Positions 1 through 64,000 of a DNA stretch of 64,000 bases are shown here, in pieces. The notes below the pieces were generated by a model. That model had not been told where the DNA came from, made no database searches, and was given only the letters and a program-made list of their open reading frames with translations. How positions within the stretch are numbered: the first letter of the stretch is position 1; each line of letters starts with the position of its first letter. The position numbers and the translations under genes are program-made. The stretch comes from Syntrophaceae bacterium (GTDB lineage: Bacteria > Desulfobacterota > BSN033 > UBA1163): NCBI GenBank assembly GCA_013388635.1, contig JACAEX010000029.1, positions 1 through 64,000 on the forward strand, read 5' to 3'.

Positions 1-1278
1 CTCGTCATGATCGCTTTCAAGAATCTGTTGGAGGATAACGATTTAAAAATGGATCCTCTCGAGGTCAAGGGGTTGATCAACTTTGCAGCTTACGGCGAAT
101 TCGCCGACCATTTCCAGGACCAACTTCTCTGCGAAGCCAAGGTCCATGATTATTTGGGCCTGGACCCTCTTTACAACGTGGGAATTAAGACCGGAGGAGC
201 TACCGGAGGCTCAGCTATCCTTACCGCCGCGATGGCCGTTGCTTCAGGCTATGCCAATGTGGCATTGGCGGCGGGATGGGAACGGATGGACGAAGTGGAT
301 ACGCGGACAGGCAATTTCTATATTTCCACAGCAGCCTGCAAGGACTTCGAAACCCGATTGGGTCGGATCTACTCGTCCTACTATGCTCCGATGGCAAACC
401 GCTTTGCCTGGGCTTTTAACGTATCCGAAATCACCAGGGCTAAGATAGCGGTCAAAAATCATCTTTATGCCTACTACTCCCCTTATGCCCAACAGCCCGG
501 GAAGTATACGGTGGAGGATGTCTTAAACAGCCCTATGTCGGCCTATCCTCTTCGATTTCTTGAATGTTGCGCAATGAGCGTGGGAGCGGCCGCTGTACTG
601 GTTTGCGATGAGGAAACGGCATATAAACTCACTGACCATCCCTGCGAACTGTTTATCTCCGGAGGCACACATACATTGAGGGTTGCTGACCGGCGACCTA
701 TGGAAGTCCCTCTCCTCCCTCACGAAACCCCAGACATGTATAAGGATCTTTATGCAAAAGAAGAGGCTCGCTATCCTGGGTTTGAGAGCTTTCTGGCCTC
801 CCGATTTGCAGCCTGGCTGGTTTATCGTATGGCCGGTATTCAAAATCCGATAGAGGACCTGGATCTTGTAGAACTTCATGATGCCTTCACCATCAGCGAC
901 TTACAGACCTACGGGGATATTGGATTAAGACCGTATGGCCAGGAACAGGACTATATTGAGTCCGGAGATGCTTACTACATCAATCCCCATACAGGGAAGC
1001 CTGGCAAATGTCCATCGAACCTCTCCGGTGGACTGATAGGAACTATGCATGCCGTAGGGGCCACGGGCATCTTCCAATGCGCAGAATGCCTATGGCAACT
1101 TCAGCAAAAGTACGACAAATTTCATGGAGACCCCAAGATCTGGAAGAGATGGGGAAAGGAGAAACCAAAGGACTGGCAGAGCCTGCAGATACCCGAGACC
1201 AGTAAACAGGCGCTCTGGGTCTCCCACGCGGGCGTAGGATCCCACGTGACCGTCGGCATTCTGAGAAAGGCCTGGTAG
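1..1278 (+). CDS. Thiolase-like protein (SCP2/lipid-transfer type), 5' end outside window
   Basis: The reading frame is open to the first base, so the first ATG at position 7 is probably internal and the N-terminus is missing. The C-terminal half has the thiolase signatures VELHDAFT and HAVGATG, typical of the SCP-x/lipid-transfer branch. Where classical thiolases carry the nucleophilic Cys (SCP-x pattern NNCATGS) this protein reads GGATGGS, about residue 64 counted from the ATG at 7, so there is no Cys at that place. The DUF35 gene 71 bp downstream fits the known thiolase/DUF35 pairs (Ltp2-type aldolases, BbsA/BbsB). I infer a CoA-ester C-C cleaving or forming enzyme that needs its DUF35 partner. 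Ordinary acetyl-CoA acetyltransferase activity is doubtful. Confidence 0.85.
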   Translation, partial: LVMIAFKNLLEDNDLKMDPLEVKGLINFAAYGEFADHFQDQLLCEAKVHDYLGLDPLYNVGIKTGGATGGSAILTAAMAVASGYANVALAAGWERMDEVDTRTGNFYISTAACKDFETRLGRIYSSYYAPMANRFAWAFNVSEITRAKIAVKNHLYAYYSPYAQQPGKYTVEDVLNSPMSAYPLRFLECCAMSVGAAAVLVCDEETAYKLTDHPCELFISGGTHTLRVADRRPMEVPLLPHETPDMYKDLYAKEEARYPGFESFLASRFAAWLVYRMAGIQNPIEDLDLVELHDAFTISDLQTYGDIGLRPYGQEQDYIESGDAYYINPHTGKPGKCPSNLSGGLIGTMHAVGATGIFQCAECLWQLQQKYDKFHGDPKIWKRWGKEKPKDWQSLQIPETSKQALWVSHAGVGSHVTVGILRKAW

Positions 1279-1281
1279 CTG

Positions 1282-1309
1282 GTAGGGAACGCATATATGC
1301 GTTCCCTAC
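1282..1309. repeat. Perfect 28-bp palindrome
   Basis: The two 14-base arms are exactly complementary with no spacer, centred between 1295 and 1296. It starts 4 bp after the thiolase stop and lies 41 bp before the DUF35 start. No T-run follows, so it is not a classical intrinsic terminator. It could be an operator or an mRNA-stabilising or processing hairpin between two co-transcribed genes. Confidence 0.8.
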
Positions 1310-1349
1310 AGCACGGTTACGCTCCGTAGCGAAGAGGAGGAAAAATCTC

Positions 1350-1904
1350 ATGGCAAAGGAAAAGAGATCGCTAAAGAAAAAAGTTCAAATAAAAAAGGCA
1401 CGGGCAAAAAAAACGAAAGAGATAAAGTTCATTGGGAAGGTGACCAAAATCCGTCAGACCGACCCGCGTACCGTGATCGAATGGCCTCGAACGATCACAC
1501 ATGTCCATACTTACGGAATGCTCTCTCCCTTTTTTGAGGGCCTCAGAAAAGGAGAACTGCGAGCCACCCGCTGTCCAAATCCTAATTGTTCTGAGAATCG
1601 CCTCTGGATTCCACCCCGTGCCCACTGTCCCGACTGCCATACTGAAATGGTGTGGAAGACATTGCCTAACCCGGTGATCGGCAGAATCTACACCTTCACC
1701 CAGGTCGTCTATGCCGGGATAGGGATTGAGCTCTCAACCCCATACTGGCAGGTCGATGTAGAGATTCCGGGGTTGGCTACCATACCCAAAAGTTACCTGC
1801 TCTACGGAGAACCCTACATCGGAATGAAGGTCAAAGCTGAATTCAGAACAAAAAACCCGACCAACACGGTCCTTGACTATTACTGGGTACCCTGCGAACC
1901 ATAA
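1350..1904 (+). CDS. DUF35 OB-fold / zinc-ribbon partner of thiolase
   Basis: This 184-residue protein has a strongly basic N-terminus (Lys/Arg-rich, residues 1-35). A rubredoxin-like zinc ribbon follows with Cys pairs at about 75/80 and 93/96, then a C-terminal OB fold. This is the DUF35 (ChsH2/BbsA-like) architecture. Such proteins bind acyl-CoA and complex with thiolase-fold enzymes or hydratases. The start is supported by GAGGAGG 8-13 bases upstream. It lies directly behind the thiolase-like gene and is expected to form a complex with it. The long basic N-terminal extension is unusual for the family. Confidence 0.85.
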   Translation: MAKEKRSLKKKVQIKKARAKKTKEIKFIGKVTKIRQTDPRTVIEWPRTITHVHTYGMLSPFFEGLRKGELRATRCPNPNCSENRLWIPPRAHCPDCHTEMVWKTLPNPVIGRIYTFTQVVYAGIGIELSTPYWQVDVEIPGLATIPKSYLLYGEPYIGMKVKAEFRTKNPTNTVLDYYWVPCEP

Positions 1905-1911
1905 CTCAAAG

Positions 1912-2010
1912 GGTTCAAGGATTCGAGGGTCCGAGGGTTTAAGTGAGTCGCATATGAATTCAAAAATAATGGACAGTTTTATAACACCAAAACCCTGGAA
2001 CCCTTGACCC
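1912..2010. repeat. Word-repeat spacer with imperfect long hairpin
   Basis: The spacer between the DUF35 and acyl-CoA dehydrogenase genes carries short related words (GGGTTCAAGG, GAGGGTCCGAGGG) in its left part. Complementary words (AAACCCTGGAACCCTTGACC) lie in the right part. Together they form a long imperfect inverted repeat. No ORF is convincing here. Confidence 0.55.
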
Positions 2011-2037
2011 CTTGACTTCTTCTTTTGGAGGAAATTT

Positions 2038-3207
2038 ATGGCACTCGATTTCGATTTGACAGAAGAGCAGCAGATGCTCCGGAAGATGGTGCGAAACTTT
2101 GCGGAGAAGGAGATTGCCCCTGTCGCCCAGGAACTGGATGAAAAAGAGGAATTCTCCTACGGCTTGACGAAACGGATGGGAGACCTTGGGCTTTTTGGCC
2201 CTTTTGTACCTGAAGAATACGGCGGAAGCAATGTGGGCTACATCTCCTACATCATCGCCGTGGAGGAGATCGCACGAATCGACGGCTCCCAGGCCGCCAC
2301 CCTGGCCGCTGGAAACTCTCTTGGAATCTCGCCCATCTATTACTATGGAAATGAGGAGCAGAAGAAAAAATGGCTCCCCGACCTCTGCGCCGGCATTGCC
2401 CTCTCCTCTTTCGGTCTGACCGAACCCAATGCTGGCTCCGATGCAGGGGCTTCCCGGACGAATGCCGTCCTGGACGGCGACCACTGGGTGATCAACGGAT
2501 CGAAGATCTTCATCACCAATTCAACGACCGACATCAGCCGCGTCTGTGTCGTTCAGGCTGTGACCGGAAAGCGTGAGGACGGCAGAAACGAACTTTCCTG
2601 TATCCTCGTTCCCAATGGAACCCCTGGTTTCACGACCAAGACCATGCACGGCAAGATGGTCTGGAGGGCATCCAATACAGGGGAGCTTTACTTCCAGGAC
2701 TGCAGGGTCCCGAAGGAGAACCTTCTCGGCCGACGGGGAGATGGGTTCCACCAGATGCTTGCGACTCTGGATGGGGGGAGGTTGAGCATTGCCGCAATGG
2801 GTTTGGGAGGCGCCCAGGGAGCGTTCGAATTGGCCCTCAAGTATTCGAACGAAAGGGAACAGTTCGGCAGGCCGATCGGCTCCTTCCAGGTCAACGCCTT
2901 CAAATTGGCCGACATGGCGACAGAGATTGAACTGGCAAGGCTTCTCCTCTACAAGGCCTGCTGGTTATGTGAGAATAACCGACCTTTCTCAAAGGAGTCC
3001 GCCATGGCCAAGATGTTCTGCTCCGAGATGTATCATCGGGTGGCCAACCAGGCCGTCCAGCTCCATGGGGGATATGGTTTGATGAAGGAATATGCGGTCG
3101 AGCGCCATTACCGAAATCAGAAGCTTCTGGATATCGGAGAAGGAACTTCAGAAGTTCAAAGAATTGTCATCGCCCGTCACATCGGCGTCCCCGGCCGGGC
3201 CTTGTAA
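2038..3207 (+). CDS. Acyl-CoA dehydrogenase
   Basis: The 389-residue protein is full length for the family: N-terminal helical domain, central beta domain (GLTEPNAGSDAG flavin/substrate loop) and C-terminal helical domain. The catalytic base position of the short/medium-chain branch is kept in the motif GEGTSE near the C-terminus. It oxidises an acyl-CoA to the 2,3-enoyl-CoA with FAD and normally passes electrons to ETF. The start has a good GGAGG at 9 bases. Its place after the thiolase/DUF35 pair suggests one beta-oxidation-like route. The exact acyl substrate cannot be read from the sequence. Confidence 0.95.
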   Translation: MALDFDLTEEQQMLRKMVRNFAEKEIAPVAQELDEKEEFSYGLTKRMGDLGLFGPFVPEEYGGSNVGYISYIIAVEEIARIDGSQAATLAAGNSLGISPIYYYGNEEQKKKWLPDLCAGIALSSFGLTEPNAGSDAGASRTNAVLDGDHWVINGSKIFITNSTTDISRVCVVQAVTGKREDGRNELSCILVPNGTPGFTTKTMHGKMVWRASNTGELYFQDCRVPKENLLGRRGDGFHQMLATLDGGRLSIAAMGLGGAQGAFELALKYSNEREQFGRPIGSFQVNAFKLADMATEIELARLLLYKACWLCENNRPFSKESAMAKMFCSEMYHRVANQAVQLHGGYGLMKEYAVERHYRNQKLLDIGEGTSEVQRIVIARHIGVPGRAL

Positions 3208-3245
3208 TAAAAGAAAAAAATGGACTTCGAAAGGTCCGCACGGAA

Positions 3246-3794
3246 GTGATCTTTAAAGGATCTTCTTTTGATCTGAAATCCTTCATGTACCCGGGGCAGA
3301 TTGAGAAAATCGATAAGTCAGGACGTTCTTTCGCCATCGGGATCTGTAGGGGCGATGATTATCTATGTCTTCTTGAGATGTATCTCCATTTCTCTCCAAG
3401 GCCTGCCTCTCAGGGACTTCCTCCGGAAGATCCACAAGTTTGTCAGAGCTGGTTGAAGAATCTCCTCGAAATCGGTATCAATCTTCTTGCCCGGAGAGGC
3501 GATCGAGTGATCGGGCATGCGGCCTTGATCCCCGATCCGAACGGAAAATCAGGCGAGTTCGTCATCTTTGTCGATCAGAATAATAGGAATCTTGGAATCG
3601 GCACAGAGCTGACACGCTTGACCCTGGAAAGATCGAAGCAACTTGGCTTTGAATCCGTCTGGTTGACAGTCCCCCCAACCAACTTTATCGCTGTTAAACT
3701 ATATAAAAAATTCGGCTTTGAATACTTGGATAGCGATCCCTATGAAAGGGTCATGACGGTTCGATTACGATCCTTAATCCCCGCCGAAATCTAA
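3246..3794 (+). CDS. GNAT-family N-acetyltransferase
   Basis: The 182-residue protein has a C-terminal GNAT domain. The acetyl-CoA-binding motif A is visible as NRNLGIGTELT (about residues 117-127), followed by NFIAVKLYKKFGFEY, the typical motif B. The N-terminal 60 residues are not recognisable. The chosen start is a GTG; an in-frame ATG 13 codons later lacks a ribosome binding site. It follows the acyl-CoA dehydrogenase by 38 bp and may be co-transcribed. Related GNATs in anaerobes acetylate CoA ligases, and it is convergent with a propionyl-CoA synthetase gene 21 bp away, so a PatZ/AcuA-like role is possible but is only inference. Confidence 0.8.
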   Translation: MIFKGSSFDLKSFMYPGQIEKIDKSGRSFAIGICRGDDYLCLLEMYLHFSPRPASQGLPPEDPQVCQSWLKNLLEIGINLLARRGDRVIGHAALIPDPNGKSGEFVIFVDQNNRNLGIGTELTRLTLERSKQLGFESVWLTVPPTNFIAVKLYKKFGFEYLDSDPYERVMTVRLRSLIPAEI

Positions 3795-3815
3795 ATTGAA
3801 ATGGAAGAATTTGGG

Positions 3816-5711
3816 TTAAGCCAACCTGCTCTGTTTCAAAGCCTCTTCGATCTCTTTTAAAATTAAAGGATCGTCGATGGTGGAAGGAACGGTGTAACTT
3901 TCCCCATCTGCAATCTTTCTCATCGTGCCCCTCAGGATTTTCCCAGAGCGAGTTTTAGGCAGACGTGCCACGACCACAACTTCCTTAAAACTGGCAACGG
4001 CTCCAATCTGGTCCCTGACCATCTGAACAAGCTCCTTCACAATCTCGCCATCATTCCGATGGACATGGGATTTCAGAACCACAAAACCCAAAGGCAATTG
4101 CCCCTTAAATTCATCTTTGCGTCCGACCACTGCACATTCGGCTACGTCGGGATGTTTGGCAATGACCTCCTCCATGGCCCCGGTGGAGAGCCGATGTCCA
4201 GCCACATTGATCACGTCATCCACCCGGCCCATGATGAAAATATACCCATCTCTGTCGATATGGCCTCCATCTCCGGTAAAATAAAACCCTGGAAACATAT
4301 CGAGGTAGGAGGTCTTAAATTTCTGATCATCCTGCCACAGGGTCATCAGTGTGCCCGGAGGAAGAGGAAGTTTGATGACCACGATCCCCTCTTGTTCAGG
4401 CGGAAGAGCCTTGCCGTTGCTGTCCAAGATCTTGACTTCATATCCCGGCATCGGTTTGGTTGGCGAACCGGCCTTGATGGGAAGGGGGTCCAGACCCATA
4501 CAATTTCCAGCAATGGCCCATCCTGTCTCGGTTTGCCACCAGTGATCCACGACAGGTCTCTTCAACAGATCACTGGCCCAGTAATAGGTATCAGGGTCTA
4601 ACCTCTCTCCGGCGAGGAAGAGGTATTTGAAATGAGAGAGGTCATATCTCTTTATGAATTCTCCGTAAGGGTCCTCCTTCTTGATGGCCCTGATGGCAGT
4701 GGGCGCTGTAAAGAGAACTTTCACCTTATGGTCCGAGATCACTCTCCAAAACGCACCTGCATCAGGCGTCCCCACAGGCTTTCCTTCGTAAATTAAGGTG
4801 GTACATCTGTGGAGGAGGGGACCATAGACGATGTAAGAATGGCCGACCACCCAACCCACATCAGAGGCAGCCCAGAAAACATCTCCGGGTTCTACTCCGT
4901 AGAGATATTTCATGGTCCATTTTAAAGCAACGGCATGACCGCCGTTGTCGCGGACGACACCTTTGGGAAGCCCGGTGGTTCCCGAGGTATAAAGAATATA
5001 AAGGGGGTCGGTTGAGGAAACCGGTACACAATCCACGGCTGAGGCATGAGCCATCTCCTTCTCCCAATCGAAGTCTCTTCCGGGAAGTAAAGTCCCCTGA
5101 AATTGCTCTCTCTGGTAGATGATGCATCTCTCGGGTTTATGTCTCGAAATCTCTATGGCTTTATCTAAGAGGGGCTTATACCCGATCACCTTTTTCCCCT
5201 CTATTCCGCAGGAGGCAGAGACGACCAGTTTTGGTTTTGCGTCATCGATTCGGATAGCCAACTCATTCGGAGCAAACCCCCCGAAGACAACCGAGTGAAT
5301 CGCGCCAATTCGCGCACAGGCAAGCATAGCCACAACAGCCTCTGGAATCATGGGCATATAGATGATGACCCGATCTCCTTTTCGCACGCCAAAAGAGCTT
5401 AGTAGACCTGCAAACCTGGAAACGTTTTCCTGGAGTTCCTTGTAGGTGATTTTTCTAATCTGATTCGTCACAGGGCTGTCGTAAATTATGGCCGCCTGAT
5501 CTCCCCTGCCCATAAGGACATGATAGTCAACCGCATTGTAGCAGGTGTTTAACTCACCTCCTGTAAACCATCGGTAAAAAGGCTTTTGGGAAGCATCAAG
5601 AATCTTTTGGTATGGTTTATACCATTGAATTTCCTTGGCTGCCCTGCCCCAGAAATTCTCCGGACTATGAATAGATTCTTCATAAACCTTCAGATATTCG
5701 TTCCTCATCAT
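3816..5711 (-). CDS. prpE: Propionyl-CoA synthetase (AMP-forming)
   Basis: This 631-residue ACS-type adenylating enzyme activates propionate (or acetate) to the CoA ester using ATP. The adenylate motif YTSGTTGLPKG is at about residues 241-251, and the C-terminal PKTRSGKILRG carries the conserved catalytic and acetylatable Lys. The N-terminal NTCYNAVD block and C-terminal STIDDP block resemble PrpE more than Acs, hence the symbol. Two ATGs occur in tandem; the second (5708) is better spaced from GGGAGG. It has its own promoter and palindromic site upstream. Propionyl-CoA would feed the methylmalonyl-CoA cluster at 26-31 kb. Confidence 0.88.
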   Translation of the reverse strand: MMRNEYLKVYEESIHSPENFWGRAAKEIQWYKPYQKILDASQKPFYRWFTGGELNTCYNAVDYHVLMGRGDQAAIIYDSPVTNQIRKITYKELQENVSRFAGLLSSFGVRKGDRVIIYMPMIPEAVVAMLACARIGAIHSVVFGGFAPNELAIRIDDAKPKLVVSASCGIEGKKVIGYKPLLDKAIEISRHKPERCIIYQREQFQGTLLPGRDFDWEKEMAHASAVDCVPVSSTDPLYILYTSGTTGLPKGVVRDNGGHAVALKWTMKYLYGVEPGDVFWAASDVGWVVGHSYIVYGPLLHRCTTLIYEGKPVGTPDAGAFWRVISDHKVKVLFTAPTAIRAIKKEDPYGEFIKRYDLSHFKYLFLAGERLDPDTYYWASDLLKRPVVDHWWQTETGWAIAGNCMGLDPLPIKAGSPTKPMPGYEVKILDSNGKALPPEQEGIVVIKLPLPPGTLMTLWQDDQKFKTSYLDMFPGFYFTGDGGHIDRDGYIFIMGRVDDVINVAGHRLSTGAMEEVIAKHPDVAECAVVGRKDEFKGQLPLGFVVLKSHVHRNDGEIVKELVQMVRDQIGAVASFKEVVVVARLPKTRSGKILRGTMRKIADGESYTVPSTIDDPLILKEIEEALKQSRLA

Positions 5712-5726
5712 CTACCTCCCAGATGA

Positions 5727-5755
5727 TTTATAAGATAGTGTTAACGTTAACGCAA
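5727..5755 (-). promoter_or_regulatory. Sigma-70-type promoter of prpE with embedded palindrome
   Basis: On the minus strand a TTGCGT -35 box (5750-5755) and a TATAAA -10 box (5727-5732) are separated by exactly 17 bases. The perfect 12-bp palindrome GTTAACGTTAAC (5740-5751) covers the upstream spacer and touches the -35 box, which is where a repressor would block RNA polymerase. The regulator is unknown. Confidence 0.6.
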
Positions 5756-5942
5756 CATTTCAGTAAGATTTCTTAACCCTTTAAATGTTGACCCATTTCA
5801 ATCATGGCTGCCTATTAATACAAGGTTTAACGAAAAGAATTTTGGGGGAACATCCATGCATCTTATAGAGCTGATGGGGATTGTGAAGAATGACCTCATC
5901 CTTTCTTAATAATTCAAACCAAAATTTCAAAAGTCATTGACC

Positions 5943-6806
5943 TTACACCGGAATCCCGATGATATTGAGTCGAATTCTATAAACGGAGGTCCTGGCTGTG
6001 ATATAGAGCGTTTTCCAGTCTTTGTCACCCCAACATAAGTTTGCAGGAAGTTCAGGGATCGGAATAATCCCGATCCTTCTTCCATCGGGGTTGAACACCC
6101 AGATCCCTCCTTTGCCCGTGACATAAACATTCCCCTCTGAATCCACTTTCAGGCCATCCGGCGCCAGGGGCTCTCCGGAGATCTCTGCAAAAATGCGGCC
6201 ATTTGTTGTCTTTCCATTATCTTTTACATCGAATACGCGAATGTGATTCATCTCGGTATCTGCAATATAGAGCAAGGATTCATCTGGAGAAAAGGCTAAC
6301 CCATTGGGCACAGAATCATCGATCAGAAGGCTGAGATGATCTCCATCGGGAGCCAACCGATAAACCCCATAAAAAGGTAGTTCCTGTTCTTCAAAAGTGC
6401 CGAACACCGGATTTAAACCGTAGGGGGGGTCAGTGAAATATATACTGCCGTCAGATTTTACGACGACATCGTTAGGGCTATTCAGTCTTTTCCCGTTATA
6501 ATGGGAGGCCACCGTCACGACTTTGCCGTCTTCCTCCGTTCGAGAAACCCGACGATTGGCATGCTCGCAGGCAATAAGCCTTCCTTTTTTGTCTATCGTT
6601 AAACCATTTGATTTACCACTTGGGGCACGAAATTCTGAGATACCATTCTCCGGCGTCCATTTGACGATTCGATTCCCAGGAATATCGCTAAACAATAAAT
6701 ATCCGCCTTTCGCATTCCAGACAGGTCCCTCTGTAAAATGGAATCCTGTTGCAAGTCTTTCGGCTCTGCTCCCCTCGGGGACGATATGCTTAAGTAAAGA
6801 ATTCAT
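5943..6806 (-). CDS. SMP-30/gluconolactonase-family lactonase
   Basis: The 287-residue protein is a six-bladed beta-propeller of the SMP-30/Gnl/LRE family. The three metal-ligand motifs are visible: FTEGPVW (Glu about 26), PNGLAFS (Asn) and APDGLKVD (Asp). Members hydrolyse sugar or other lactones with a divalent metal. No signal peptide is present, so it should be cytoplasmic. It is the last gene of the long minus-strand cluster, 65 bp after the MaoC-type gene, so the substrate may be a lactone intermediate of that pathway. Confidence 0.85.
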   Translation of the reverse strand: MNSLLKHIVPEGSRAERLATGFHFTEGPVWNAKGGYLLFSDIPGNRIVKWTPENGISEFRAPSGKSNGLTIDKKGRLIACEHANRRVSRTEEDGKVVTVASHYNGKRLNSPNDVVVKSDGSIYFTDPPYGLNPVFGTFEEQELPFYGVYRLAPDGDHLSLLIDDSVPNGLAFSPDESLLYIADTEMNHIRVFDVKDNGKTTNGRIFAEISGEPLAPDGLKVDSEGNVYVTGKGGIWVFNPDGRRIGIIPIPELPANLCWGDKDWKTLYITARTSVYRIRLNIIGIPV

Positions 6807-6871
6807 CCTATTATTTCACAATGCTTTTTATTATTCTGACTGTTAAGCAGAAGCACTCCGAAAGCGAGAAG

Positions 6872-7318
6872 TTACGCCTTTTTCAAACCCTTCAGAGGAA
6901 GTTCTACGATGGCCTTTCCTGGAACACAATTAATATTATTCTGATTTTTTATCCAGAGTTCGAGCTCCACATAACCCTTTCCCTCTTGAATATATTTACT
7001 TATAATTTTGCCACCGCAGGCAAGGATATCACCAGGTGTCATGAAGCTGCGAAATTGAATCGACAGTTTGCGCAGCTCACCTCTTTCTCCTGCCCAGTCA
7101 CTTAAGAGTTGAACATAGTAGTCTCCAGCCATATTCCCTGGTGCGACGACATTGGGAAGTCCGCGGCGCTGAGTAGCAAAGGGATAATCAAAGTGAATTC
7201 TGTCCATGAGCCAGACCGTTGATAAATACATGAGTATATTCACCGTCGTCACTTGTTTCTCTAATACTGGAATCTCCTGACCTTCGACAACATCCTCATA
7301 AAAAATCTGGTTATTCAT
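6872..7318 (-). CDS. MaoC-like hydratase subunit (C-terminal-type hot-dog)
   Basis: This is a 148-residue single hot-dog domain of the MaoC dehydratase family. I start it at the ATG at 7318 (MNNQIF), which has an AAAGGAG upstream. The longer frame to 7348 would overlap the preceding gene. It lies 4 bp behind another hot-dog gene; such small pairs form heterodimeric 2-enoyl-CoA hydratases. The family's catalytic Asp/His pair is not obvious by eye in this protein, so it may be the non-catalytic partner. Substrate is unknown. Confidence 0.8.
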   Translation of the reverse strand: MNNQIFYEDVVEGQEIPVLEKQVTTVNILMYLSTVWLMDRIHFDYPFATQRRGLPNVVAPGNMAGDYYVQLLSDWAGERGELRKLSIQFRSFMTPGDILACGGKIISKYIQEGKGYVELELWIKNQNNINCVPGKAIVELPLKGLKKA

Positions 7319-7322
7319 ACAC

Positions 7323-7850
7323 TTATGACTCCTTTCTCGGTGTGGCAATCATCGTTACCCGGTGCTTAGCCAGGGTTTCTCCTTTTTGGTTCTTATAGGT
7401 AAACAAAGAGGTGACAAAAATCATTTTGCCGCTCCTCCCATCTTTCTCGCTCATATCGACTATGTTCCCTGTCACCGTCACTTGGTCTCCGACGTAAACA
7501 GGCTTAAAAAACTCAAGTTCCTCTCCGCCACGCACCCAGCCTAATTCCCAAGTATTGGGGAATTCAGGAACACCCACAAAAGTGGCCAAACCATCCTCTC
7601 CCAATTCCTTAACGCTTTTCTCCCCACCGGGGACACCGATCGCCCAAGACACATAGCCAAGGGGGGCGGTCAAACCACCATATTTCCCTTTCTTGGCGGC
7701 ATTTTCATCAAAATATATTGGGTTGAGATCGTCGATAGCCAGTGCATATCGCCGAATATCCCTTGCCAATACCGTTTCTCCGGTATAGGATGGCGTTTCT
7801 TGTCCAATATATTTTCTCCAACCAAGTTTGTCCAATAACGATTCGCCCAT
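7323..7850 (-). CDS. MaoC-like hydratase subunit (FAS1_DH / MaoC_dehydrat_N type)
   Basis: The 175-residue protein belongs to the N-terminal MaoC dehydratase family. The motif DDLNPIYFDENAAKKGKYGG (the (D/N)xNPIH-like segment followed by the conserved gate loop) and the APLGYVSWA stretch are visible. It is expected to pair with the MaoC-like product of the next gene as an enoyl-CoA hydratase. The start has GGAGGAATT directly upstream. It sits between the COG1058-like gene and the second hydratase gene in a tightly packed operon. Confidence 0.85.
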   Translation of the reverse strand: MGESLLDKLGWRKYIGQETPSYTGETVLARDIRRYALAIDDLNPIYFDENAAKKGKYGGLTAPLGYVSWAIGVPGGEKSVKELGEDGLATFVGVPEFPNTWELGWVRGGEELEFFKPVYVGDQVTVTGNIVDMSEKDGRSGKMIFVTSLFTYKNQKGETLAKHRVTMIATPRKES

Positions 7851-7879
7851 AATTCCTCCTCCGGATCTCAGAATCTACT

Positions 7880-8767
7880 TCAGCTACTTATCTTTTCTTT
7901 TAACCTGTTTTTTAAACTGGCTGCTATGTTCTCCGCCAATTGGTCTTTGCTCAAATGAGAGGCAAGGCCCTTGACCAGGGAATCGAGACCTATTTGCACT
8001 TCATCATTGGGGCCAGGGAGGGCTACGATGAGAGTCTGAGAAATTTTTCCTATGGCTATCCGGACACTGTCTTTGTGTTGATGCCGGCCCACACCTAATT
8101 GATATTTAAAGACAGGTAAGACAACTGCCTCCGGGTCAACCATCAATACCGCTTCGATCGTCCGGTCTTTATCTTCTGCCCCGACCCCGCCGGTCGTGAT
8201 CACCAGACCGTAGCCTTCATCGACCGCCTGCCTCAAATGCGCGGCGATCAGCACCTCATCATCCTTAAGCGTTGGTCCTACCTTTACCGAATAACCTTCT
8301 TCTTTCAAACGCCGGCTGATAGTCGGGGTGTTGGTATCCATCACCTGACCGTTGGCCACCTCGGTCCCGGAAGAAAAAACCACTGCTGTTTTTAATAACC
8401 TAACTTGTATTTCTTTGGCCATTTCCTCAGACTTCTTTAGAGCCTTTTCACCTTCTGCGTAATCCAGGGCAATCCAACTCAGCAGCCCCTGAGAACCAAC
8501 GGAGGTCTTCTCACTAATGGTCACTCCGGGATGGGCCGACAACCGTCGCAACAATTGCTCCTCTTTCCCTATAATGTCATGGGCATTGAGGCCCGACCTT
8601 AAAATATCAACCACCAGGTTTTCACCCTGAACATCGGTGACCAGAAGCTCATTACGCTCCAGGTTAAGGGTCTCCGCCACTATAGTGGCAATCTCGCCTA
8701 AATCGACATTCTCTAAAGATATCCCTTTGATCCACAGTTCGGTTTTTTTAAATAAATCATATTCCAT
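7880..8767 (-). CDS. MoCF/COG1058 (CinA-N-like) domain protein with unique N-terminus
   Basis: Of 295 residues, the C-terminal 170 match the molybdopterin-binding/CinA-N fold: SSGTEVANGQVMDTN (about 132-146) corresponds to the CinA GDELLxG...DTN motif, and TTGGVGAEDKD (191-201) is the signature loop. COG1058 domains of CinA are known to act on nucleotide pyrophosphates; MogA/MoeA relatives adenylate molybdopterin. The first 120 residues match nothing I know. It lies 20 bp behind the QPRTase-like gene, which itself follows the LarA-like gene. I infer a role in nucleotide-cofactor chemistry. The start has AGGGAG at an unusually long 13 bases. Confidence 0.75.
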   Translation of the reverse strand: MEYDLFKKTELWIKGISLENVDLGEIATIVAETLNLERNELLVTDVQGENLVVDILRSGLNAHDIIGKEEQLLRRLSAHPGVTISEKTSVGSQGLLSWIALDYAEGEKALKKSEEMAKEIQVRLLKTAVVFSSGTEVANGQVMDTNTPTISRRLKEEGYSVKVGPTLKDDEVLIAAHLRQAVDEGYGLVITTGGVGAEDKDRTIEAVLMVDPEAVVLPVFKYQLGVGRHQHKDSVRIAIGKISQTLIVALPGPNDEVQIGLDSLVKGLASHLSKDQLAENIAASLKNRLKEKISS

Positions 8768-8787
8768 TAATTCAAAAAATCTCCCTT

Positions 8788-9603
8788 TTAGGCCTCTTCG
8801 GAGATGATTTCCATGCGCATCTCCAAAATAGGTGCATCCACAATCTGACGTCCAATGTCTATCATATCCAGATCCAACGGCCTTAATGTCTTTAGCGCCT
8901 CCAGGTTTAGTCCCCCTCCGAAGGCGATAGCGACTTTCCCTCGAAGGCCCTTTCGTCTAAGCCTCTCGGATACAGTGGTGATGTCTTCCGGGTGACCGGT
9001 ATCTATGAAGATAATATCTGCCCCGGCCTCGGCCGCCTCACAGGCTTCAGAGCCGATATCCTTATAGCGCCCTTTGATCTGCACCACCTTTGAGCAAGGG
9101 GCAAGGTGGGAAACGGCTTGAAGACTTTGTGTTATTCCCCCCAACAGCTCAACATAGTTTTTATCCAAATAGGCAAAGGGAGGAGAGGCGATCCGGGATA
9201 ATGCTCCTCCAGTATGAATAGCCTCACGGATCGTCTCCTTCAATGAAGGAGGCATCTTCTTCCATGCGCCACAAACAACCCTTGGTCTTCCCCCGGTTTC
9301 TTGAACAAATTTGTGGGCGCTTGTGGCGATGCCAGATGGTTTAGCCATCAGGCCAATTAACAGTTCTTCGGCCATCACAATCTGTTTGGGAGTTCCAGAA
9401 AACCTGATGATTTCATCCCCTTTTTTAAGCTCACTGCCTTCCTTGACAACCCTCAGTATGGATAATCCTAACTTCCCTGCCTCCTCTTTTGCTGAAGCGA
9501 TTCCTGCAATAATGCCATCCTCATCGACGACGATAGACGCGGTCACTTTCTTCCGCTTAACACTTTTTAATATCTCCTCCCTGACGTCTAATGCTTCACT
9601 CAT
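8788..9603 (-). CDS. Divergent quinolinate/nicotinate phosphoribosyltransferase-family protein
   Basis: The 271-residue protein has the NadC/ModD fold. AEELLIGLMAKPSGIAT (about 78-94) is the family's AExxLNxLxxxSGIAT helix, and IAFGGGLNLEAL is the phosphate-binding end of the barrel. The quinolinate-binding segment RKTxPG is replaced by WKKMPPS (about 114-120), and the NHR motif reads LSRI. So it is unlikely to be an ordinary NadC. ModD-type proteins of the same fold occur with molybdate systems. Here it sits between a LarA-like and a COG1058-like gene, suggesting a nicotinate-like base or nucleotide as substrate. This is inference. Confidence 0.75.
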   Translation of the reverse strand: MSEALDVREEILKSVKRKKVTASIVVDEDGIIAGIASAKEEAGKLGLSILRVVKEGSELKKGDEIIRFSGTPKQIVMAEELLIGLMAKPSGIATSAHKFVQETGGRPRVVCGAWKKMPPSLKETIREAIHTGGALSRIASPPFAYLDKNYVELLGGITQSLQAVSHLAPCSKVVQIKGRYKDIGSEACEAAEAGADIIFIDTGHPEDITTVSERLRRKGLRGKVAIAFGGGLNLEALKTLRPLDLDMIDIGRQIVDAPILEMRMEIISEEA

Positions 9604-9621
9604 TATTCTTATCTTTGGCTC

Positions 9622-11034
9622 TTACATCATCATCTGTGCAGGATCAAATCCCCTTTGCCGAAGCCACTTGGGCATCAGCTCCTGGTCAACCCTTCGGCTG
9701 ACTTCAGGAGCCTTCTTCATCAAAAATTCAGCCAATGAAGGACTGCAGGTCATCGCTCCGAAGCATCCGTCGAAGACATAGACCTTATCGGTATTGGCGA
9801 TTCTATAGGCGAAATTCATGGCCGTTTCCAGATTTTCAGCCGTTACTGTATATTTCATAAAGTCATGATTCATCGGGTCGGACCCCAGCAATTCAGCAAA
9901 ATCGTTGCCCACCACGATGGTCGGAATATGTGTGGCCAGTTCCAGTTGGGGTACGCCCAACCAGGCATGGTTGAGGACCAGGGCCTTGATGGCCGGGTTG
10001 ACAGACTTTGCCTTGGGAGCACCCGGCTGTTTTTCATAAAGTCCGTAGCCAAGACTCACCGGCAGAATATCCAAATCAAAAAGATCCAATTCGGCTTCGG
10101 TCAGATTGCCGAAGGTCATCCCGCCACCGATCATATAGCGCGGTTCACCCGTTGCATCCAAAACGGCGATACATTCCTTGATCTCTTCACACAGTACGCG
10201 CAGCTTGCCGTAGGACTTGAAAGCCAGCATCATCAGCCTTCGGTCCACGGCCGCCATATCATTGTCGGCATCCACCCCGGTGATCCCTTCCGGTGAGGTC
10301 AGCAGAAAACAGCCAAACGTAAACTTCTTCTGGACGAAGGGAGAATTGAAAATGACCTTGGGGATAAAATTACTGCTCCTCGGACCGAAATTCATATGCT
10401 GCACGCTCCTGGTTTCCAATCGGGCATAAGACATGGCAAAAGGTTTGATCGCCCGGTTGATCATTCGGTGCATGTCCAGTTCCCTTAATTCTCCATGATG
10501 GGCATGGATGATCCAGTCCGCGTCATATATCCGAGCCACGCCGTAAAGGGTTCCGATTTCCGTTTCAATCGGCACTCCCGGGTCAATCGCTCTGACCGGG
10601 GCGGTCTGGCCCTTAAAATATTCATCCAGTTTATATTCCTGAACAATCTCCAGCGGCTCTCTGATTCTAAATCCTGTTGCCACGCGCAGACGAATATGAT
10701 GGCAACCAGTTTTTGCTTCGACGAAATCCTTGATCGTCTTAAGCATTTCGGCGTAGGCCTGGCCGCCCATGATCTGAAAACCGTATTGGGAAGACAGGAG
10801 ATTGACCGTATCTCCTGGCTTGATCATACTCATATCCACTTTTTTTAAGGCCTCCTCCGTTGCTTTCCGGATCACCGACAGATCCCCGCCTTCCAGGAAT
10901 ATTTCGCGCGGGACATCAGGGAAAAGATCTCTGATGGGCAGGGCCTCCATGCCCGGAAGCTCGGCGGCCCTCTTCTTGATTCCCGGGCCATATTGCGATT
11001 TTCTAATATAGGATGGCTTAGGCCTGTTCAACAT
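9622..11034 (-). CDS. Unrecognised 470-residue protein, possibly a divergent LarA-superfamily member
   Basis: I do not recognise this protein with certainty. By eye, residues 73-140 resemble LarA (nickel-pincer racemase) residues 64-130. A strand-helix unit ends in LRVATGFRIREP where LarA has LVATGFHRPS, followed by a similar helix (LEIVQEYKLDEYF). LarA's catalytic His is Arg here (about 123), and the GGxK lysine loop is not visible, so chemistry must differ. There is no signal peptide or membrane segment. The start has a strong GGAGGAGGTG. It heads a trio with the QPRTase-like and COG1058-like genes (gaps of 18 and 20 bp), a constant-looking module. Confidence 0.6.
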   Translation of the reverse strand: MLNRPKPSYIRKSQYGPGIKKRAAELPGMEALPIRDLFPDVPREIFLEGGDLSVIRKATEEALKKVDMSMIKPGDTVNLLSSQYGFQIMGGQAYAEMLKTIKDFVEAKTGCHHIRLRVATGFRIREPLEIVQEYKLDEYFKGQTAPVRAIDPGVPIETEIGTLYGVARIYDADWIIHAHHGELRELDMHRMINRAIKPFAMSYARLETRSVQHMNFGPRSSNFIPKVIFNSPFVQKKFTFGCFLLTSPEGITGVDADNDMAAVDRRLMMLAFKSYGKLRVLCEEIKECIAVLDATGEPRYMIGGGMTFGNLTEAELDLFDLDILPVSLGYGLYEKQPGAPKAKSVNPAIKALVLNHAWLGVPQLELATHIPTIVVGNDFAELLGSDPMNHDFMKYTVTAENLETAMNFAYRIANTDKVYVFDGCFGAMTCSPSLAEFLMKKAPEVSRRVDQELMPKWLRQRGFDPAQMMM

Positions 11035-11070
11035 GACGCACCTCCTCCTGGTCCTAATAGGACATGATCG

Positions 11071-13173
11071 TTAAAATTTTCTAAACACGTCCAGATCTTC
11101 CTTGAGAAAATGGCCAGGATATTTCTTAATGGTCTCTTCAGGGACCTCCCAGCAGGTCTGGGTTGAGTCATACCAACGGTATCCTTTGGCCGGCGGCTTG
11201 ACCTCGATTCCATGGGCTTTCAATAAGCGAAGACTGGTCATTTGGCAATAGATGGTGCATCCCGAACGTGCTCCGGTCATGAGGGCGATTTCTTCAAGCG
11301 TTTTGGCCCCCTTCAGAACGGCTGCAGCCCCCTCCCTGACTCTTACTCCCGCGCATAAACAGAGCCACTGATGCGGATGGAGGTGGGCTTTAAGGCATAA
11401 TTCGCGCAACTGGTTTTGATCGACCTCTGCCGGATCGACTCCCAATCTGAGTGGCACAGGACGCAGGACATGCTTGATCGCGTCCACCGGACATACATCT
11501 CGGCAATTTTGGCAAGCCAGGCATTTTTCACTGGTCACGACAGCCTTTTGGCCGCAAGAAAGGCAGCGGCTGGCTTCTTCAATGGCCTCTTCTTGTGAAA
11601 TCGTGGCTTCCATCTCCCTAAAAGTGCGTACCCGTTCAGGCACGGGCAAAATGGGTGGTCGGACCCGTGGTTTCTTAGGATGATAGTCAAGAATCCAGGC
11701 GGCCAATTCAGGCAGTCCCTTCTTGCTTATATCAACTTCTTTGACAGACCCGAGGGTTAGATATTGATGAATGGAATTGGCTGCGGTACGCCCATCAGCG
11801 ATGGCCTGAATCACCGATTGGGGGCCCCGCATGACATCCCCTCCCACAAAAATATTGGGGATAGATGACTGCAGGGTTAGGGGATTTGCCTCCAGTGTCC
11901 CTCGCCTGGAAGGGACTAATTTTTTCAATCCTGGATCCTTCCCGAGAAAACTGAGATCAGCAGCCTGACCAATGGCCACAATGGCTGTATCGGCCTTCAA
12001 AACAGTCAGATCTCTCGCATCATATTGGGGATCAAAGGCTCCGTTTTCGTTGAACACGGAGGTGCACCGTTTAAATTCGATCGCGGCCAACCTGCCGTCC
12101 TTCCCCAAGAACCTATTAGGGCCTAAACCGTTGATGATCCTAACACCCTCTTCTAATGCCTGCTGGATTTCATCTTTCCAGGCAGGCATTTCATCTCGTT
12201 TCTCCAGACAGACCAGCGAAACCTCCTCTGCACCTTGGCGAATCGCAGTCAAAGCCACCTCAATCTCTTTTTTTAACGACAAAAAACGCAACGATTCCTC
12301 TGCACCGTGGCGAATGGCAGTCAACGCTACATCAATCGCCACATTGCCGCCTCCGATGACGACCACTCTCTTCCCAAGGGAAACAGGGTATTTGAGGGAT
12401 ACAGCTTCAAGAAAATCAACCCCCTTCAGCACCCCTTCCAAGTCTTCGTTCTCTATGTTCAGACGTCTGCTCAGGTGAAGCCCAGTGGCTAAGAAAAAGG
12501 CTTTATACCCATCTGCCTTCATACTCTTTAAGCTAATATCTTTGCCAAAAGTAACTCCTGTTTTGACCTCCACTCCCATTTCCTTTATGCCCTTAATTTC
12601 CTGGTCCAAGATCTTTTTGGGAAGGCGATATTCCGGGATGCCATAACGGAGCATCCCCCCCAATTGGGGCTTGGCCTCAAAAATAGTAACTCCATAGCCT
12701 CGCAGCCGGAGATAGTAGGCAGCGGAAAGACCTGCTGGTCCTCCTCCAATGATAGCCACTTTGTGTCCATTTTCCGGTTCCATCTGGGGCTTTAAAGGAA
12801 TTCCGTGAAGCTGGTCGTAATCGGCTACAAATCGTTTTAAAGGATTAATAGCAATCGGTTGATCGACTAAGTTTCGACGGCAGGCATCTTCGCAAAAATG
12901 AGGACAAACCCGCCCGACAGATAAAGGAAGGGGGTTTTTCTCTTTGATCAACTTGAGGGCTTCCCTGAATTCTCCCCGGTTAATATGGGCCACATACCCC
13001 TGAATATCAATTCCAGCCGGGCAAGCCAGGCGGCAGGGGGTAATACTTTCTTCATCTGGAGATTCCAATTGGACCACATTAATGGCCATGGTTGGGCATA
13101 CGTTTTCACACGATCGGCAACCTACACATTTTTCCCTGTCCACCTGAGCCAAATATTTGATTTCTACCACCAT
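11071..13173 (-). CDS. GltD-like NAD(P)-dependent flavoprotein fused to ferredoxin and BFD-like domains
   Basis: This 700-residue electron-transfer protein has five parts in order: one [4Fe-4S] motif (Cys 16, 19, 22, 26), an Fer4_20 domain with four more Cys (CRLACPAG, CPHFCEDAC), and a glutamate-synthase-beta-like FAD/NAD(P) module with two Rossmann motifs (IIGGGPAGLSAAYYL and VVIGGGNVAIDVA). A [4Fe-4S] segment (CLACQNCRDVCP) and a C-terminal bacterioferritin-ferredoxin-like [2Fe-2S] domain (CLCAG...GCTIYC) follow. The second Rossmann helix contains a 72-bp in-frame tandem duplication. Start at 13173 is chosen for its GAGGAG; an ATG 18 bases upstream overlaps that site. It probably passes electrons between NAD(P)H and ferredoxin for the adjacent pathway. 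Confidence 0.85.
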   Translation of the reverse strand: MVVEIKYLAQVDREKCVGCRSCENVCPTMAINVVQLESPDEESITPCRLACPAGIDIQGYVAHINRGEFREALKLIKEKNPLPLSVGRVCPHFCEDACRRNLVDQPIAINPLKRFVADYDQLHGIPLKPQMEPENGHKVAIIGGGPAGLSAAYYLRLRGYGVTIFEAKPQLGGMLRYGIPEYRLPKKILDQEIKGIKEMGVEVKTGVTFGKDISLKSMKADGYKAFFLATGLHLSRRLNIENEDLEGVLKGVDFLEAVSLKYPVSLGKRVVVIGGGNVAIDVALTAIRHGAEESLRFLSLKKEIEVALTAIRQGAEEVSLVCLEKRDEMPAWKDEIQQALEEGVRIINGLGPNRFLGKDGRLAAIEFKRCTSVFNENGAFDPQYDARDLTVLKADTAIVAIGQAADLSFLGKDPGLKKLVPSRRGTLEANPLTLQSSIPNIFVGGDVMRGPQSVIQAIADGRTAANSIHQYLTLGSVKEVDISKKGLPELAAWILDYHPKKPRVRPPILPVPERVRTFREMEATISQEEAIEEASRCLSCGQKAVVTSEKCLACQNCRDVCPVDAIKHVLRPVPLRLGVDPAEVDQNQLRELCLKAHLHPHQWLCLCAGVRVREGAAAVLKGAKTLEEIALMTGARSGCTIYCQMTSLRLLKAHGIEVKPPAKGYRWYDSTQTCWEVPEETIKKYPGHFLKEDLDVFRKF
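12225..12368. repeat. 72-bp in-frame tandem duplication inside the GltD-like gene
   Basis: The stretch starting CCTCTGCACC(T/G)TGGCGAAT at 12225 recurs at 12297, a shift of 72 bases (24 codons), with about 85% identity over the first 40 bases. In protein terms VALTAIRHGAEE is followed 24 residues later by VALTAIRQGAEE. Related flavoproteins have this helix once. The frame stays open. Confidence 0.85.
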
Positions 13174-13231
13174 CTTTGATGCTCCTCTCATTTAAAAATG
13201 TAAGCGCCATACCCCTCGTTCATCAATCAAT

Positions 13232-13273
13232 TTCCTTCCCGACGGCCTAAAGGAGACATCCGTCGGGAAGGAA
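13232..13273 (-). terminator. Strong hairpin between ABC binding-protein gene and GltD-like gene
   Basis: Perfect 14-bp arms (TTCCTTCCCGACGG and its complement) flank a 14-base loop. It lies about 80 bp downstream of the binding-protein stop on the minus strand. No T-run follows, so it is more likely a 3'-end stabilising or partially terminating hairpin, as is common after highly expressed binding-protein genes. Confidence 0.6.
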
Positions 13274-13353
13274 TGAGAAATTCAGTCGCTGTTCGGCCCA
13301 TTTCACAGACTTTTTGGAGGACTCGGCCGGACCAAAAGTTTATTAATTTTCAG

Positions 13354-14604
13354 CTACTTCTTGGGAATACGAAATGTCGTAGTCGGCATCCAATCGCTAA
13401 TCGGCTCTACAAACCCCTTCCGGACAACCCAATATCTCACGTGTTTTGGTCCGATATGATCGTCTGGCACATACGAAATGGGTTTCGTTAATCCCATACA
13501 ATCAAAATTCCTTATCCGATCGAGGCCATATTTCTTTAAGGCTTCTCCGTTGAGTTTCTCTGGAGTCACCTCATCTAAAGCGAGGCGGATGCCCTCTGCA
13601 ATGATCATCCCCGACAGGATTCCGTTGACATACATATCATTCGGCCTCTGACCAGGATGGTTCTTCTCCCAAAGCTCCCTGGCGAGTTTCAGTCCAGGCG
13701 AGGCTCCAAGCTTTGGATCTTTTGACATGGGTTCATAGAAATACTCACCTTGGTACCCTTCCGTTAATTCAGGCCCCCCTAAGGCAATGACATCGCCCAG
13801 CGTAGCCGCTGCACACTGTGTTAACGGGATATTTAAGTTCATCGCTTTTGCTGAATTAAGCACGACGACGGATCCCGGGGCAGATGATGAAACAAAAATC
13901 TGCTTACATCCAGCATTTTTTAGACGCAGCAACTGTGGGCTCGCATCGGTCGTTCCCTTGGGAATCGTCTCTGTGAAAAACTTGATCCCCTGTTCCTTGA
14001 CAAAAGAATCCATATCCCACAAACTCAGCGGTACCCACGGCTCATCCGTTGCTATGGTGCCAAGAACAAGGGTACCCCCTGGTTTTCCTGCCTTCTCCCA
14101 ATCACGCTTTAACCAAACGATCCAGCTGCGAGCCATATTGGCCACACCAGAATGATAATTTCCGTAGGCCCAATCCGACCACATACTTGCGATCCCCTGA
14201 GAACCCGTTACCAGGGGAATCTTAGCCTGTTCATAATCCATCAACAAAGCGTCCGAATGGGCAGCGCCGCAATGGGTATGAACAATCATTCCCTGCTCCC
14301 GAAGTCTGGCAAATCCGTCCTTCGCTTTTGTGGCAACATATTGGGAATCGTATGAGAGATATTTTATCTTGACCCTTCCCTTCTTCCCTTCGATTCCCCC
14401 CTTCTTTTCATTGAGATAATATAGATAGTCCTTTGATCCCGATTGGCACATCGTATGTGTCCCACTCGTGGGCCCTGTCATCGCACTGATATTACCAACG
14501 ACGACCTCTGCAACAGGCTTCTGAGCCCAGGTAATTGAATTAGGTAACGCCACTATGATTCCAGCTACCACGCAGACAACGAGCGAAAACATTTTGGTTT
14601 TCAT
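13354..14604 (-). CDS. ABC transporter periplasmic binding protein (branched-chain amino acid/aromatic acid type)
   Basis: The 416-residue protein has a signal peptide (MKTKMFSLVVCVVAGIIVAL, cleavage near AQ at 27) and a type-I periplasmic binding fold of the Peripla_BP_6/LivK group. The ATG at 14604 is chosen because it begins the signal peptide and has AAAGGAGG; the frame is open 40 codons further upstream. It would capture the substrate for the LivH/LivM permeases encoded just upstream in the same operon. The neighbouring acyl-CoA synthetase suggests a carboxylic acid rather than an amino acid as ligand (inference). Confidence 0.92.
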   Translation of the reverse strand: MKTKMFSLVVCVVAGIIVALPNSITWAQKPVAEVVVGNISAMTGPTSGTHTMCQSGSKDYLYYLNEKKGGIEGKKGRVKIKYLSYDSQYVATKAKDGFARLREQGMIVHTHCGAAHSDALLMDYEQAKIPLVTGSQGIASMWSDWAYGNYHSGVANMARSWIVWLKRDWEKAGKPGGTLVLGTIATDEPWVPLSLWDMDSFVKEQGIKFFTETIPKGTTDASPQLLRLKNAGCKQIFVSSSAPGSVVVLNSAKAMNLNIPLTQCAAATLGDVIALGGPELTEGYQGEYFYEPMSKDPKLGASPGLKLARELWEKNHPGQRPNDMYVNGILSGMIIAEGIRLALDEVTPEKLNGEALKKYGLDRIRNFDCMGLTKPISYVPDDHIGPKHVRYWVVRKGFVEPISDWMPTTTFRIPKK

Positions 14605-14683
14605 AAAGCCTCCTTTCGGTTTCATTTTCCATCTCAATTGCTGACCCCTAATCTCCTCCTGCGTCACCACCTCCCTCCCAAAC

Positions 14684-15754
14684 TCAATAACCAAAGGGCC
14701 ATAACCTATAGTAGGCCTTAACAAGGTTCCAACGGTGAGCCAGCCCTCTTGGTTCGAAGATTAAAAAGAGTATCGCCACCCCCCCGATAATAACCAACAG
14801 GAGACCGCTGCCCGCTCCAATTGGCAGAAAGGGAAGCTTTCCCTCCACCATAGGCCCGATGACGAAGATTAACTCCTTCAATGCCGTGATGAATATAACC
14901 CCGAAGATGGTACCCTCGATACTGCCCAGTCCCCCCACGATGACCATGACGACATACCATATGGAATCCTGGAGGGTAAAAGATTCAAGATGTGCCCACA
15001 TCATATAATGAACGAGCAGAGAACCGGCCACCCCTGCGTAGAATGTGCAGATCATAAACGCAAGGAGCTTATAGCGAAAAATATCGATGCCCATGGCTTC
15101 CGCAGCGATATCGTTGTCCCTGATGGCAACAAAAGCTCTCCCCGGTCCCGTTCTCATCATATTCTTTGCAAAAAAAGTCATCATGACGGTGAAAAACATC
15201 GCGACATAGTAAAATTTCTTCGGTGTGTTAAAGACCAGAGTCCCTATGGTTATGGGTCCGACACTAAACCCGGCTGCCGTCAGCGGGATATAAAAGAGGG
15301 CGATCCACGTAAGAATAATCTGGGCGCCCAATGTGGTCAAAGCCAAGTACAAGCCTTTCAACCGAACCGAGGGGATGCCGAAAATAGCTCCGATCACAGC
15401 TGAGGTAATTCCCGCGGGAATCACACACATCCAAAAGGGCCAGCCGAGATGAATGTTAAGCAAACCCGATGTAAAGCCCCCTACCATTACAAAAGCAGAT
15501 TGACCAATGTTGAGCTGCCCACAATATCCCGTTAAGACATTGAGCCCAAGACAAATGATAATGGTAATCCCGACCCCGATCAGTAGCCTCAGGAGATAAG
15601 GACTATTAAAGAAAGGAATCTGGGGGATCGCGAAAAGAAAGATCAAGGAGACAATGGACAACACCCATTGTGTCTTTGTCTTGACAATTCGCATATCTTT
15701 TCTGTAGCTATCAGAATAAATCCCGCTGGGTGGATAAAACGATGTGTGGGCCAT
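14684..15754 (-). CDS. livM: ABC transporter permease, LivM type
   Basis: A 356-residue integral membrane protein with about ten hydrophobic segments and the LivM hallmark segment LNVLTGYCGQLNIGQSAFVM near residues 68-87. It forms the channel with LivH. A hydrophilic 30-residue N-terminal extension precedes the first membrane helix, so a later start is possible. The gene begins 4 bp after livH stops and is followed by the binding-protein gene. Confidence 0.92.
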   Translation of the reverse strand: MAHTSFYPPSGIYSDSYRKDMRIVKTKTQWVLSIVSLIFLFAIPQIPFFNSPYLLRLLIGVGITIIICLGLNVLTGYCGQLNIGQSAFVMVGGFTSGLLNIHLGWPFWMCVIPAGITSAVIGAIFGIPSVRLKGLYLALTTLGAQIILTWIALFYIPLTAAGFSVGPITIGTLVFNTPKKFYYVAMFFTVMMTFFAKNMMRTGPGRAFVAIRDNDIAAEAMGIDIFRYKLLAFMICTFYAGVAGSLLVHYMMWAHLESFTLQDSIWYVVMVIVGGLGSIEGTIFGVIFITALKELIFVIGPMVEGKLPFLPIGAGSGLLLVIIGGVAILFLIFEPRGLAHRWNLVKAYYRLWPFGY

Positions 15755-15758
15755 TTTG

Positions 15759-16631
15759 CTAAACCCTTTCTATCCTTTCCAGACCAAAGAATCCGTAGGG
15801 TCTGAATAACATGACGACGATGAGGACGATATAGCTGGCGGGTACCCCCGCAGCCTTTCCTACATACCCAGAGACAATGCTTTCAATCAATCCGATCAGT
15901 AACCCGCCCAGAACAGCCCCCTCAGGGGACTCCAGTCCGCCGATGAAGGCTGCCGGTATCGCTAACAGCCCGATGTGGCTCAGGCCAAGCTGGAATCCAA
16001 GGGTCCCTCCCAAAAGGATTCCGCCTAAGGTTGCAGCGACGCCAGCGATGCCCCAGCATATCGTGAGGATCCTTTTCACGCTTATCCCCATGCTCTGCAT
16101 AATTTCATGTCCCTCCGCCACCCCTCTCATCGAAAGTCCAAGCCGGGTATAGCGGAAAAAGAAAATGAGCACCATCATCACCACGATGGCAAGCCCGAAC
16201 GCAAAAAGGCTTTCCGTCGTCAAGACGGTTTTGCCCAGCTTTAGTGCCCCCTTAGGAAAGATCGTGATTTGCTCGAGCGGATAGGTCCCCCAGAATAAGG
16301 AGGCCACCCCTTCCAGGACCAAGGAGAGGAATATGGTGACCGTGATCATGGAGAGCAGGGGCTGGCCGATCAGAGGGCGTAACGTGATACGCTCAATAAG
16401 AATGCCCATAAGAAAGGCGCAAGGCAGGGTGAGCAATAAAGATAAGAACAGATCGAGTCTCAATCCACCTCTGAAGCTCCAGAAGATGTACCCCCCCAGC
16501 AGCAACATATACCCTTGCGAGAAGTTGAGTACCGAAGAGGACTTATAGATCAGAACAAATCCAATAGCCACAAGGCCATAGACCGCACCGTTCATCAGGC
16601 CTGCTGCTACTATTTTGCCAAAAAATTCCAT
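15759..16631 (-). CDS. livH: ABC transporter permease, LivH type
   Basis: A 290-residue permease with about eight membrane helices. The LivH signatures GLVAIGFVLIYKSSSVLNFS (about 20-39) and the cytoplasmic EAA-like loop AxxQGxxxxxxxGI (here in the EIMQSMGISVKRIL segment) are visible. It pairs with LivM. A good GGGAGG precedes the ATG. It sits between livF and livM in the operon. Confidence 0.93.
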   Translation of the reverse strand: MEFFGKIVAAGLMNGAVYGLVAIGFVLIYKSSSVLNFSQGYMLLLGGYIFWSFRGGLRLDLFLSLLLTLPCAFLMGILIERITLRPLIGQPLLSMITVTIFLSLVLEGVASLFWGTYPLEQITIFPKGALKLGKTVLTTESLFAFGLAIVVMMVLIFFFRYTRLGLSMRGVAEGHEIMQSMGISVKRILTICWGIAGVAATLGGILLGGTLGFQLGLSHIGLLAIPAAFIGGLESPEGAVLGGLLIGLIESIVSGYVGKAAGVPASYIVLIVVMLFRPYGFFGLERIERV

Positions 16632-16676
16632 AAGCTTGCCTCCCCAACTATTAGGTTCTCAATGCTTTGAAATTTT

Positions 16677-17465
16677 TTATAGCCACCTTTTTCTCCTTTT
16701 GTAATGCTTGACTTGCCGGTAGCTCTTCTTCTCTCCAAGCTTGCTGAGTCCCAGATAGAATTCCTTAATGTCTTCATTATCCGCAAGCTTCGAAGAGGGC
16801 CCATCCAGAACTACCCTGCCGTTTTCCATCACATAAGAGTATTCTGTGATGGAAAGCGCTGCCCTTGCATTTTGTTCAACGATGAGCACACTCGTCTTCT
16901 CTTCGGCATTAAACCGGGTTACGATGTCAAAGATTTCATCCACAATCAATGGGGCGAGTCCTAAGGACGGTTCGTCGAGCAACATAATCTTCGGATGCGC
17001 CATCATGGCGCGTCCCATGACCAGCATCTGTTGTTCTCCGCCTGACAGATAGCCACTGGTGGAATGGCGGAGGCTCTTTAATTTGGGAAAATAATCATAA
17101 ACCATATCGAGATCCTTTTTGATATCGCTATTCTTAACAATGTAACCTCCGAGCAACAGATTTTCCTCAACGTTGAGATGCCCCAGGACCTGTCTCCCTT
17201 CCATGACCTGGATAATGCCCCTCTTTGCAATCTGCTCCGGATCCATTCCATCTATGCGGCTGCCATCGTATTCAATACTTCCAGCGGTGACCTCCCCGAG
17301 CTCGGTATGAAGCAGTCCTGAAATCGCCTTAAGCGTGGTCGTCTTACCGGCACCGTTGCTTCCCAAAAGGGCAACGATAGCTCCGTCTCTCACCTCGAGC
17401 GAAACCCCACGCAACACAAGGATGACACCGACATACTTTACCTCAACGTTATTCAGCTTTAGCAC
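16677..17465 (-). CDS. livF: ABC transporter ATP-binding protein, LivF type
   Basis: This 262-residue ATPase has Walker A GSNGAGKT (35-42), signature YLSGGEQQ, Walker B IMLLDEPSLGL and the switch His in VLIVEQNA-type context. It starts with GTG and GAGAGG upstream. The C-terminal 30 residues are basic and extend slightly beyond the usual LivF. It is separated from its usual neighbour livG by an acyl-CoA synthetase gene. Confidence 0.93.
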   Translation of the reverse strand: MLKLNNVEVKYVGVILVLRGVSLEVRDGAIVALLGSNGAGKTTTLKAISGLLHTELGEVTAGSIEYDGSRIDGMDPEQIAKRGIIQVMEGRQVLGHLNVEENLLLGGYIVKNSDIKKDLDMVYDYFPKLKSLRHSTSGYLSGGEQQMLVMGRAMMAHPKIMLLDEPSLGLAPLIVDEIFDIVTRFNAEEKTSVLIVEQNARAALSITEYSYVMENGRVVLDGPSSKLADNEDIKEFYLGLSKLGEKKSYRQVKHYKRRKRWL

Positions 17466-17547
17466 CTTATCCTCTCCATCCTGTTATGATTTGGAACAGA
17501 ATCATAGCCTTCCAAAGAAACCTTGGTTCAGCCCATCGTCACCGACG

Positions 17548-19461
17548 TCAGTTCATCGCCTCCCTTTCCTCATAGACCGATCTTATTTTTAGATTTGTCT
17601 CCACCACCCCTTTTCTACCATCTCTATATTTGACTTCGGTGACAACGGGCATCTCCCTCTTATTCCCATATATGGCTTCGATCAGTTCCTGATAGCGATC
17701 CTGTAAAAAGGCCCTCCTCAGCTTTCTCGTCCTTGTCAACTCCCCTTCATCCGCGTCAAACTCCTTGTGCAGCAGGACGAACTTTCTAACTTTCGACCGC
17801 TCTGGAAGTGTATTGTTCACCCTTTGTAAATCTCTTCTTAGAAGATCTCCTACCTCTTTCTTCTGAGAGAGATCCACAAAGGTAGTGTAAGGGATCTGGT
17901 TAGCCTCAGCCCATTTGCCGATGCTCTCAAAATCTATATTGATGATCACAGACAGGTAATCCCTATTCTTTCCGCCCACCACCATGACGTCTCGTATGAA
18001 CCGACTGAATTTCAATTTGCCCTCGATATAAGCCGGAGCATACTTATGCCCGTTGCTCAGTTCATCTAAGTTTTCAATTCGATCTAAGTAAAAAAGATGG
18101 TTCTTCTCATTGATATATCCTGAATCCCCTGTATGAAACCAACCGTCGGTGATCACCTGACTGGTCTTCTCTGGGTTCTTATAATAACCTGAAAACACAC
18201 TGCTCCCTTTGATCAGGATCTCCTGGCCATCCGATATCTTAATCTCAACCCCCGGACATACCTTCCCTACGCTGTCGTTATCAATATCATCCTGGGGATG
18301 CATGCTCACGACACCTGCCTCGGTGCTCCCATAGATTTGGATAAGATTAATTCCCATCGCCTGAAAAAATCTAAAAAAATCTGGACTTAAAAAGGCGCTC
18401 CCGGTAACAGGATATCTGGTTTTGACCAATCCAAGTTTATCCCTGAGAGGTCTGAATACAAAGATATCACCTATATGGTAAAGGACTTTCCAGATGGGGT
18501 GAACCTTCTTTTTGGCAGACCGTAAATCTACCACTTTGTAACCTACTGGGAGAAAAAGATTATAGAAGAATCTTTTCAAAAAACCGGCATCGTTTATCCG
18601 GATCTGTGTCATAGAAGAAAGGCTCTGCCATTGTCGGGGAGTGATGAGCATAAACCGAGGAGATATTTCTCGATAATCCTGCATCAAGGTCTCAGGTTCT
18701 TCAGGGAAATTGATGACCACCCCACAGAGGTAACTATATCCAGCAAACCATTGATGAAACACAGAGGCGGATGCCAATGTGGTGATCACATCTTCCCCCT
18801 GATCAAGCGGAGCAAACTCATGCATCCTTTTTGCAGAGGTGATGATGGCATCATGGGTGATCATGGCACCTTTGGGCAAACCCGTGGTCCCTGAGGTATA
18901 AGACATCTGTGCGACTTCGCTCCCTTTCCCCCTTGCGATCAATTCTTCAAAAAGCTCAGGGTGTTTGTCCGCATGCAGGCTCCCAATCTTTTTCAGATCC
19001 TCATAACTCATTAAGATTGGATCTTCATATTTTCTCATGCCTTTAGGATCCCAATAAATGATCTTTTCCACCTTGGGAATATCGTTTTTAATCTCCAACA
19101 GTTTATCAACCTGTTCTTGATCCTCTGCGATGACAAATTTTGAATCAGAATGATTAATGATGTAGGCAATTTCAGACGGGATGGAATCGCTCCATAATGC
19201 TACCAGTATCCCTCCCGCCGACTGGATAGCGGCCTCAGCCCAAAATCCCTCCGGCTCGTCATCTCCGATAAGTGAAACTTTGTCGCCTGCCTTCAATCCT
19301 AAACTCACCAACCCCAAGCACAATCGCTTCACCTGCTGGTAGCAATCTTCCCATGTGTAACTCTGCCAGATGCCGAAATCCTTTCTTCGCAAGGCAACTC
19401 TATCTCTCCATAATTTGGCGTTACGGATTAAATACTTAGGATAAGTGTCCAGCTCTGACAA
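17548..19461 (-). CDS. Long-chain-type acyl-CoA synthetase (AMP-forming) within the ABC operon
   Basis: This adenylating enzyme of about 637 residues has the motif MSYTSGTTGLPKG near residue 190 and the GxTExG-like YGSTEAGV. The FAA1/FACS-like domain layout is complete, including the C-terminal subdomain. It converts a carboxylic acid to its CoA thioester. GGAGG lies 7 bases before a TTG at 19461 but only 1 base before a GTG at 19467, so I prefer the TTG. Its location between livF and livG suggests vectorial activation of the imported acid. Fatty or arylalkanoic acids are both possible. Confidence 0.88.
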   Translation of the reverse strand: MSELDTYPKYLIRNAKLWRDRVALRRKDFGIWQSYTWEDCYQQVKRLCLGLVSLGLKAGDKVSLIGDDEPEGFWAEAAIQSAGGILVALWSDSIPSEIAYIINHSDSKFVIAEDQEQVDKLLEIKNDIPKVEKIIYWDPKGMRKYEDPILMSYEDLKKIGSLHADKHPELFEELIARGKGSEVAQMSYTSGTTGLPKGAMITHDAIITSAKRMHEFAPLDQGEDVITTLASASVFHQWFAGYSYLCGVVINFPEEPETLMQDYREISPRFMLITPRQWQSLSSMTQIRINDAGFLKRFFYNLFLPVGYKVVDLRSAKKKVHPIWKVLYHIGDIFVFRPLRDKLGLVKTRYPVTGSAFLSPDFFRFFQAMGINLIQIYGSTEAGVVSMHPQDDIDNDSVGKVCPGVEIKISDGQEILIKGSSVFSGYYKNPEKTSQVITDGWFHTGDSGYINEKNHLFYLDRIENLDELSNGHKYAPAYIEGKLKFSRFIRDVMVVGGKNRDYLSVIINIDFESIGKWAEANQIPYTTFVDLSQKKEVGDLLRRDLQRVNNTLPERSKVRKFVLLHKEFDADEGELTRTRKLRRAFLQDRYQELIEAIYGNKREMPVVTEVKYRDGRKGVVETNLKIRSVYEEREAMN

Positions 19462-19485
19462 CTTCACACCTCCTTTTGGAATAAC

Positions 19486-20265
19486 TCATTTTTCTCCCAA
19501 GTAGGCCTTGATCACTCTCTGATCTTTTTTGATCTCGTCAGGAATTCCTTCAGCGATTTTATTTCCAAAATCAAACACAATAATTCTATCTGAGATATCC
19601 ATCACAATATCCATGTCGTGCTCAACCAGGATGATGGTGGTCCCCTTCTCCTCGTTGATATCCAAAATGAATCTGACCATATCCTCTTTCTCTTCAAGGT
19701 TCATCCCCGCTGTCGGTTCATCCAAGAGGATTATTTTGGGTTCCAACGCCAGGGCTCTCCCCAACTCCACTCTCTTTCGCTGGCCATATGGAAGTATCTT
19801 AACCTCCTGCTTCCTGATCGCTTCCATCTCCAAAAAATCAATGATATCCTCCACGATCTTCCTTTCATCGATCTCCCTCTTTTGGGCGAACCCAAAGTAT
19901 AAGCAATTTGATAATAAATTTGTTTTCAAATAGATATGCCTTGCTGCAAGCAGGTTATCCAATACACTCAGCCCAGTGAACAATTCGATATTCTGGAAGG
20001 TCCGTGCAATCCCGAGGGTGCAAATTTTATGAGGAGGGAGGGCGGTGATCTCTTGTCCTTCCAAGTAGACCTTGCCCTTCCAGGGGTGGTAAAAACCAGT
20101 GATCGTGTTAATGATGCAGGTCTTACCTGCTCCGTTCGGTCCAATGATGCTAAGGACCTCCCCTTTATTTACCTCAAAGGTGATATCCACAAGGGCGTTG
20201 ACTCCGCCAAATCTTAAGCCGATGTTTTCACACCGCAGAATTGGACCGTTCTTCCCCTTCTCCAT
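19486..20265 (-). CDS. livG: ABC transporter ATP-binding protein, LivG type
   Basis: The ATPase has Walker A GPNGAGKT (about 42-49), the LivG-type signature PYGQRKRVELGRAL and Walker B IILLDEPTAGMN. I start it at the ATG at 20265 preceded by GAGGGGGAG; an in-frame ATG at 20295 adds ten residues. The protein pairs with LivF on the LivHM channel. It follows the E3 gene of the 2-oxoacid dehydrogenase complex by about 130 bp. Confidence 0.92.
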   Translation of the reverse strand: MEKGKNGPILRCENIGLRFGGVNALVDITFEVNKGEVLSIIGPNGAGKTCIINTITGFYHPWKGKVYLEGQEITALPPHKICTLGIARTFQNIELFTGLSVLDNLLAARHIYLKTNLLSNCLYFGFAQKREIDERKIVEDIIDFLEMEAIRKQEVKILPYGQRKRVELGRALALEPKIILLDEPTAGMNLEEKEDMVRFILDINEEKGTTIILVEHDMDIVMDISDRIIVFDFGNKIAEGIPDEIKKDQRVIKAYLGEK

Positions 20266-20394
20266 CGCTCCCCCTCGCACCTTTAATTCTGCCATCTCTC
20301 ATGCGGCGAACTGAAAGAACTGAACAGGACATCCATCCGGCAGAATGGCGTCCACTTTCCTTCTCCCAGATGAAGATCCCCCTTCATCATCAAA

Positions 20395-21777
20395 CTAAGG
20401 AAGATGCATAGCACCTCCGCTTAACAACATAGCGGCTTCCCCCAGCCCCTCAGAAAGTGTGGGATGGGGATGAATGGTATGGGCCAACTCCTCCACGGTA
20501 ACCTCCATCTCCATGGCCAGTGCGGCCTCCGCAATCAGCTCCGTGGCATGGGGCCCAATCATGTGAACCCCCAAAATCTCTCCGTACTTTTTACCGGCGA
20601 CCATCTTAATCATTCCCTCTGTCTCTTCAAGCAGTGAGGCCTTGCCCACGGCATGGAAAGGGATGCGACCTACCCGCACCTCTCCCTTTTGATCCATTGC
20701 CTCCCTCTCGGTCAAACCGACACAGGCAACCTCCGGTGATGTATAAATGCAGCGTGGTACGGCAAGATAGGAAATGGAGGACCGCTGCCCCAATGCATTG
20801 CGGGCCGCACATTCTCCTTCAGCCATAGCGACATGCGCCAGCATAATGCCACCGATCACATCGCCCACAGCATAGATATTGGGAATATTGGTCCCCATCC
20901 TGTCATTCACCTTAATCCTCCCCCTCTCCGTCTCCAGCCCGATCTCCTCAATGCCCAGCTCCATATGGTGTGGCCTTCTCCCGACCGTCTGGGCGACATC
21001 AGTGGCTACAACTTCTTTTTTCCCTTCAGGAGTTGAAAAGGTGACTCTTTTGTTTCTCCCGTCCCTCTTAACTTTCTCGACCTTGGCCTGAGTAAAAATA
21101 CGAATCCCTTCTTTTGATAGGAAGCCTTCAAGGGCTCGGCTAATCTCTTCATCCTCTGTGGGGATGATCCGGTTCAACATCTCCACAATCGTAACCTGAA
21201 CTCCCATCCTGTTAAAAAACTGGCCGAGTTCAACACCAATGTATCCCCCGCCGATAATGACTAAGCTGCTGGGTAAGGATTCGATATTGAGAAGATCATC
21301 ACTTGTCAGCAGAGGGACATCCTCGCTTCCCTCAATCGAAAGTCTGGCCGGGATAGAACCCGTAGCTATGATGAATTTCTCCCCGGTCAAGACCTCTCCT
21401 GACTCCAGAATTTTTATGCGGTTTGGATCAAGAAAGGAAGCTGTCCCCTTCAACACCTTTACATTCCTGGTCTTTAACAGGCTTGTCACTCCCCCTGTTA
21501 GCCGGCCGACCACTGTCTCTTTCCGATCCAACAGTCTCTTGAAATCAGTTTCCAATTTTCCCGTATTTAAACCGAAGAGGGAGGCTCTCTTGATCTCGTT
21601 ACACATCGATGCGGAGTGAAGAAATACTTTTGTGGGGATGCATCCTCTGTTGAGGCACACCCCTCCGATCTTCTCCTTTTCAATCAGGATAACCTCTGCT
21701 CCCAGTCTTGCCGCGCGGAGAGCTGCAGGATAACCTCCAACCCCACCCCCCACTACAATGACTCGTTCCTTTACCAT
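20395..21777 (-). CDS. lpdA: Dihydrolipoamide dehydrogenase (E3)
   Basis: The 460-residue flavoprotein has the FAD-binding GGGVGGYPAA at the N-terminus, the redox disulfide in GGVCLNRGCIPTK (Cys 41 and 46), the NAD-binding GGGYIGVELG and the C-terminal HPHPTLSE with the catalytic His-Glu. It reoxidises the lipoyl arm of E2 with NAD+. The gene begins 9 bp after E2 ends, so E3 is dedicated to this complex. Confidence 0.95.
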   Translation of the reverse strand: MVKERVIVVGGGVGGYPAALRAARLGAEVILIEKEKIGGVCLNRGCIPTKVFLHSASMCNEIKRASLFGLNTGKLETDFKRLLDRKETVVGRLTGGVTSLLKTRNVKVLKGTASFLDPNRIKILESGEVLTGEKFIIATGSIPARLSIEGSEDVPLLTSDDLLNIESLPSSLVIIGGGYIGVELGQFFNRMGVQVTIVEMLNRIIPTEDEEISRALEGFLSKEGIRIFTQAKVEKVKRDGRNKRVTFSTPEGKKEVVATDVAQTVGRRPHHMELGIEEIGLETERGRIKVNDRMGTNIPNIYAVGDVIGGIMLAHVAMAEGECAARNALGQRSSISYLAVPRCIYTSPEVACVGLTEREAMDQKGEVRVGRIPFHAVGKASLLEETEGMIKMVAGKKYGEILGVHMIGPHATELIAEAALAMEMEVTVEELAHTIHPHPTLSEGLGEAAMLLSGGAMHLP

Positions 21778-21786
21778 AACGATCCC

Positions 21787-22968
21787 TTAAGCAAGAACCA
21801 AGACAGGGTCTTCCATGAATTCCCTTACCGTTTTCATAAATTGAGCAGCTTTGGCGCCATCGATCACCCGATGATCATAACTCAAGGTTAATTTCATCGT
21901 GGGCCGAATCAAAACCTCTTTGTTAATAGCAACAGGTCTGTCGAGAATTGCCCCGACAGCCAGGATGGCACTTTCAGGTTGGTTGATAATGGCGGTGAAC
22001 TCCTCCACGCCGTACATCCCCAATGAGGAGAGGGTAAAGGTACTCCCTTTCATCTCATCCGGGGTGAGTTTTCCGACCCTTCCCTTTTCCACCAATTCAG
22101 CCCTCGACTTAGCAATTTCCGATAAAGACTTTTTCCCTATGTCCCAGATAACCGGAACGATCAGACCCTCCTCTAGCGCCATTGCCATCCCCATGTGAAT
22201 AGCATCGAACCAGATTATTCCATCCGGTGTCCAGCGCGTATTGATGACAGGATGAAGGTTGATGGCCGAGGCGGCGATCTTCATGAGGATATCGGTGATG
22301 GTGAGATGAACACCTACCAGCTTTTCTATGACAGGGATCAGCCTTTCCCTCGATTCCAAAATTCTGGTGGCGTCCACCGAAACAGTCATATAAGTCTGGG
22401 CCGTCTCGGTTTTGCTTGCCAACATCTTTTGAGCAATGATCCTTCTCATCCCGGAGAGTTTTACCAATCTCCCTTCCGCAATCTGAGGTAACACCGGCTC
22501 AGGGGCTTTTCTTCCGAGGGCGGACTCCACATCCTTCATCTTAATCCTCCCTCCTATCCCAGAGCCGGAAATCTCTCTCAAATCGAGACCTCGTTCTTTT
22601 GCAATCTTTTTGGCCATGGGGGTCGCTCTGATCCGGTCCGTTCTCGACGGCCTGGTCTCCAGGCGCTCCTTCTCAATCTCCTCAGGGATTACATTGGGCC
22701 TTTGGACCGTCACCTCAACCTTCTCCCCCTCCTTCTCAACAAGCACCCCAACCACTCCACCAATAGGAACGATCTCATCAATCTGAGCGACGATCTTGGC
22801 AAGAAAACCGGATTGTGGAGCCTCCACCTCAAAGGCCACCTTCTCCGTTTCAAATACGAAGAGGATCTCTCCTTTTTCAACCCATTCGCCCTCTCTTTTT
22901 CTCCACTCAATGATCTTGCCTTCCGTCATGGTAAGACCAATCTTGGGCATCCTTATTTCAATCGCCAT
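21787..22968 (-). CDS. Dihydrolipoamide acyltransferase (E2) of a 2-oxoacid dehydrogenase complex
   Basis: The 393-residue protein has one lipoyl domain with lipoylated Lys 43 in FETEKVAFEV, a charged linker, a peripheral-subunit-binding domain (ATPMAKKIAKERGLD, about 116-130) and a catalytic domain with the SYDHRVIDGA active site. A single lipoyl domain is usual for acetoin and branched-chain complexes. It transfers an acyl group from E1 to CoA. Ribosome binding site AAGGAAGG is present. Confidence 0.93.
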   Translation of the reverse strand: MAIEIRMPKIGLTMTEGKIIEWRKREGEWVEKGEILFVFETEKVAFEVEAPQSGFLAKIVAQIDEIVPIGGVVGVLVEKEGEKVEVTVQRPNVIPEEIEKERLETRPSRTDRIRATPMAKKIAKERGLDLREISGSGIGGRIKMKDVESALGRKAPEPVLPQIAEGRLVKLSGMRRIIAQKMLASKTETAQTYMTVSVDATRILESRERLIPVIEKLVGVHLTITDILMKIAASAINLHPVINTRWTPDGIIWFDAIHMGMAMALEEGLIVPVIWDIGKKSLSEIAKSRAELVEKGRVGKLTPDEMKGSTFTLSSLGMYGVEEFTAIINQPESAILAVGAILDRPVAINKEVLIRPTMKLTLSYDHRVIDGAKAAQFMKTVREFMEDPVLVLA

Positions 22969-23080
22969 AATGACCTTCCTTGGGGTTAGAAGTTTTTAGC
23001 AAACCAGCTGACCTCCATCAATGACCATACAGAACAGAACGTGTGATGAGATCATTAGCTCGCGAAGTTATTTCATCCTC

Positions 23081-24052
23081 TTAATACGCCATCACCTTTT
23101 TAACGGCCTGAACCACACCTTCGGTATTGGGGAGATAGAAATTCTCCAAATTAAACGGCACAGGGACAAAAGGGGCACCCACTCTCAAAATCGGCGCATC
23201 CAGACAGTCGATCATCTCTTCGCATACCATAGCAGCGATCTCGGCTCCAATGCCGAATGCCTTTACCGCCTCGTGCGCGATCACCAGCCTTGAGGTCTTT
23301 TCAACGGATTGAAAGATCGTTTCTTTATCCAGGGGGTTAATGGTCCTTAAATCGATCACCTCCACTTCGATCCCCTCGTTTGATAAGCTTTTTGCTGCCT
23401 CCAGAGACTGATGGACCATGCGAGAGGTGGCCACAACCGTCACATCCCTTCCCTTCCTCTTCACATCAGCCTTTCCTATCGGGATGAGGTATTCTTCCTC
23501 CGGTATCTCTCCCTTAAACGCGTAGAGGGCTTTATTCTCGATAAAGAGGACGGGGTTGTCATCCCTGATCGAAGTCTTGAGCAACCCCTTCACATCGTAG
23601 GGAGTGGCTGGCATCACCACTTTCAGCCCAGGGATATGGGCAAACCAGGCTTCAAGACACTGGGAATGTTGGGGGCCTGCATTGAGGCCTCCCCCGCAGG
23701 GGGCTCGGATGACCACCGGCAGCTTATAAATTCCTCCAAACATGTACCGCATCTTAGCCATCTGGTTGACGATCTGATCCATACAAACTGTCAAAAAATC
23801 CATGAACATAATCTCAGCCACTGGCCTCAGGCCCTGGGTGGCAGCCCCGATGGCCAACCCCACGATGGCTGACTCGCTGATCGGTGTATCCTTAACCCTC
23901 TTTTCGCCAAATTTTTCCAAAAGATCCTTGGTGGCGCTGAACGCACCTCCAGGACCTCCCACATCCTCACCGATGACGAATACATCTTCATCCCTGGCCA
24001 TCTCTTCACTCAAGGCTTCAGTAATGGCCCTGATATACCGTATTTCTTTCAT
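23081..24052 (-). CDS. 2-oxoacid dehydrogenase E1 beta subunit
   Basis: The 323-residue transketolase-like beta subunit begins MKEIRYIRAITEAL and has the conserved GEDVGG and FMDFLTVCMDQIVNQ blocks. Start at 24052 gives the family N-terminus and a GGGGA site; an in-frame GTG at 24079 overlaps the alpha stop as GTGA and would add nine residues. With E1 alpha it decarboxylates a 2-oxoacid or cleaves acetoin. Subunit sizes (about 320 each) suit acetoin or pyruvate dehydrogenase of the alpha2beta2 class. Confidence 0.93.
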   Translation of the reverse strand: MKEIRYIRAITEALSEEMARDEDVFVIGEDVGGPGGAFSATKDLLEKFGEKRVKDTPISESAIVGLAIGAATQGLRPVAEIMFMDFLTVCMDQIVNQMAKMRYMFGGIYKLPVVIRAPCGGGLNAGPQHSQCLEAWFAHIPGLKVVMPATPYDVKGLLKTSIRDDNPVLFIENKALYAFKGEIPEEEYLIPIGKADVKRKGRDVTVVATSRMVHQSLEAAKSLSNEGIEVEVIDLRTINPLDKETIFQSVEKTSRLVIAHEAVKAFGIGAEIAAMVCEEMIDCLDAPILRVGAPFVPVPFNLENFYLPNTEGVVQAVKKVMAY

Positions 24053-24075
24053 CTTCTCTCTTTCCCCTTTCCCGT

Positions 24076-25032
24076 TCACACATAGACATCGTTGAAAAGC
24101 TCTTCCTCCCCCGCAACCGGACTGCTCTCTGCAAAGGAAACCGCTTCATCGATCTCCGATTTGATCTTCGCCTCGACTGTCTTGATGTATTCAGGGTTGA
24201 TGTACTTAGATTCGATTAAGAACCTCTGAAACTTCACGATGGGGTCAAACCCTCTCGCTTCCTCGATATCTTTGGCCGGACGATATTTTTGCGCATCGCC
24301 GGCAAAATGTCCGAACCAGCGGTGTGTTTTACATTCAAGGAGCGTGGGGCCTTGACCCTTCCGAGCCCTTTCGATTGCTCTCTTCGCCTCTTCATAGACC
24401 TTCAATACATCATCTCCATCTACGGTTACGCCGACCATCCCATAGGATCCTGCTCTGGCACTGATATTTTCTAACTTCATATAAACCTTTTGCGGGGTGA
24501 ATTGGGCCCATCCATTGTTTTCACAGCAGAAGATAACGGGAAGGTTCCATAGAGAGGCCAGGTTGAGGGATTCATGAAAAGTCCCTTCATTTGCTGCGCC
24601 GTCGCCAAAAAAACAGACCGTCACTCTTTTCTCCCCCTTCCATACCGAAGCAAAAGCAGTTCCAAGGGAGATTGGAATTCCTCCTCCCACGATTCCGTTC
24701 GAACCAACGACGCCCATCTCCTTACAGGCGATATGCATCGAGCCAGACTTCCCCTTACAATATCCATCCCTTCGTCCGTAGATCTCTGCCATGAACCGTT
24801 TCAAGTCAATCCCTTTAGCGATGGCCTGCCCGTGACCTCTGTGTGTGGTGAAGATGTAGTCATTGGGCTCCAGTTGCGAACAAACACCTGCCGCTACGGC
24901 CTCCTGCCCAATACCTACATGGATAAATCCAGGAATCCTCCCCTGTGCAAATATATCGAGGAGACGTTCCTCTACTCGCCTGACCTTCACCATCAGATAA
25001 AACATCTCCAATAGTGTTTCTCTCTTCACCAT
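24076..25032 (-). CDS. 2-oxoacid dehydrogenase E1 alpha subunit
   Basis: The 318-residue thiamine-diphosphate subunit carries the TPP motif GDGAANEG ending in CCENNGWA, as well as the HRGHGQAIAKG and GKSGSMH blocks. AAGGAG precedes the ATG. Substrate could be pyruvate, a branched 2-oxoacid or acetoin; this is not decidable by eye. It is the first enzyme gene after the TetR regulator, 61 bp downstream. Confidence 0.93.
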   Translation of the reverse strand: MVKRETLLEMFYLMVKVRRVEERLLDIFAQGRIPGFIHVGIGQEAVAAGVCSQLEPNDYIFTTHRGHGQAIAKGIDLKRFMAEIYGRRDGYCKGKSGSMHIACKEMGVVGSNGIVGGGIPISLGTAFASVWKGEKRVTVCFFGDGAANEGTFHESLNLASLWNLPVIFCCENNGWAQFTPQKVYMKLENISARAGSYGMVGVTVDGDDVLKVYEEAKRAIERARKGQGPTLLECKTHRWFGHFAGDAQKYRPAKDIEEARGFDPIVKFQRFLIESKYINPEYIKTVEAKIKSEIDEAVSFAESSPVAGEEELFNDVYV

Positions 25033-25093
25033 GGACGGATCTCCTTTTATTCTAATCTAACTCACTATCTTCAATGAGGAGCCTCAAAAGATT

Positions 25094-25720
25094 TCAATAG
25101 ATCTTTTCTTGACCATCCCGGTAAGAAGCAACCCCTTTCATAAATATGTCATAGACGATCTGAGAGAGTTCTTCGAGTGAAACCGGCCCTTTTGGATCGT
25201 ACCAGTACATGATGGAATTGCACATCCCAAATAGGGTGTAGCTGATCGCCTTCAACTTATCTGTGGGCATCCTGCCACCGAATAAATCAGATAGGACGTT
25301 AATCGTAATTTGGGCATATTGTTTCTGTTTCTCAGCAATAGCTCTAAAATATTTTTTGGGCAGGTTATGCGATTCAATAAGCAGTGCTTTGGCTTCGGGT
25401 ACCTTTTTGTTATAAAGCCTCAGATGCCGAAACACGATGTATCGGATTTTTGAAGGACTATCGGCTATCCCCTTCAGTGCCTCCTCCAACCCTGCTAAAA
25501 GCATCTCCATATAATTATCCAGGATGAAATAAAGGATATCGTGTTTGCTCGAAAAATAGTGGTAAATCCCTCCTTTGCTCAGTTTTGCCGAATTGGATAT
25601 GTCCCTCAAACTCGTCTCCAGGTACCCTTTTTCATCAAACAATCTTGCTGCTGCCCTTCCGATGGCGCACATCTTATCCAACTCTTTTTCGTTTAAATTT
25701 TTCATCCTGCCTTTTCCCAT
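25094..25720 (-). CDS. TetR/AcrR-family transcriptional regulator
   Basis: The 208-residue protein has an N-terminal helix-turn-helix (about residues 30-60: SLRDISNSAKLSKGGIYHYF) and a TetR ligand-binding C-terminal domain. The ATG at 25720 has GAGG at 8-9 bases; the longer frame to 25807 would run through an operator-like tandem repeat and is not preferred. As first gene of the long minus-strand cluster, behind a good promoter, it is probably an autorepressor sensing an acyl-CoA or acid of this pathway. Confidence 0.9.
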   Translation of the reverse strand: MGKGRMKNLNEKELDKMCAIGRAAARLFDEKGYLETSLRDISNSAKLSKGGIYHYFSSKHDILYFILDNYMEMLLAGLEEALKGIADSPSKIRYIVFRHLRLYNKKVPEAKALLIESHNLPKKYFRAIAEKQKQYAQITINVLSDLFGGRMPTDKLKAISYTLFGMCNSIMYWYDPKGPVSLEELSQIVYDIFMKGVASYRDGQEKIY

Positions 25721-25760
25721 GGAGATCCACCTCGTTAAAATTTGATGGGTATCTAATTCC

Positions 25761-25796
25761 AATCCGGCCAGCTGGTTTAATCCGGCCAGCCGGCTT
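25761..25796 (-). promoter_or_regulatory. Tandem 18-bp direct repeats, likely TetR operator
   Basis: AATCCGGCCAG(C)TGGTTT and AATCCGGCCAG(C)CGGCTT follow each other directly, 16 of 18 bases alike. They lie just downstream of the predicted transcription start of the tetR gene, in its 5' leader. Each copy contains the partial palindrome CCGGCCAGC(T/C)GG. Confidence 0.6.
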
Positions 25797-25810
25797 AATT
25801 TTTCCATCCC

Positions 25811-25839
25811 CTAATACACCAGATCAAAATCTTTGTCAA
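25811..25839 (-). promoter_or_regulatory. Sigma-70 promoter of the tetR-led operon
   Basis: On the minus strand a consensus TTGACA (25834-25839) is followed after 17 bases by TATTAG (25811-25816). Transcription would start near 25803, giving a leader of about 80 bases that contains the tandem repeat. Confidence 0.75.
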
Positions 25840-25990
25840 GTATTTTTTTTCGCTATTCCATTCTTACCTGATCGAGTGGATAAGGTACCAGAAGTATTAA
25901 TTAATTTTATAACGCCCCGCATAAATGCAATCATGAGGAAATAATTTTTCAAAAGATCCTGTCAATTCTTTTCGGCCCCGAAATTTTCTA

Positions 25991-26019
25991 TTGCTTTTAA
26001 TTTTTATTTTTGTTATTTT
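25991..26019 (+). promoter_or_regulatory. Possible promoter of meaB
   Basis: TTGCTT and TATTTT are spaced by 17 bases and would start transcription within a few bases of the meaB ATG, giving a leaderless mRNA. No ribosome binding site is seen before that ATG, which fits. The region is very AT-rich, so chance similarity is possible. The 308-bp divergent region 25721-26028 otherwise holds only the tetR control sites. Confidence 0.35.
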
Positions 26020-26028
26020 CACTCACCG

Positions 26029-26979
26029 ATGACTCTGGCCAAACGAATCTTAGAGGGAGATATTCGGGCTGCCTCCAGGTTGATGAGGGACATTGACGAC
26101 CGGGTCCCTTCTGCCCTGGGATTGCTCAAGGAACTCTATCCTAAGACAGGGAGGGCCTATATCATTGGGATCACAGGTCCTCCGGGGTCCGGCAAATCGA
26201 CGATCGTGGATAAGATGGTCGACATCTTCCGCAAGGAGGAAAAGAGCGTCGGGATCGTCGCCGTTGATCCTACCAGCCCGTTCACCGGAGGAGCGATCTT
26301 AGGTGATCGAATCCGGATGCAACGCCACGCCACGGATGAAGGGGTCTTCATCCGTTCTTTAGCCACCCGAGGCTGTCTGGGAGGCCTTTCACGATCCACC
26401 CAGGATATTGTCAACGTGATGGATGCGATGGGCAAGGAGATCATCCTGGTTGAGACAGTGGGGGTTGGCCAGGATGAGGTGGAGATCGTCAACACAGCGC
26501 ACACCTCCATCGTTGTCCTCGTCCCGGGATTGGGAGACGACATCCAGGCGATCAAAGCCGGGATCATTGAGATCGGAGATATCTTCGTCATCAATAAATG
26601 TGATCGGGAAGGCGCGGACAAAATGGAACGTGATCTCCGGCTTGTCCTCGAAATGGCGAGAAAGCGAGAAGATGGTTGGGAACCTCCCATTTTTAAGACA
26701 GAGGCGATCTTGGGAAAAGGGATTTTCGAGCTGGTCTATGGGATCTACCGGCACAGGCAGGCGCTGGAGCAGAACCGAACCATGGAGAGGAAGCTGAGAG
26801 AAAGGGCTAAGGCAACCTTTCTCGAGATCCTCGAAACCGAGGTCATGACTCATCTCATTGAAAAATTAGAGAAAGAGGGAAGATGGGAAACGATCATCGA
26901 TGACCTGGTGAACCGAAGGGCTGATCCATACTCCCTGGTGGAAGAGATCATGGCAGAGGAGCTAACCAAAGGGCATTAA
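26029..26979 (+). CDS. meaB: Methylmalonyl-CoA mutase-associated GTPase MeaB
   Basis: The 316-residue G3E-family GTPase has Walker A GPPGSGKST (about 50-58), switch region DPTSPFTGGAILGDRIRM, ETVGVGQDE and the base-specificity NKCD motif. MeaB gates adenosylcobalamin delivery to and protects methylmalonyl-CoA mutase. The mutase genes follow at 28.9-31.1 kb. It is divergent from the tetR operon. Confidence 0.95.
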   Translation: MTLAKRILEGDIRAASRLMRDIDDRVPSALGLLKELYPKTGRAYIIGITGPPGSGKSTIVDKMVDIFRKEEKSVGIVAVDPTSPFTGGAILGDRIRMQRHATDEGVFIRSLATRGCLGGLSRSTQDIVNVMDAMGKEIILVETVGVGQDEVEIVNTAHTSIVVLVPGLGDDIQAIKAGIIEIGDIFVINKCDREGADKMERDLRLVLEMARKREDGWEPPIFKTEAILGKGIFELVYGIYRHRQALEQNRTMERKLRERAKATFLEILETEVMTHLIEKLEKEGRWETIIDDLVNRRADPYSLVEEIMAEELTKGH

Positions 26980-26984
26980 ACTCG

Positions 26985-27165
26985 AAATTCGAATATTGTC
27001 ATGCCAAGGCAGATCCGCCATTGGCGGAAAATCCGAAACAAGGTTCTAAATCTAAATGATCAAATTTTCAAAACCCTTTTGTTTATTTTGGGTTTCATAT
27101 TTGGTCCATTTGAAATTGTTTCGAAATTCGCATTTCGTGCTTTGGATTTAGATCCTTAGGAGGGG
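26985..27165 (+). repeat. Interspersed double-hairpin repeat, copy 1
   Basis: This is a spacer element with a 35-bp core at 26998-27032 (GTCATGCCAAGGCAGATCCG... ending GGCGGAAAAT). The core contains TGCCAAGGCA and a CCGCC/GGCGG stem. Arms rich in CGAAATTCGAA-like words at the two ends are partly complementary. It fills most of the gap between meaB and the carboxyltransferase gene. Three further copies lie at about 28.8, 31.2 and 33.3 kb. Confidence 0.85.
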
Positions 27166-27175
27166 GGAACCGTTC

Positions 27176-28750
27176 ATGAGATCGATTGAGGCGATCCGCA
27201 AGGAACTGGAGAAGCGGAGGGAGGAGGCCTTACGGGGAGGCGGTCAGGAGAGGATCGAGAAACAGCATAAGGAAGGCAAACTAACCGCCCGAGAGAGGCT
27301 TGACCTTCTCCTCGACCAGGGGACTTTTGTTGAGCTCGACCGTTTCGTCACCCATCACTGCACCGATTTTGGAATGGAGAAAAAGAAGTTCTGGGGGGAC
27401 GGGGTGGTCACCGGTTACGGAAAAATCGGGGGGCGCCTTGTCTTCGTTTTCTCTCAGGACTTCACCGTATTTGGTGGAGCCTTGGGAATGGCCTTCGCCG
27501 AAAAGATCTGTAAGGTGATGGATCTTGCGATGAAGACAGGGGCGCCAGTCATCGGCCTCAACGATTCTGGAGGGGCCAGGATTCAGGAGGGCGTGGAGAG
27601 TCTGGCAGGTTATGCGTATATCTTTCTGAGGAATGTCCTGGCATCCGGCGTCATCCCTCAGATCTCGGCAATCATGGGACCATGCGCAGGCGGCGCGGTC
27701 TATTCTCCTGCCATGACCGATTTTATCATCATGACCAAGAAAACCAGCTACATGCATATTACGGGTCCCGATGTGATCAGGGCGGCGCTGGGCAAGACCG
27801 AGACCCCTGATGGAAGGCCCATTACCTCCGAGCTCTTAGGCGGGTCAAAGGTCCACATGGAGAAGAGCGGCGTGGCGCATTTCGCCGGGGAGAATGACGA
27901 AGACACGATCCGCCTGATCAAGGAGTTGCTCAGCTTCCTTCCTCAGAACAATCGAGAGAAACCACCTGTCACCACCTGCACGGACGACCCCAATCGAATG
28001 GACGAATCGTTAAAGACCGTGGTTCCCGAAGATTCAAAAAAGGCCTATGATATGAAGAGGATTATTTTCTCCGTCGTGGATCACGGCTATTTCCTCGAGG
28101 TCCAGAAGGATTGGGCAAAGAATATCGTGGTAGGATTTGCACGTTTCAATGGATTCCCCACGGGCATCATCGCCAATCAGCCCAACTGGTTGGCCGGTTC
28201 GCTCGACCCTGATTCTTCGGTCAAGGCAGCTCGATTCGTCCGCTTCTGTGACTGTTTTAACATCCCTCTGGTCACCTTTGTCGATGTCCCGGGCTTTCTT
28301 CCCGGAATCGACATGGAGGAGAGGGGGATCATCCGACACGGATCTAAGCTCCTCTATGCGTTTTGCGAGGCTACCGTTCCAAAGATTACCATCATCACAC
28401 GAAAAGGATACGGAGGAGCCTATGATGTGATGTCGAGCAAACATATTCGAGGCGATATCAACTACTGTTATCCAACAGCCGAGATCGCGGTGATGGGTGC
28501 AGAGGGTGCGGTCAATATCATCTTCCGCAATGAGATCAAAGAGGCAAAGGACCCCAAAGAAACCAGAGAGCAACTGGTCAGGGAGTACCAGGAAAAATTC
28601 GCCAGCCCCTATAAGGCAGCTGAGCTGGGATATGTGGATGAGATTATCGAACCCGAGGAGACCCGTCCCAAGATCATTCAGGCTCTGGATATCTTGAAGA
28701 CGAAGGTGGACACCAATCCCTGGCGAAAGCATGGAAACATCCCACTGTAA
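27176..28750 (+). CDS. Acyl-CoA carboxylase carboxyltransferase subunit (propionyl-CoA carboxylase beta / methylmalonyl-CoA decarboxylase alpha type)
   Basis: This 524-residue protein has the two crotonase-like carboxyltransferase halves; blocks such as [13 protein letters not shown] and the second-half [10 protein letters not shown] with [10 protein letters not shown] are typical. It moves a carboxyl group between biotin and propionyl-CoA. No biotin carboxylase or biotin carrier gene is present in the window, so it could act in propionyl-CoA carboxylase, a transcarboxylase or a sodium-pumping decarboxylase. AGGAGGGGGG precedes the ATG. Confidence 0.92.
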
Positions 28751-28756
28751 AGCGAA

Positions 28757-28930
28757 AATTCGAAGCACGAAATCCGAATCTCGAAACGAATTCAAATGAT
28801 CAAAGCACGAAACTCTAAACAAAACATAATCCAGTTTCAGAAATTTGGTCATTCGAATTTTGGATTTGTTTCGGATTTTCCGCCAGAGGCGGATCTGCCT
28901 TGGCATGACAATATTCGAATTTCTAAATTA
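28757..28930 (-). repeat. Interspersed double-hairpin repeat, copy 2 (inverted)
   Basis: The same 35-bp core in reverse orientation at 28875-28909, with CGAAATCC/TTCGAA word arms from 28757 on. It occupies the spacer between the carboxyltransferase and mutase genes. Confidence 0.85.
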
Positions 28931-28950
28931 AGATATATCATGAGGTGAAT

Positions 28951-30606
28951 ATGTCTAAGAACATTCAAGAAGAGTTTGAACGATGGAAAAAAACCACGCT
29001 AAACAAGGTCCTCTCAAAGGCCCCTGAAAGAGAACCTTCCTTTCAGACCACCTCTCATATCGAGATGAAACGTCTCTACACGCCCCTCGATACCGAAGAG
29101 ATCGATTACTGCCGAGATCTGGGTTTCCCCGGAGAATACCCCTTCACGCGCGGGGTGCAGCCCACCATGTACCGGGGCCGTCTCTGGACGATGCGCCAGT
29201 ATGCGGGGTTTGCAACGGCAGAGGAGACGAACAGGCGTTACAAATACCTCTTGCAGCAGGGACAGACAGGCCTGAGCGTGGCCTTCGACCTGCCGACACA
29301 GATCGGCTACGATTCCGATCACCCCCTTTCTGACGGCGAGGTTGGAAAGGTCGGTGTGGCCATCGATACGTTGAAGGATATGGAGATCCTCTTCGATGGT
29401 ATTCCCCTCGATCAGGTCTCCACTTCGATGACGATCAACTCTACGGCAGCGATCCTTCTTGCGATGTACATCGCCGTGGCGGAGAAACAGGGTGTCAAAT
29501 CTGAGGTCCTCCAGGGGACGATTCAGAACGACATCTTAAAGGAGTATGCAGCGAGAGGGACCTACATCTACCCGCCTCTGGAGTCGATGCGGATCGTGAC
29601 GGACATCTTTGCCTTCTGCAAGGAGCATACCCCCCGATGGAACACCATCAGCATCAGCGGCTATCATATGCGGGAGGCGGGTTGCACAGCCGTCCAGGAA
29701 GTTGCCTTTACCCTGGCTGACGGCATTGCCTACGTCGAGGCAGCGATCAGAGCCGGGCTCGACGTCGATTCCTTTGCTTCCAGGCTCGCCTTCTTCTTCT
29801 GCTGCCACAACAATTTCATCGAGGAGGTCGCCAAATTCAGGGCAGCTCGAAGACTCTGGGCAAAGATCATGAGGGAGCGTTTTAAGGCAAAAAGGGATGA
29901 ATCCTGTATGCTGCGGTTTCACACCCAAACGGCAGGCTGTTCGCTCACAGCCCAGCAGCCCGATAACAATGTGGTCCGAGTGGCCTTCCAGGCCCTCGCA
30001 GCCGTTCTGGGCGGAACCCAGTCGCTTCACACCAATTCGAGAGACGAGGCTTATGCCCTGCCCACAGAGGATTCCGTGAGGATCGCCCTGAGGACCCAGC
30101 AGATCATCGCCTATGAGAGCGGGGTCGCGGATATGATCGACCCTCTTGGAGGCTCGTATGCGGTGGAGAGTCTCACCCATGAGATAGAGAAAAAGGCTGC
30201 TGAATACATTGAACGAATCGATGGGATGGGCGGAGCGATCAAAGCGATCGAATCCGGTTATATCCAGGGTGAGATCGCTGAGAGCGCGTACCAGTATCAG
30301 AAGGAGATCGAAACAAAGAAACGGATCATCGTGGGCCTGAACCAGTTTCAGATCGAAGAAGAACCTCTCAGAGATATTCTGCGAATCCGACCGGAGGTCG
30401 AACGCTACCAGAAAGAGAAGCTTGCAAGGGTCAAGAAAGAGAGGGATAGCGGAAGAGTGAAGCAAACCCTTTCGGTTCTGAAAAAGGCAGCTCAGGGAAC
30501 CGAGAATCTGGTCCCGCCCATTTTAGAGGCGGTCAGGGCCTATGCCACGCTGGGCGAAATCTCAGATGCGTTGAGGGAGGTCTTTGGGGAATACAAAGAA
30601 AGATAA
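28951..30606 (+). CDS. Methylmalonyl-CoA mutase, large (catalytic) subunit
   Basis: The 551-residue protein is the substrate-binding TIM-barrel part of a split mutase. [20 protein letters not shown] and [17 protein letters not shown] are family hallmarks, and the isomerase tail contains [15 protein letters not shown] and [10 protein letters not shown]. The B12-binding domain is encoded separately 59 bp downstream. The ATG at 28951 has GAGGTGA; a GTG six bases earlier is less likely. It interconverts succinyl-CoA and (R)-methylmalonyl-CoA. Confidence 0.95.
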
Positions 30607-30665
30607 TAGTTCGCAGTTCGGAGGCTAAAAATTTAATACTCCGAACCTCTCCGAGGGAGGGAGTT

Positions 30666-31064
30666 ATGGCTCGCAAGATTCGTGTGCTGATTGCAAAGCC
30701 GGGCCTGGATGGTCATGACAGAGGGGCAAAGGTGATCGCCCGGGCACTCAGAGATGCTGGAATGGAGGTGATCTATACAGGGATAAGGCAAACGCCTGAA
30801 CAGATTGCCAACGCCGCCATCCAAGAAGGGGTGGATATGGTGGGCCTGTCCAGCCTTTCCGGCGCCCACATGAGCCTCTTCCCCAAAGTGGTTCAGATTC
30901 TTAAGGAGAAAGGTGCGGAGGATATCATCGTCTTCGGAGGAGGGATCATTCCGGTCGATGACATTCCGGAGCTGAAGAAGGCAGGGATCCGGGAGATCTT
31001 CCAACCCGGCGCCTCCACTGAAGAGATCATCAAATACATCCAAGAAAATGTAAAAACCACATGA
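30666..31064 (+). CDS. Methylmalonyl-CoA mutase, small (cobalamin-binding) subunit
   Basis: The 132-residue B12-binding domain has the DxHxxG motif as LDGHDRG (Asp15, His17, Gly20), His17 being the lower axial cobalt ligand, followed by GLSSLSGAH and FGGGIIP. It completes the split mutase with the preceding gene. GAGGGAGGG precedes the ATG. Confidence 0.96.
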
Positions 31065-31069
31065 GATGT

Positions 31070-31240
31070 GAAATTCGAAATCCTAAATCCGAAGCACGAA
31101 ACAAATTCAAAATTCGAATTTCTTAATGTTCAAAGTCCCTTGGTCATTTGAATTCGGGTCATTCGGATTTGTTTCGTATTTTCCGCCAGAGGCGGATCTG
31201 CCTTGGCATGACGATATTCGGATTTCGGATTTGTTAAATC
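31070..31240 (-). repeat. Interspersed double-hairpin repeat, copy 3 (inverted)
   Basis: Core at 31178-31212, identical in orientation to copy 2, preceded by words such as GAAATTCGAAATCC and CACGAAACAAATTC. It fills the spacer before the epimerase gene and ends just before its ribosome binding site. Confidence 0.85.
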
Positions 31241-31254
31241 AAAAGGAGGCTTCC

Positions 31255-31665
31255 ATGCTTAAAAAGATCAATCACATCGCCATTGCCGTTAATAATCTCG
31301 AAGAGGCATCCAAATTCTATCAGGAGGTGATGGGCCTGACCCTTTCAGGGGTGGAGGTGGTCCCTGCCCAGAAGACAAAGGTGGGGTTTTTTAAGATTGG
31401 AGAGTCGAATATTGAACTGGTCCAGCCCTCTGAGCCCGACTCTCCTCTTGTGAAATTCCTGGAGACCAAAGGCCAGGGGATCCATCACCTCTGTTTCGAG
31501 GTCGACGATGTGGAGGCAGAGGTCAGGGCCTTTCTTGAAAAGGGAGCGACGATGGTCGATCAGAAGCCCAGACCCGGAGCCCATCACTCCAAGGTTGCTT
31601 TCGTCCATCCCAAATCCTCAAGTGGCGTGCTGATCGAGCTTTGCGAACTTTCGAAGGACCACTGA
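31255..31665 (+). CDS. mce: Methylmalonyl-CoA epimerase
   Basis: The 136-residue VOC-fold enzyme begins MLKKINHIAIAVNN with the first metal-ligand His at about 7. It has GQGIHHLCFEVDD in the middle and GVLIELCE at the end, which supplies the last metal-binding Glu. It racemises (S)- and (R)-methylmalonyl-CoA. The ATG at 31255 with AAGGAGG is chosen; the longer frame from 31126 runs through the repeat element. Length fits the family. Confidence 0.95.
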   Translation: MLKKINHIAIAVNNLEEASKFYQEVMGLTLSGVEVVPAQKTKVGFFKIGESNIELVQPSEPDSPLVKFLETKGQGIHHLCFEVDDVEAEVRAFLEKGATMVDQKPRPGAHHSKVAFVHPKSSSGVLIELCELSKDH

Positions 31666-31754
31666 ATAGGCATGGGGAAGAATATAGGAACCCAAATCTT
31701 ACGCGCTGAGCGATATTTTGGCCCAGGGCTTGAGCAGATATCGGAGAGGTTCTT

Positions 31755-33068
31755 ATGAAATACTGGAATCCATACTTAGAAACACTGCCAAGAGGAGATC
31801 TGGAAAGGATCGAGCTCTCCTATTTCAGGAACATCCTCTCCTTTGCAAAGGAACATTCCATCCTTTATCGAGAGAAGCTCAAAGGCATTGAGGGGAGGGA
31901 TATCCAGTCGTTTGATGACCTCAAGAGGATTCCTCTCACGGACAAAGAGGAGTTGAGGAGATATCAGGAGATGGAGCCCTTTCCCTATGGCGGGATATTG
32001 GGGACCGATATCGGGAAGGTGACCACCTTCAGGCAGACCAGTGGTACGACTGGAAAGCCTGTCTATGTCCCTGAAACCTATGAGAGCTGGCAGTGGAGGA
32101 TCGAGGCCTGGTGCCATATCCTCTATATGGCAGGATTCAGGCCCCGCCACCGAATCTTCCTCCCCTTTGTCTATAACGTCTATGTTGCCTTCTGGGAGGG
32201 TCATTATGCCTCTGAAAAGCTTGGATGTGAGCTCATCCCGGGAGGAGGCCTCGACACAAAAGGAAGGATTTACAAGATCCTTGAAGTCAAGGCCAATGCC
32301 ATGATGAATACGCCTACCTACGGGCTTCACATTGCTGAGGAGGCGAAGAATCTGGGCATCGATCCTGCCTCTCTGGGAATCGAAAGGATGCTCTGCGCTG
32401 GAGAGCCCATGCCTCTTGCTACCCGACTGAGACTGGAACAGGTCTACCGATGTCCTGTATACGACCATATCGGCGGGACGGAGCCCTGTGCATGGGCCGG
32501 GATGTGCGAAGCACAGGACGGAATGCACGTGATCGAACCCTTCTTCTTGGTCGAAATCCTCGACCGTGAGACGCTCCAGAAAGAAGTGGAAGAGGGTCAA
32601 ATGGGAGTGGCTGTGGTCACGCCTCTGGGACGCAGATCCTTTCCCCTGATACGGTTCAATACAAAGGACTTGGTGATCAGGGGAAAGGACTCCTGTGCCT
32701 GTGGAAGGACATCGAAAAAGATCAAAGAGGTGGTGGGCAGAACCGACGATCTTCGAAAGGTCCGCGGCGTGCTCTTCTCTCCCAAAACTGTGGAAGAGGT
32801 GATCCGGAGGGAGTTTCAGGAGGTCGAGGAGTTCGAGATCGTGGTGGAGAGAAGAGATCTGATGGACGTCATCTCGCTCAGGGCAGAGGTTAATCCCAGG
32901 CTTCCGATAAGCTCGATTGAGCAGACAAAGGCCCGGCTGAAGGAGAGTCTTAAGATAGCGACCAATCTCTCGTTTAATGTGATCATGGAGCCTCCGGGCT
33001 CGCTTCCGCGATACATGCTCAAGGCAAAACGTTTCAAAGACATGAGGGAAGGTGAGAAAAATGAATGA
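31755..33068 (+). CDS. Phenylacetate-CoA ligase-like adenylating enzyme
   Basis: This 437-residue AMP-binding enzyme of the PaaK branch has the adenylate motif QTSGTTGKPVY at about residues 94-104, HIGGTEPCAWA and VVGRTDD before the C-terminal subdomain. It would activate an aromatic or other carboxylic acid to its CoA ester. GGAGAGG precedes the ATG. Its stop overlaps the start of a 51-codon ORF, so the two are translationally coupled. Confidence 0.88.
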   Translation: MKYWNPYLETLPRGDLERIELSYFRNILSFAKEHSILYREKLKGIEGRDIQSFDDLKRIPLTDKEELRRYQEMEPFPYGGILGTDIGKVTTFRQTSGTTGKPVYVPETYESWQWRIEAWCHILYMAGFRPRHRIFLPFVYNVYVAFWEGHYASEKLGCELIPGGGLDTKGRIYKILEVKANAMMNTPTYGLHIAEEAKNLGIDPASLGIERMLCAGEPMPLATRLRLEQVYRCPVYDHIGGTEPCAWAGMCEAQDGMHVIEPFFLVEILDRETLQKEVEEGQMGVAVVTPLGRRSFPLIRFNTKDLVIRGKDSCACGRTSKKIKEVVGRTDDLRKVRGVLFSPKTVEEVIRREFQEVEEFEIVVERRDLMDVISLRAEVNPRLPISSIEQTKARLKESLKIATNLSFNVIMEPPGSLPRYMLKAKRFKDMREGEKNE

Positions 33069-33216
33069 AGAGATTAGAAAGGAGATCGAGAGGCTCGAGG
33101 AGAGTGCGGCAAGGCTTGAGGCGCTCGCCCAGGATAATCCCGCTATCCTCAGGAATGCTCAAATCATATCGACCTTTATCTACATATTGAAATTCGTCAC
33201 CCCTAAGCCGGCGTAG
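33061..33216 (+). CDS. 51-residue protein translationally coupled to the ligase gene
   Basis: The ATG lies inside the end of the ligase gene (8-bp overlap) and has GGAAGGTGAG upstream. The N-terminal 24 residues (MNEEIRKEIERLEESAARLE...) form a highly charged helix with coiled-coil character. The rest (NPAILRNAQIIST... ) is a more hydrophobic helix with FIYILKFV. I do not recognise it. Overlap, a good ribosome binding site and amphipathic design argue for a real small partner protein of the ligase or a neighbouring complex. Confidence 0.65.
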   Translation: MNEEIRKEIERLEESAARLEALAQDNPAILRNAQIISTFIYILKFVTPKPA

Positions 33217-33244
33217 CCGCAAACAAAAACGTTTCGGAGGTTGA

Positions 33245-33425
33245 AAAATCCAAAATCCGAATATCGTCATGCCAAGGCAGATCCGCCTCTGGCGGAAAAT
33301 ACGAAACAAATTCGAATTTTCGAAATCCAAGTGTCTTAGGCTTTCAGTTGTTTGAAACATTTGAAATTTTGTCATTTGAGATTGTTTCGAATTTCGGATT
33401 TTGTGTTTCGAATTTAAAATTCGGC
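33245..33425 (+). repeat. Interspersed double-hairpin repeat, copy 4
   Basis: Core at 33266-33300, same orientation as copy 1, with AAATCCGAATATC to the left and complementary TTCGAATTTCGGATTTTG words to the right. It accounts for most of the 335-bp stretch 33217-33551 without a gene; the rest shows nothing recognisable. Confidence 0.85.
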
Positions 33426-33551
33426 CAATTTTATTTCTAAGGAATTAAGTAAGGGAATTTTTGACGGGGATATTGTTTTTCGTTTAAGTTCGTTTTACGA
33501 TATGCCCTGTGCTCTTTGCGCCATGGATTGCCTAAGTAAGGAGGAAACGTG

Positions 33552-35654
33552 ATGGAAGAGGTAAAGAAGATTCGAACAGCCTGCCGGAGTTGCCATGGAG
33601 GTTGTGGCGTCATCGCCCATGTCAAAGATGGCAAGGTGATCAAGGTGGAAGGGGATCCCGATTCCCCGATCAGCCATGGAACCATGTGCAGTAAGGGTCT
33701 TGCCATCACCCAATTGGCCTACCATCCTGACCGGGTTCTCTATCCCTTGAAAAGAAAAGGGGCAAAAGGGGAAGGTAAGTGGGAGAGAATTACCTGGGAC
33801 GAGGCCCTGGATACCATTGTGGAAAGATTCAAGAAGGTGATCGCTGAATACGGGCCGGAATCGATCGTGGTCGGTCAGGGCACGGGCAGGGATTACGAAA
33901 GCCATCTCTACCGTTTTGCCAACCTCCTGGGAACCCCCAATGTCCTAACAGCCGGCCATATGTGTTATGTGTCAAGGGTTGGCTCAACCCTGATCACCTG
34001 CGGCACCCTCCCCATCGCCGACTATGATGGCGGTCCCAGATGCATCGTCATGTGGGGATGCAATCCCCAGTGGACCAACCCGGATGAGTACAAGGGAGAG
34101 GCATTCTGGAGGGCCTATAAAAGAGGAGTCAAGCTGATCTCGATCGATCCCCGCAAGGGGTTTATCGCAAACAGGGCAGACCTCTGGCTCCAAATCCGTC
34201 CGGGGACCGATGCAGCCATGGCCCTTGGATTTCACCGCGTGATCATTGAGGAAGAGCTTTACGACAAAGATTTCGTAGAAAACTACATCCATGGCTGGGA
34301 TGCGTTCAAGGAAAGGGTGATGAAGGACTATCCACTGGAAAAGGTCCAGGAGATCACCTGGGTCGATAAGGATCTGATCCGGGCTGCAGCCAGAATGTAT
34401 GCCACCACGAAGCCAGCCTGTATCCATTGGGGCGTCCCTACGGAACAGACGATCAACTGCGTCAATTATACCAGGGCGACGACCGGGCTGATGGCTGTGA
34501 CAGGGAATCTGGATGCTCCTGGAGGAAACGCCCTCTTTGTGAACCCGCCTACGCGAACCGTTGCCGAATTTGCCCGGCACAAAGATCTCTCTCCCGAGCA
34601 GCAGAAGAAGAGGCTTGGTGGAGATCAGTTCAAGCTCGGGGCCAGGGTCGCCCTGATCAATCCCAAGAAGGCATGGGATGCGATCCTCACCGGAAAGCCC
34701 TACCCCCTTAAGGCAGGAATCCTCTGCGGCAGCAATCCAGTGGTGACCAGGGCCAATGCCAAGGAGGCCTACGAGGCCCTGAAGAGGCTGGACTTTCTGG
34801 CTGTCATCGACTTCTTCCTCACCCCGACCGCGGAGCTGGCCGACATCTTCCTGCCCTCTGGAACCTGGCTCGAACAGAACCACGTAGCCGACAACTGGAA
34901 ACGGCATGGTTATGTGCTGGCCAGACAGAAGTGTGTCCAGATCGGCGAGTGCTGGCAGGACCACAAGATCTTTCTGGAATTGGGCAAACGCATGGGCCAG
35001 GAGTGGTGGCCTACGGTTGAAGACGCTCTGGATTACCTGCTCGAACCCTCCGGACTGACCTGGGAGCAGTTCAAAGAGAAAGGCTATCTCCGGGGCGAAA
35101 TGGTCTATTACAAGTATAAACAGAGGGGCTTCTCCACACCCACGAAGAAGGTGGAGCTCTATTCGACCGTTCTCGAGAAGTGGGGATATGACCCCCTTCC
35201 CAAATATGTTGAGATTCCGGAGAGTCCGGTTTCAAGACCCGATCTCCTCAAAGACTATCCCTACATTCTGAACGCAGGCCTGCGCACACCCACGTTCTTC
35301 CATTCAGCAAACCGGCAAATTCCGGTCCTTAGGGAGATCAGACCGGATCCCATCGTGGAGATCCATCCGGAGACGGCCAAAAAACATCATATCAAAGAAG
35401 GGCAGTGGGTCTATATCTCATCGCCGAGAGGACGGATCAAACAGCGCGCAAAGCTAAACGAAAACATCGATCCAAGGGTCGTCGTGGCCGAGCATGGGTG
35501 GTGGTTTCCAGAAGTGAAAGATCCCGGCCACGGCTGGAACATATCCAATGTCAATATCCTGACCGACAATGCCTTTGAAACCCTGGACCCTGCGATGGGC
35601 TCCACCAATCTGCGGGTCTGTCTGTGTAATATATCTCCCTGTGAGGATAAGTAG
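33552..35654 (+). CDS. Molybdopterin (bis-MGD) oxidoreductase, catalytic subunit
   Basis: The 700-residue DMSO-reductase-family enzyme has an N-terminal [4Fe-4S] site (Cys 11, 14, 18, 46), then GTPNVLTAGHMCYVSR in which Cys138 is the probable Mo/W ligand. The MGD-binding blocks (CNPQWTNPDE, GSNPVVTRAN) and the C-terminal MopB domain (NAGLRTPTFFHSANRQ) follow. No Tat signal is present, so it is cytoplasmic. The electron-transfer subunit follows with a 10-bp gap. The substrate is unknown; formate, aldehyde, acetylene-hydratase-like or thiosulfate-type relatives cannot be separated by eye. AGGAGG precedes the ATG at 33552. Confidence 0.9.
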   Translation: MEEVKKIRTACRSCHGGCGVIAHVKDGKVIKVEGDPDSPISHGTMCSKGLAITQLAYHPDRVLYPLKRKGAKGEGKWERITWDEALDTIVERFKKVIAEYGPESIVVGQGTGRDYESHLYRFANLLGTPNVLTAGHMCYVSRVGSTLITCGTLPIADYDGGPRCIVMWGCNPQWTNPDEYKGEAFWRAYKRGVKLISIDPRKGFIANRADLWLQIRPGTDAAMALGFHRVIIEEELYDKDFVENYIHGWDAFKERVMKDYPLEKVQEITWVDKDLIRAAARMYATTKPACIHWGVPTEQTINCVNYTRATTGLMAVTGNLDAPGGNALFVNPPTRTVAEFARHKDLSPEQQKKRLGGDQFKLGARVALINPKKAWDAILTGKPYPLKAGILCGSNPVVTRANAKEAYEALKRLDFLAVIDFFLTPTAELADIFLPSGTWLEQNHVADNWKRHGYVLARQKCVQIGECWQDHKIFLELGKRMGQEWWPTVEDALDYLLEPSGLTWEQFKEKGYLRGEMVYYKYKQRGFSTPTKKVELYSTVLEKWGYDPLPKYVEIPESPVSRPDLLKDYPYILNAGLRTPTFFHSANRQIPVLREIRPDPIVEIHPETAKKHHIKEGQWVYISSPRGRIKQRAKLNENIDPRVVVAEHGWWFPEVKDPGHGWNISNVNILTDNAFETLDPAMGSTNLRVCLCNISPCEDK

Positions 35655-35664
35655 GAGGAGAACG

Positions 35665-37566
35665 ATGGCAAAAGTATCCTTATTATTCAATGAGTATGAT
35701 TGCATGGGCTGCCATGCCTGTGAAGTGGCCTGCAAGCAGGAACACGGGCTCGGTGTTGGCCCGAGGGTGGTCAGGGTTCTTGAGAGGGCACCCTTTTTCA
35801 AACCTTTATTCTGTCACCATTGTGACGATGCGCCCTGTGCCAAGTCCTGTCCCGAGGGTGCGATCAGCATCGATCCAAGGACAAAGGTGGTTTTGGTTAA
35901 TGAGGAGAAGTGTGATGGCTGCGATGCGATCAAGGGCAAGTCAGGAGCTGAAAAGCAGGATACCTCACCCTGCAAGGTCCGGTGTCCGGCACATATCGAT
36001 GTCCAGGGATTTGTGAACCTATCTGCCAAGGGGAAGTTTCAGGAAGCCCTCGAACTGATCAAGCTCGCAAGCCCCTTCCCATCGATCTGCGGAAGGGTTT
36101 GCCACCATCCCTGTGAGTCCGATTGCAACCGCGATCAGATCGATGATCCTGTGGCGATCCGGTCGATCGAGCGTTTTCTCTCTGATCTGGACTTGAAGGC
36201 AGAGACCCGTTATAGGCCAAAGATCAAAACCAGGAGAAAAGAGAAGGTCGCCATTGTCGGATCGGGCCCTGCGGGTTTGACATGTGCCTACTATCTGGCC
36301 CAAGAAGGATATAAGGTGACGATCTTTGAGAAAGCCCGGGTACTGGGCGGAATGCTCACCACTGGCATCCCTTCCTATCGTCTGCCCCGAAAAATCGTCG
36401 AGAGCGAAATCGATCTTATCCGGCAGATGGGCGTGACCATGAAAACCGGTGTCGAAGTGGGTAAGGATAAGACGATCGGTCAGTTGCGCAAAGAGGGATT
36501 CAGTGCCTTTTTCATTGCCATCGGTGCACAACAGAGCCTCCGCCTGGGCATCGAGGGTGAGGATCTGGAGGGTGTCTATAACGGGCTGGACTACCTTCGC
36601 CAGCTTAACCTGGGAAAGCCGCTGAGGCTTGGGAAGAAGGTTGCTGTCATTGGCGGAGGCAATGCGGCAATGGATGTGGTCCGCTCCGCTCGCAGGCTCG
36701 GATCTGAAAGGGCATTTATCCTTTATCGAAGGGGTCTGGAGGAGATGCCTTCAAGACCTGAAGAGATAAGAGAATGTAAAGAAGAAAGGATCCCGATCAA
36801 AACCCTGACTCAACCCGTTCGATTCATCGGCAAAAATGGCCGGATCAGTGCGATCGAGTGCGTCAAAATGCGCTTGACAGAACTGGATGAGAGTGGCCGA
36901 AGGAAACCCGAACCCATCCCTGGATCGGAGTTCAGGATCAAAGTCGACGCCGTGATCACAGCGCTCGGACAGGAATCAGATTGGTGCTGTCTGACCCAGG
37001 AATGCGCCTGTAGACTGACCGACTGGGGAACGATGAACGTCGATCCCCTGACACTTCAGAGCGATGACCCTGATATCTTCGCGGGCGGAGATGCGGTGAG
37101 GGGGCCTCAGAGCGTGATCGAGGCCATCGCTGATGGAAGACAGGCCGCCATCTCCATCAACCGGTATCTGAATGGCCAGAACCTCCGGTTGGGCAGAGGT
37201 GCGGAGCTGAGGCCAATTAAGGAGCCGCAAAAGGAGATATATGATCCGGCACGCCGGGCTCCCATGCCTTGTTTAGAAGCCAAAAAGCGAATCAAAAACT
37301 TCAGTGAGGTTCAGAAGGGATTTGTAAAGAAAATGGCCCTTCAAGAGGCAAAAAGGTGTATCTCATGTGGCACCTGCTGCGTCCAGGCCTGCCCCTGGGA
37401 TGTGATGCAGTTCAACCATGAAGTCACGAAGGCGGTCAAGTGCGACCTCTGCGTTGAGAAACGAGAACGGGATGAAATCCCCGCATGTTACGCAATCTGT
37501 CCGACGCGGTGTATTTACTGGGGGGATCCAAAGAAGTTTCCCGAAGGGGTCTATGCTGGTCTCTAA
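35665..37566 (+). CDS. DmsB-type ferredoxin with inserted GltD-like NAD(P)-flavoprotein module
   Basis: This 633-residue protein starts like a DmsB/FdhB four-cluster ferredoxin: Cys 13, 16, 19, 23, then 50, 53, 58, 62, then 83, 86. It is then interrupted by an Fer4_20 plus GltD-like module (GSGPAGLTCAYYL and IGGGNAAMDVVRS Rossmann motifs, about residues 100-550). It resumes with the DmsB-like C-terminal half (CISCGTCCVQACPWD, KCDLCVEKRE, CPTRCIYWGDP). It should carry electrons between the Mo enzyme and NAD(P)H. The ATG has TAGGAGGAG overlapping the preceding stop. Confidence 0.88.
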   Translation: MAKVSLLFNEYDCMGCHACEVACKQEHGLGVGPRVVRVLERAPFFKPLFCHHCDDAPCAKSCPEGAISIDPRTKVVLVNEEKCDGCDAIKGKSGAEKQDTSPCKVRCPAHIDVQGFVNLSAKGKFQEALELIKLASPFPSICGRVCHHPCESDCNRDQIDDPVAIRSIERFLSDLDLKAETRYRPKIKTRRKEKVAIVGSGPAGLTCAYYLAQEGYKVTIFEKARVLGGMLTTGIPSYRLPRKIVESEIDLIRQMGVTMKTGVEVGKDKTIGQLRKEGFSAFFIAIGAQQSLRLGIEGEDLEGVYNGLDYLRQLNLGKPLRLGKKVAVIGGGNAAMDVVRSARRLGSERAFILYRRGLEEMPSRPEEIRECKEERIPIKTLTQPVRFIGKNGRISAIECVKMRLTELDESGRRKPEPIPGSEFRIKVDAVITALGQESDWCCLTQECACRLTDWGTMNVDPLTLQSDDPDIFAGGDAVRGPQSVIEAIADGRQAAISINRYLNGQNLRLGRGAELRPIKEPQKEIYDPARRAPMPCLEAKKRIKNFSEVQKGFVKKMALQEAKRCISCGTCCVQACPWDVMQFNHEVTKAVKCDLCVEKRERDEIPACYAICPTRCIYWGDPKKFPEGVYAGL

Positions 37567-37569
37567 GCT

Positions 37570-37660
37570 CTCAAAAAATCAACAATCAATGGTCAATGCC
37601 CAATCAATATCCAATGATCAATGAAAGGATTCACATTTTAACATTGATCATGGCTAATTG
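37570..37660. repeat. Word-repeat spacer (CAATCAATG-type)
   Basis: Between the GltD-type gene and the DUF1566 gene the sequence is built from CAATCAATGG, CCAATCAATATCCAATGATC and similar words, ending in a complementary AACATTGATCATGG. It resembles in style the other word-repeat spacers of this window. No gene is seen. Confidence 0.45.
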
Positions 37661-37689
37661 CTCATGGATCGTTCTCTCTTTCTTTTGTT

Positions 37690-38064
37690 ATGGATCCTGG
37701 AATCCAAAACCGTTCTACCTGGGTAGATCCGAAAACCGGTCTCGAATGGCAATGTGAATCTCCGGGCATGATGACCTGGGACCAGGCCCAGGCATATGCC
37801 GCATCGCTTTCACTGGATGGGAAGAAAGATTGGCGGTTGCCCACCCTGGCTGAGTTGGAATCCCTGCTGGATAGGAGCAGAGGTCGTTCAGATGGGAGGC
37901 CCCTGATGCGAGAAGAGGTCCCCTTTCGAGATAATCTCTCCTATTGGTCCTCCACGACCTTTGAACGACACACGAAGAATGCCTGGATCGTAATGTTCGA
38001 TGGTGCCTATGTGCTGAGCTATTACAAGAGTAACCTATACCATGTCCGCTGTGTTCGAGGCTAA
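37690..38064 (+). CDS. DUF1566 (Lcl-like C-type-lectin-fold) protein
   Basis: The 124-residue protein carries a DUF1566 domain: WVDPKTGLEWQCE at the start, MTWDQAQAYAASL, DWRLPTLAELESLLD, then YWSSTTFE and HVRCVRG at the end. The family is usually exported and surface-bound, but no signal peptide is visible with this start. The frame just upstream contains a hydrophobic stretch in another register, so a 5' frameshift that lost the signal is possible. Function is unknown. Confidence 0.75.
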   Translation: MDPGIQNRSTWVDPKTGLEWQCESPGMMTWDQAQAYAASLSLDGKKDWRLPTLAELESLLDRSRGRSDGRPLMREEVPFRDNLSYWSSTTFERHTKNAWIVMFDGAYVLSYYKSNLYHVRCVRG

Positions 38065-38090
38065 AGGGAGGGGCCTGAACCCCTTCCCTT
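38064..38090 (+). terminator. Hairpin between convergent DUF1566 and DUF2914 genes
   Basis: AAGGGAGGGG and CCCCTTCCCTT form a GC-rich stem with one bulge and a six-base loop directly after the DUF1566 stop. The T-run is short, so its strength is uncertain. Confidence 0.45.
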
Positions 38091-38123
38091 CCGCTCGATG
38101 TAACGAGGATGTATTTATGTTAG

Positions 38124-38543
38124 TCATTCCACCTTGAACTTAACCTCTTTCAGAACCTTTCTGTCCGGGCCCTGGAGCTCCACTTTCCATTCACCTTTTA
38201 ATCCTCCGAGATTCTTATGGGCATAGGTCCTCCATCTCGACCCCATTTTTAAAGGCAGGCTAAACTTCAGCATCTCCTTCTGTCCGTGAAACCAGACAAA
38301 GGATATCTCCGTATCTTTCTCAATGCTGGTTGCCTCCAGGAAGCAGTAGACCTTCTCTGTTGACGCGGGAAATACTTCTGCGACACCGACAGGTTCTCTA
38401 TCCTCTACCCCCGTTCCAACAACAAACCGAGCAATCTTGAATCCGGCTGTCTCCTTTTCCTGTGCATAGACCGGGAGAACAACTCCCAATGCACCGATGA
38501 TCGCTAAAACCAAAATCAATCTCACTATTCCGTGCTTTTTCAT
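38124..38543 (-). CDS. Exported DUF2914 protein
   Basis: The 139-residue protein has a signal peptide (MKKHGIVRLILVLAIIGALG, cleavage near residue 28 after VYA) and a DUF2914 domain. Family blocks include VYCFLEATSI, VWFHGQKEM, and SRWRTYAHKNL with LKGEWKVEL. The domain is a beta-sandwich of unknown function common in deltaproteobacteria. A CCCCTTCGGGGG hairpin lies in its 5' leader. It is monocistronic. Confidence 0.85.
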   Translation of the reverse strand: MKKHGIVRLILVLAIIGALGVVLPVYAQEKETAGFKIARFVVGTGVEDREPVGVAEVFPASTEKVYCFLEATSIEKDTEISFVWFHGQKEMLKFSLPLKMGSRWRTYAHKNLGGLKGEWKVELQGPDRKVLKEVKFKVE

Positions 38544-38821
38544 CTTTGTCTCCTTTCATCAAAATTTCCCCTTCGGGGGATCAAAAGCATTGAATTGGGG
38601 ATCAAGACAACTACAACTTATTACATCAAGCAAAATAAATGCCAGCAAGCCTCTATGGAGAGAAAAATGGGTGGAGTCGGCTAAGGTATTGATCTGAATA
38701 GATACTTTTCCTTCGATCCCAAGCTTCCATCAAGGGCGGAGTGTTACCCCAATGGACTTTTTTTGTACGGTATTTTTCGAGAGTTAGTCAATTTTGGTAG
38801 GAGAAAGGATCCAGAGACTGG

Positions 38822-39093
38822 TTATGAGACATCCGGCTTTTTACGCTTCGATACCTTCCTCGCTCCAAAGACTGCCAATCCTGCTGAGAATGCGCAAATA
38901 AGAGCAGTGAATCCAAAGATCTCGACATCCGCCAAAAAGGGACCGCGACCCTGTTCCAAACGCCCAATTAGCAGCAGAGCAGACGCCCCGGCAGATAGGA
39001 AGCCATTACAAGTAATATGCCCCCGCCAATAGACAAGATGGTAGAACATATGGAAGCGAGGACCTCACTGACTGTGCGGTTTGAGGCAGTCAT
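38822..39093 (-). pseudogene. Frameshifted small membrane protein
   Basis: Two overlapping frames read together as one membrane protein. Frame one starts at the ATG at 39093 (MTASNRTVSEVLASICSTIL) and gives a helix ending in GGGILLVMASYL. The other frame continues from about 39000 with FLSAGASALLLIGRLEQG and a second helix FGFTALICAFSAGLAVFG, ending in a basic KVSKRKKPDVS tail. A shift near 39000 would join them into about 85 residues. It may be a true pseudogene or a sequencing error. The stretch 38544-38821 upstream of it toward DUF2914 holds nothing else I recognise. Confidence 0.4.
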
Positions 39094-39259
39094 CTCTGAA
39101 GCAGCATCGGAATTGATCGCAATAGTCCTTGGCCGTTCCGAAGCAGTCAAAATTTCCTTCTGCTCTCTGAATTCTTCGAATCAACTCGCTCTTTGATAAT
39201 CCGAAGATATTCCTGAGCCCCAGTGCCTTTGCCTTCTCCCTCACCTCTTTCATCTTCAT
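39065..39259 (-). CDS. Small SAP-like domain protein
   Basis: This 64-residue protein begins MKMKEVREKAKALGL, a helix-loop-helix like the SAP/Rho-N DNA-binding motif (SKSELIRRIQRAEGN). It ends in a Cys-rich tail (CFGTAKDYCDQFRCCFRDDC, five Cys), which may bind a metal. Very similar short proteins are widespread in deltaproteobacteria. AGGGG precedes the ATG at 39259. It overlaps the start of the broken membrane gene by 29 bp. Role unknown. Confidence 0.75.
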   Translation of the reverse strand: MKMKEVREKAKALGLRNIFGLSKSELIRRIQRAEGNFDCFGTAKDYCDQFRCCFRDDCLKPHSQ

Positions 39260-39433
39260 TTCAGCCCCTCATCACCGTAAGATTTGTCATCGGGTTATGC
39301 TTAGAAAGCCGCTCATCTCTATAACATTGTTTGCTGATCTCAATTGTTTGTCAAGAAGATCTTATGGACCGACTTTCCCGAAGATCTCCTTCAACCGGCA
39401 TGCCATAGCTATAGGTGAACGTTTTTCAAAATT

Positions 39434-39473
39434 CACTGATTTGCTCCGGGGATGCTGAATCGCTCAGATCGGG
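39434..39473. repeat. Short dispersed repeat, copy A
   Basis: ATGCTGAATCGCTCAGA at 39452 recurs as ATGCTGAACCGCTCAGA near 42689, 16 of 17 bases alike, both preceded by a TTCTCAAAA-like word and CTCC. Copy A lies across the first possible start of the pcnB-like gene. Confidence 0.5.
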
Positions 39474-39520
39474 TTATAATATTTCCATCTCCTTCTTACG
39501 TCTTCAAAGGATTCAGTGGC

Positions 39521-40759
39521 GTGATCCCTGCCATCGTACCGAGGTCTGAGCATCCCATTTCGAGAAAGATGATGACCGAGGAGGCGCTGAAGGTTCTTTA
39601 CCGTCTCTACCGACACGGCTTTATCGCCTATCTCGTTGGAGGAAGTGTTCGGGATCTCATTCTGGGCAGGGCCCCGAAGGACTTCGATGTGGCCACCAAT
39701 GCCCGCCCTCATGAGATCAGTGCCCTCTTTCGAAACAGCAGGATCATCGGGCGACGATTCCGATTGGTCCAGGTCTTTTTTAAGGGTGGCCAGGTCGTTG
39801 AGGTCTCCACCTTTCGAAGCCGATCGGAATTTGAAGAGATCAGAACGGATGACGGAGAGATCATCCATGCGGATAGTTTTGGGACACCTGCAGAGGATGC
39901 CTTTCGCCGGGACATTACGATCAATGGCCTCTTCTACAATATCGCAGATTTCTCCATCATAGATTACGTCGGAGGGATGGATGATCTCAAGCGACGGATC
40001 ATCCGAACCATCGGTGACCCGAACGAACGATTTCAGCAGGACCCGGTGCGAATGATTCGGGTCATCCGCCATGCGGCCCGAACCGGATTCTCGATCGAGA
40101 AGGAGACGTACCAGGCCATCATCCGGCATCGCGAAAAGATAAAGAAGTGCTCAGCCTCTCGTCTCCGAGATGAATTCCTTCGAGATCTCAAGGAGGGCGC
40201 GGCTCAACCCTCTCTCAAGCTGATGCTCGAAACAGGCCTGCTCCTCTCCCTCTTCCCCGATCTCGAACGGTGCTTCGGAGACCGAAGCCTCTCAAGGGAG
40301 AAAGACCAGCGATTCCTGCTCTCCATCTTTGCCCTTGTGGACCAGTTGGTCAGCATCGGGAAATCCCTTCCTGAACCGGTCCTTCTCACCCTCTTTCTCA
40401 CCCCTCTCCTGAGGGCCATCATGCCAGAGCATCCCTTTCTTGGAGAACGAGAGCGAACCATCTATCTCAACCAGACGATCAACTTGATCCTTCATCAGGT
40501 CCTCACCCCCTTCTCCGTTCCCAGAGGAGTTAAAGAGACGGCCTTTCAGATCCTGATCGCTCAATCCTATTTAAGGAAAGCCGTGCAGCGCGGATTCTTT
40601 CCAAAACGCATGAGGATGAAGAGGTATTTTCCGGAAGCCGTTCTCCACTTTGGGATTGAGGCAGAGGCAAGGGGCGAGAGAGTCCCGCCCTTGATCCGTC
40701 ACCTGGTCCCTTCTGGCCTGCTTCCGTGGTGGCCCAGGAAACTGAAGAAAGGAGTCTGA
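39521..40759 (+). CDS. pcnB: Poly(A) polymerase / CCA-adding-type nucleotidyltransferase (PcnB-like)
   Basis: The protein of about 412 residues starts VIPAIVPRSEHPISRK, the usual PcnB N-terminus, and has the class-II nucleotidyltransferase motif YLVGGSVRDLILG with catalytic DFDVAT. RRDITINGLFYNI and the RNA-binding head domain (DPVRMIRVIRHAARTGF) follow. The GTG at 39521 is preferred. An in-frame ATG at 39452 lies in a repeat that also occurs outside genes at 42.7 kb, and its 23 residues are not family-like. It adds A tails (or CCA ends) to RNA. It is convergent with the TRAP genes. Confidence 0.88.
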   Translation: MIPAIVPRSEHPISRKMMTEEALKVLYRLYRHGFIAYLVGGSVRDLILGRAPKDFDVATNARPHEISALFRNSRIIGRRFRLVQVFFKGGQVVEVSTFRSRSEFEEIRTDDGEIIHADSFGTPAEDAFRRDITINGLFYNIADFSIIDYVGGMDDLKRRIIRTIGDPNERFQQDPVRMIRVIRHAARTGFSIEKETYQAIIRHREKIKKCSASRLRDEFLRDLKEGAAQPSLKLMLETGLLLSLFPDLERCFGDRSLSREKDQRFLLSIFALVDQLVSIGKSLPEPVLLTLFLTPLLRAIMPEHPFLGERERTIYLNQTINLILHQVLTPFSVPRGVKETAFQILIAQSYLRKAVQRGFFPKRMRMKRYFPEAVLHFGIEAEARGERVPPLIRHLVPSGLLPWWPRKLKKGV

Positions 40760-40765
40760 TCTAAA

Positions 40766-42067
40766 CTACTTCATCAATATGGAGGGAAGGAAAAGGGCAA
40801 GTTGAGGAAACAGAAAGAGCAAGGCCGCACAGAGGATAAGGCCGATCAAAAAGGGATAGACCCCGCTGTAAATGACCCCGAACGGCACCTTGGTAATATT
40901 CTTAACAACGAAAACATTGATGGCAACAGGCGGGATGAGCACCCCGATCATGACAAAAATGTGAAGGATCACACCAAACCATATTGGGTCATAACCTAAC
41001 CGAATGACGGCCGGAAAGAAGATCGGGGTGGCCAGGACCATGAATGCAAGGTCGTCAATAAAAGAACCGCCTATTTCATAGACCAAGAGGATGACGATCA
41101 TGATCAGGAAGGCGGGGAGTCGAAGTTCGGTGATCCAATCGGCAGCGATCATAGGAATCTTCGTCACCACAAGAAAATGGCCAAAAATCGTAGAGCCTGC
41201 GATCAGTATCAGAACCATGCATGCCGTGCGAAGGGATTCTTCAATCGATTTAATGAATCCCTTAATATCGATATCCCTCTTGGCAAAGGACAAAAGGAGA
41301 ACAGCAAAGGTCCCGATGCTCCCTGCCTCCGTAGGTGTGAAGAAACCCCATGTCAGCCCTCCGATCACGATCAAGAAAATAATGAGAACCCATATGACAT
41401 CCTTGAGGGAGATGATCCTTTCCTTCCACGTCGATCTTTCTCCCTTGGGCCCGAGGGAGGGATTGATCCGACACCAGCCGTAGACAATGGAAAATAAAAA
41501 CAGGGAGATGACCAACCCGGGAATGACCGCTGCGAGAAAAAGCCTGCCGATGGACTGCTCGGTGATGATGCCGTACACGATCAGCGTCACACTCGGCGGG
41601 ATCAGACTGCCGAGCGTCCCTACTGAGGAAACAATTCCGGTGGAGAGCTTTTTGTGGTAATGATATCGATCCATCTCAGGGACAGCCACACTGGCAAAAG
41701 TGGCTGCTGTCGCCGGCGACGATCCAGTGATCGCTCCGAAAGCAGCCGCTCCTCCCACGGTGGCCATGGCCAATCCACCCGGGATATGACCGATGAATTT
41801 GTATGAAGTATTGTACAGCCTCTTTGCAATGCCCGCATTGAATGCGATCTGACCCATGAGGATGAAGAGCGGTATAACAGTGAACCCGTAGGTCGCAAAG
41901 ACGTCAAAAATGTCCTTGGCCAGTAGGTTTAATGCAGCCTTCACAGAGACGATGTAGCTGAACCCTAAGAACCCGACCAGTGCCATGGCAAACCCCAACT
42001 CGATGCCCGTGAGGAATAAGGCCAGTACCACTGTCAGGCCCAAGATTCCGACCGCTACTTCATTCAT
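40766..42067 (-). CDS. dctM: TRAP transporter large permease, first system
   Basis: A 433-residue DctM protein with about 12 membrane segments; ATGGAAAFGAITGSSPATAATFASVAVPEM-like substrate region (residues about 104-130) and GFFTPTEAG are typical. It forms the ion-coupled channel with DctQ. Its ATG overlaps the dctQ stop by 8 bp. Substrate likely a C4-dicarboxylate, 2-oxo/hydroxy acid or aromatic acid; not decidable. Confidence 0.94.
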   Translation of the reverse strand: MNEVAVGILGLTVVLALFLTGIELGFAMALVGFLGFSYIVSVKAALNLLAKDIFDVFATYGFTVIPLFILMGQIAFNAGIAKRLYNTSYKFIGHIPGGLAMATVGGAAAFGAITGSSPATAATFASVAVPEMDRYHYHKKLSTGIVSSVGTLGSLIPPSVTLIVYGIITEQSIGRLFLAAVIPGLVISLFLFSIVYGWCRINPSLGPKGERSTWKERIISLKDVIWVLIIFLIVIGGLTWGFFTPTEAGSIGTFAVLLLSFAKRDIDIKGFIKSIEESLRTACMVLILIAGSTIFGHFLVVTKIPMIAADWITELRLPAFLIMIVILLVYEIGGSFIDDLAFMVLATPIFFPAVIRLGYDPIWFGVILHIFVMIGVLIPPVAINVFVVKNITKVPFGVIYSGVYPFLIGLILCAALLFLFPQLALFLPSILMK

Positions 42068-42578
42068 ACTTGCCCCCAGAAATCTTCAGGATATCGCACA
42101 AGATCACCACGCACTGGACAAAGCAGCAGACTCCGATCCCGTAGGCCACGGGATAGAAGGGCATCTCCAGGGTCAGGGAAACCTCTCCCGATTTCTGCAG
42201 ATCCATACCGTATTTGATCAGATTCCATCCAGCCATCAAGAAAAGCCATATCACCAGACACCTCGTCGCAACATGAATGACATTCTTCACCTTTCGAGAA
42301 AATCTTGAGATCAGGAAATCTACATAGATATGACCCCTCACCCAGGAGGTGAAAGGGACAGAAAACCCTATGACCACCGCCCCTGAAAATGCTACCAATT
42401 CATAGGTCCCCACGATGGGCTTTCTAAAGGTCCTTAATATTACATCCAGAACGGTCAGACACATCATGAATGCAAGGGTTATCCCTGCAATGATATAAAG
42501 AAACTGGCTGAGATCCCTCATCTTATTCAGAAAACCATCCATGAATGATTCCCATCCCCCCTTTCGAATCGTGTTCAT
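42060..42578 (-). CDS. dctQ: TRAP transporter small permease, first system
   Basis: A 172-residue four-helix DctQ protein; VLDVILRTFRKPIVGTYELV is the family core. It bridges DctP and DctM. A second ATG 12 codons in (MDGFLNKM) is an alternative start. It follows dctP after a 180-bp spacer that contains a terminator-like hairpin. Confidence 0.9.
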   Translation of the reverse strand: MNTIRKGGWESFMDGFLNKMRDLSQFLYIIAGITLAFMMCLTVLDVILRTFRKPIVGTYELVAFSGAVVIGFSVPFTSWVRGHIYVDFLISRFSRKVKNVIHVATRCLVIWLFLMAGWNLIKYGMDLQKSGEVSLTLEMPFYPVAYGIGVCCFVQCVVILCDILKISGGKYE

Positions 42579-42671
42579 CGTAACCCTGTTACGCAGGCCT
42601 TGGCCCTGGTCAATCAGTCCAGAAGGGTTGAGTTATAGAATGCTAAGGCCAAAATTGAGCGATTCTCAAAA

Positions 42672-42708
42672 CTTCTCCAGGAGAGCAGCGATGCTGAACC
42701 GCTCAGAG
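42672..42708. repeat. Short dispersed repeat, copy B
   Basis: Second copy of the ATGCTGAA(T/C)CGCTCAGA word, here in the non-coding spacer between dctP and dctQ. Confidence 0.5.
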
Positions 42709-42717
42709 AGGGTAAGA

Positions 42718-42750
42718 ACAAAAAAGGGGAAGAGACTTTTTCTTCCCCTT
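42718..42750 (-). terminator. Intrinsic terminator after first dctP
   Basis: On the minus strand AAGGGGAAGA and TCTTCCCCTT form a 10-bp stem with a seven-base loop followed by TTTTTTG, 8 bases after the dctP stop. It would reduce transcription into dctQM, giving an excess of binding protein. Confidence 0.8.
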
Positions 42751-42758
42751 CCTTTGAA

Positions 42759-43784
42759 TTACTTCTGTATTTTATAGAGTTGCTCGAGGCAGAATTTCAG
42801 GGCTTCATCTCCGGGCAGCCCCTTTGCCTTCATACTTTTGACATAATCGTCATGGAGGGGCTTGACCAACTTAAACCATCTCCAATCCTCATCTGACGAG
42901 AGAGAGATGATCTTATTGCCACGTTTCAATATAAAATCCCTCCCTGCCTTATCGATCTCATCCCACGCCTTTCCCTGTTTCTCAGCCCATTCTTCATTGA
43001 TCTTTTCAATAATCTTCTGGATATCCGGAGATAGACTATTCCACTTTTCCTTATTCATGACAACGAAGAAGGCTGTGCTGTAGGAGGAACCATAGTTTTC
43101 AGTGGAAAACTTCACGACCTCTCCCCATTTCCAACCTTGCAAGGCCTCAAAGGGGGCCATCGAGCCTTCAACCACCCCTCTGCTCAGGGCATCGTAGGTC
43201 TCGCCCATTGGCATGGCCACAGGCGTTCCACCAAGAGCGCCCACTATTTTGGCGGCCATACCCGTGCAACGAATCTTCATCCCTTTGAGATCCTCAAGTC
43301 TGCTCACCGCTTTTTTGGTATGGAGCAGCCCAGGCCCATGCGCATGCAGGTACATCACCTTCACTTCATCCAGTTCTTTCGGTTTAAATTTTTTATAAAA
43401 ATCATTGATCAACCTAGTTGCCGCCCAACCGCTCCTGATCCCCAACGGCAAATCGATCACCTCTAACAGAGGAAATTTCCCCCTTGTATAAGCAAAGACT
43501 GACATCCCGACATCAGAAATCCCTTTGGCCGCGCCATCATAGCATTTGTCAGCAGGGGTGAGTGTGCCACCATAAAACATGGTCACCTTCACCTTCCCGT
43601 CCGTCCTCTTCTCGATCTCCTTTCCCCACTCAGTGGCCAGGACACTATGCCTATGAGGGGCCGGGAAGAAGATGGAGTATTTGAGTTCAACAGGCTTCGT
43701 CTGGCCCAACGCAGACGAGGTCAAGAAACAGAATCCAATAAATAACACACAAAGGAAAACCGGTAGTGATTTCCAATCCCTCAT
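42759..43784 (-). CDS. dctP: TRAP transporter substrate-binding protein, first system
   Basis: The 341-residue protein has a signal peptide (MRDWKSLPVFLCVLFIGFCF, cleavage near LGQ at 28) and a DctP fold. KMFYGGTL-type loop (here TMFYGGTLTPA), DLKGMKIRC and GVVEGSMAPFEAL carry the conserved Arg and ligand-lining positions. It binds an organic acid in the periplasm. AAGGAGG precedes the ATG and a strong promoter lies about 100 bp upstream. Confidence 0.93.
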   Translation of the reverse strand: MRDWKSLPVFLCVLFIGFCFLTSSALGQTKPVELKYSIFFPAPHRHSVLATEWGKEIEKRTDGKVKVTMFYGGTLTPADKCYDGAAKGISDVGMSVFAYTRGKFPLLEVIDLPLGIRSGWAATRLINDFYKKFKPKELDEVKVMYLHAHGPGLLHTKKAVSRLEDLKGMKIRCTGMAAKIVGALGGTPVAMPMGETYDALSRGVVEGSMAPFEALQGWKWGEVVKFSTENYGSSYSTAFFVVMNKEKWNSLSPDIQKIIEKINEEWAEKQGKAWDEIDKAGRDFILKRGNKIISLSSDEDWRWFKLVKPLHDDYVKSMKAKGLPGDEALKFCLEQLYKIQK

Positions 43785-43860
43785 TCTGAACCCTCCTTTC
43801 TATTTATTGATATGAGAGCCTTAATTCCTTTTTCTTCTTTTTGGGCCATCACCCCCTTTG

Positions 43861-43876
43861 CTCAAGTGATCTTGAG
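43861..43876 (-). promoter_or_regulatory. Palindrome CTCAAG-N4-CTTGAG in the dctP leader
   Basis: A perfect inverted repeat with 6-bp arms lies 5-20 bases after the predicted transcription start of the first TRAP operon, a position suited to a repressor operator. On the plus strand it is followed by TTTTTT, but no plus-strand gene leads into it. Confidence 0.5.
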
Positions 43877-43888
43877 AATTTTTTAACA

Positions 43889-43916
43889 AGTATATTTGGA
43901 AGAGAAATTTTGTCAA
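43889..43916 (-). promoter_or_regulatory. Sigma-70 promoter of the first TRAP operon
   Basis: TTGACA (43911-43916) and TATACT (43889-43894) on the minus strand are spaced by 16 bases, near consensus. The rest of the 464-bp gene-free stretch 43785-44248 shows short inverted words around 43945-44050 but no gene I can support. Confidence 0.7.
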
Positions 43917-44248
43917 GCTAAATTTTATGCCTGAGGTAAGTCCTCACTCCTCCGTGGAAGCTTCCCAGGATCGGGCAGGAATGTTCCCACCCGATGGCAG
44001 CCTATCTCCACGCCTCAGTGGCGCATTTTACTCAGACTCTGAGAAATGGGGGTATACTGATTGAGATGCTTACCGAAGCAAGAATAACGGTTGTAAGGCA
44101 AAAGGGGAGGTTGCTTTTTGCTAAATAATGCCTCTATACCTTTAAACAGAGGGGCGCGCCACACCTATAAAGGTACACCCCTACGGATGAATTGTGGATC
44201 AAATTCCTCCGGGTCTGGTCACATCATCTCTCCCAACAACCACCGAAC

Positions 44249-45136
44249 CTATTGCTTTCTCCTCACAATATCTATTGCCTTCACCAAACTCAGTTTCATT
44301 CTTGTAAAAGCCTCGGATAGGGTCTTCAGCTCATCTTTCGTCTTAACATTAAAGTCCCTTTCAAATTTCCCACGACTTATTTCATCCGCCACTTCCACAA
44401 ACTGCTCGATGGGTTTAATGATGCTTCCAATAATGACCCTATCGATGATGATCATGATTACAAAAAATATCGCAGCATAAAAAGATGCAAACAGGATGAG
44501 GGCATTCTGGGCGTTCTTTTTTGCAATCGCAGTGGGGACGTATGCCGTAAGAGCTCCCACGACCTGATTCGCTTGCCATCCAAACGCACCAGTGCTCCCA
44601 TACTTTGCAAGCAGCTCTCCTGGAGCGACCTCCGGGATACCGTGACACCTCAGGCAGTCTGCCTTGCTGGCGACAGGCCTCGCGACATAGAAATATTCAA
44701 CCTTTCCTTTTTCCACCAACCCCTTCAATTCCTTTAGCGTCTTATCTGCTCTGAATTTTGCAATAATCCCCTCTTCAAATCCATCTGCTTTGTTGATGGG
44801 GTTTCTCGGGTTCATTGAGATATGTTTGAAGATATAATGAGGGAACTCCGCCCTAACCTTCTCTGCAACCCCCCTTGCATTAAATGACGTGGACATGGCT
44901 TCTACGATAAATCTTTCGGGAAGCTCTTTCATCACAGCGGGTCGAGTGACATCCCCATAGTGCTTTCTTATCGACTCCATCGTAAAAAGGAAGACCTTCG
45001 CATTTTCAAACACCTCTCTGTCCACGTTCACTCTTAAAATAAGATAAGAGCTCACCACCAAGACTGGAAAAGATGCAATAAAAATGATCAATAAAATCAC
45101 CATAAATCTTTTTCTCAATCGAAGGCCTCTAAACAT
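44249..45136 (-). CDS. Membrane sensor-like protein with DUF3365 (haem-binding Tll0287-like) and HAMP domains
   Basis: The 295-residue protein has a membrane helix at about 11-33, then a periplasmic DUF3365 domain with a c-type haem motif CLRCH. A second membrane helix (FASFYAAIFFVIMIIIDRVI) and a HAMP domain (IIKPIEQFVEVADEISRGKF) follow, ending in a short coiled coil. There is no kinase, cyclase or methyl-accepting output domain. Start at 45136 has AAGGAGG; the longer frame would use TTG. It may sense redox or gas ligands and act on a partner. Confidence 0.85.
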   Translation of the reverse strand: MFRGLRLRKRFMVILLIIFIASFPVLVVSSYLILRVNVDREVFENAKVFLFTMESIRKHYGDVTRPAVMKELPERFIVEAMSTSFNARGVAEKVRAEFPHYIFKHISMNPRNPINKADGFEEGIIAKFRADKTLKELKGLVEKGKVEYFYVARPVASKADCLRCHGIPEVAPGELLAKYGSTGAFGWQANQVVGALTAYVPTAIAKKNAQNALILFASFYAAIFFVIMIIIDRVIIGSIIKPIEQFVEVADEISRGKFERDFNVKTKDELKTLSEAFTRMKLSLVKAIDIVRRKQ

Positions 45137-45209
45137 AGAATTCCTCCTTGTCAAAAATTTTTTGGGGTTTCTTCTTCACACTGGATGGGCCGCACAAGAT
45201 ACCCTCTCC

Positions 45210-45998
45210 TCATTTTCCACCAAGCTTGATTTCCATGACCGCTTTGATAAATTCCTTTCTTCTGACCCCGTCAGGAACTTCCTCACCCAATGCTTCGACA
45301 AAGGATAGCCATCTCTCCTCAGGAAAAGAATCCTTCATCTCCCCAAACTCGGAGAGCTTATTGTCAATCAGAATGGATGCAATCGGCCCGACGATATTGT
45401 TCAACTCTCTTTCGACCACGCGGAAAAAGTCTTCCCTGACGATTTTCTTAACGGTCTTCGGCCCCTCCATCCTCTCCAATAACCCAGCCTCGACAAGTTG
45501 GTAAATCACCTTTGACGTTTTGAACTCATCCCATCCGAGCGTTTTTGCAATTTCTAAGACCGTCCTGGTTCCGTTCGCCAATGCCAGCACATTCCATTGA
45601 TCGCCCTTAATACTCTTCTCCTCCGAATTACTCTGTAGGGGGATACGAAATACCGCATTCGGAGATGGGACCAGATTCCTGATCTTTTCCCATTCCTGTT
45701 TCTTGTGCCACCAGTTGAGGAGTAAAGTCTCCGTGGGGATGAGGATCGTTTTTTCTCGAGTAGGAACATCTGGCTCAAATGTAACCTTTCCTCTCTGCCA
45801 GCTCATGATATTCATAAAGGCTTCTTCCCCAAACGAATTCGAGGTTTTGGCATGAACGATAACTCCCGTCTCTAAGAAGATCTCTCCATATTCGTCGCCT
45901 TTGATCCTTAATAATCCGGTTTTTTCGTCACTCAAAAAAGGTTTTATAAGATCGAACAGTTTGGCTTCGGAAAGTTCCCCTAAGATGGTTTCAGGCAT
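45210..45998 (-). CDS. DUF4388 domain protein
   Basis: The 262-residue protein has an N-terminal DUF4388 (PATAN-like) domain: ETILGELSEAKLFDLIKPF, GLLRIKGDEYGEIFLETGV and IMSWQRGKVTFEP are recognisable. A winged-helix-like middle region (GTRTVLEIAKTLGWDEFKTSKVIYQLV-type segment) and an uncharacterised alpha-helical C-terminus follow. Start at 45998 (MPETIL) is chosen from the domain boundary; the upstream frame is hydrophobic leader-like and lacks a site. It lies 73 bp before the haem sensor gene and is probably co-transcribed, so the pair may form a signalling unit. Confidence 0.78.
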   Translation of the reverse strand: MPETILGELSEAKLFDLIKPFLSDEKTGLLRIKGDEYGEIFLETGVIVHAKTSNSFGEEAFMNIMSWQRGKVTFEPDVPTREKTILIPTETLLLNWWHKKQEWEKIRNLVPSPNAVFRIPLQSNSEEKSIKGDQWNVLALANGTRTVLEIAKTLGWDEFKTSKVIYQLVEAGLLERMEGPKTVKKIVREDFFRVVERELNNIVGPIASILIDNKLSEFGEMKDSFPEERWLSFVEALGEEVPDGVRRKEFIKAVMEIKLGGK

Positions 45999-46253
45999 GG
46001 CAAAATTCCCTAAACTTTTTGTCAAATAGAGTAAAAGCAAAACAAATGCCAAAATTTGACAGGGGTTTCCCTCTCGTAGCGGTTGAGTCGAAATCTATTG
46101 AAGTTTAAGGAGGTTTTTAAATGGAAGGAAAGTAACTGAGAGTTGGAGGGAAGTTCACCTCAATTAAAACTGGTAGAATTTTTGTCATCTCACCGACAAT
46201 TTCGTTCAAAAACTATGAGGGTCAAACCTCGCCATCTGAAGCTCTGACCGAGA

Positions 46254-46925
46254 TCAAGGATTTCGGATGCTGATGGAATCGATCATTCTAATGAACTCTG
46301 TTCGGAAGAACTCATAGGCTCTCTTCTCGTTTCCTGAAATCGACTCCCTTTCCCACTTCCTTCCTTCCCCGGAAATCCTGAGGCCGAAGGAATTTATATC
46401 TTTTGAATACCGGACAAAGACAGCATGTTCGGCCTGATAGGAGAATAAGAGCTGCCCTTGAAGGGCCCATTGGGATGGAATTGCAACACCTTTCTTCACA
46501 ATCGGTTGAAGGGAAGGGGCATCCGGATTCCACGCCATTAATTGGATAAGGTAATCGATCTCCATATCACCCTTTTTCTTTCTATCCTTTAAATACATTC
46601 TTTTCTCCGTATAGGGTTTTAATGGCGGGATCGTCATCGGCCCGGCTTGGGGATTGGTCTTGTCCGCAATCTGGAGGATCAGCATCTCTTCCATCTGACC
46701 CTCTTTGGCCTTGACAAGGATGTAGACCCGGGTCAGGGAGTTCTCACCCGGATTGGGATGCGAAAAAGAGTGAACTAAGCGGAGCTCCGAGGGCAGGGTC
46801 AATGTGAACGGCGGTTTCTGAGAAATCAACCTCTTCCCTTTGATTTCAAAGTCCTTCTCCGCAGCCATGGCAGCAGTCCATACGCAGAAAGCCAAACCAA
46901 ACCAGATCATTCCGATCTTTTTCAT
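46254..46925 (-). CDS. Exported protein of unknown function
   Basis: The 223-residue protein has a signal peptide (MKKIGMIWFGLAFCVWTAAM, cleavage near AMAA). The mature part is mainly beta with PPFTLTLPSELRLVHSF and FRTEFIRMIDSISI at the end. The pattern resembles small periplasmic proteins that carry a PsbP-like or DUF1795-like fold, but I do not claim membership. AGAAG precedes the ATG at 46925. It stands alone between gene-poor spacers. Confidence 0.6.
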   Translation of the reverse strand: MKKIGMIWFGLAFCVWTAAMAAEKDFEIKGKRLISQKPPFTLTLPSELRLVHSFSHPNPGENSLTRVYILVKAKEGQMEEMLILQIADKTNPQAGPMTIPPLKPYTEKRMYLKDRKKKGDMEIDYLIQLMAWNPDAPSLQPIVKKGVAIPSQWALQGQLLFSYQAEHAVFVRYSKDINSFGLRISGEGRKWERESISGNEKRAYEFFRTEFIRMIDSISIRNP

Positions 46926-47105
46926 GTCTTTTTCTTCTCTATGGTGGGACGCCACCCTCGAACAACGGAAATTGTTTTTAGGCTGAGGCTAGGGTTAGGA
47001 AGCCATTTTGGCCAAAGTGATGGGGTAATGTGAAATCTTTGGGACCAATGACCTAACCCCTTTACAAAACGGGCATCGTAGCCTTAGCCCTAAGACCAAG
47101 GACTT

Positions 47106-47633
47106 TTATTTTCTAACCAGGCCTCCTTCTTTTTGGTTACGGATCAGGAAGGGACCGCTCGAGTAACTGATCTGGACATGGGTCGAATCTTTCTGGAGAA
47201 TGAGGAGGCTTTTGTCATGCCATGACCAGTGATTTAAGTCAGGTCCACAATAAGAAGGCTCTTTGAATTTTTGGATCAGAAGATCTTTTGCCTTCCCGTA
47301 AACGCTAAGATCGCTGAAAGTCACGTCGACCCGGTAGAGCCTCTTTGATTCAGGCGTGAAGAAGTAGCTGAAGAGGGCCGGAAAGTCGAGGTAGTTTCCT
47401 GAGGCATAGAGCGTAAAGGGCGACTTATTCGTGTCATCCTTAAACCACTTGTTTCCGTCCCTGCCGATCGCCCTCTTCACCTCGTCTATGGAATCACCCC
47501 AGTTCGAGCTTAAGAATTGCCCAAGAGGAACTGGCGGCTCTTTCAAAACCCAAATCCGTGTCGTGCAAGTGCTAAGAAAAGTGATCATAAGAGAAAAAAT
47601 AAAAATCATTCTTATAAAAAACCTCAAATCCAT
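47106..47633 (-). CDS. Exported or lipoprotein-like protein of unknown function
   Basis: The 175-residue protein starts MDLRFFIRMIFIFSLMITFL and reaches a Cys after LST at about residue 23, a weak lipobox (Thr at -1 is unusual). The mature part has NWGDSIDEVKRAIG and LYRVDVTFSD, the pattern of small outer-membrane-linked proteins that track ligand-driven folds. AGGAG lies 6 bases before the ATG at 47633, which decides the start over a frame 14 codons longer. No family recognised. Confidence 0.6.
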   Translation of the reverse strand: MDLRFFIRMIFIFSLMITFLSTCTTRIWVLKEPPVPLGQFLSSNWGDSIDEVKRAIGRDGNKWFKDDTNKSPFTLYASGNYLDFPALFSYFFTPESKRLYRVDVTFSDLSVYGKAKDLLIQKFKEPSYCGPDLNHWSWHDKSLLILQKDSTHVQISYSSGPFLIRNQKEGGLVRK

Positions 47634-47755
47634 GTAGACTCCTTTTCTCGCTATCGTCTTTCCTTTCTTCATCAAACTTAAACGCGACCACCGGTTCTAA
47701 TCAACATGATTGGTCTCTCTCTTCGCCCGCAACTTCCATAACGTTTTGGATTGGT

Positions 47756-47780
47756 GAAATCCCGATTAAGTCGGGATTTC
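47756..47780. repeat. Perfect 10-bp inverted repeat (GAAATCCCGA)
   Basis: GAAATCCCGA and TCGGGATTTC flank the five-base loop TTAAG. It has no T-run on either side. It lies in the spacer between the HicA remnant and the lipoprotein-like gene. Confidence 0.75.
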
Positions 47781-47830
47781 CCGAAGGGTGTCAATGCTAG
47801 CTTGATGTTATTTGTTGGTGCAAACAAGAA

Positions 47831-48004
47831 TCATTTCAAAAGCTCCTTTAACTTTTCTACCGTCAAATCGGCATCCCTAAGAATGCTCGCTAAGACCTTC
47901 GGATGGAGGACCTTGCCTGAGTGATAAGGAACAGTTACCCTTTTTCCTTCTCTGTTTTTGTATATTTTGTGACTACCACAGCCTAAAAAACTTAACTCAG
48001 GCAC
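47831..48004 (-). pseudogene. N-terminally truncated HicA-like toxin remnant
   Basis: The frame between a stop and TGA at 47831 encodes about 57 residues: PELSFLGCGSHKIYKNREG, GKRVTVPYHSGK, and LHPKVLASILRDADLTVEKL. GSH...VTVPYHxGKxLHPKxLxxILRDA is the HicA mRNA-interferase core with the catalytic His in GSH. The usual first 20 residues (KLPR..GKEVIxxLxxxGF) are absent and a stop precedes the frame. The only start is a GTG without ribosome binding site, and no hicB follows. I read it as a decayed toxin gene. Confidence 0.65.
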
Positions 48005-48229
48005 TCTTTTAGCCGTCCGTTACAAGCACTATAAAAAAAGAATCACGCCCTTTTGTCACATTTTGGTCAACGTCCGAGTGTAAAAGAAGCCCGAAGGGTT
48101 TAGACGTAAGTCTTTCGCATCATGTTGATTGTGGTCGCGGGCAGAAGTCCTTTCAAAAATGGTCGCTGTCCCTATTTTCCATCGAGGTACACTATATCAT
48201 AACCAGAAAACATGTCAATTATTTTGAGA

Positions 48230-48262
48230 AAAAATAGGCGGGATATCTCTACCCCGCCTATC
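48230..48262 (-). terminator. Intrinsic terminator of the GntR-OFOR-TRAP operon
   Basis: On the minus strand TAGGCGGG and CCCGCCTA form an 8-bp stem (48235-48260) with a ten-base loop, followed by TTTTTTC. It lies 36 bp after the stop of the last gene, dctP. The spacer 48005-48234 shows no further gene. Confidence 0.8.
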
Positions 48263-48295
48263 CGGTTCAATTTGGCGAAATGTGGACGTTTATTG

Positions 48296-49297
48296 TTACT
48301 TCTTTGTCAGGAGTTCTTTCAATTTGGCACCTGCCTGGGGACTCTTATTCAATAAATCTTTCCACCCCTCCTCATAGGCCACCTTCAGGAACTTCTCCTT
48401 TTCTGCCGGAGCCAGGTCAATCACCTGGATGCCCTCCTTGAGGAGCATGGGCCGTTCCTGTCTGGAAAGTTCGTCAAATGCTGCAACGACCCTCTTCTCA
48501 GCCTCTATTGCCGCCTCTGTCAGCAGGTCCCTTAGCTTTTGAGGCATCTGGTTCCAAATCTTCAAGTTTACGAGAAGCGGATTCGGAACATTGTAAAAAC
48601 CCGGGTCTACCACATATTTCGTATGCTTTTGCCAGCCCCAATCCCGGATGCCCACTGCCGGCCAGCAATAGCCATCGACCACATTCCTTTCGAGGGCGAC
48701 ATAGACTTCCGTAGGGGGTATCACGACAGGGTTTCCGCCAAGTCCTTTTATCGCTTGCAGGTACATGGGCGACACCCGAATGTTAAGCCCTTTAAGGTCA
48801 GCACTCTTTATGGGTTTTTTAAGATAGAGATGGAATTTTGTGCCCAGGCCGAGCCTGGCCAGGTAATAGATCCCGACCTTCTTTTCGTGAAGCTCATTCA
48901 GATAAGCCCAGGCACCACTTGCTCTCTCTTCTGAAGGTGTCAGGTTCGACAATTTGATCGCATCCACTTCAGGCAAGACCGACAGGTAGTAGGCAGTGGT
49001 GGTGAACACCATATCCACCATGCCACGCTGAAGGGCCTGAACCTGATCCGGCGTTTTGACTGCCTCAGGACCTCCGATGTACTGGATCTTCAGCTCACCA
49101 GGATATTTTCTTGCCACCATCTGTTCTGCCAGTTCTGTGAAGGTCGCAAAGGCCTTGTACTCACTGGCTGTCTTGGGCCATGCGGTCACCGCCTTTAGTG
49201 TAACTGTCTCAGCCTTAGCAAGCCCATACTGAGTAAGCAACACGGTGGTAAGTACGAAAACCAGCACAGAAAACTTAAACCCCAATCTCCTCTTCAT
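48296..49297 (-). CDS. dctP: TRAP transporter substrate-binding protein, second system
   Basis: The 333-residue DctP-family protein has a signal peptide (MKRRLGFKFSVLVFVLTTVL, cleavage near AKA at 28). VKTPDQVQALQRGMVDMVF, DLKGLNIRVSPMYLQAIKGL and ERNVVDGYCWP carry the ligand-site pattern. It is the last gene of the operon that encodes a 2-oxoacid:ferredoxin oxidoreductase, so the ligand is probably a 2-oxo or 2-hydroxy acid (inference). Confidence 0.92.
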   Translation of the reverse strand: MKRRLGFKFSVLVFVLTTVLLTQYGLAKAETVTLKAVTAWPKTASEYKAFATFTELAEQMVARKYPGELKIQYIGGPEAVKTPDQVQALQRGMVDMVFTTTAYYLSVLPEVDAIKLSNLTPSEERASGAWAYLNELHEKKVGIYYLARLGLGTKFHLYLKKPIKSADLKGLNIRVSPMYLQAIKGLGGNPVVIPPTEVYVALERNVVDGYCWPAVGIRDWGWQKHTKYVVDPGFYNVPNPLLVNLKIWNQMPQKLRDLLTEAAIEAEKRVVAAFDELSRQERPMLLKEGIQVIDLAPAEKEKFLKVAYEEGWKDLLNKSPQAGAKLKELLTKK

Positions 49298-49363
49298 TGT
49301 CTTGCCCTCCTTTTGATTTTGGATTTGGTTTGAAATTTGACCTTTGGAATTCGACCTTTCATC

Positions 49364-50683
49364 TCACCTCATTCCCATCAGACCGGGCACAACGGTTGCC
49401 AAAGATGGCATGAAAAGCACAAGGGCAATACACAGCACATCTACGATGACATAAGGGGTCACTGCCTTCCAGATGTCAGCCATGGTGATCTCAGGAGGAG
49501 CTACCCCCTTCATTACAAAAAGGGTGACACCAAATGGAGGAGTGATCAGACCCGTCTCCAGGGCGATCAACATGAGGACACCGAACCAGATCGTGTTATA
49601 ACCGAAGGCATGGATGACAGGCATGTAGATAGGAATGGCGATCATCATAATGGCAACGGTCTCCATGAAACAACCGAGGATAAGCACAACGATCAGCATG
49701 CCGATCAGGATGACGATCGGTGGGATGTTGAGATTGGTGAGAAAGCCGGTCATCCCTGCGGCAGCGCCTGTAAAAGCCAGTATCTCACCATATGTATTTG
49801 AAACGATAATAATCATAAATATCATGACCGTGACTTTTAAGGTCCCGTAGACCGATTTCTTGATAATCTCCCAATTTAAACGCCTGTAGACAAGGGCTAA
49901 GATAAACGACCCCAATGTCCCTGTGGCCGCTGCCTCAGTAGGGGTGGCCACCCCTAAGAAGATGAACCCTATCACCATAAAGATGATGAGGCCGAGGGGC
50001 AACAGGTATTTCACCGTGGCCATCACCTTCTCCTTCAGAGGGATGTGGGGCACATCATACACGGGGGCTTCCTCAGGAAAGAGGCGACACCACAATATGA
50101 CATAGAGGAGGTACAGGCCGGACATGATCACCCCCGGCACGATGCCGGCAATAAGAAGTTGTCCGACATCGATATTGGCCAGGCTTGCGAGCACTACGGT
50201 CAGCGCATTGGGAGGGATCAGGGCGTCCACGGTACCGACGCCCATGAGCGGACCGAGGCTCATGTTCTTGCTGTAGCCTCTTTTCAACATATCAGGAAGG
50301 AGGATCGTGCCGAGGAGTGCACACGTCGCAATCGTAGAGCCACTCAGCGCACCGATGATCACCCCCATCATGATCGCCAGGATAGAGAGCCTTCCCCGCA
50401 GTCTGCCGAGCCATTTATCCAGTACGTTGACGGCATTGAGCCCGAGGCCTGAATGGAATATCAATGTACCCATGAGGATAAAAAAGGGCACAGGGAGTAG
50501 CGTGAAGGTGGTGATGGAGGTGAAAGCCCCTGTGACTGTTGAGATCAATCCTGGAACTCCTCCGAGGAAGAAATAGGCCCCTACCAGGTTGACCACGAGA
50601 AAGGCAAAGGCAACAGGAAGGTTGGTGAGGATCAGAAGCACCATCCCTCCGAAGAGCAAGCTAATGACCAGCCACCATTCCAT
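49364..50683 (-). CDS. dctM: TRAP transporter large permease, second system
   Basis: The 439-residue DctM protein has about 12 membrane helices, with GALSGSTIATCALLGTILLP and GVATPTEAAATG as typical blocks. It follows dctQ after a 196-bp spacer built of AACGATCAACGATG/CATCGTTC-like words, and precedes dctP. Confidence 0.93.
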   Translation of the reverse strand: MEWWLVISLLFGGMVLLILTNLPVAFAFLVVNLVGAYFFLGGVPGLISTVTGAFTSITTFTLLPVPFFILMGTLIFHSGLGLNAVNVLDKWLGRLRGRLSILAIMMGVIIGALSGSTIATCALLGTILLPDMLKRGYSKNMSLGPLMGVGTVDALIPPNALTVVLASLANIDVGQLLIAGIVPGVIMSGLYLLYVILWCRLFPEEAPVYDVPHIPLKEKVMATVKYLLPLGLIIFMVIGFIFLGVATPTEAAATGTLGSFILALVYRRLNWEIIKKSVYGTLKVTVMIFMIIIVSNTYGEILAFTGAAAGMTGFLTNLNIPPIVILIGMLIVVLILGCFMETVAIMMIAIPIYMPVIHAFGYNTIWFGVLMLIALETGLITPPFGVTLFVMKGVAPPEITMADIWKAVTPYVIVDVLCIALVLFMPSLATVVPGLMGMR

Positions 50684-50689
50684 AGGTTA

Positions 50690-50875
50690 CTCAGGAAACA
50701 AAAGATTTTGTCTCACGGTAAGGGTAACGATGCCCGTTTCGCCGAGACGACAGACGTTAAACGATCAACGATGCATTATCTTTTTTGTCCATTGTGTTTT
50801 GTTCATCGTTCAAAAAGGTCTTCGTAACCCTAACCTAAAAGCGCGGAGGACGCTCTCTGTTCTCGGTTGATGCCC
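50690..50875. repeat. Word-repeat spacer (AACGATGAAC-type)
   Basis: Between dctQ and dctM of the second TRAP system the sequence has GTTAAACGATCAACGATGC and the complementary GTTCATCGTTC, plus GTTTTG/CAAAAC-like words. It has no ORF of note and breaks an otherwise tight operon. Confidence 0.45.
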
Positions 50876-50879
50876 ACCC

Positions 50880-51374
50880 TCATGTCGTATCGTCTTGTTC
50901 TTTAATCCTGCTCACCGCCATCCGGAAGAACTGGATGGTGAGGAGGATGCTTCCTATGGGGATGATGATGAAGACAGCCGTCTTCGGAACGGTCACTGCT
51001 CTGACATCGGTCACCCCGCCTCGAATACATTCCAAAACGTGGACGGTTCCAAAAAAGATCATGGCCGAGCAGGTGAGCCCGCCGATCACATTCATGACAC
51101 AATCGAGATAGCGCTTTCTTTTTTCGTTGAGATGGGTGTAGATGATATCTGTGGTGATATGGCCCTTCTCTCTTAAAAGCCAGGTCGTTCCGAGGAAGAC
51201 AATCCAGAGCAGGGCATATTCGGTCATCGGGATGATCCATATCGTCGTCTTTGTAAATAAGAATCGCATGCCGATGGTGTAGCAGACAGCGGCTGTGATG
51301 GCTATAAGGATCGCTCCTGCCAGAATGGCCATCAGATCAACCACCCTATCAAAAAAGACCCAGAATTTTTTCAT
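50880..51374 (-). CDS. dctQ: TRAP transporter small permease, second system
   Basis: The 164-residue DctQ protein has four membrane segments and the core TTIWIIPMTEYALLWIVFLG. The ATG at 51374 forms an ATGA overlap with the stop of the oxidoreductase beta gene, so translation is coupled; a GTG at 51410 would extend it by 12 residues. This overlap physically ties transporter and enzyme expression. Confidence 0.9.
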   Translation of the reverse strand: MKKFWVFFDRVVDLMAILAGAILIAITAAVCYTIGMRFLFTKTTIWIIPMTEYALLWIVFLGTTWLLREKGHITTDIIYTHLNEKRKRYLDCVMNVIGGLTCSAMIFFGTVHVLECIRGGVTDVRAVTVPKTAVFIIIPIGSILLTIQFFRMAVSRIKEQDDTT

Positions 51375-52246
51375 CCTGACAGACCCGCCCGGTATCTCAA
51401 TTTTTTCCACTCTTCGTCAGCATCCCTTTGAATCTGTTCGATCTCCTCTTCCTTCAGATGCCTGAACCTCCCCTGCCTTGACAGATACTCCCGGACCGGG
51501 AGTCGCCGCGGCTGGTGGTTGATGGTGTACCTCTTTCCGTCCTCCACCTCATAAAGGGGAAAGATATTCGTTTCCACAGCGAGGACCGACAATTCAGGCG
51601 AGATGTCCGACGGGGTCCTCCAGCCGGTTGGACAGGGGACGAGCATGTGAATGAATTTTGTCCCCCGGATGCCTTTCGCTTTGGTGATCTTCTGCTGAAG
51701 ATCCCGGGGGAACCCGATCGTGGCTGTAGCCGAATACGGATTATAATGGGCGGCCATGATCTCCATGATATTCTTCTTTCGCCTGGGATTCCCTTTGGGT
51801 GTGGTGCCGGTCCAGGCAAAGGAGGGAGTGGACGAGCTCACCTGGATGCCGGTGTTCATATAACCTTCGTTATCCAGGCAGACATAGATGATGTCGTCAT
51901 TATTCTTCGCCACTCCGGAAAGGGCCTGCAAACCGATATCAAAGGTCCCCCCATCTCCTGCAAAGGCCAGCACCTGAATGTCGGTTATCCCCTGTACCTT
52001 AAGCCCGTTGGCAATCCCTGCGGCAGTCGGTGCAGCGATCTCAAAAGCGGAATGGATCGTCGGGACACCGTAAGCAGTATAAGGATAGACACCTCCGATC
52101 GCTCCTTCACAAGATGGGACGATGACCGCAATGGTCCGGGGTCCCATGGCCTGAAGAACCAGTTTCATGCCGGTCGCAAGCCCGCAGCCTGCACAGGCTG
52201 CATGCCCAGGTCGAAGTAAATTAGGCCGCTCTTCAGTTAATACCAT
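51371..52246 (-). CDS. 2-oxoacid:ferredoxin oxidoreductase, beta (TPP) subunit
   Basis: The 291-residue protein has GHAACAGCGLATGM at the N-terminus (cluster/TPP-region Cys) and the TPP motif GDGGTFDIG ending with CLDNEGYMNTG. Length and motifs match PorB-type subunits of pyruvate or 2-oxoisovalerate oxidoreductases. Start at 52246 (MVLTEERP) has AAGGA; the longer frame runs through a word-repeat spacer. It makes acyl-CoA and CO2 from a 2-oxoacid and reduces ferredoxin. Confidence 0.92.
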   Translation of the reverse strand: MVLTEERPNLLRPGHAACAGCGLATGMKLVLQAMGPRTIAVIVPSCEGAIGGVYPYTAYGVPTIHSAFEIAAPTAAGIANGLKVQGITDIQVLAFAGDGGTFDIGLQALSGVAKNNDDIIYVCLDNEGYMNTGIQVSSSTPSFAWTGTTPKGNPRRKKNIMEIMAAHYNPYSATATIGFPRDLQQKITKAKGIRGTKFIHMLVPCPTGWRTPSDISPELSVLAVETNIFPLYEVEDGKRYTINHQPRRLPVREYLSRQGRFRHLKEEEIEQIQRDADEEWKKLRYRAGLSG

Positions 52247-52401
52247 CTGAATCCTTCTCAGCTCCAATCCGATTTCAGATTTCAGATTGAACAAACCCAC
52301 CCAGTCAACTCTTTCAGATTGCAATCTAAAACTTCCATTATCTCTATTGTCTGCTCTCGCAACTTCCTTTCTTCTTTCAATCTACAATTTGAAATCTGCA
52401 A
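52247..52401. repeat. Word-repeat spacer (GATTGCAATCTG-type)
   Basis: The 155-bp spacer between alpha and beta genes has TTTCAGATTGCAATCT, CAATCTACAATTTGAAATCTG and related words forming imperfect inverted repeats. It is the only long gap among the enzyme genes of the operon. Confidence 0.5.
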
Positions 52402-53559
52402 TCAAGATCCCTCTTCCATGATCCAGATCGGGGTATCCATGGGTTCTGTCCTCTCCATCACATCGAGGCAAACCCTCTCGATCATCTCAGGCCGCACATC
52501 TGTTCCTCCAATGCCCGCTATGTAGCTGAAGACAAGGGGCCGATCCGGCGAATGAACCAGGGCTGCCCTCAGCTCCTGACAGAAGATCCCTCCACCTCCG
52601 AGAGAGAAGTTTCGATCGATGACCGCGATCCTCTTCCTCCCTCGAAGGGCCTCCCGGATGGCCTCCCCCGGAAAAGGCCTGAACAGGCGTACCTTCAAGA
52701 GTCCGATCCGGTATCCCCTCTCCCTGAGCTCCTTGATCGCAACCCTTGCCGTGCCCGTGATCGATCCTGCCGTTACAACCACAACCTCTGCATCTTCGAC
52801 CATCAGGGGCTCAACGATCCCGTAGCCCCTTCCGAACTCATTCCTAAATTCCTGATCCACTTGCAATGCAAGCCCTTTAACCGAGTCCATCGAAACCTGC
52901 GCCATATGCTTATACTTGCGGTATAATTCCGAAGGAACAACGGGGACAAGAAATCCAGGTTTATCCATATCAAATTTATGCGGAAGATCCATTGGAGGAA
53001 GAAAACGATCGACCTGCTCCTGCTCCGGAAGGTCGACCACCTCCATGAAGTGGGAGACGAAGAAGGCCTCAATGGAGACCATCGCTGGAAGATAGACCTG
53101 TTCCGCAATCCTGTATGCCTGGATCACACTGTCCAGAGCCTCCTGGCCATTCTCACAGTAGAACTGGATCCAGCCCGTATCCCTTTGAGAAAGGCTATCC
53201 AACTGATCCGCCCAGAATCCCCATGGAGCAGCCAAGAGTCGGTTGACATTGGCCATCACCACTGGAACCCGACACCCAGAGGCAAAATGGAGCATCTCAT
53301 GCATGAGAGCGATGCCCTGGGAGGAGGATGCGGTGAATGTCCTGACACCGGTTAGAGAGGCCGCAATGCATGAGGCCATGGCTGAATGCTCGGACTCTGT
53401 CCGCATCATGATCCCTTTGAGTTGGCCCGAGGCCTCCCATTCGGAGAGCTTCTCATAGATGGGCGTCTGGGGCGTAATGGGATAAGCCGCAATCAATGGG
53501 GTGCGGCAGAGTTTAACCGCATGGGCGATTGCATGATTCCCGGTCATGAACTCTTTCAT
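52402..53559 (-). CDS. 2-oxoacid:ferredoxin oxidoreductase, alpha subunit
   Basis: The 385-residue PorA-type subunit begins MKEFMTGNHAIAHAVKLC and contains YPITPQTPIYEKLSEW, ESEHSAMASCIAASLTGVRT and SSQGIALMHEML, all typical. The ATG overlaps the previous stop as ATGA, which fixes the start; the frame is open far upstream but in the preceding gene. It contributes the pyrimidine-binding and domain-II parts of the enzyme. Confidence 0.94.
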   Translation of the reverse strand: MKEFMTGNHAIAHAVKLCRTPLIAAYPITPQTPIYEKLSEWEASGQLKGIMMRTESEHSAMASCIAASLTGVRTFTASSSQGIALMHEMLHFASGCRVPVVMANVNRLLAAPWGFWADQLDSLSQRDTGWIQFYCENGQEALDSVIQAYRIAEQVYLPAMVSIEAFFVSHFMEVVDLPEQEQVDRFLPPMDLPHKFDMDKPGFLVPVVPSELYRKYKHMAQVSMDSVKGLALQVDQEFRNEFGRGYGIVEPLMVEDAEVVVVTAGSITGTARVAIKELRERGYRIGLLKVRLFRPFPGEAIREALRGRKRIAVIDRNFSLGGGGIFCQELRAALVHSPDRPLVFSYIAGIGGTDVRPEMIERVCLDVMERTEPMDTPIWIMEEGS

Positions 53560-55298
53560 GAAACTTCCCTCATCTCCACCACACCTCTCGGGCAGGCCCT
53601 GGCGCAGGTGCCACACCCCTTGCAGTGTTCTAAATCGACCGCTCTTGACTGGAGAAGAGGATCGAGTGAGATCACCCCTTCCGGGCAGAAGAAATAACAG
53701 TTGGAACAGTAGTTGCACGTCCCGCAGGTGAAACATCTCGAAGCCGAAGCGTGTGCTTGATTCGGAGAAAAACCTCGATTGACCTCTGAAAATCCTTTCA
53801 CTGCCTTATCCCGACTCAGCTTTCGTTCTCGGATCCGTCCACTCGGTTCGAAATAGAGGGTATTGATTCGTTCATATGGGACCACATCCTTCACCTCTGG
53901 CCATCTCCCCTGCTCTATCCCTGCGATATAAGCTTCCATGGAAAGAGAACCCTGATTTCCAACCTCGATCCGGGAAAGAAAGTCATCACTGGATAGCCCC
54001 CGAAGGTAGAGGTCGATGGAGATCGCAGCCTTCTTTCCTGAGGCAATGGCCGTGACGACCGTTCGAGGTTGATCGATCGCATCCCCGCCTGCAAAAACCT
54101 TATCCTGGGCAGTGAGAAGAGAGGGCCCTACATCGATCAGGCCACGACTCATGAGCCTTTGGGGGATCCACGACCATTCAACGGCCTCGCCCACTGCCTC
54201 AACGAGAGCGTCTGCTTCAAGTTTTACAAAACCTCCCTCCACAGGGATCGGTTTCGGCCGTTTGCTCTGATCAGGTTTGCCCAACTTCATCCGCTGAAAT
54301 TTCACGGCCAGCCTTCCGTTCTTAAGCAGACTGACCCTGACAGGTTGAATAAGGAATTCGAACCGTACACCCTCCTCCTCCGCCTCTCTGATCTCCTCCT
54401 GGATGGCAGGCATCTCATCCCTGGACCTTCGATAAGCAACGGTCACCCTCGAGCCGAGACGCAGGGCCGATCGCGCGACATCCATGGCCGTATTGCCTCC
54501 ACCAATGACGATCACCTCTCTTCCCAATCGGATCCTTCCTCCTGAATTGATCCTCTCCAATAACTCCTTACCCCTCCATACTGCTTTCAGCGCTTCACCG
54601 TCAATCTTCAGGGGGAGGCTCGATCCAGCTCCGGGGGAGAGGAAGACGGCATCAAAATCCATCAATTGATCAAAAGAAAGGTCACCACCCACTTTGACCC
54701 CTGTCTTGATTTCGATCCCGAGATTCACTATTCTCCGAACCTCCCTTTTCAAGACAGATTTGGGGAGCCGATATTCGGGGATCCCCCAGCGCATCACACC
54801 GCCGGGCTCTGTTCTGGCCTCGAAGACGGTCACTTGATGGCCGAGGAGGCCCAGAAAATAGGCGCAGGAAAGGCCTGCCGGACCTGATCCAACCACGGCC
54901 ACCTGCTTTGAATGATGGTTTCGATGTGGCCTGATATCCACGGACCTGTCCGATGTCGCATCGAACACATACCTCTCCATTGCACAGATGGAGACCGATT
55001 CGTCATACCGGGCTCGATGGCAGCGAGCTTCACAGGGGTGGAAACAGACCCTTCCGCACACACCGGGAAAAGGATTTTCCCTTAACAAAGCCCGAAGCGC
55101 CTCATCATACCTGCCCTCTGCGGCCAAGTAAAGGAATTGAGGGATCGGATTTCCCGCAGGACATGCCTCCTGACAGGGCGCTGTCATCAAGACAGTTTCC
55201 GGTTTTTGAAATCCCCATCTTCCTGTCTCAATCACCTCTGTGCTCCCATAGGATATGGGGATGACCAGTTCAGATGAATGACGGAAATCCATCTTCAT
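53556..55298 (-). CDS. GltD-like NAD(P)-flavoprotein fused to the OFOR ferredoxin (delta) domain
   Basis: The 580-residue protein has an N-terminal Fer4_20 region (CQEACPAGNPI, CGRVCFHPCEARC). A GltD-like module follows with GSGPAGLSCAYFL and IGGGNTAMDVARSAL, then a C-terminal two-cluster ferredoxin (CGTCNYCSNCYFFCP and CKGCGTCARACPRGV) like PorD. ATGA overlaps at both ends place it between gamma and alpha genes. It likely serves as the ferredoxin subunit and connects the enzyme directly to NAD(P)H. Confidence 0.9.
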   Translation of the reverse strand: MKMDFRHSSELVIPISYGSTEVIETGRWGFQKPETVLMTAPCQEACPAGNPIPQFLYLAAEGRYDEALRALLRENPFPGVCGRVCFHPCEARCHRARYDESVSICAMERYVFDATSDRSVDIRPHRNHHSKQVAVVGSGPAGLSCAYFLGLLGHQVTVFEARTEPGGVMRWGIPEYRLPKSVLKREVRRIVNLGIEIKTGVKVGGDLSFDQLMDFDAVFLSPGAGSSLPLKIDGEALKAVWRGKELLERINSGGRIRLGREVIVIGGGNTAMDVARSALRLGSRVTVAYRRSRDEMPAIQEEIREAEEEGVRFEFLIQPVRVSLLKNGRLAVKFQRMKLGKPDQSKRPKPIPVEGGFVKLEADALVEAVGEAVEWSWIPQRLMSRGLIDVGPSLLTAQDKVFAGGDAIDQPRTVVTAIASGKKAAISIDLYLRGLSSDDFLSRIEVGNQGSLSMEAYIAGIEQGRWPEVKDVVPYERINTLYFEPSGRIRERKLSRDKAVKGFSEVNRGFSPNQAHASASRCFTCGTCNYCSNCYFFCPEGVISLDPLLQSRAVDLEHCKGCGTCARACPRGVVEMREVS

Positions 55299-55852
55299 TT
55301 TTCTATCTCTCTCTCATATACGGCCGTCTGCTCATTCGCCTCTCTTAGAGCCCGGACGTTTGCCTCAATCTTAGCCGGCACCACCGCCTTCACCGCTTCG
55401 ATCAACGTCTCCATACGGACCAGACTGGTTAAACGTGCATAGGCGCCCAGCATGGCTGTATTCAGAGTGGCCCCCAGGCCAGCATTCCTTGCGATAAGTC
55501 CGGCATCGACCAGACCGATTCTGAATCTTCTCAGTCGCCTAAAAGAATCGATACCCAGACTGGTATTGATCAGGATCTCCCCTTCTGGCTTCACCTCCTG
55601 TAGTATCTCCTCTTCATCGATCAGAGAGAGATCGAAGATGATCAATTGATTTGGATTCTTGATCTGACACTTCAAAAGGATGGGCTCATCATCCACACGC
55701 AGAAACCCGGCTACCGGAGCCCCGCGGCGCTCTCCACCGAAGAGGGAAAAGCATTGGGGGTATCTTCCTTCCAAAAAGAAGGCCCTTCCCAATACTTCGG
55801 AAGCGATGACCGCCCCCTGTCCCCCTCGACCTTTGAATTTGATCTCGATCAT
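55295..55852 (-). CDS. 2-oxoacid:ferredoxin oxidoreductase, gamma subunit
   Basis: The 185-residue PorG-type protein begins MIEIKFKGRGGQGAVIASEV and has FSLFGGERRGAPVAGFLRVD, diagnostic of the CoA-binding gamma subunit. Starts and stops overlap its neighbours as ATGA on both sides. With alpha and beta it completes the oxidoreductase core. Confidence 0.95.
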   Translation of the reverse strand: MIEIKFKGRGGQGAVIASEVLGRAFFLEGRYPQCFSLFGGERRGAPVAGFLRVDDEPILLKCQIKNPNQLIIFDLSLIDEEEILQEVKPEGEILINTSLGIDSFRRLRRFRIGLVDAGLIARNAGLGATLNTAMLGAYARLTSLVRMETLIEAVKAVVPAKIEANVRALREANEQTAVYEREIEK

Positions 55853-56523
55853 CGTTCAGGTGTCTCCTTGAAGGCGTACCTCAATATATCTCTCTTCGAT
55901 TGTTCAAGGTGGGATTTTATGGCCCGGCTCACCCCTTCCGGATCACCCTTCTCAATCGCACCCAGGATGGCTTTGTGCCCCTCAATCGCTCTCAATACGT
56001 TATCCATCAAATAGATGCTCTGAATTCGGTACCGGAGCATATGTCGTCTCAACGTCTGAGCCAATTCCAGGAGTCGCTGGCTGCCACTCAATCCTGCAAT
56101 GATCTCATGAAACTGGGCGTCCGTCTCTACAAAGGCCTTTGGGTTTCCTTGTGAAACCTTTTCCTCTGAAATCAAAATATTCTTTCTCAGCTCCTCGATG
56201 AGCTGGTGATGAGCCTTCTTCATGGCCCAACGACAGGCAAGCTCCTCTATCGCTCCCCTGATCTCGCATATCTCCTCGACTTCCTCCTCGCTCAGAGGTT
56301 TCACAATGTAACCGACTCTCGGAACGGCCTCGATGATCCCTTCCAGCTCCAGATTATGAAGGGCCTCCCTGACCGGTGTTCTCGATGTTCCAATCTCTTT
56401 TGCTATCTTCGCCTCGATCAGATGCTCGTGCGGAGGTATCTCGCCGCTCAGGAGTTGATCACGCAGGTGGTCGTAAATCTTCCTCCTGATCGTTTTGCTG
56501 TTCCTGATCACCAGTCGCCTCAT
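55849..56523 (-). CDS. GntR-family (FadR/FCD) transcriptional regulator
   Basis: The 224-residue protein has an N-terminal winged helix (KIYDHLRDQLLSGEIPPHEH, TSRTPVREALHNLELEG) and a C-terminal FCD ligand domain with Asp/His positions of the metal site. It is the first gene of the oxidoreductase/TRAP operon, coupled by ATGA to the gamma gene, and divergent from a LarA homologue. FCD regulators of this type commonly sense lactate or other hydroxy and keto acids, in keeping with the neighbours (inference). Confidence 0.92.
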   Translation of the reverse strand: MRRLVIRNSKTIRRKIYDHLRDQLLSGEIPPHEHLIEAKIAKEIGTSRTPVREALHNLELEGIIEAVPRVGYIVKPLSEEEVEEICEIRGAIEELACRWAMKKAHHQLIEELRKNILISEEKVSQGNPKAFVETDAQFHEIIAGLSGSQRLLELAQTLRRHMLRYRIQSIYLMDNVLRAIEGHKAILGAIEKGDPEGVSRAIKSHLEQSKRDILRYAFKETPER

Positions 56524-56532
56524 GGTAGAAAA

Positions 56533-56561
56533 CTCTATCTCAATAGCCTATTCTTTGTCAA
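56533..56561 (-). promoter_or_regulatory. Possible promoter of the gntR operon
   Basis: A consensus TTGACA (56556-56561) lies on the minus strand; the -10 (ATAGAG or GATAGA at 16-17 bases) is weak. Transcription would begin only a few bases before the ATG, and no ribosome binding site is present, so a leaderless mRNA is possible. The rest of the divergent gap to the LarA gene shows no clear operator. Confidence 0.35.
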
Positions 56562-56743
56562 ACATTTTTTCCAACCAGCAGATATTTCACAATAAATCGA
56601 GGAAATGGTGGGATACTGTACCCCAGCACCCCTCTGAATCAAAACCCATTTCGCGAAAACACTCCTTCCAAATAGAAACCTCTTGATTATTTGGATAGAA
56701 ATCAGTAAAGATGAAACATACCTCTTCGATTAAACGGGTGAGG

Positions 56744-58027
56744 ATGAATTATTACATCAACTACGAGGGGAAGAAGTTAAGCTTCTCCCTGCCCAGGGGA
56801 TGGAATCTCATCTCGGATCAAGACAGGGCTCTGGTTTCTGGAGTCTCCGATCCGTTGAAGGAGATCCGGGAGGCTCTGGACCATCCTATCGGATCACCTA
56901 AGATAGAAGATCTGGTACATCCGGGAATGGATGTCGTCCTCCTTTTCGACGATCTCCAGCGGCCGACACCGGTCCACCTCGCTCTGCCAGAGATCCTGAA
57001 CCGCCTCAACCACGCAGGTATCCCGGACGAACGGATCACGACCATCTGCGCCATAGGAACCCATCCCATCCCTACCAGGGAGCAGCTGGAAAAGAAGGTT
57101 GGCAGAGAAACACTTTCCAGGCTTCAGGGCCGGATCATCTCTCATGACCCTCATGCTTCAGATAACGTCACCATCGGAAGGACCAAAAGAGGAACTCTCA
57201 TTGAGGTCAATCGCCGGGTGGCCTTCTCCGACCTGATTCTCGGTGTGGGTGAGTGCATGCCCCACCCGATTGCAGGATATGGAGGCGGATACAAGATCGC
57301 CATGCCAGGGGTCTGTTCCTACCGCACCGTGGCCGATCACCACTTCACATGGATGCGCCACCGGAATAGCCGCGTCAATCTGATGGATGGGAACTACTTT
57401 TACGAAGAGATTGTCGATGGTGGTCGCCTTTCAAGATTGACCTTTAAGCTCGATTTTCTGATTAACGAAAAGAAGGAGGTCATTCGAGCCTTTGCAGGAG
57501 ACCCTGTGGAGGAGCACCGGACGGCCTCTCATTATGCGGCCTCCCTCTACTCCATCCCTCTTCCAAAGATGGCCGACGTCACCATTACCTCGGCGTCTCC
57601 GCTGGAGGTTGGCGTTCAGTCGACCAAGGCGCTGATCATGGCAGGGCTTTGCACACGCTCCGGAGGCGCCATCATCTGGGTAGCTCCGCAGAAGGAGGCA
57701 GGCCCGATCATGCCCTTGATCAAAGAGATGGCCAGTCCGGAAAGCGCGGGCGATTTCCATCGCCGGTTGATCGAAGGAAATGTTCCGGACCACCTCACCC
57801 CCTTTGGGATCTCCTACATCATGCAGGTCGTCTACTTTAAAGAGCTGGCCGAAAAGTTTACGGTCTTCCATGTAACGGAGGGACTCTCACCGGAACAGGT
57901 GAAGATGATGAAATTTACCTATTCCTCCACCCTTCAAGAGGCGATTGACCGGATTTCTCAAAGGATGCCTCGGGCTGATGTAGCGGTCTTTCCATCAGGA
58001 GGAAATATCATCCCGCACGTAGGCTAA
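56744..58027 (+). CDS. larA: LarA-family nickel-pincer-nucleotide racemase homologue
   Basis: The 427-residue protein aligns along its length with lactate racemase LarA. Key residues fall at LarA-like positions: His107 in IGTHPIP, His174 in MPHPIAG, Lys184 in GGGYK and His200 in VADHH. The DDLQRPTP segment is also kept. LarA enzymes epimerise 2-hydroxyacids using a Ni-pyridinium pincer cofactor. Start at 56744 (MNYYINYEGK) matches the family; an ATG 33 bases upstream has no better site. The cofactor genes larB/C/E are not in the window. It is divergent from the 2-oxoacid oxidoreductase operon. Confidence 0.85.
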   Translation: MNYYINYEGKKLSFSLPRGWNLISDQDRALVSGVSDPLKEIREALDHPIGSPKIEDLVHPGMDVVLLFDDLQRPTPVHLALPEILNRLNHAGIPDERITTICAIGTHPIPTREQLEKKVGRETLSRLQGRIISHDPHASDNVTIGRTKRGTLIEVNRRVAFSDLILGVGECMPHPIAGYGGGYKIAMPGVCSYRTVADHHFTWMRHRNSRVNLMDGNYFYEEIVDGGRLSRLTFKLDFLINEKKEVIRAFAGDPVEEHRTASHYAASLYSIPLPKMADVTITSASPLEVGVQSTKALIMAGLCTRSGGAIIWVAPQKEAGPIMPLIKEMASPESAGDFHRRLIEGNVPDHLTPFGISYIMQVVYFKELAEKFTVFHVTEGLSPEQVKMMKFTYSSTLQEAIDRISQRMPRADVAVFPSGGNIIPHVG

Positions 58028-58193
58028 GATCTGAAGTCCCGTAGTCCTAATAGTCTCGTAGCCTTACAGTTTTTGACCGGGGCATGCCCCGCAAGCCCCG
58101 CCCTGTGGGCGAGGAGCTTCACTATCTGGCCACGTAACCATCTGGCAATTCGACTCTCATGACGCTCTGCGCGTAGCGCCATATGTCTTGTTT

Positions 58194-59870
58194 TTACCTC
58201 TTCTTCTCGTCAGAGACCACATCATAACACCAGCAGAGCATCCCGCCATCGACGTTCTTCACATTCTCAACCCCTGCGTGTTGGAGCCTGAGACAGGCCT
58301 TATAGGAACGGAGCCCTGATTCGCAATGCACAAGAGTCTCCTTGCTTTTATCGAGCTCGTCGATACGCTTTTTCAAATCTCCCAAAGGGATCCAGACCGA
58401 ACCAGGAATCCGCTTCTCTTCTACCTCCTCTTTCTCTCTGACATCCAGCACCTGAACCTTCTCCTTCGCCTTTTCCAATCTCTCCTTCACCTCAGAAGCC
58501 TGTATCCCTTCCACCCTTCCTTCCAGTTTGTTGAGAAGCACATTGGCAGCAACGATCACCGGAGAAAGGGCAGGACTGTACGGCGGAGCATAGGCCAGGT
58601 CCACATTGGAGAGTTCTCTGCAGGTCATCCTTCCGTGGAGGGCCATGGCCAGGACGTCGATGAATTTGTCCGAAGGCCCTTCCCCTATTGCCTGGGCTCC
58701 AAGGATACGGCCCGTCTCCCTGTCTGCGATCACCTTTAAAGTTGACTCCTTCCCTCCTGGATAGTAGTGGGCTCGGGAGTATCCTCTGACAATGGCCTGG
58801 ACCGGATGGAAACCCTCCTTCTCAGCCTCTCTCATCCCCAATCCGGTCTTGGCCGCATTAAAATCGAAGACCTTGAAGATCGTGGTTCCCATCACCCCGG
58901 GAAAGGTTGCCTCTCCTCCACACACATTGATGCCAACCACCCTTCCCTGTTTATTGGCCGTCGATCCCAAAGGAACCCACACCTTTTTCCCGGTGATGAG
59001 ATGAGTTGTCTCCGCACAATCGCCTGCTGCATAGATTCCTTCGACACTGGTCTCCATCCTCTCATTGACCCAGATCGCTCCTGTCTCACCAATCCTCAGC
59101 CCTGCTTTCCTCGCCAGCTCAACCTGAGGCCGAACTCCAAGCCCCATCAGAACCGCATCAGTCTCTATCTCTTGCGTGGCTGTCTGGAGATGGGTGACCT
59201 TCCCCTCTCTGCCCTTTAAGGCCCTGATCGGCTCAGAGGTAAATATCCGCACGCCTTTATTCTCTAAGTATCGGCGGAGGATCTCTGCAAAGTCCTGATC
59301 AAAGAGGGTCAATATCTGCGGAGCCATCTCAACGATCGTCACCTTCTTGCTCAACTGGACAAGCGACTCGGCCATCTCAAGGCCGATATATCCTCCTCCC
59401 ACGATGACCGCATTTCGGATCTCATCCGATCGAATCCGATCCACAATGGCGTCAGCATCGAAGATGGAGCGGAGGTAAAAGACATTTCTTAGATCGAGCC
59501 CCTCAATCTTCGGCCGGATCGGCTGAGCCCCGGTTGCAAGGACCAATCGATCGAAACGGTCTGTAAAAACCTCACCCGATTCCAGGTCCCGGCCTGATAC
59601 GGTTCTCTTTTCGGTATCGATCTCTTCGATCCTGCGGTGCTTCTGGATTCGAATCCCGTCCTGGGCGAATTGACCGGCAGTACGCGAAATCAACTCTCTC
59701 CTCTCCTTCACAACGCCACTGACATAGTAGGGAAGTCCACAACCCGCATAGGAGATCTCTTCCTCCTCCTGATAGACCACGATCTCCATCTCCGGATCAC
59801 ACCGCCTCGCCTTAGCCGCTGCCTTTGGCCCTGCAGCTACCCCTCCGATCACCAAAAGCCTCTTCTTCAT
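58194..59870 (-). CDS. CoA-disulfide reductase-like flavoprotein with C-terminal rhodanese
   Basis: The 558-residue protein has an FAD motif GGVAAG (9-14), active-site Cys44 in YAGCGLPYY (as in CoA-disulfide reductase and Nox), an NAD motif VGGGYIGLE and a dimerisation domain. A rhodanese domain with active-site Cys in LVHCESGLRS follows (residues about 465-558). Family members reduce CoA disulfides, CoA persulfides, polysulfide or oxygen. ATG at 59870 with GGAGGAG is chosen; the open frame upstream overlaps the neighbouring gene. It is convergent with larA. Confidence 0.92.
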   Translation of the reverse strand: MKKRLLVIGGVAAGPKAAAKARRCDPEMEIVVYQEEEEISYAGCGLPYYVSGVVKERRELISRTAGQFAQDGIRIQKHRRIEEIDTEKRTVSGRDLESGEVFTDRFDRLVLATGAQPIRPKIEGLDLRNVFYLRSIFDADAIVDRIRSDEIRNAVIVGGGYIGLEMAESLVQLSKKVTIVEMAPQILTLFDQDFAEILRRYLENKGVRIFTSEPIRALKGREGKVTHLQTATQEIETDAVLMGLGVRPQVELARKAGLRIGETGAIWVNERMETSVEGIYAAGDCAETTHLITGKKVWVPLGSTANKQGRVVGINVCGGEATFPGVMGTTIFKVFDFNAAKTGLGMREAEKEGFHPVQAIVRGYSRAHYYPGGKESTLKVIADRETGRILGAQAIGEGPSDKFIDVLAMALHGRMTCRELSNVDLAYAPPYSPALSPVIVAANVLLNKLEGRVEGIQASEVKERLEKAKEKVQVLDVREKEEVEEKRIPGSVWIPLGDLKKRIDELDKSKETLVHCESGLRSYKACLRLQHAGVENVKNVDGGMLCWCYDVVSDEKKR

Positions 59871-59908
59871 CTCTTTCTCCTCCGAAGCTGGACTCCGTTT
59901 TCCAAGGC

Positions 59909-60505
59909 CTAAGGTTTGATCCCCATCTCCGAGCCAATCTCCCTGTATCTCTTCTGCCACGCATTCATCTCTCTCTCCATTTCGGTCGCTCGTCGGGCAA
60001 TGGTTTTCAATTCTGGATTTGGTCGATTCATTTCTTCATCCATTGCCTGTAAATGGCCGTTTATTCTTTCCCGTATCTGACCCATCTCCTCGAGACGGTG
60101 GCGAAACTCTTCCCTCTGCTCAGCACTTAGCCTCTCCGTAAATCGGTGATGCTCCTGCTCCATGCTTCGGAACTCATTCCGCAGACGTTCCTGCTCTTCC
60201 CGTAGCTGACCCATATTGGAGCCTGGGCCTTTGCTCAATCGCTCCATATCCCGGACGCGGGTCATCGCCCGATCCAAGCATCGCATAGCGACTCGATACT
60301 GTTCCCGCTGCTGATCAGTCGCCCTGATCTGCTGGCGCTGCTGTTCTCGGATCTCCATCTGTTGTCGAGGAGAACCACCCACAGGCTCTTGTCGGCCGCC
60401 CCCATATCGGCCTCCTCCCCCTCTCTGCGCATTGACTTCTACTGCAATGGTAAAGAGGAAAAAAGCACAAATCGTTAGAGCCACAATCCTCACCACCCTA
60501 CTCAT
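59909..60505 (-). CDS. Exported coiled-coil protein of unknown function
   Basis: The 198-residue protein has a signal peptide (MSRVVRIVALTICAFFLFTI, cleavage after NAQ near 27), a Gly/Arg-rich segment (RGGGGRYGGGR) and then about 150 residues of Gln/Glu/Arg-rich helix with heptad pattern. GGAGGT precedes the ATG at 60505. It resembles Spy/CpxP-like or DUF-type periplasmic helical proteins in composition, but no specific motif was found. The stretch 60506-60799 upstream of it holds no gene I trust. Confidence 0.65.
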   Translation of the reverse strand: MSRVVRIVALTICAFFLFTIAVEVNAQRGGGGRYGGGRQEPVGGSPRQQMEIREQQRQQIRATDQQREQYRVAMRCLDRAMTRVRDMERLSKGPGSNMGQLREEQERLRNEFRSMEQEHHRFTERLSAEQREEFRHRLEEMGQIRERINGHLQAMDEEMNRPNPELKTIARRATEMEREMNAWQKRYREIGSEMGIKP

Positions 60506-60799
60506 CTGACCTACCTCCATTGAAATCAAATTAACTTGACGCGTAAATTTAACATATTCCTTTGACCATTTCGAATCGGTTACTGGGAAAAAGACGCCCC
60601 CGGAAAATTCTAAATTAAGATGTTTCAGAAACGAAGGGGATCTGAAATAACTGAGAGGCATTTAGGGTGGTCTGCCCTGAAACAATAACAGGACCGACCT
60701 CCTTAATCTTTGCCACATTTTCCAGGGTAGTCCTTACATCCCTGGGCCTCGACTCTTTTCCTTGATAGCTGACCGGAGAATCTCTCTCCAGAAGAATTC

Positions 60800-61282
60800 T
60801 TATCTGGCTACTTTGACCGGAATCGGCCTCAAGACCTTGATCAAATCTTCCGGGGATATCTCGCACAACAGGCCCCGCCTGCCCGCATTGATCAATATCT
60901 TGGGAAGGCTGAGGATCGATTCTTCAACATAGACTGGAAGAGGCTTCTTCGTGCCAAAGGGTGAGATCCCGCCTACCATGTAACCCGTATGCCTCAAGGC
61001 AGCCTCAGGGCTACAAGGGCTCACCGATTTGGCTCCGATTACTCTTGCCAATTCCTTGGTCGACACCTGCTTGTCGCCATGCATCAAAATAATCAGTGGG
61101 CTTTTCTTCTCATCTTCCATCACAAGCGTCTTGATCACCAGGTGTTCATCCACGCCAAAGGCTCGCGCAGCCACCTCTGTTCCACCATGCTCCTCATATT
61201 GGTAGGCCCGCTCGACAAACTCTACCTGATGCTCTCTCAAGAAACGAATGGCAGACGTGACCGGAAATTTCTCCTTAGGCAA
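60800..61282 (-). CDS. ybaK: YbaK/EbsC-type aminoacyl-tRNA deacylase
   Basis: The 160-residue YbaK-fold protein begins with TSAIRFLREHQVEFVERAYQ and has VIKTLVMEDEKK with the catalytic Lys region, LAR.IGAKSVSPCSPEAA and GGISPFGTKK. These proteins hydrolyse Cys-tRNA(Pro) and related misacylated tRNAs. Monocistronic. Confidence 0.92.
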   Translation of the reverse strand: MPKEKFPVTSAIRFLREHQVEFVERAYQYEEHGGTEVAARAFGVDEHLVIKTLVMEDEKKSPLIILMHGDKQVSTKELARVIGAKSVSPCSPEAALRHTGYMVGGISPFGTKKPLPVYVEESILSLPKILINAGRRGLLCEISPEDLIKVLRPIPVKVAR

Positions 61283-61420
61283 AAAAGCCCCCTCTTATTT
61301 TAACCCTATCCGCATTTTTCTGAGTATATCCGAATTGCTTTTCGTATGGCACTCGCAAATGCCTGAAGTGGTCTCAATATAGCAAAAAGAGTTTTATTGT
61401 CAATCAACCCGTTCAAAACT

Positions 61421-61447
61421 AAAAAGGGTGCCCGGGGCACCCTTTTT
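61421..61447 (-). terminator. Intrinsic terminator of the radical SAM gene
   Basis: AAAAAGGGTGCCC and GGGCACCCTTTTT form a stem of 12-13 bp with a very tight loop and A/T flanks, so it can act in both directions. It lies 33 bp after the radical SAM stop and about 140 bp upstream of ybaK. Confidence 0.88.
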
Positions 61448-61479
61448 ACAAAATCAAACGAAAAAATGAGAATCGACTC

Positions 61480-62901
61480 CTAAGAGCCTGATTTCATCGA
61501 CATGGAAACACCCACGTTCGATGCGGCGCAGCTGGTCGCCACGCTGGGCTCCTTGAGATACTCCTCTCTCCAGACCCTATCCGCGAAAACCCCAAACCGA
61601 GCAGCATAGGCATCCATCTCTTCCTTCATAGTGGTGACAATCTCCTCTGCGCCCGGGTGGGTAAAATACGGATGGGTCTCTGCAATAACTTCTCTGAATC
61701 TTTCTGGGTTGTCGATGATCATGCAAGGCCTCAAGTGGTTCTGATTATGGGGCTGCCTTTTTCGGATGGCTCTGAAAAGAGGGCTATCCAGGGCCTTGGC
61801 TAAAGGAACGTCCTTGATGTTGTGCATGGCCACATGGGTATAGACACACGGTTCCACATCTCCATTGGCATTGATGTGAAAATACCTCCTCCCTGCCGCA
61901 ATGCATCCCTGGACATGGGGACCGTCGTTCCAGAAATCGAGGATGAACATCGGTTTGGTTCTCCTGAAATAGATGACCTGCCTCCGAAGATGGTCCCGCT
62001 GCTCCGGAGTGACCATCAGATTGATATCGCCCTGGCCATTGACAGGAAGGTAGAGGAAATACATCTGGGCGATAATGCCCTTCTTCAGGAGAAAATCGAC
62101 CCACTCTTCAGAGGAGACGACGCCCACATTATTCTTTGTCACCGTGGCTGAAGAACCGAACAGGACGTGGGCCTCTCTCAGATGATCCATGGCCTCCATA
62201 ATTTTTTTGAAGACCCCTGGACCTCTCCATCTGTCTGTCTCTTCTTCGTAGCCCTCGCAGCTCACCACGACCATGGCATTTCCTAAGTCCCGGATCTTTT
62301 CTGCCTTCTCTCTTGTCATCAACGTGCCATTGGTATACACCTGGAAGAAGATCTGAGGATGTTCCTCAATCATCTGGAAGAGATGGGGATACATAAAAGG
62401 CTCCCCGCCAAGGACAGTGACAAAGTGGAGCCCTATTTCGACACATTCCTTGAGGATACGCTTTACCAGATCATAGGATAGCCCAGGATGCCTCTGGTAT
62501 CCCAGGGTGTAGCAGCCCGCACATCTTAAATTACACTGCCAGGTGGGACTGAGGATCATCACAAAAGGAGGCCGGAAGCCGTGTTCCTTCTCAAACTGAT
62601 CCCTCTTCCGATTCCCCATGAACCAGGCATTATTAAAGAGGGTATTGAAGACGACCGTCCGATTCTTGGGAGGAAGATATTCCAAAACTCCCCGAAACAA
62701 TTTCTTGGCTGGATGGCCCGGGGTCTGAAGCATCTTCCTGACCCCTCTTATGGCACTGAGGATTTCGTAGTCCGAGGTCAACTTCTCACCCAGATAGGTT
62801 AACTCAACCAACCTCTCGTCAGAAATCCTGTTCAAAAGCTCAACGATCATTTTCGAGGCCTGATATCCAGTAAAGTCTCTGACCTGTTCTGAAAAGTTCA
62901 T
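61480..62901 (-). CDS. Radical SAM protein with SPASM-like C-terminus
   Basis: The 473-residue protein has the radical SAM motif WQCNLRCAGC (Cys 123, 127, 130) after a 110-residue helical N-terminal region. GGEPF and TNGT blocks follow, and then auxiliary-cluster-like Cys in VQGCIAAG, DVEPCVYTH and RPCMI. Substrate is unknown. The last 20 residues are Ser/Met/Ala-rich with one Cys (SCAASNVGVSMSMKSGS). GGAGGG precedes the ATG. It follows a 46-residue membrane protein by 22 bp, and both are probably read from a sigma-54-type promoter. Confidence 0.85.
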   Translation of the reverse strand: MNFSEQVRDFTGYQASKMIVELLNRISDERLVELTYLGEKLTSDYEILSAIRGVRKMLQTPGHPAKKLFRGVLEYLPPKNRTVVFNTLFNNAWFMGNRKRDQFEKEHGFRPPFVMILSPTWQCNLRCAGCYTLGYQRHPGLSYDLVKRILKECVEIGLHFVTVLGGEPFMYPHLFQMIEEHPQIFFQVYTNGTLMTREKAEKIRDLGNAMVVVSCEGYEEETDRWRGPGVFKKIMEAMDHLREAHVLFGSSATVTKNNVGVVSSEEWVDFLLKKGIIAQMYFLYLPVNGQGDINLMVTPEQRDHLRRQVIYFRRTKPMFILDFWNDGPHVQGCIAAGRRYFHINANGDVEPCVYTHVAMHNIKDVPLAKALDSPLFRAIRKRQPHNQNHLRPCMIIDNPERFREVIAETHPYFTHPGAEEIVTTMKEEMDAYAARFGVFADRVWREEYLKEPSVATSCAASNVGVSMSMKSGS

Positions 62902-62923
62902 GTCAATCCCTCCTGCTCGTCGA

Positions 62924-63064
62924 TCAGCGCTTGGCCGCTGTCCAAAAGCCTAAGATTGCGACTGCAATGCCAACAATCAGCTCGTTAAAAGGGTTGCCAT
63001 TAATCGAGAAAGAGGCAACGATGAGCCAGATGCCCAGAAAACCGATCATCCAGTTTTGCCACAT
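62924..63064 (-). CDS. 46-residue SPW-like small membrane protein
   Basis: Sequence begins MWQNWMIGFLGIWLIVASFS and ends in IAVAILGFWTAAKR: two short hydrophobic helices. The W-x(6-8)-GIWL pattern is that of SPW-repeat membrane proteins. AGGTG lies 7 bases before the ATG. It is the first gene behind the sigma-54-type promoter and just before the radical SAM gene, so the pair may be functionally linked. Confidence 0.7.
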   Translation of the reverse strand: MWQNWMIGFLGIWLIVASFSINGNPFNELIVGIAVAILGFWTAAKR

Positions 63065-63123
63065 GGTACACACCTGCGCTGAGGATTTTGAACTATTTAA
63101 TTGAGCCGTCTCCTCTTTATTTC

Positions 63124-63139
63124 AGCAATTCCCATACCA
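63124..63139 (-). promoter_or_regulatory. Sigma-54 (-24/-12) promoter for the SPW-radical SAM pair
   Basis: On the minus strand TGGTATGGGAATTGCT matches the TGGCAYRNNNNTTGCW consensus at all but one position, with the required GG-N10-GC spacing. Transcription would start near 63112, about 48 bases before the small gene. A sigma-54 activator gene lies 260 bp further upstream. Confidence 0.7.
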
Positions 63140-63253
63140 GAATTAGGCGGCCTTGGCTTTGCGGGGATAAACTGAAATTCTTTTTAATATCAATAGATTA
63201 TCGGAAGGCAAAATCTTAGGCCCTATTGAGAAAGGAAGGAAAAAGTGTAGTTT

Positions 63254-63274
63254 TGCGATACTTTTAATCGCAAT
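63254..63274. promoter_or_regulatory. Inverted repeat TTGCGAT-N7-ATCGCAA, probable enhancer site
   Basis: Perfect 7-bp arms with a seven-base loop lie about 115 bp upstream of the sigma-54-type promoter, a normal distance for an activator site. Further half-sites, TGCGATA near 63317 and GATCGCA near 63360, lie upstream. The gene-free stretch 63065-63398 otherwise shows only AT-rich sequence. Confidence 0.6.
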
Positions 63275-63398
63275 TCTGCCTTTTTGGAGAAAAGCTCCTT
63301 AAATTCGAGGAATTAGATGCGATAAAATATTTCTCATCTTTACAATATTACAATAATTGATCGCACTTAACATTGTTTTACAGATGGTCTGGAAGGTA

Positions 63399-64000
63399 TC
63401 ATTGCCCTTGCGGGAGGTTTGTCTTTTCTGTTGCCTCCTTAAACTCCCTGGCGACAATCCGGTGCTTTCGAATCAAGTTTTGGAGCTGCCTTCTATCCAT
63501 TCCAACGTCTAAGGCAGTTCTCGAAATATTCCCTCTGTTCCTTTTTAGTGCCTCTTTCAAGAAGATCCTCTCTAACTCGTCCTCTGCTTTCCGCTTCAGC
63601 AGCCATTTCATCCTTCTCAGTTCCTGGCTATCTTTCGGTACGGGATGGACCGTTTCTCCCTCGTCCCCCCTCACCTCTGGCGGAAGGTCTTCCAGTTCAA
63701 TCCGGTTGGACCTGCTTAGAAGCATGGCCCGAAGCATGCAGTTCTCCAGCTCCCTCACATTTCCAGGCCAGGAGTAATTCTCCAATGCCTGAATCGCCTT
63801 ATCAGAAATAACGAACTCTTTTCCCCTGACCTCCTTTCTATGCTTCTCAATAAAATGGACTGCTAAAAGGGGGATGTCCTCTCTCCGCTCTCTCAAGGGT
63901 GGAAGTTTAATGGTGACGACATGGAGTCGATAGTAGAGATCTTCTCGAAATTCTCCTGCTTCAACGGCTGCCTTCAGGTCCCGATTGGTGGCGGTGATCA
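63399..64000 (-). CDS. Sigma-54-dependent transcriptional activator, C-terminal part (window edge)
   Basis: The frame is open to the window end. Reading from 63998, TATNRDLKAAVEAGEFREDL and YRLHVVTIKLPPLRERREDI are the sensor-I and following blocks of the NtrC-type AAA+ domain. NYSWPGNVRELEN is the conserved end of that domain, and the C-terminus carries a Fis-type helix-turn-helix (GNISRTALDVGMDRRQLQNLI). The N-terminal receiver or sensor domain is outside the window. It is placed to activate the sigma-54-type promoter upstream of the SPW and radical SAM genes. Confidence 0.93.
   Translation of the reverse strand, partial: ITATNRDLKAAVEAGEFREDLYYRLHVVTIKLPPLRERREDIPLLAVHFIEKHRKEVRGKEFVISDKAIQALENYSWPGNVRELENCMLRAMLLSRSNRIELEDLPPEVRGDEGETVHPVPKDSQELRRMKWLLKRKAEDELERIFLKEALKRNRGNISRTALDVGMDRRQLQNLIRKHRIVAREFKEATEKTNLPQGQ

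Follow-up and report, generated by a model that had tools for sequence, protein, structure and literature searches.

A LarA-like protein with an Fe-S partner and QPRT- and MoCF-fold companions in a Syntrophaceae bacterium and its relatives: a possible reductive use of nickel-pincer-type chemistry

We analyzed a 64,000-nucleotide stretch of a Syntrophaceae bacterium genome (contig JACAEX010000029.1, positions 1 to 64,000; here termed the window), in which three minus-strand open reading frames encode a LarA-like protein of 470 amino acids (aa) (positions 9622 to 11034), a quinolinate phosphoribosyltransferase (QPRT)-like protein of 271 aa (8788 to 9603), and a MoCF-like protein of 295 aa (7880 to 8767). 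The compact trio described in an earlier sequence-only reading was confirmed, with gaps of 18 bp between the LarA-like and QPRT-like genes and of 20 bp between the QPRT-like and MoCF-like genes. Directly upstream of the LarA-like gene lies a fourth gene which that reading overlooked (11071 to 13191, minus strand). Based on Pfam and NCBIfam matches, its cysteines (positions 22 to 32, 557 to 567, 611, 613, 645, and 649), and a comparison with stand-alone homologues, it encodes an Fe-S electron-transfer partner in which a GltD-type NAD(P)H/FAD module is inserted between two [4Fe-4S] motifs, together with a BFD-like [2Fe-2S] region.

The neighboring genes are on the minus strand as well. Those for a MaoC/HadA-type hydratase-like protein (7323 to 7850) and a HadB-type hydratase-like protein (6872 to 7348; weak match) are kept beside the gene set in loci L008 to L010, and that for an SMP-30/gluconolactonase-like protein (5943 to 6806) is present in L008 too; a propionate/acetate–CoA ligase-like gene lies at 3816 to 5711. 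On the other side are branched-chain-amino-acid-type (Liv) ABC transporter genes (13354 to 17465), named by reading the sequence and matching L008 in gene order; the LivK- and LivH-like proteins had no NCBIfam match at a threshold of 1e-30. An acyl-CoA ligase gene (17548 to 19467) is syntenic in L008, and the genes of a 2-oxoacid dehydrogenase complex span 20395 to 25032 (E3, 20395 to 21777; E2, 21787 to 22968; E1-beta, 23081 to 24079; E1-alpha, 24076 to 25032), of which L008 also carries E3. The window operon contains no furan genes.

The LarA-like protein of the window matched no Pfam or NCBIfam family. Its AlphaFold model (AF2; pLDDT, 88.6) was compared with the PDB using Foldseek, and structures of LarA and the malate racemase Mar2 were the sole matches below an E value of 1e-3, so that the likeness to LarA proposed earlier is borne out by the predicted fold. 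The Lar_N profile (PF09861) did not match the window protein, no Pfam family, Lar_N included, matched 39 homologues beyond chance, and hhalign comparisons with two LarA profiles yielded weak scores for the family; the claim of homology thus rests on fold, residue spacing, and gene neighbors. Both hhalign comparisons gave one register, in which Lys197 and His213, invariant in the 39 homologues, align with Lys184 and His200 of LarA, a register that comes from these weak profile scores. The spacing of the two residues is the 16 residues of LarA. In LarA, Lys184 tethers the nickel-pincer nucleotide (NPN), and His200 is a nickel ligand. The arginine noted earlier in place of a catalytic histidine was also recovered, since LarA His108 aligns with Arg123 in the hhalign register; this position is Arg in 27 of the 39 homologues and His in one. 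The equivalent of LarA His174 is His189, kept as His in 34 of 39, so that the family lacks the full pair of acid-base histidines (His108 and His174), and Asp72 and Arg75 of LarA are not kept. Judged by its modeled structure, the LarA-like protein is distantly related to lactate racemase, a nickel enzyme, a kinship so far unrecognized.

The LarA superfamily (PF09861, COG3875; structures 5huq and 6d6z) consists of NPN-dependent 2-hydroxy-acid racemases and epimerases, and its characterized members are all one or the other (PMC7583248, PMC11770544). The LarA-like family shares with it the overall fold, the Lys184 and His200 equivalents, and, in relatives, nearby LarB/C/E genes but differs in lacking a Pfam match and in not conserving His108 and Asp72/Arg75; in having a dedicated Fe-S partner and obligate QPRT-like and MoCF-like companions; and in a gene context that is catabolic rather than one of hydroxy acids. 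A LarA subfamily with a single catalytic histidine has been described (LarA_Bw and LarA_Sp; PMC12611868), which, like the window family, combines the LarA fold with the loss of one of the two histidines. There, however, His174 is replaced by Asn, whereas in the window family His108 is replaced, mostly by Arg; moreover, LarA_Bw and LarA_Sp are detectable by sequence from ordinary LarA (9q2u), and the window family is not.

An Fe-S homologue lies directly upstream of the LarA-like gene wherever the locus is not truncated by the end of its contig, and every LarA-like gene has its own, fused with the GltD-type oxidoreductase in the window and in L026. This partnership suggests that the LarA-like protein and its Fe-S partner form a net redox enzyme. 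We also considered an isomerase role for the LarA-like protein, in which it would depend on NPN (as a racemase, an epimerase, or another enzyme with hidden redox chemistry) and the Fe-S protein would merely maintain or activate the cofactor, with no net reduction. The uniform activity of the characterized LarA enzymes and the retention of the His174 equivalent speak for this, but the second acid-base histidine is missing, each LarA-like gene has an Fe-S partner of its own, twice with a GltD-type fusion, and a conversion of 2-furoate to 2-oxopent-4-enoate (see below) requires two electrons; we regard the isomerase as quite improbable.

The QPRT-like protein matches Pfam families PF02749 and PF01729 and shares with NadC (TIGR00078) and ModD (TIGR01334) the two-domain QPRT fold and the acidic residues on the PRPP side (Glu186 and Asp201), but it falls below both cut-offs. 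Against the NadC equivalog cut-off of 198.4 bits, it scores 117 bits (family range, 66 to 117 bits). As the sequence-only reading had held, its base-binding motifs are altered: RKTxPG is replaced by WKKMPP and NHR by LSR; the KDNH motif of NadC is likewise replaced, by DKNY, and the changed pocket is kept family-wide. An identity as housekeeping NadC, which that reading had raised against its own proposal, was rejected; 7 of 12 genomes hold a separate true NadC. In the window genome, no NadC scored above the cut-off. A catabolic role, the ribosylation of the substrate, was dropped because the QPRT-like gene is single copy and, in some genomes that carry several LarA-like genes, is not linked to them.

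In the MoCF-like protein, the PF00994 (MoCF_biosynth) profile scored above cut-off in 27 of 27 members. The window protein carries this domain at residues 130 to 266, behind a different N-terminal domain of about 120 aa that, as had been proposed, appears novel: no credible Pfam family was found for it in 27 homologues, yet it is conserved, and Foldseek matches placed only the MoCF domain. The protein shares the MoCF domain, with its GG-G and PGP motifs, with MogA, MoaB, and CinA-N, but it lacks the layout of CinA/COG1058, in which the MoCF domain comes first and CinA-C is often present, and contains no CinA-C. Unlike those proteins, it has the extra N-terminal domain, occurs only with the LarA-like and QPRT-like proteins, and is fused to the QPRT-like protein in five loci.

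Of 395 genomes from the phylum, the same 10 carry a LarA-like, a QPRT-like, and a MoCF-like gene, and no other carries any of the three. This exact co-occurrence and the QPRT-MoCF fusions bear out the expected conservation of the trio, and chance neighborhood was rejected on the same grounds. LarA-like genes number up to four per genome, and the QPRT and MoCF genes are single, sometimes fused and sometimes unlinked, which suggests that the latter are shared cofactor genes. Fold and distribution only give both proteins a likely role in making a cofactor, the QPRT-like protein as a phosphoribosyltransferase. Alternatively, the QPRT-like and associated genes could provide extra NAD or nicotinate mononucleotide (NaMN) for ordinary LarB-dependent NPN synthesis, with which the retained fold and PRPP-side residues, a NadD-like gene within the L017 operon, and the missing NadC of the window genome would agree. 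We consider this highly improbable, given the additional true NadC in other genomes, the quinolinate motifs changed throughout the family, and the presence of LarB in 337 of the 395 genomes, a distribution that is uninformative in itself, versus only 10 with the trio.

LarB/C/E genes are clustered with the gene set in 12 loci, two loci (L038 and L055) contain nickel transporters, and the window genome carries LarB/C/E. LarC was found in 26 of 30 trio genomes but not in the other four, which include the complete Breznakiella homolactica genome, Oscillibacter sp. 1-3, and Aneurinibacillus terranovensis; NPN itself is therefore not proven. Likewise, LarB was not found in 2 of the 10 trio genomes of the phylum, one of them (G334) 96% complete. 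These gaps fit a LarA-fold enzyme without NPN, for which the QPRT-like and MoCF-like proteins would make a different ribotide cofactor, the LarB/C/E companions being there only for ordinary LarA racemases of the same organisms. The two proteins are always present, and ordinary LarA enzymes manage without both; in addition, COG3875 groups without NPN-binding residues have been set aside before (Desguin 2020; PMC7583248). Against such an enzyme stand the two invariant NPN-site residues, Lys and His, and the clustered LarB/C/E and nickel transporter genes, and we consider it rather unlikely.

In the Bacillota, the gene set adjoins LarB/C/E, an HmfF-type furandicarboxylate decarboxylase, a BenE symporter, and the 2-oxopent-4-enoate hydratase, aldolase, and acetaldehyde dehydrogenase. 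UbiD proteins in five loci of relatives were 54 to 58% identical to PtHmfF over the full length, the next PDB family being far lower; a dicarboxylate carrier accompanies them in two of these loci, and aldehyde and alcohol dehydrogenases (ALDH/ADH) do so in L055. HmfF, BenE, and the 2-oxopent-4-enoate pathway make 2-furoate the most likely substrate there, with a presumed two-electron reductive ring opening, so that these relatives appear capable of an oxygen-independent cleavage of the ring in furoic acid, a plant-derived furan. The Hmf pathway of aerobic furan degraders includes HmfF/HmfG (PMC6644310). An HmfF/HmfG-type FDCA decarboxylase, ALDH, and ADH likewise adjoin LarA-like genes in the relatives, but these seem to replace furoyl-CoA hydroxylation after 2-furoate by reductive ring opening and to use a meta-cleavage-type lower pathway. 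The window enzyme falls in a sister clade of the Bacillota enzymes and probably acts on a different acid, either unsaturated or (hetero)aromatic.

From the observed fold, residues, co-occurrence, fusions, and neighbors, we infer a cofactor identity, electron flow, chemistry, and substrate, which together describe an oxidoreductase of the LarA fold encoded next to some of the genes that supply its cofactor, a model that we find on balance plausible. Lys197 and His213 of the LarA-like protein would anchor a pyridinium nucleotide of the nickel-pincer type, either NPN or a derivative of it; the Fe-S partner would supply electrons, in the window by the route NAD(P)H to FAD to Fe-S; and the LarA-like protein would transfer them, as hydride, onto a carboxylic acid as its substrate. 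Acting in trans, the QPRT-like and MoCF-like proteins would make this pyridinium nucleotide or modify it, using phosphoribosyl transfer and nucleotidyl or pyrophosphate chemistry, and one copy of each could thus serve several LarA-like enzymes. In the Bacillota, hydride addition onto C5 of 2-furoate with C-O cleavage would give 2-hydroxypenta-2,4-dienoate. From this, the hydratase, aldolase, and acylating acetaldehyde dehydrogenase of the cluster would form pyruvate and acetyl-CoA, with no net redox change overall. The gene for the window enzyme lies with a 2-oxoacid-dehydrogenase/CoA-ligase operon. The sequence-only reading had found the trio and missed the Fe-S partner, the LarB/C/E neighbors, and the furan-catabolic context of relatives; its proposal that the trio builds and uses a pyridine-nucleotide-derived cofactor stands as the best-supported reading, given the LarA fold, the co-occurrence, the fusions, and a QPRT distinct from NadC, with the cofactor itself still inferential. 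More tentatively, as something possible but short of probable, the enzymes may form a new nickel-pincer-type class, in which an Fe-S-driven LarA-fold reductase dearomatizes and opens the 2-furoate ring in one two-electron step, sister clades act on other unsaturated or aromatic acids, and a modified pyridinium-nucleotide cofactor requires the QPRT-like and MoCF-like proteins. Both the anaerobic ring opening and the branch of cofactor synthesis would then be new.

In the openly accessible papers, searched for LarA-like genes that accompany QPRT/CinA or take part in the catabolism of aromatics or furans, the gene set is not described, and we found no account of such an oxygen-free furan route. 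If the model is true, nickel-pincer chemistry would reach beyond racemization and epimerization to net reductions, through a LarA-fold enzyme supplied by an Fe-S electron donor. It would also give predicted functions to two proteins that automatic annotation would label NadC-like and molybdopterin-binding. The link to HmfF, furfural-type dehydrogenases, and the 2-oxopent-4-enoate pathway offers a concrete, testable route by which gut bacteria (Oscillibacter and Breznakiella) and sulfate-reducing bacteria could degrade, without oxygen, the furans that come from lignocellulose, heated food, and furan-based plastics.

The sequence-only reading had described a compact set of three genes with gaps of 18 to 20 bp, and the ORF coordinates bear this out: separated by 18 and 20 bp on the minus strand are genes for a LarA-like protein of 470 aa (9622-11034) with no match in Pfam or NCBIfam, a QPRT-like protein of 271 aa (8788-9603) matching PF02749/PF01729, and a MoCF-like protein of 295 aa (7880-8767) matching PF00994 from residue 130 onward. 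These three genes stood, and a fourth partner had been overlooked. Directly upstream of the LarA-like gene, also on the minus strand, lies a gene for a 706-aa Fe-S protein (11071-13191) that combines ferredoxin motifs with a GltD-type NAD(P)H/FAD module and a BFD-like [2Fe-2S] region (Pfam/NCBIfam). The genome behind the contig measures 3.4 Mb. We found no published description of this gene set in the open-access papers searched.

The AF2 model of the 470-aa protein was confident (pLDDT 88.6, pTM 0.91), and its four Foldseek matches in the PDB below 1e-3, covering most of its length, were all lactate or malate racemases, in agreement with the earlier claim of LarA likeness. Alignment to two LarA profiles by hhalign scored poorly (probability about 1%, E 0.05); in this weakly scored register, identical with both profiles, Lys197 falls on LarA Lys184 and His213 on His200. 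The second profile, also with a weak score, aligned Arg123 with His108 and brought His189 near His174. Homologues turned up at 52 loci, distributed among Bacillota, MAGs of Desulfobacterota-type and other "deltaproteobacterial" affiliation, one Acidobacterium and one spirochaete. Across an alignment of 39 LarA-like proteins, Lys197 and His213 were invariant (39/39) with the 16-residue spacing of LarA, Arg occupied position 123 in 27 sequences and His in a single one, and position 189 was His in 34, so that the reported Arg at the catalytic His position recurs in most homologues. By the Foldseek matches, the register and the alignment, the protein retains the LarA fold, the proposed tether and nickel ligand, and only one of the two acid-base histidines. 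On the predicted structure, the LarA fold is almost certain.

The three genes are also conserved together elsewhere, as had been proposed. Of 395 genomes of the phylum, the same set for each gene, 10 contained a LarA-like gene, 10 a trio-type QPRT and 10 a trio-type MoCF, and these were the identical 10; trio-bearing genomes of good quality span seven genera. The likelihood that three such sets coincide by chance is negligible, relatedness allowed for, and with QPRT and MoCF fused into one protein at five loci, the trio is very nearly sure to be a functional unit. LarA-like genes reach two to four copies in three of the 10 genomes, compared with one QPRT and one MoCF in each (the MoCF of one, G296, is split by contig ends), and an operon syntenic with that of the window (L008) has its QPRT on another contig. 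These copy numbers, the fusions and the unlinked QPRT are most simply explained if QPRT and MoCF are cofactor-making enzymes shared in trans and each LarA-like protein is an enzyme; a cofactor role for the two is reasonably probable. In genome G109, one QPRT and one MoCF accompany four LarA-like copies, of which three lie on the same contig; this organism would suit a search for different substrates.

We rejected NadC as the identity of the QPRT-like protein because the family scored 66 to 117 bits against a NadC cut-off of 198 and a true NadC (>315 bits) was present besides it in 7/12 genomes. The RKTxPG and NHR motifs, noted as missing from sequence alone, read WKKMPP and LSR, and KDNH reads DKNY; Glu186 and Asp201, on the PRPP side by analogy with NadC, are kept. 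The window genome yielded no NadC over the cut-off; its only matches were the trio QPRT and a nicotinate-phosphoribosyltransferase-like one, and incompleteness (95%) or nicotinate salvage could explain this. The N-terminal ~120 residues of the MoCF-like protein, called novel in the sequence-only reading, are conserved, had no credible Pfam family among 27 homologues and are modeled in a beta-alpha-beta-beta-alpha-beta-type arrangement, and Foldseek matched the MoCF domain alone.

LarB, LarC or LarE lay inside the cluster region at 12 loci (gene identities determined for L017), with nickel transporters at L038 (NicO) and L055 (NicO-type); the window genome has all three Lar genes on other contigs. 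LarC was present in 26/30 trio genomes. Against a nickel-pincer link, it was not found in the complete Breznakiella homolactica genome, Oscillibacter sp. 1-3, Aneurinibacillus terranovensis or one 85%-complete MAG, and LarB was not found in 2/10 trio genomes of the phylum. Either such organisms obtain the nickel-pincer nucleotide (NPN) another way, or the cofactor is an NPN relative made with the help of QPRT and MoCF. The LarA-like cofactor is probably NPN or a derivative. Six proteins of the window genome exceed the Lar_N cut-off, and the window encodes an ordinary Lar_N protein (56711-58027, plus strand, 169 bits) beside opposite-strand 2-oxoacid:ferredoxin oxidoreductase-like, GltD-like and GntR-like genes, with TRAP-transporter-like genes farther along; this may be a second NPN-dependent system for hydroxy acids.

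An Fe-S gene was immediately upstream of the LarA-like gene at all loci except L015 and L035, both cut by a contig edge; other loci flagged by our script reflected a split gene or ORF starts extended too far. Two [4Fe-4S] motifs, with one Cys absent in some clades, and BFD-type cysteines make up the stand-alone form. In the window protein, and similarly at L026, a GltD module is fused in, here between the two [4Fe-4S] motifs (Cys 22-32 and 557-567), with further Cys at 611, 613, 645 and 649. In two clades (L030:980-1534 and L014:432-1091), the first motif lacks one Cys (CNGDKRCEKLC-type); there the cluster could be of the [3Fe-4S] kind or use a different ligand. Based on the upstream gene and the GltD fusion, electrons would pass from NAD(P)H through the Fe-S protein to the LarA-like protein, and a net redox reaction is likely.

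Nineteen of the clusters share a conserved M24 creatinase/prolidase-like peptidase (e.g., L017:13480-14586 and L023:12788-13894). Bacillota-clade operons encode a 2-oxopent-4-enoate-hydratase-like protein (under the equivalog cut-off), an acetylating acetaldehyde dehydrogenase and a 4-hydroxy-2-oxovalerate aldolase (both above cut-off), and a BenE-family symporter (just below the NCBIfam cut-off, above Pfam's). Five loci without a visible BenE (L021, L033, L055, L056 and L057) carry a UbiD enzyme with 54 to 58% identity to PtHmfF (6H6V), accompanied by UbiX at four and by a MatC-type dicarboxylate carrier at L021 and L057; HmfF interconverts 2,5-furandicarboxylate and 2-furoate (PMC8988006, PMC6644310). 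Fe-alcohol dehydrogenase genes, with aldehyde dehydrogenase at L055 and aldehyde:ferredoxin oxidoreductase at L026, are what the oxidation of furfural or HMF would call for. Since 2-furoate (C5H4O3) plus 2H equals 2-hydroxypenta-2,4-dienoate (C5H6O3), the hydratase substrate, a single two-electron reductive ring opening would complete the pathway, with hydride perhaps added to C5 before C-O cleavage and the two electrons recovered by acetaldehyde oxidation. We somewhat favor 2-furoate as the substrate in this clade.

The window protein belongs to a sister clade with L008-L010 (4 rows, support 100/100). Its same-strand gene run holds no furan genes and encodes E1/E2/E3 2-oxoacid dehydrogenase components, a Liv-type transporter, acyl-CoA ligases, two MaoC-type hydratases and one lactonase-like protein. 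Furoate is an unlikely substrate here; a LarA-like step yielding a 2-oxo acid, followed by oxidative decarboxylation, would fit the window operon.
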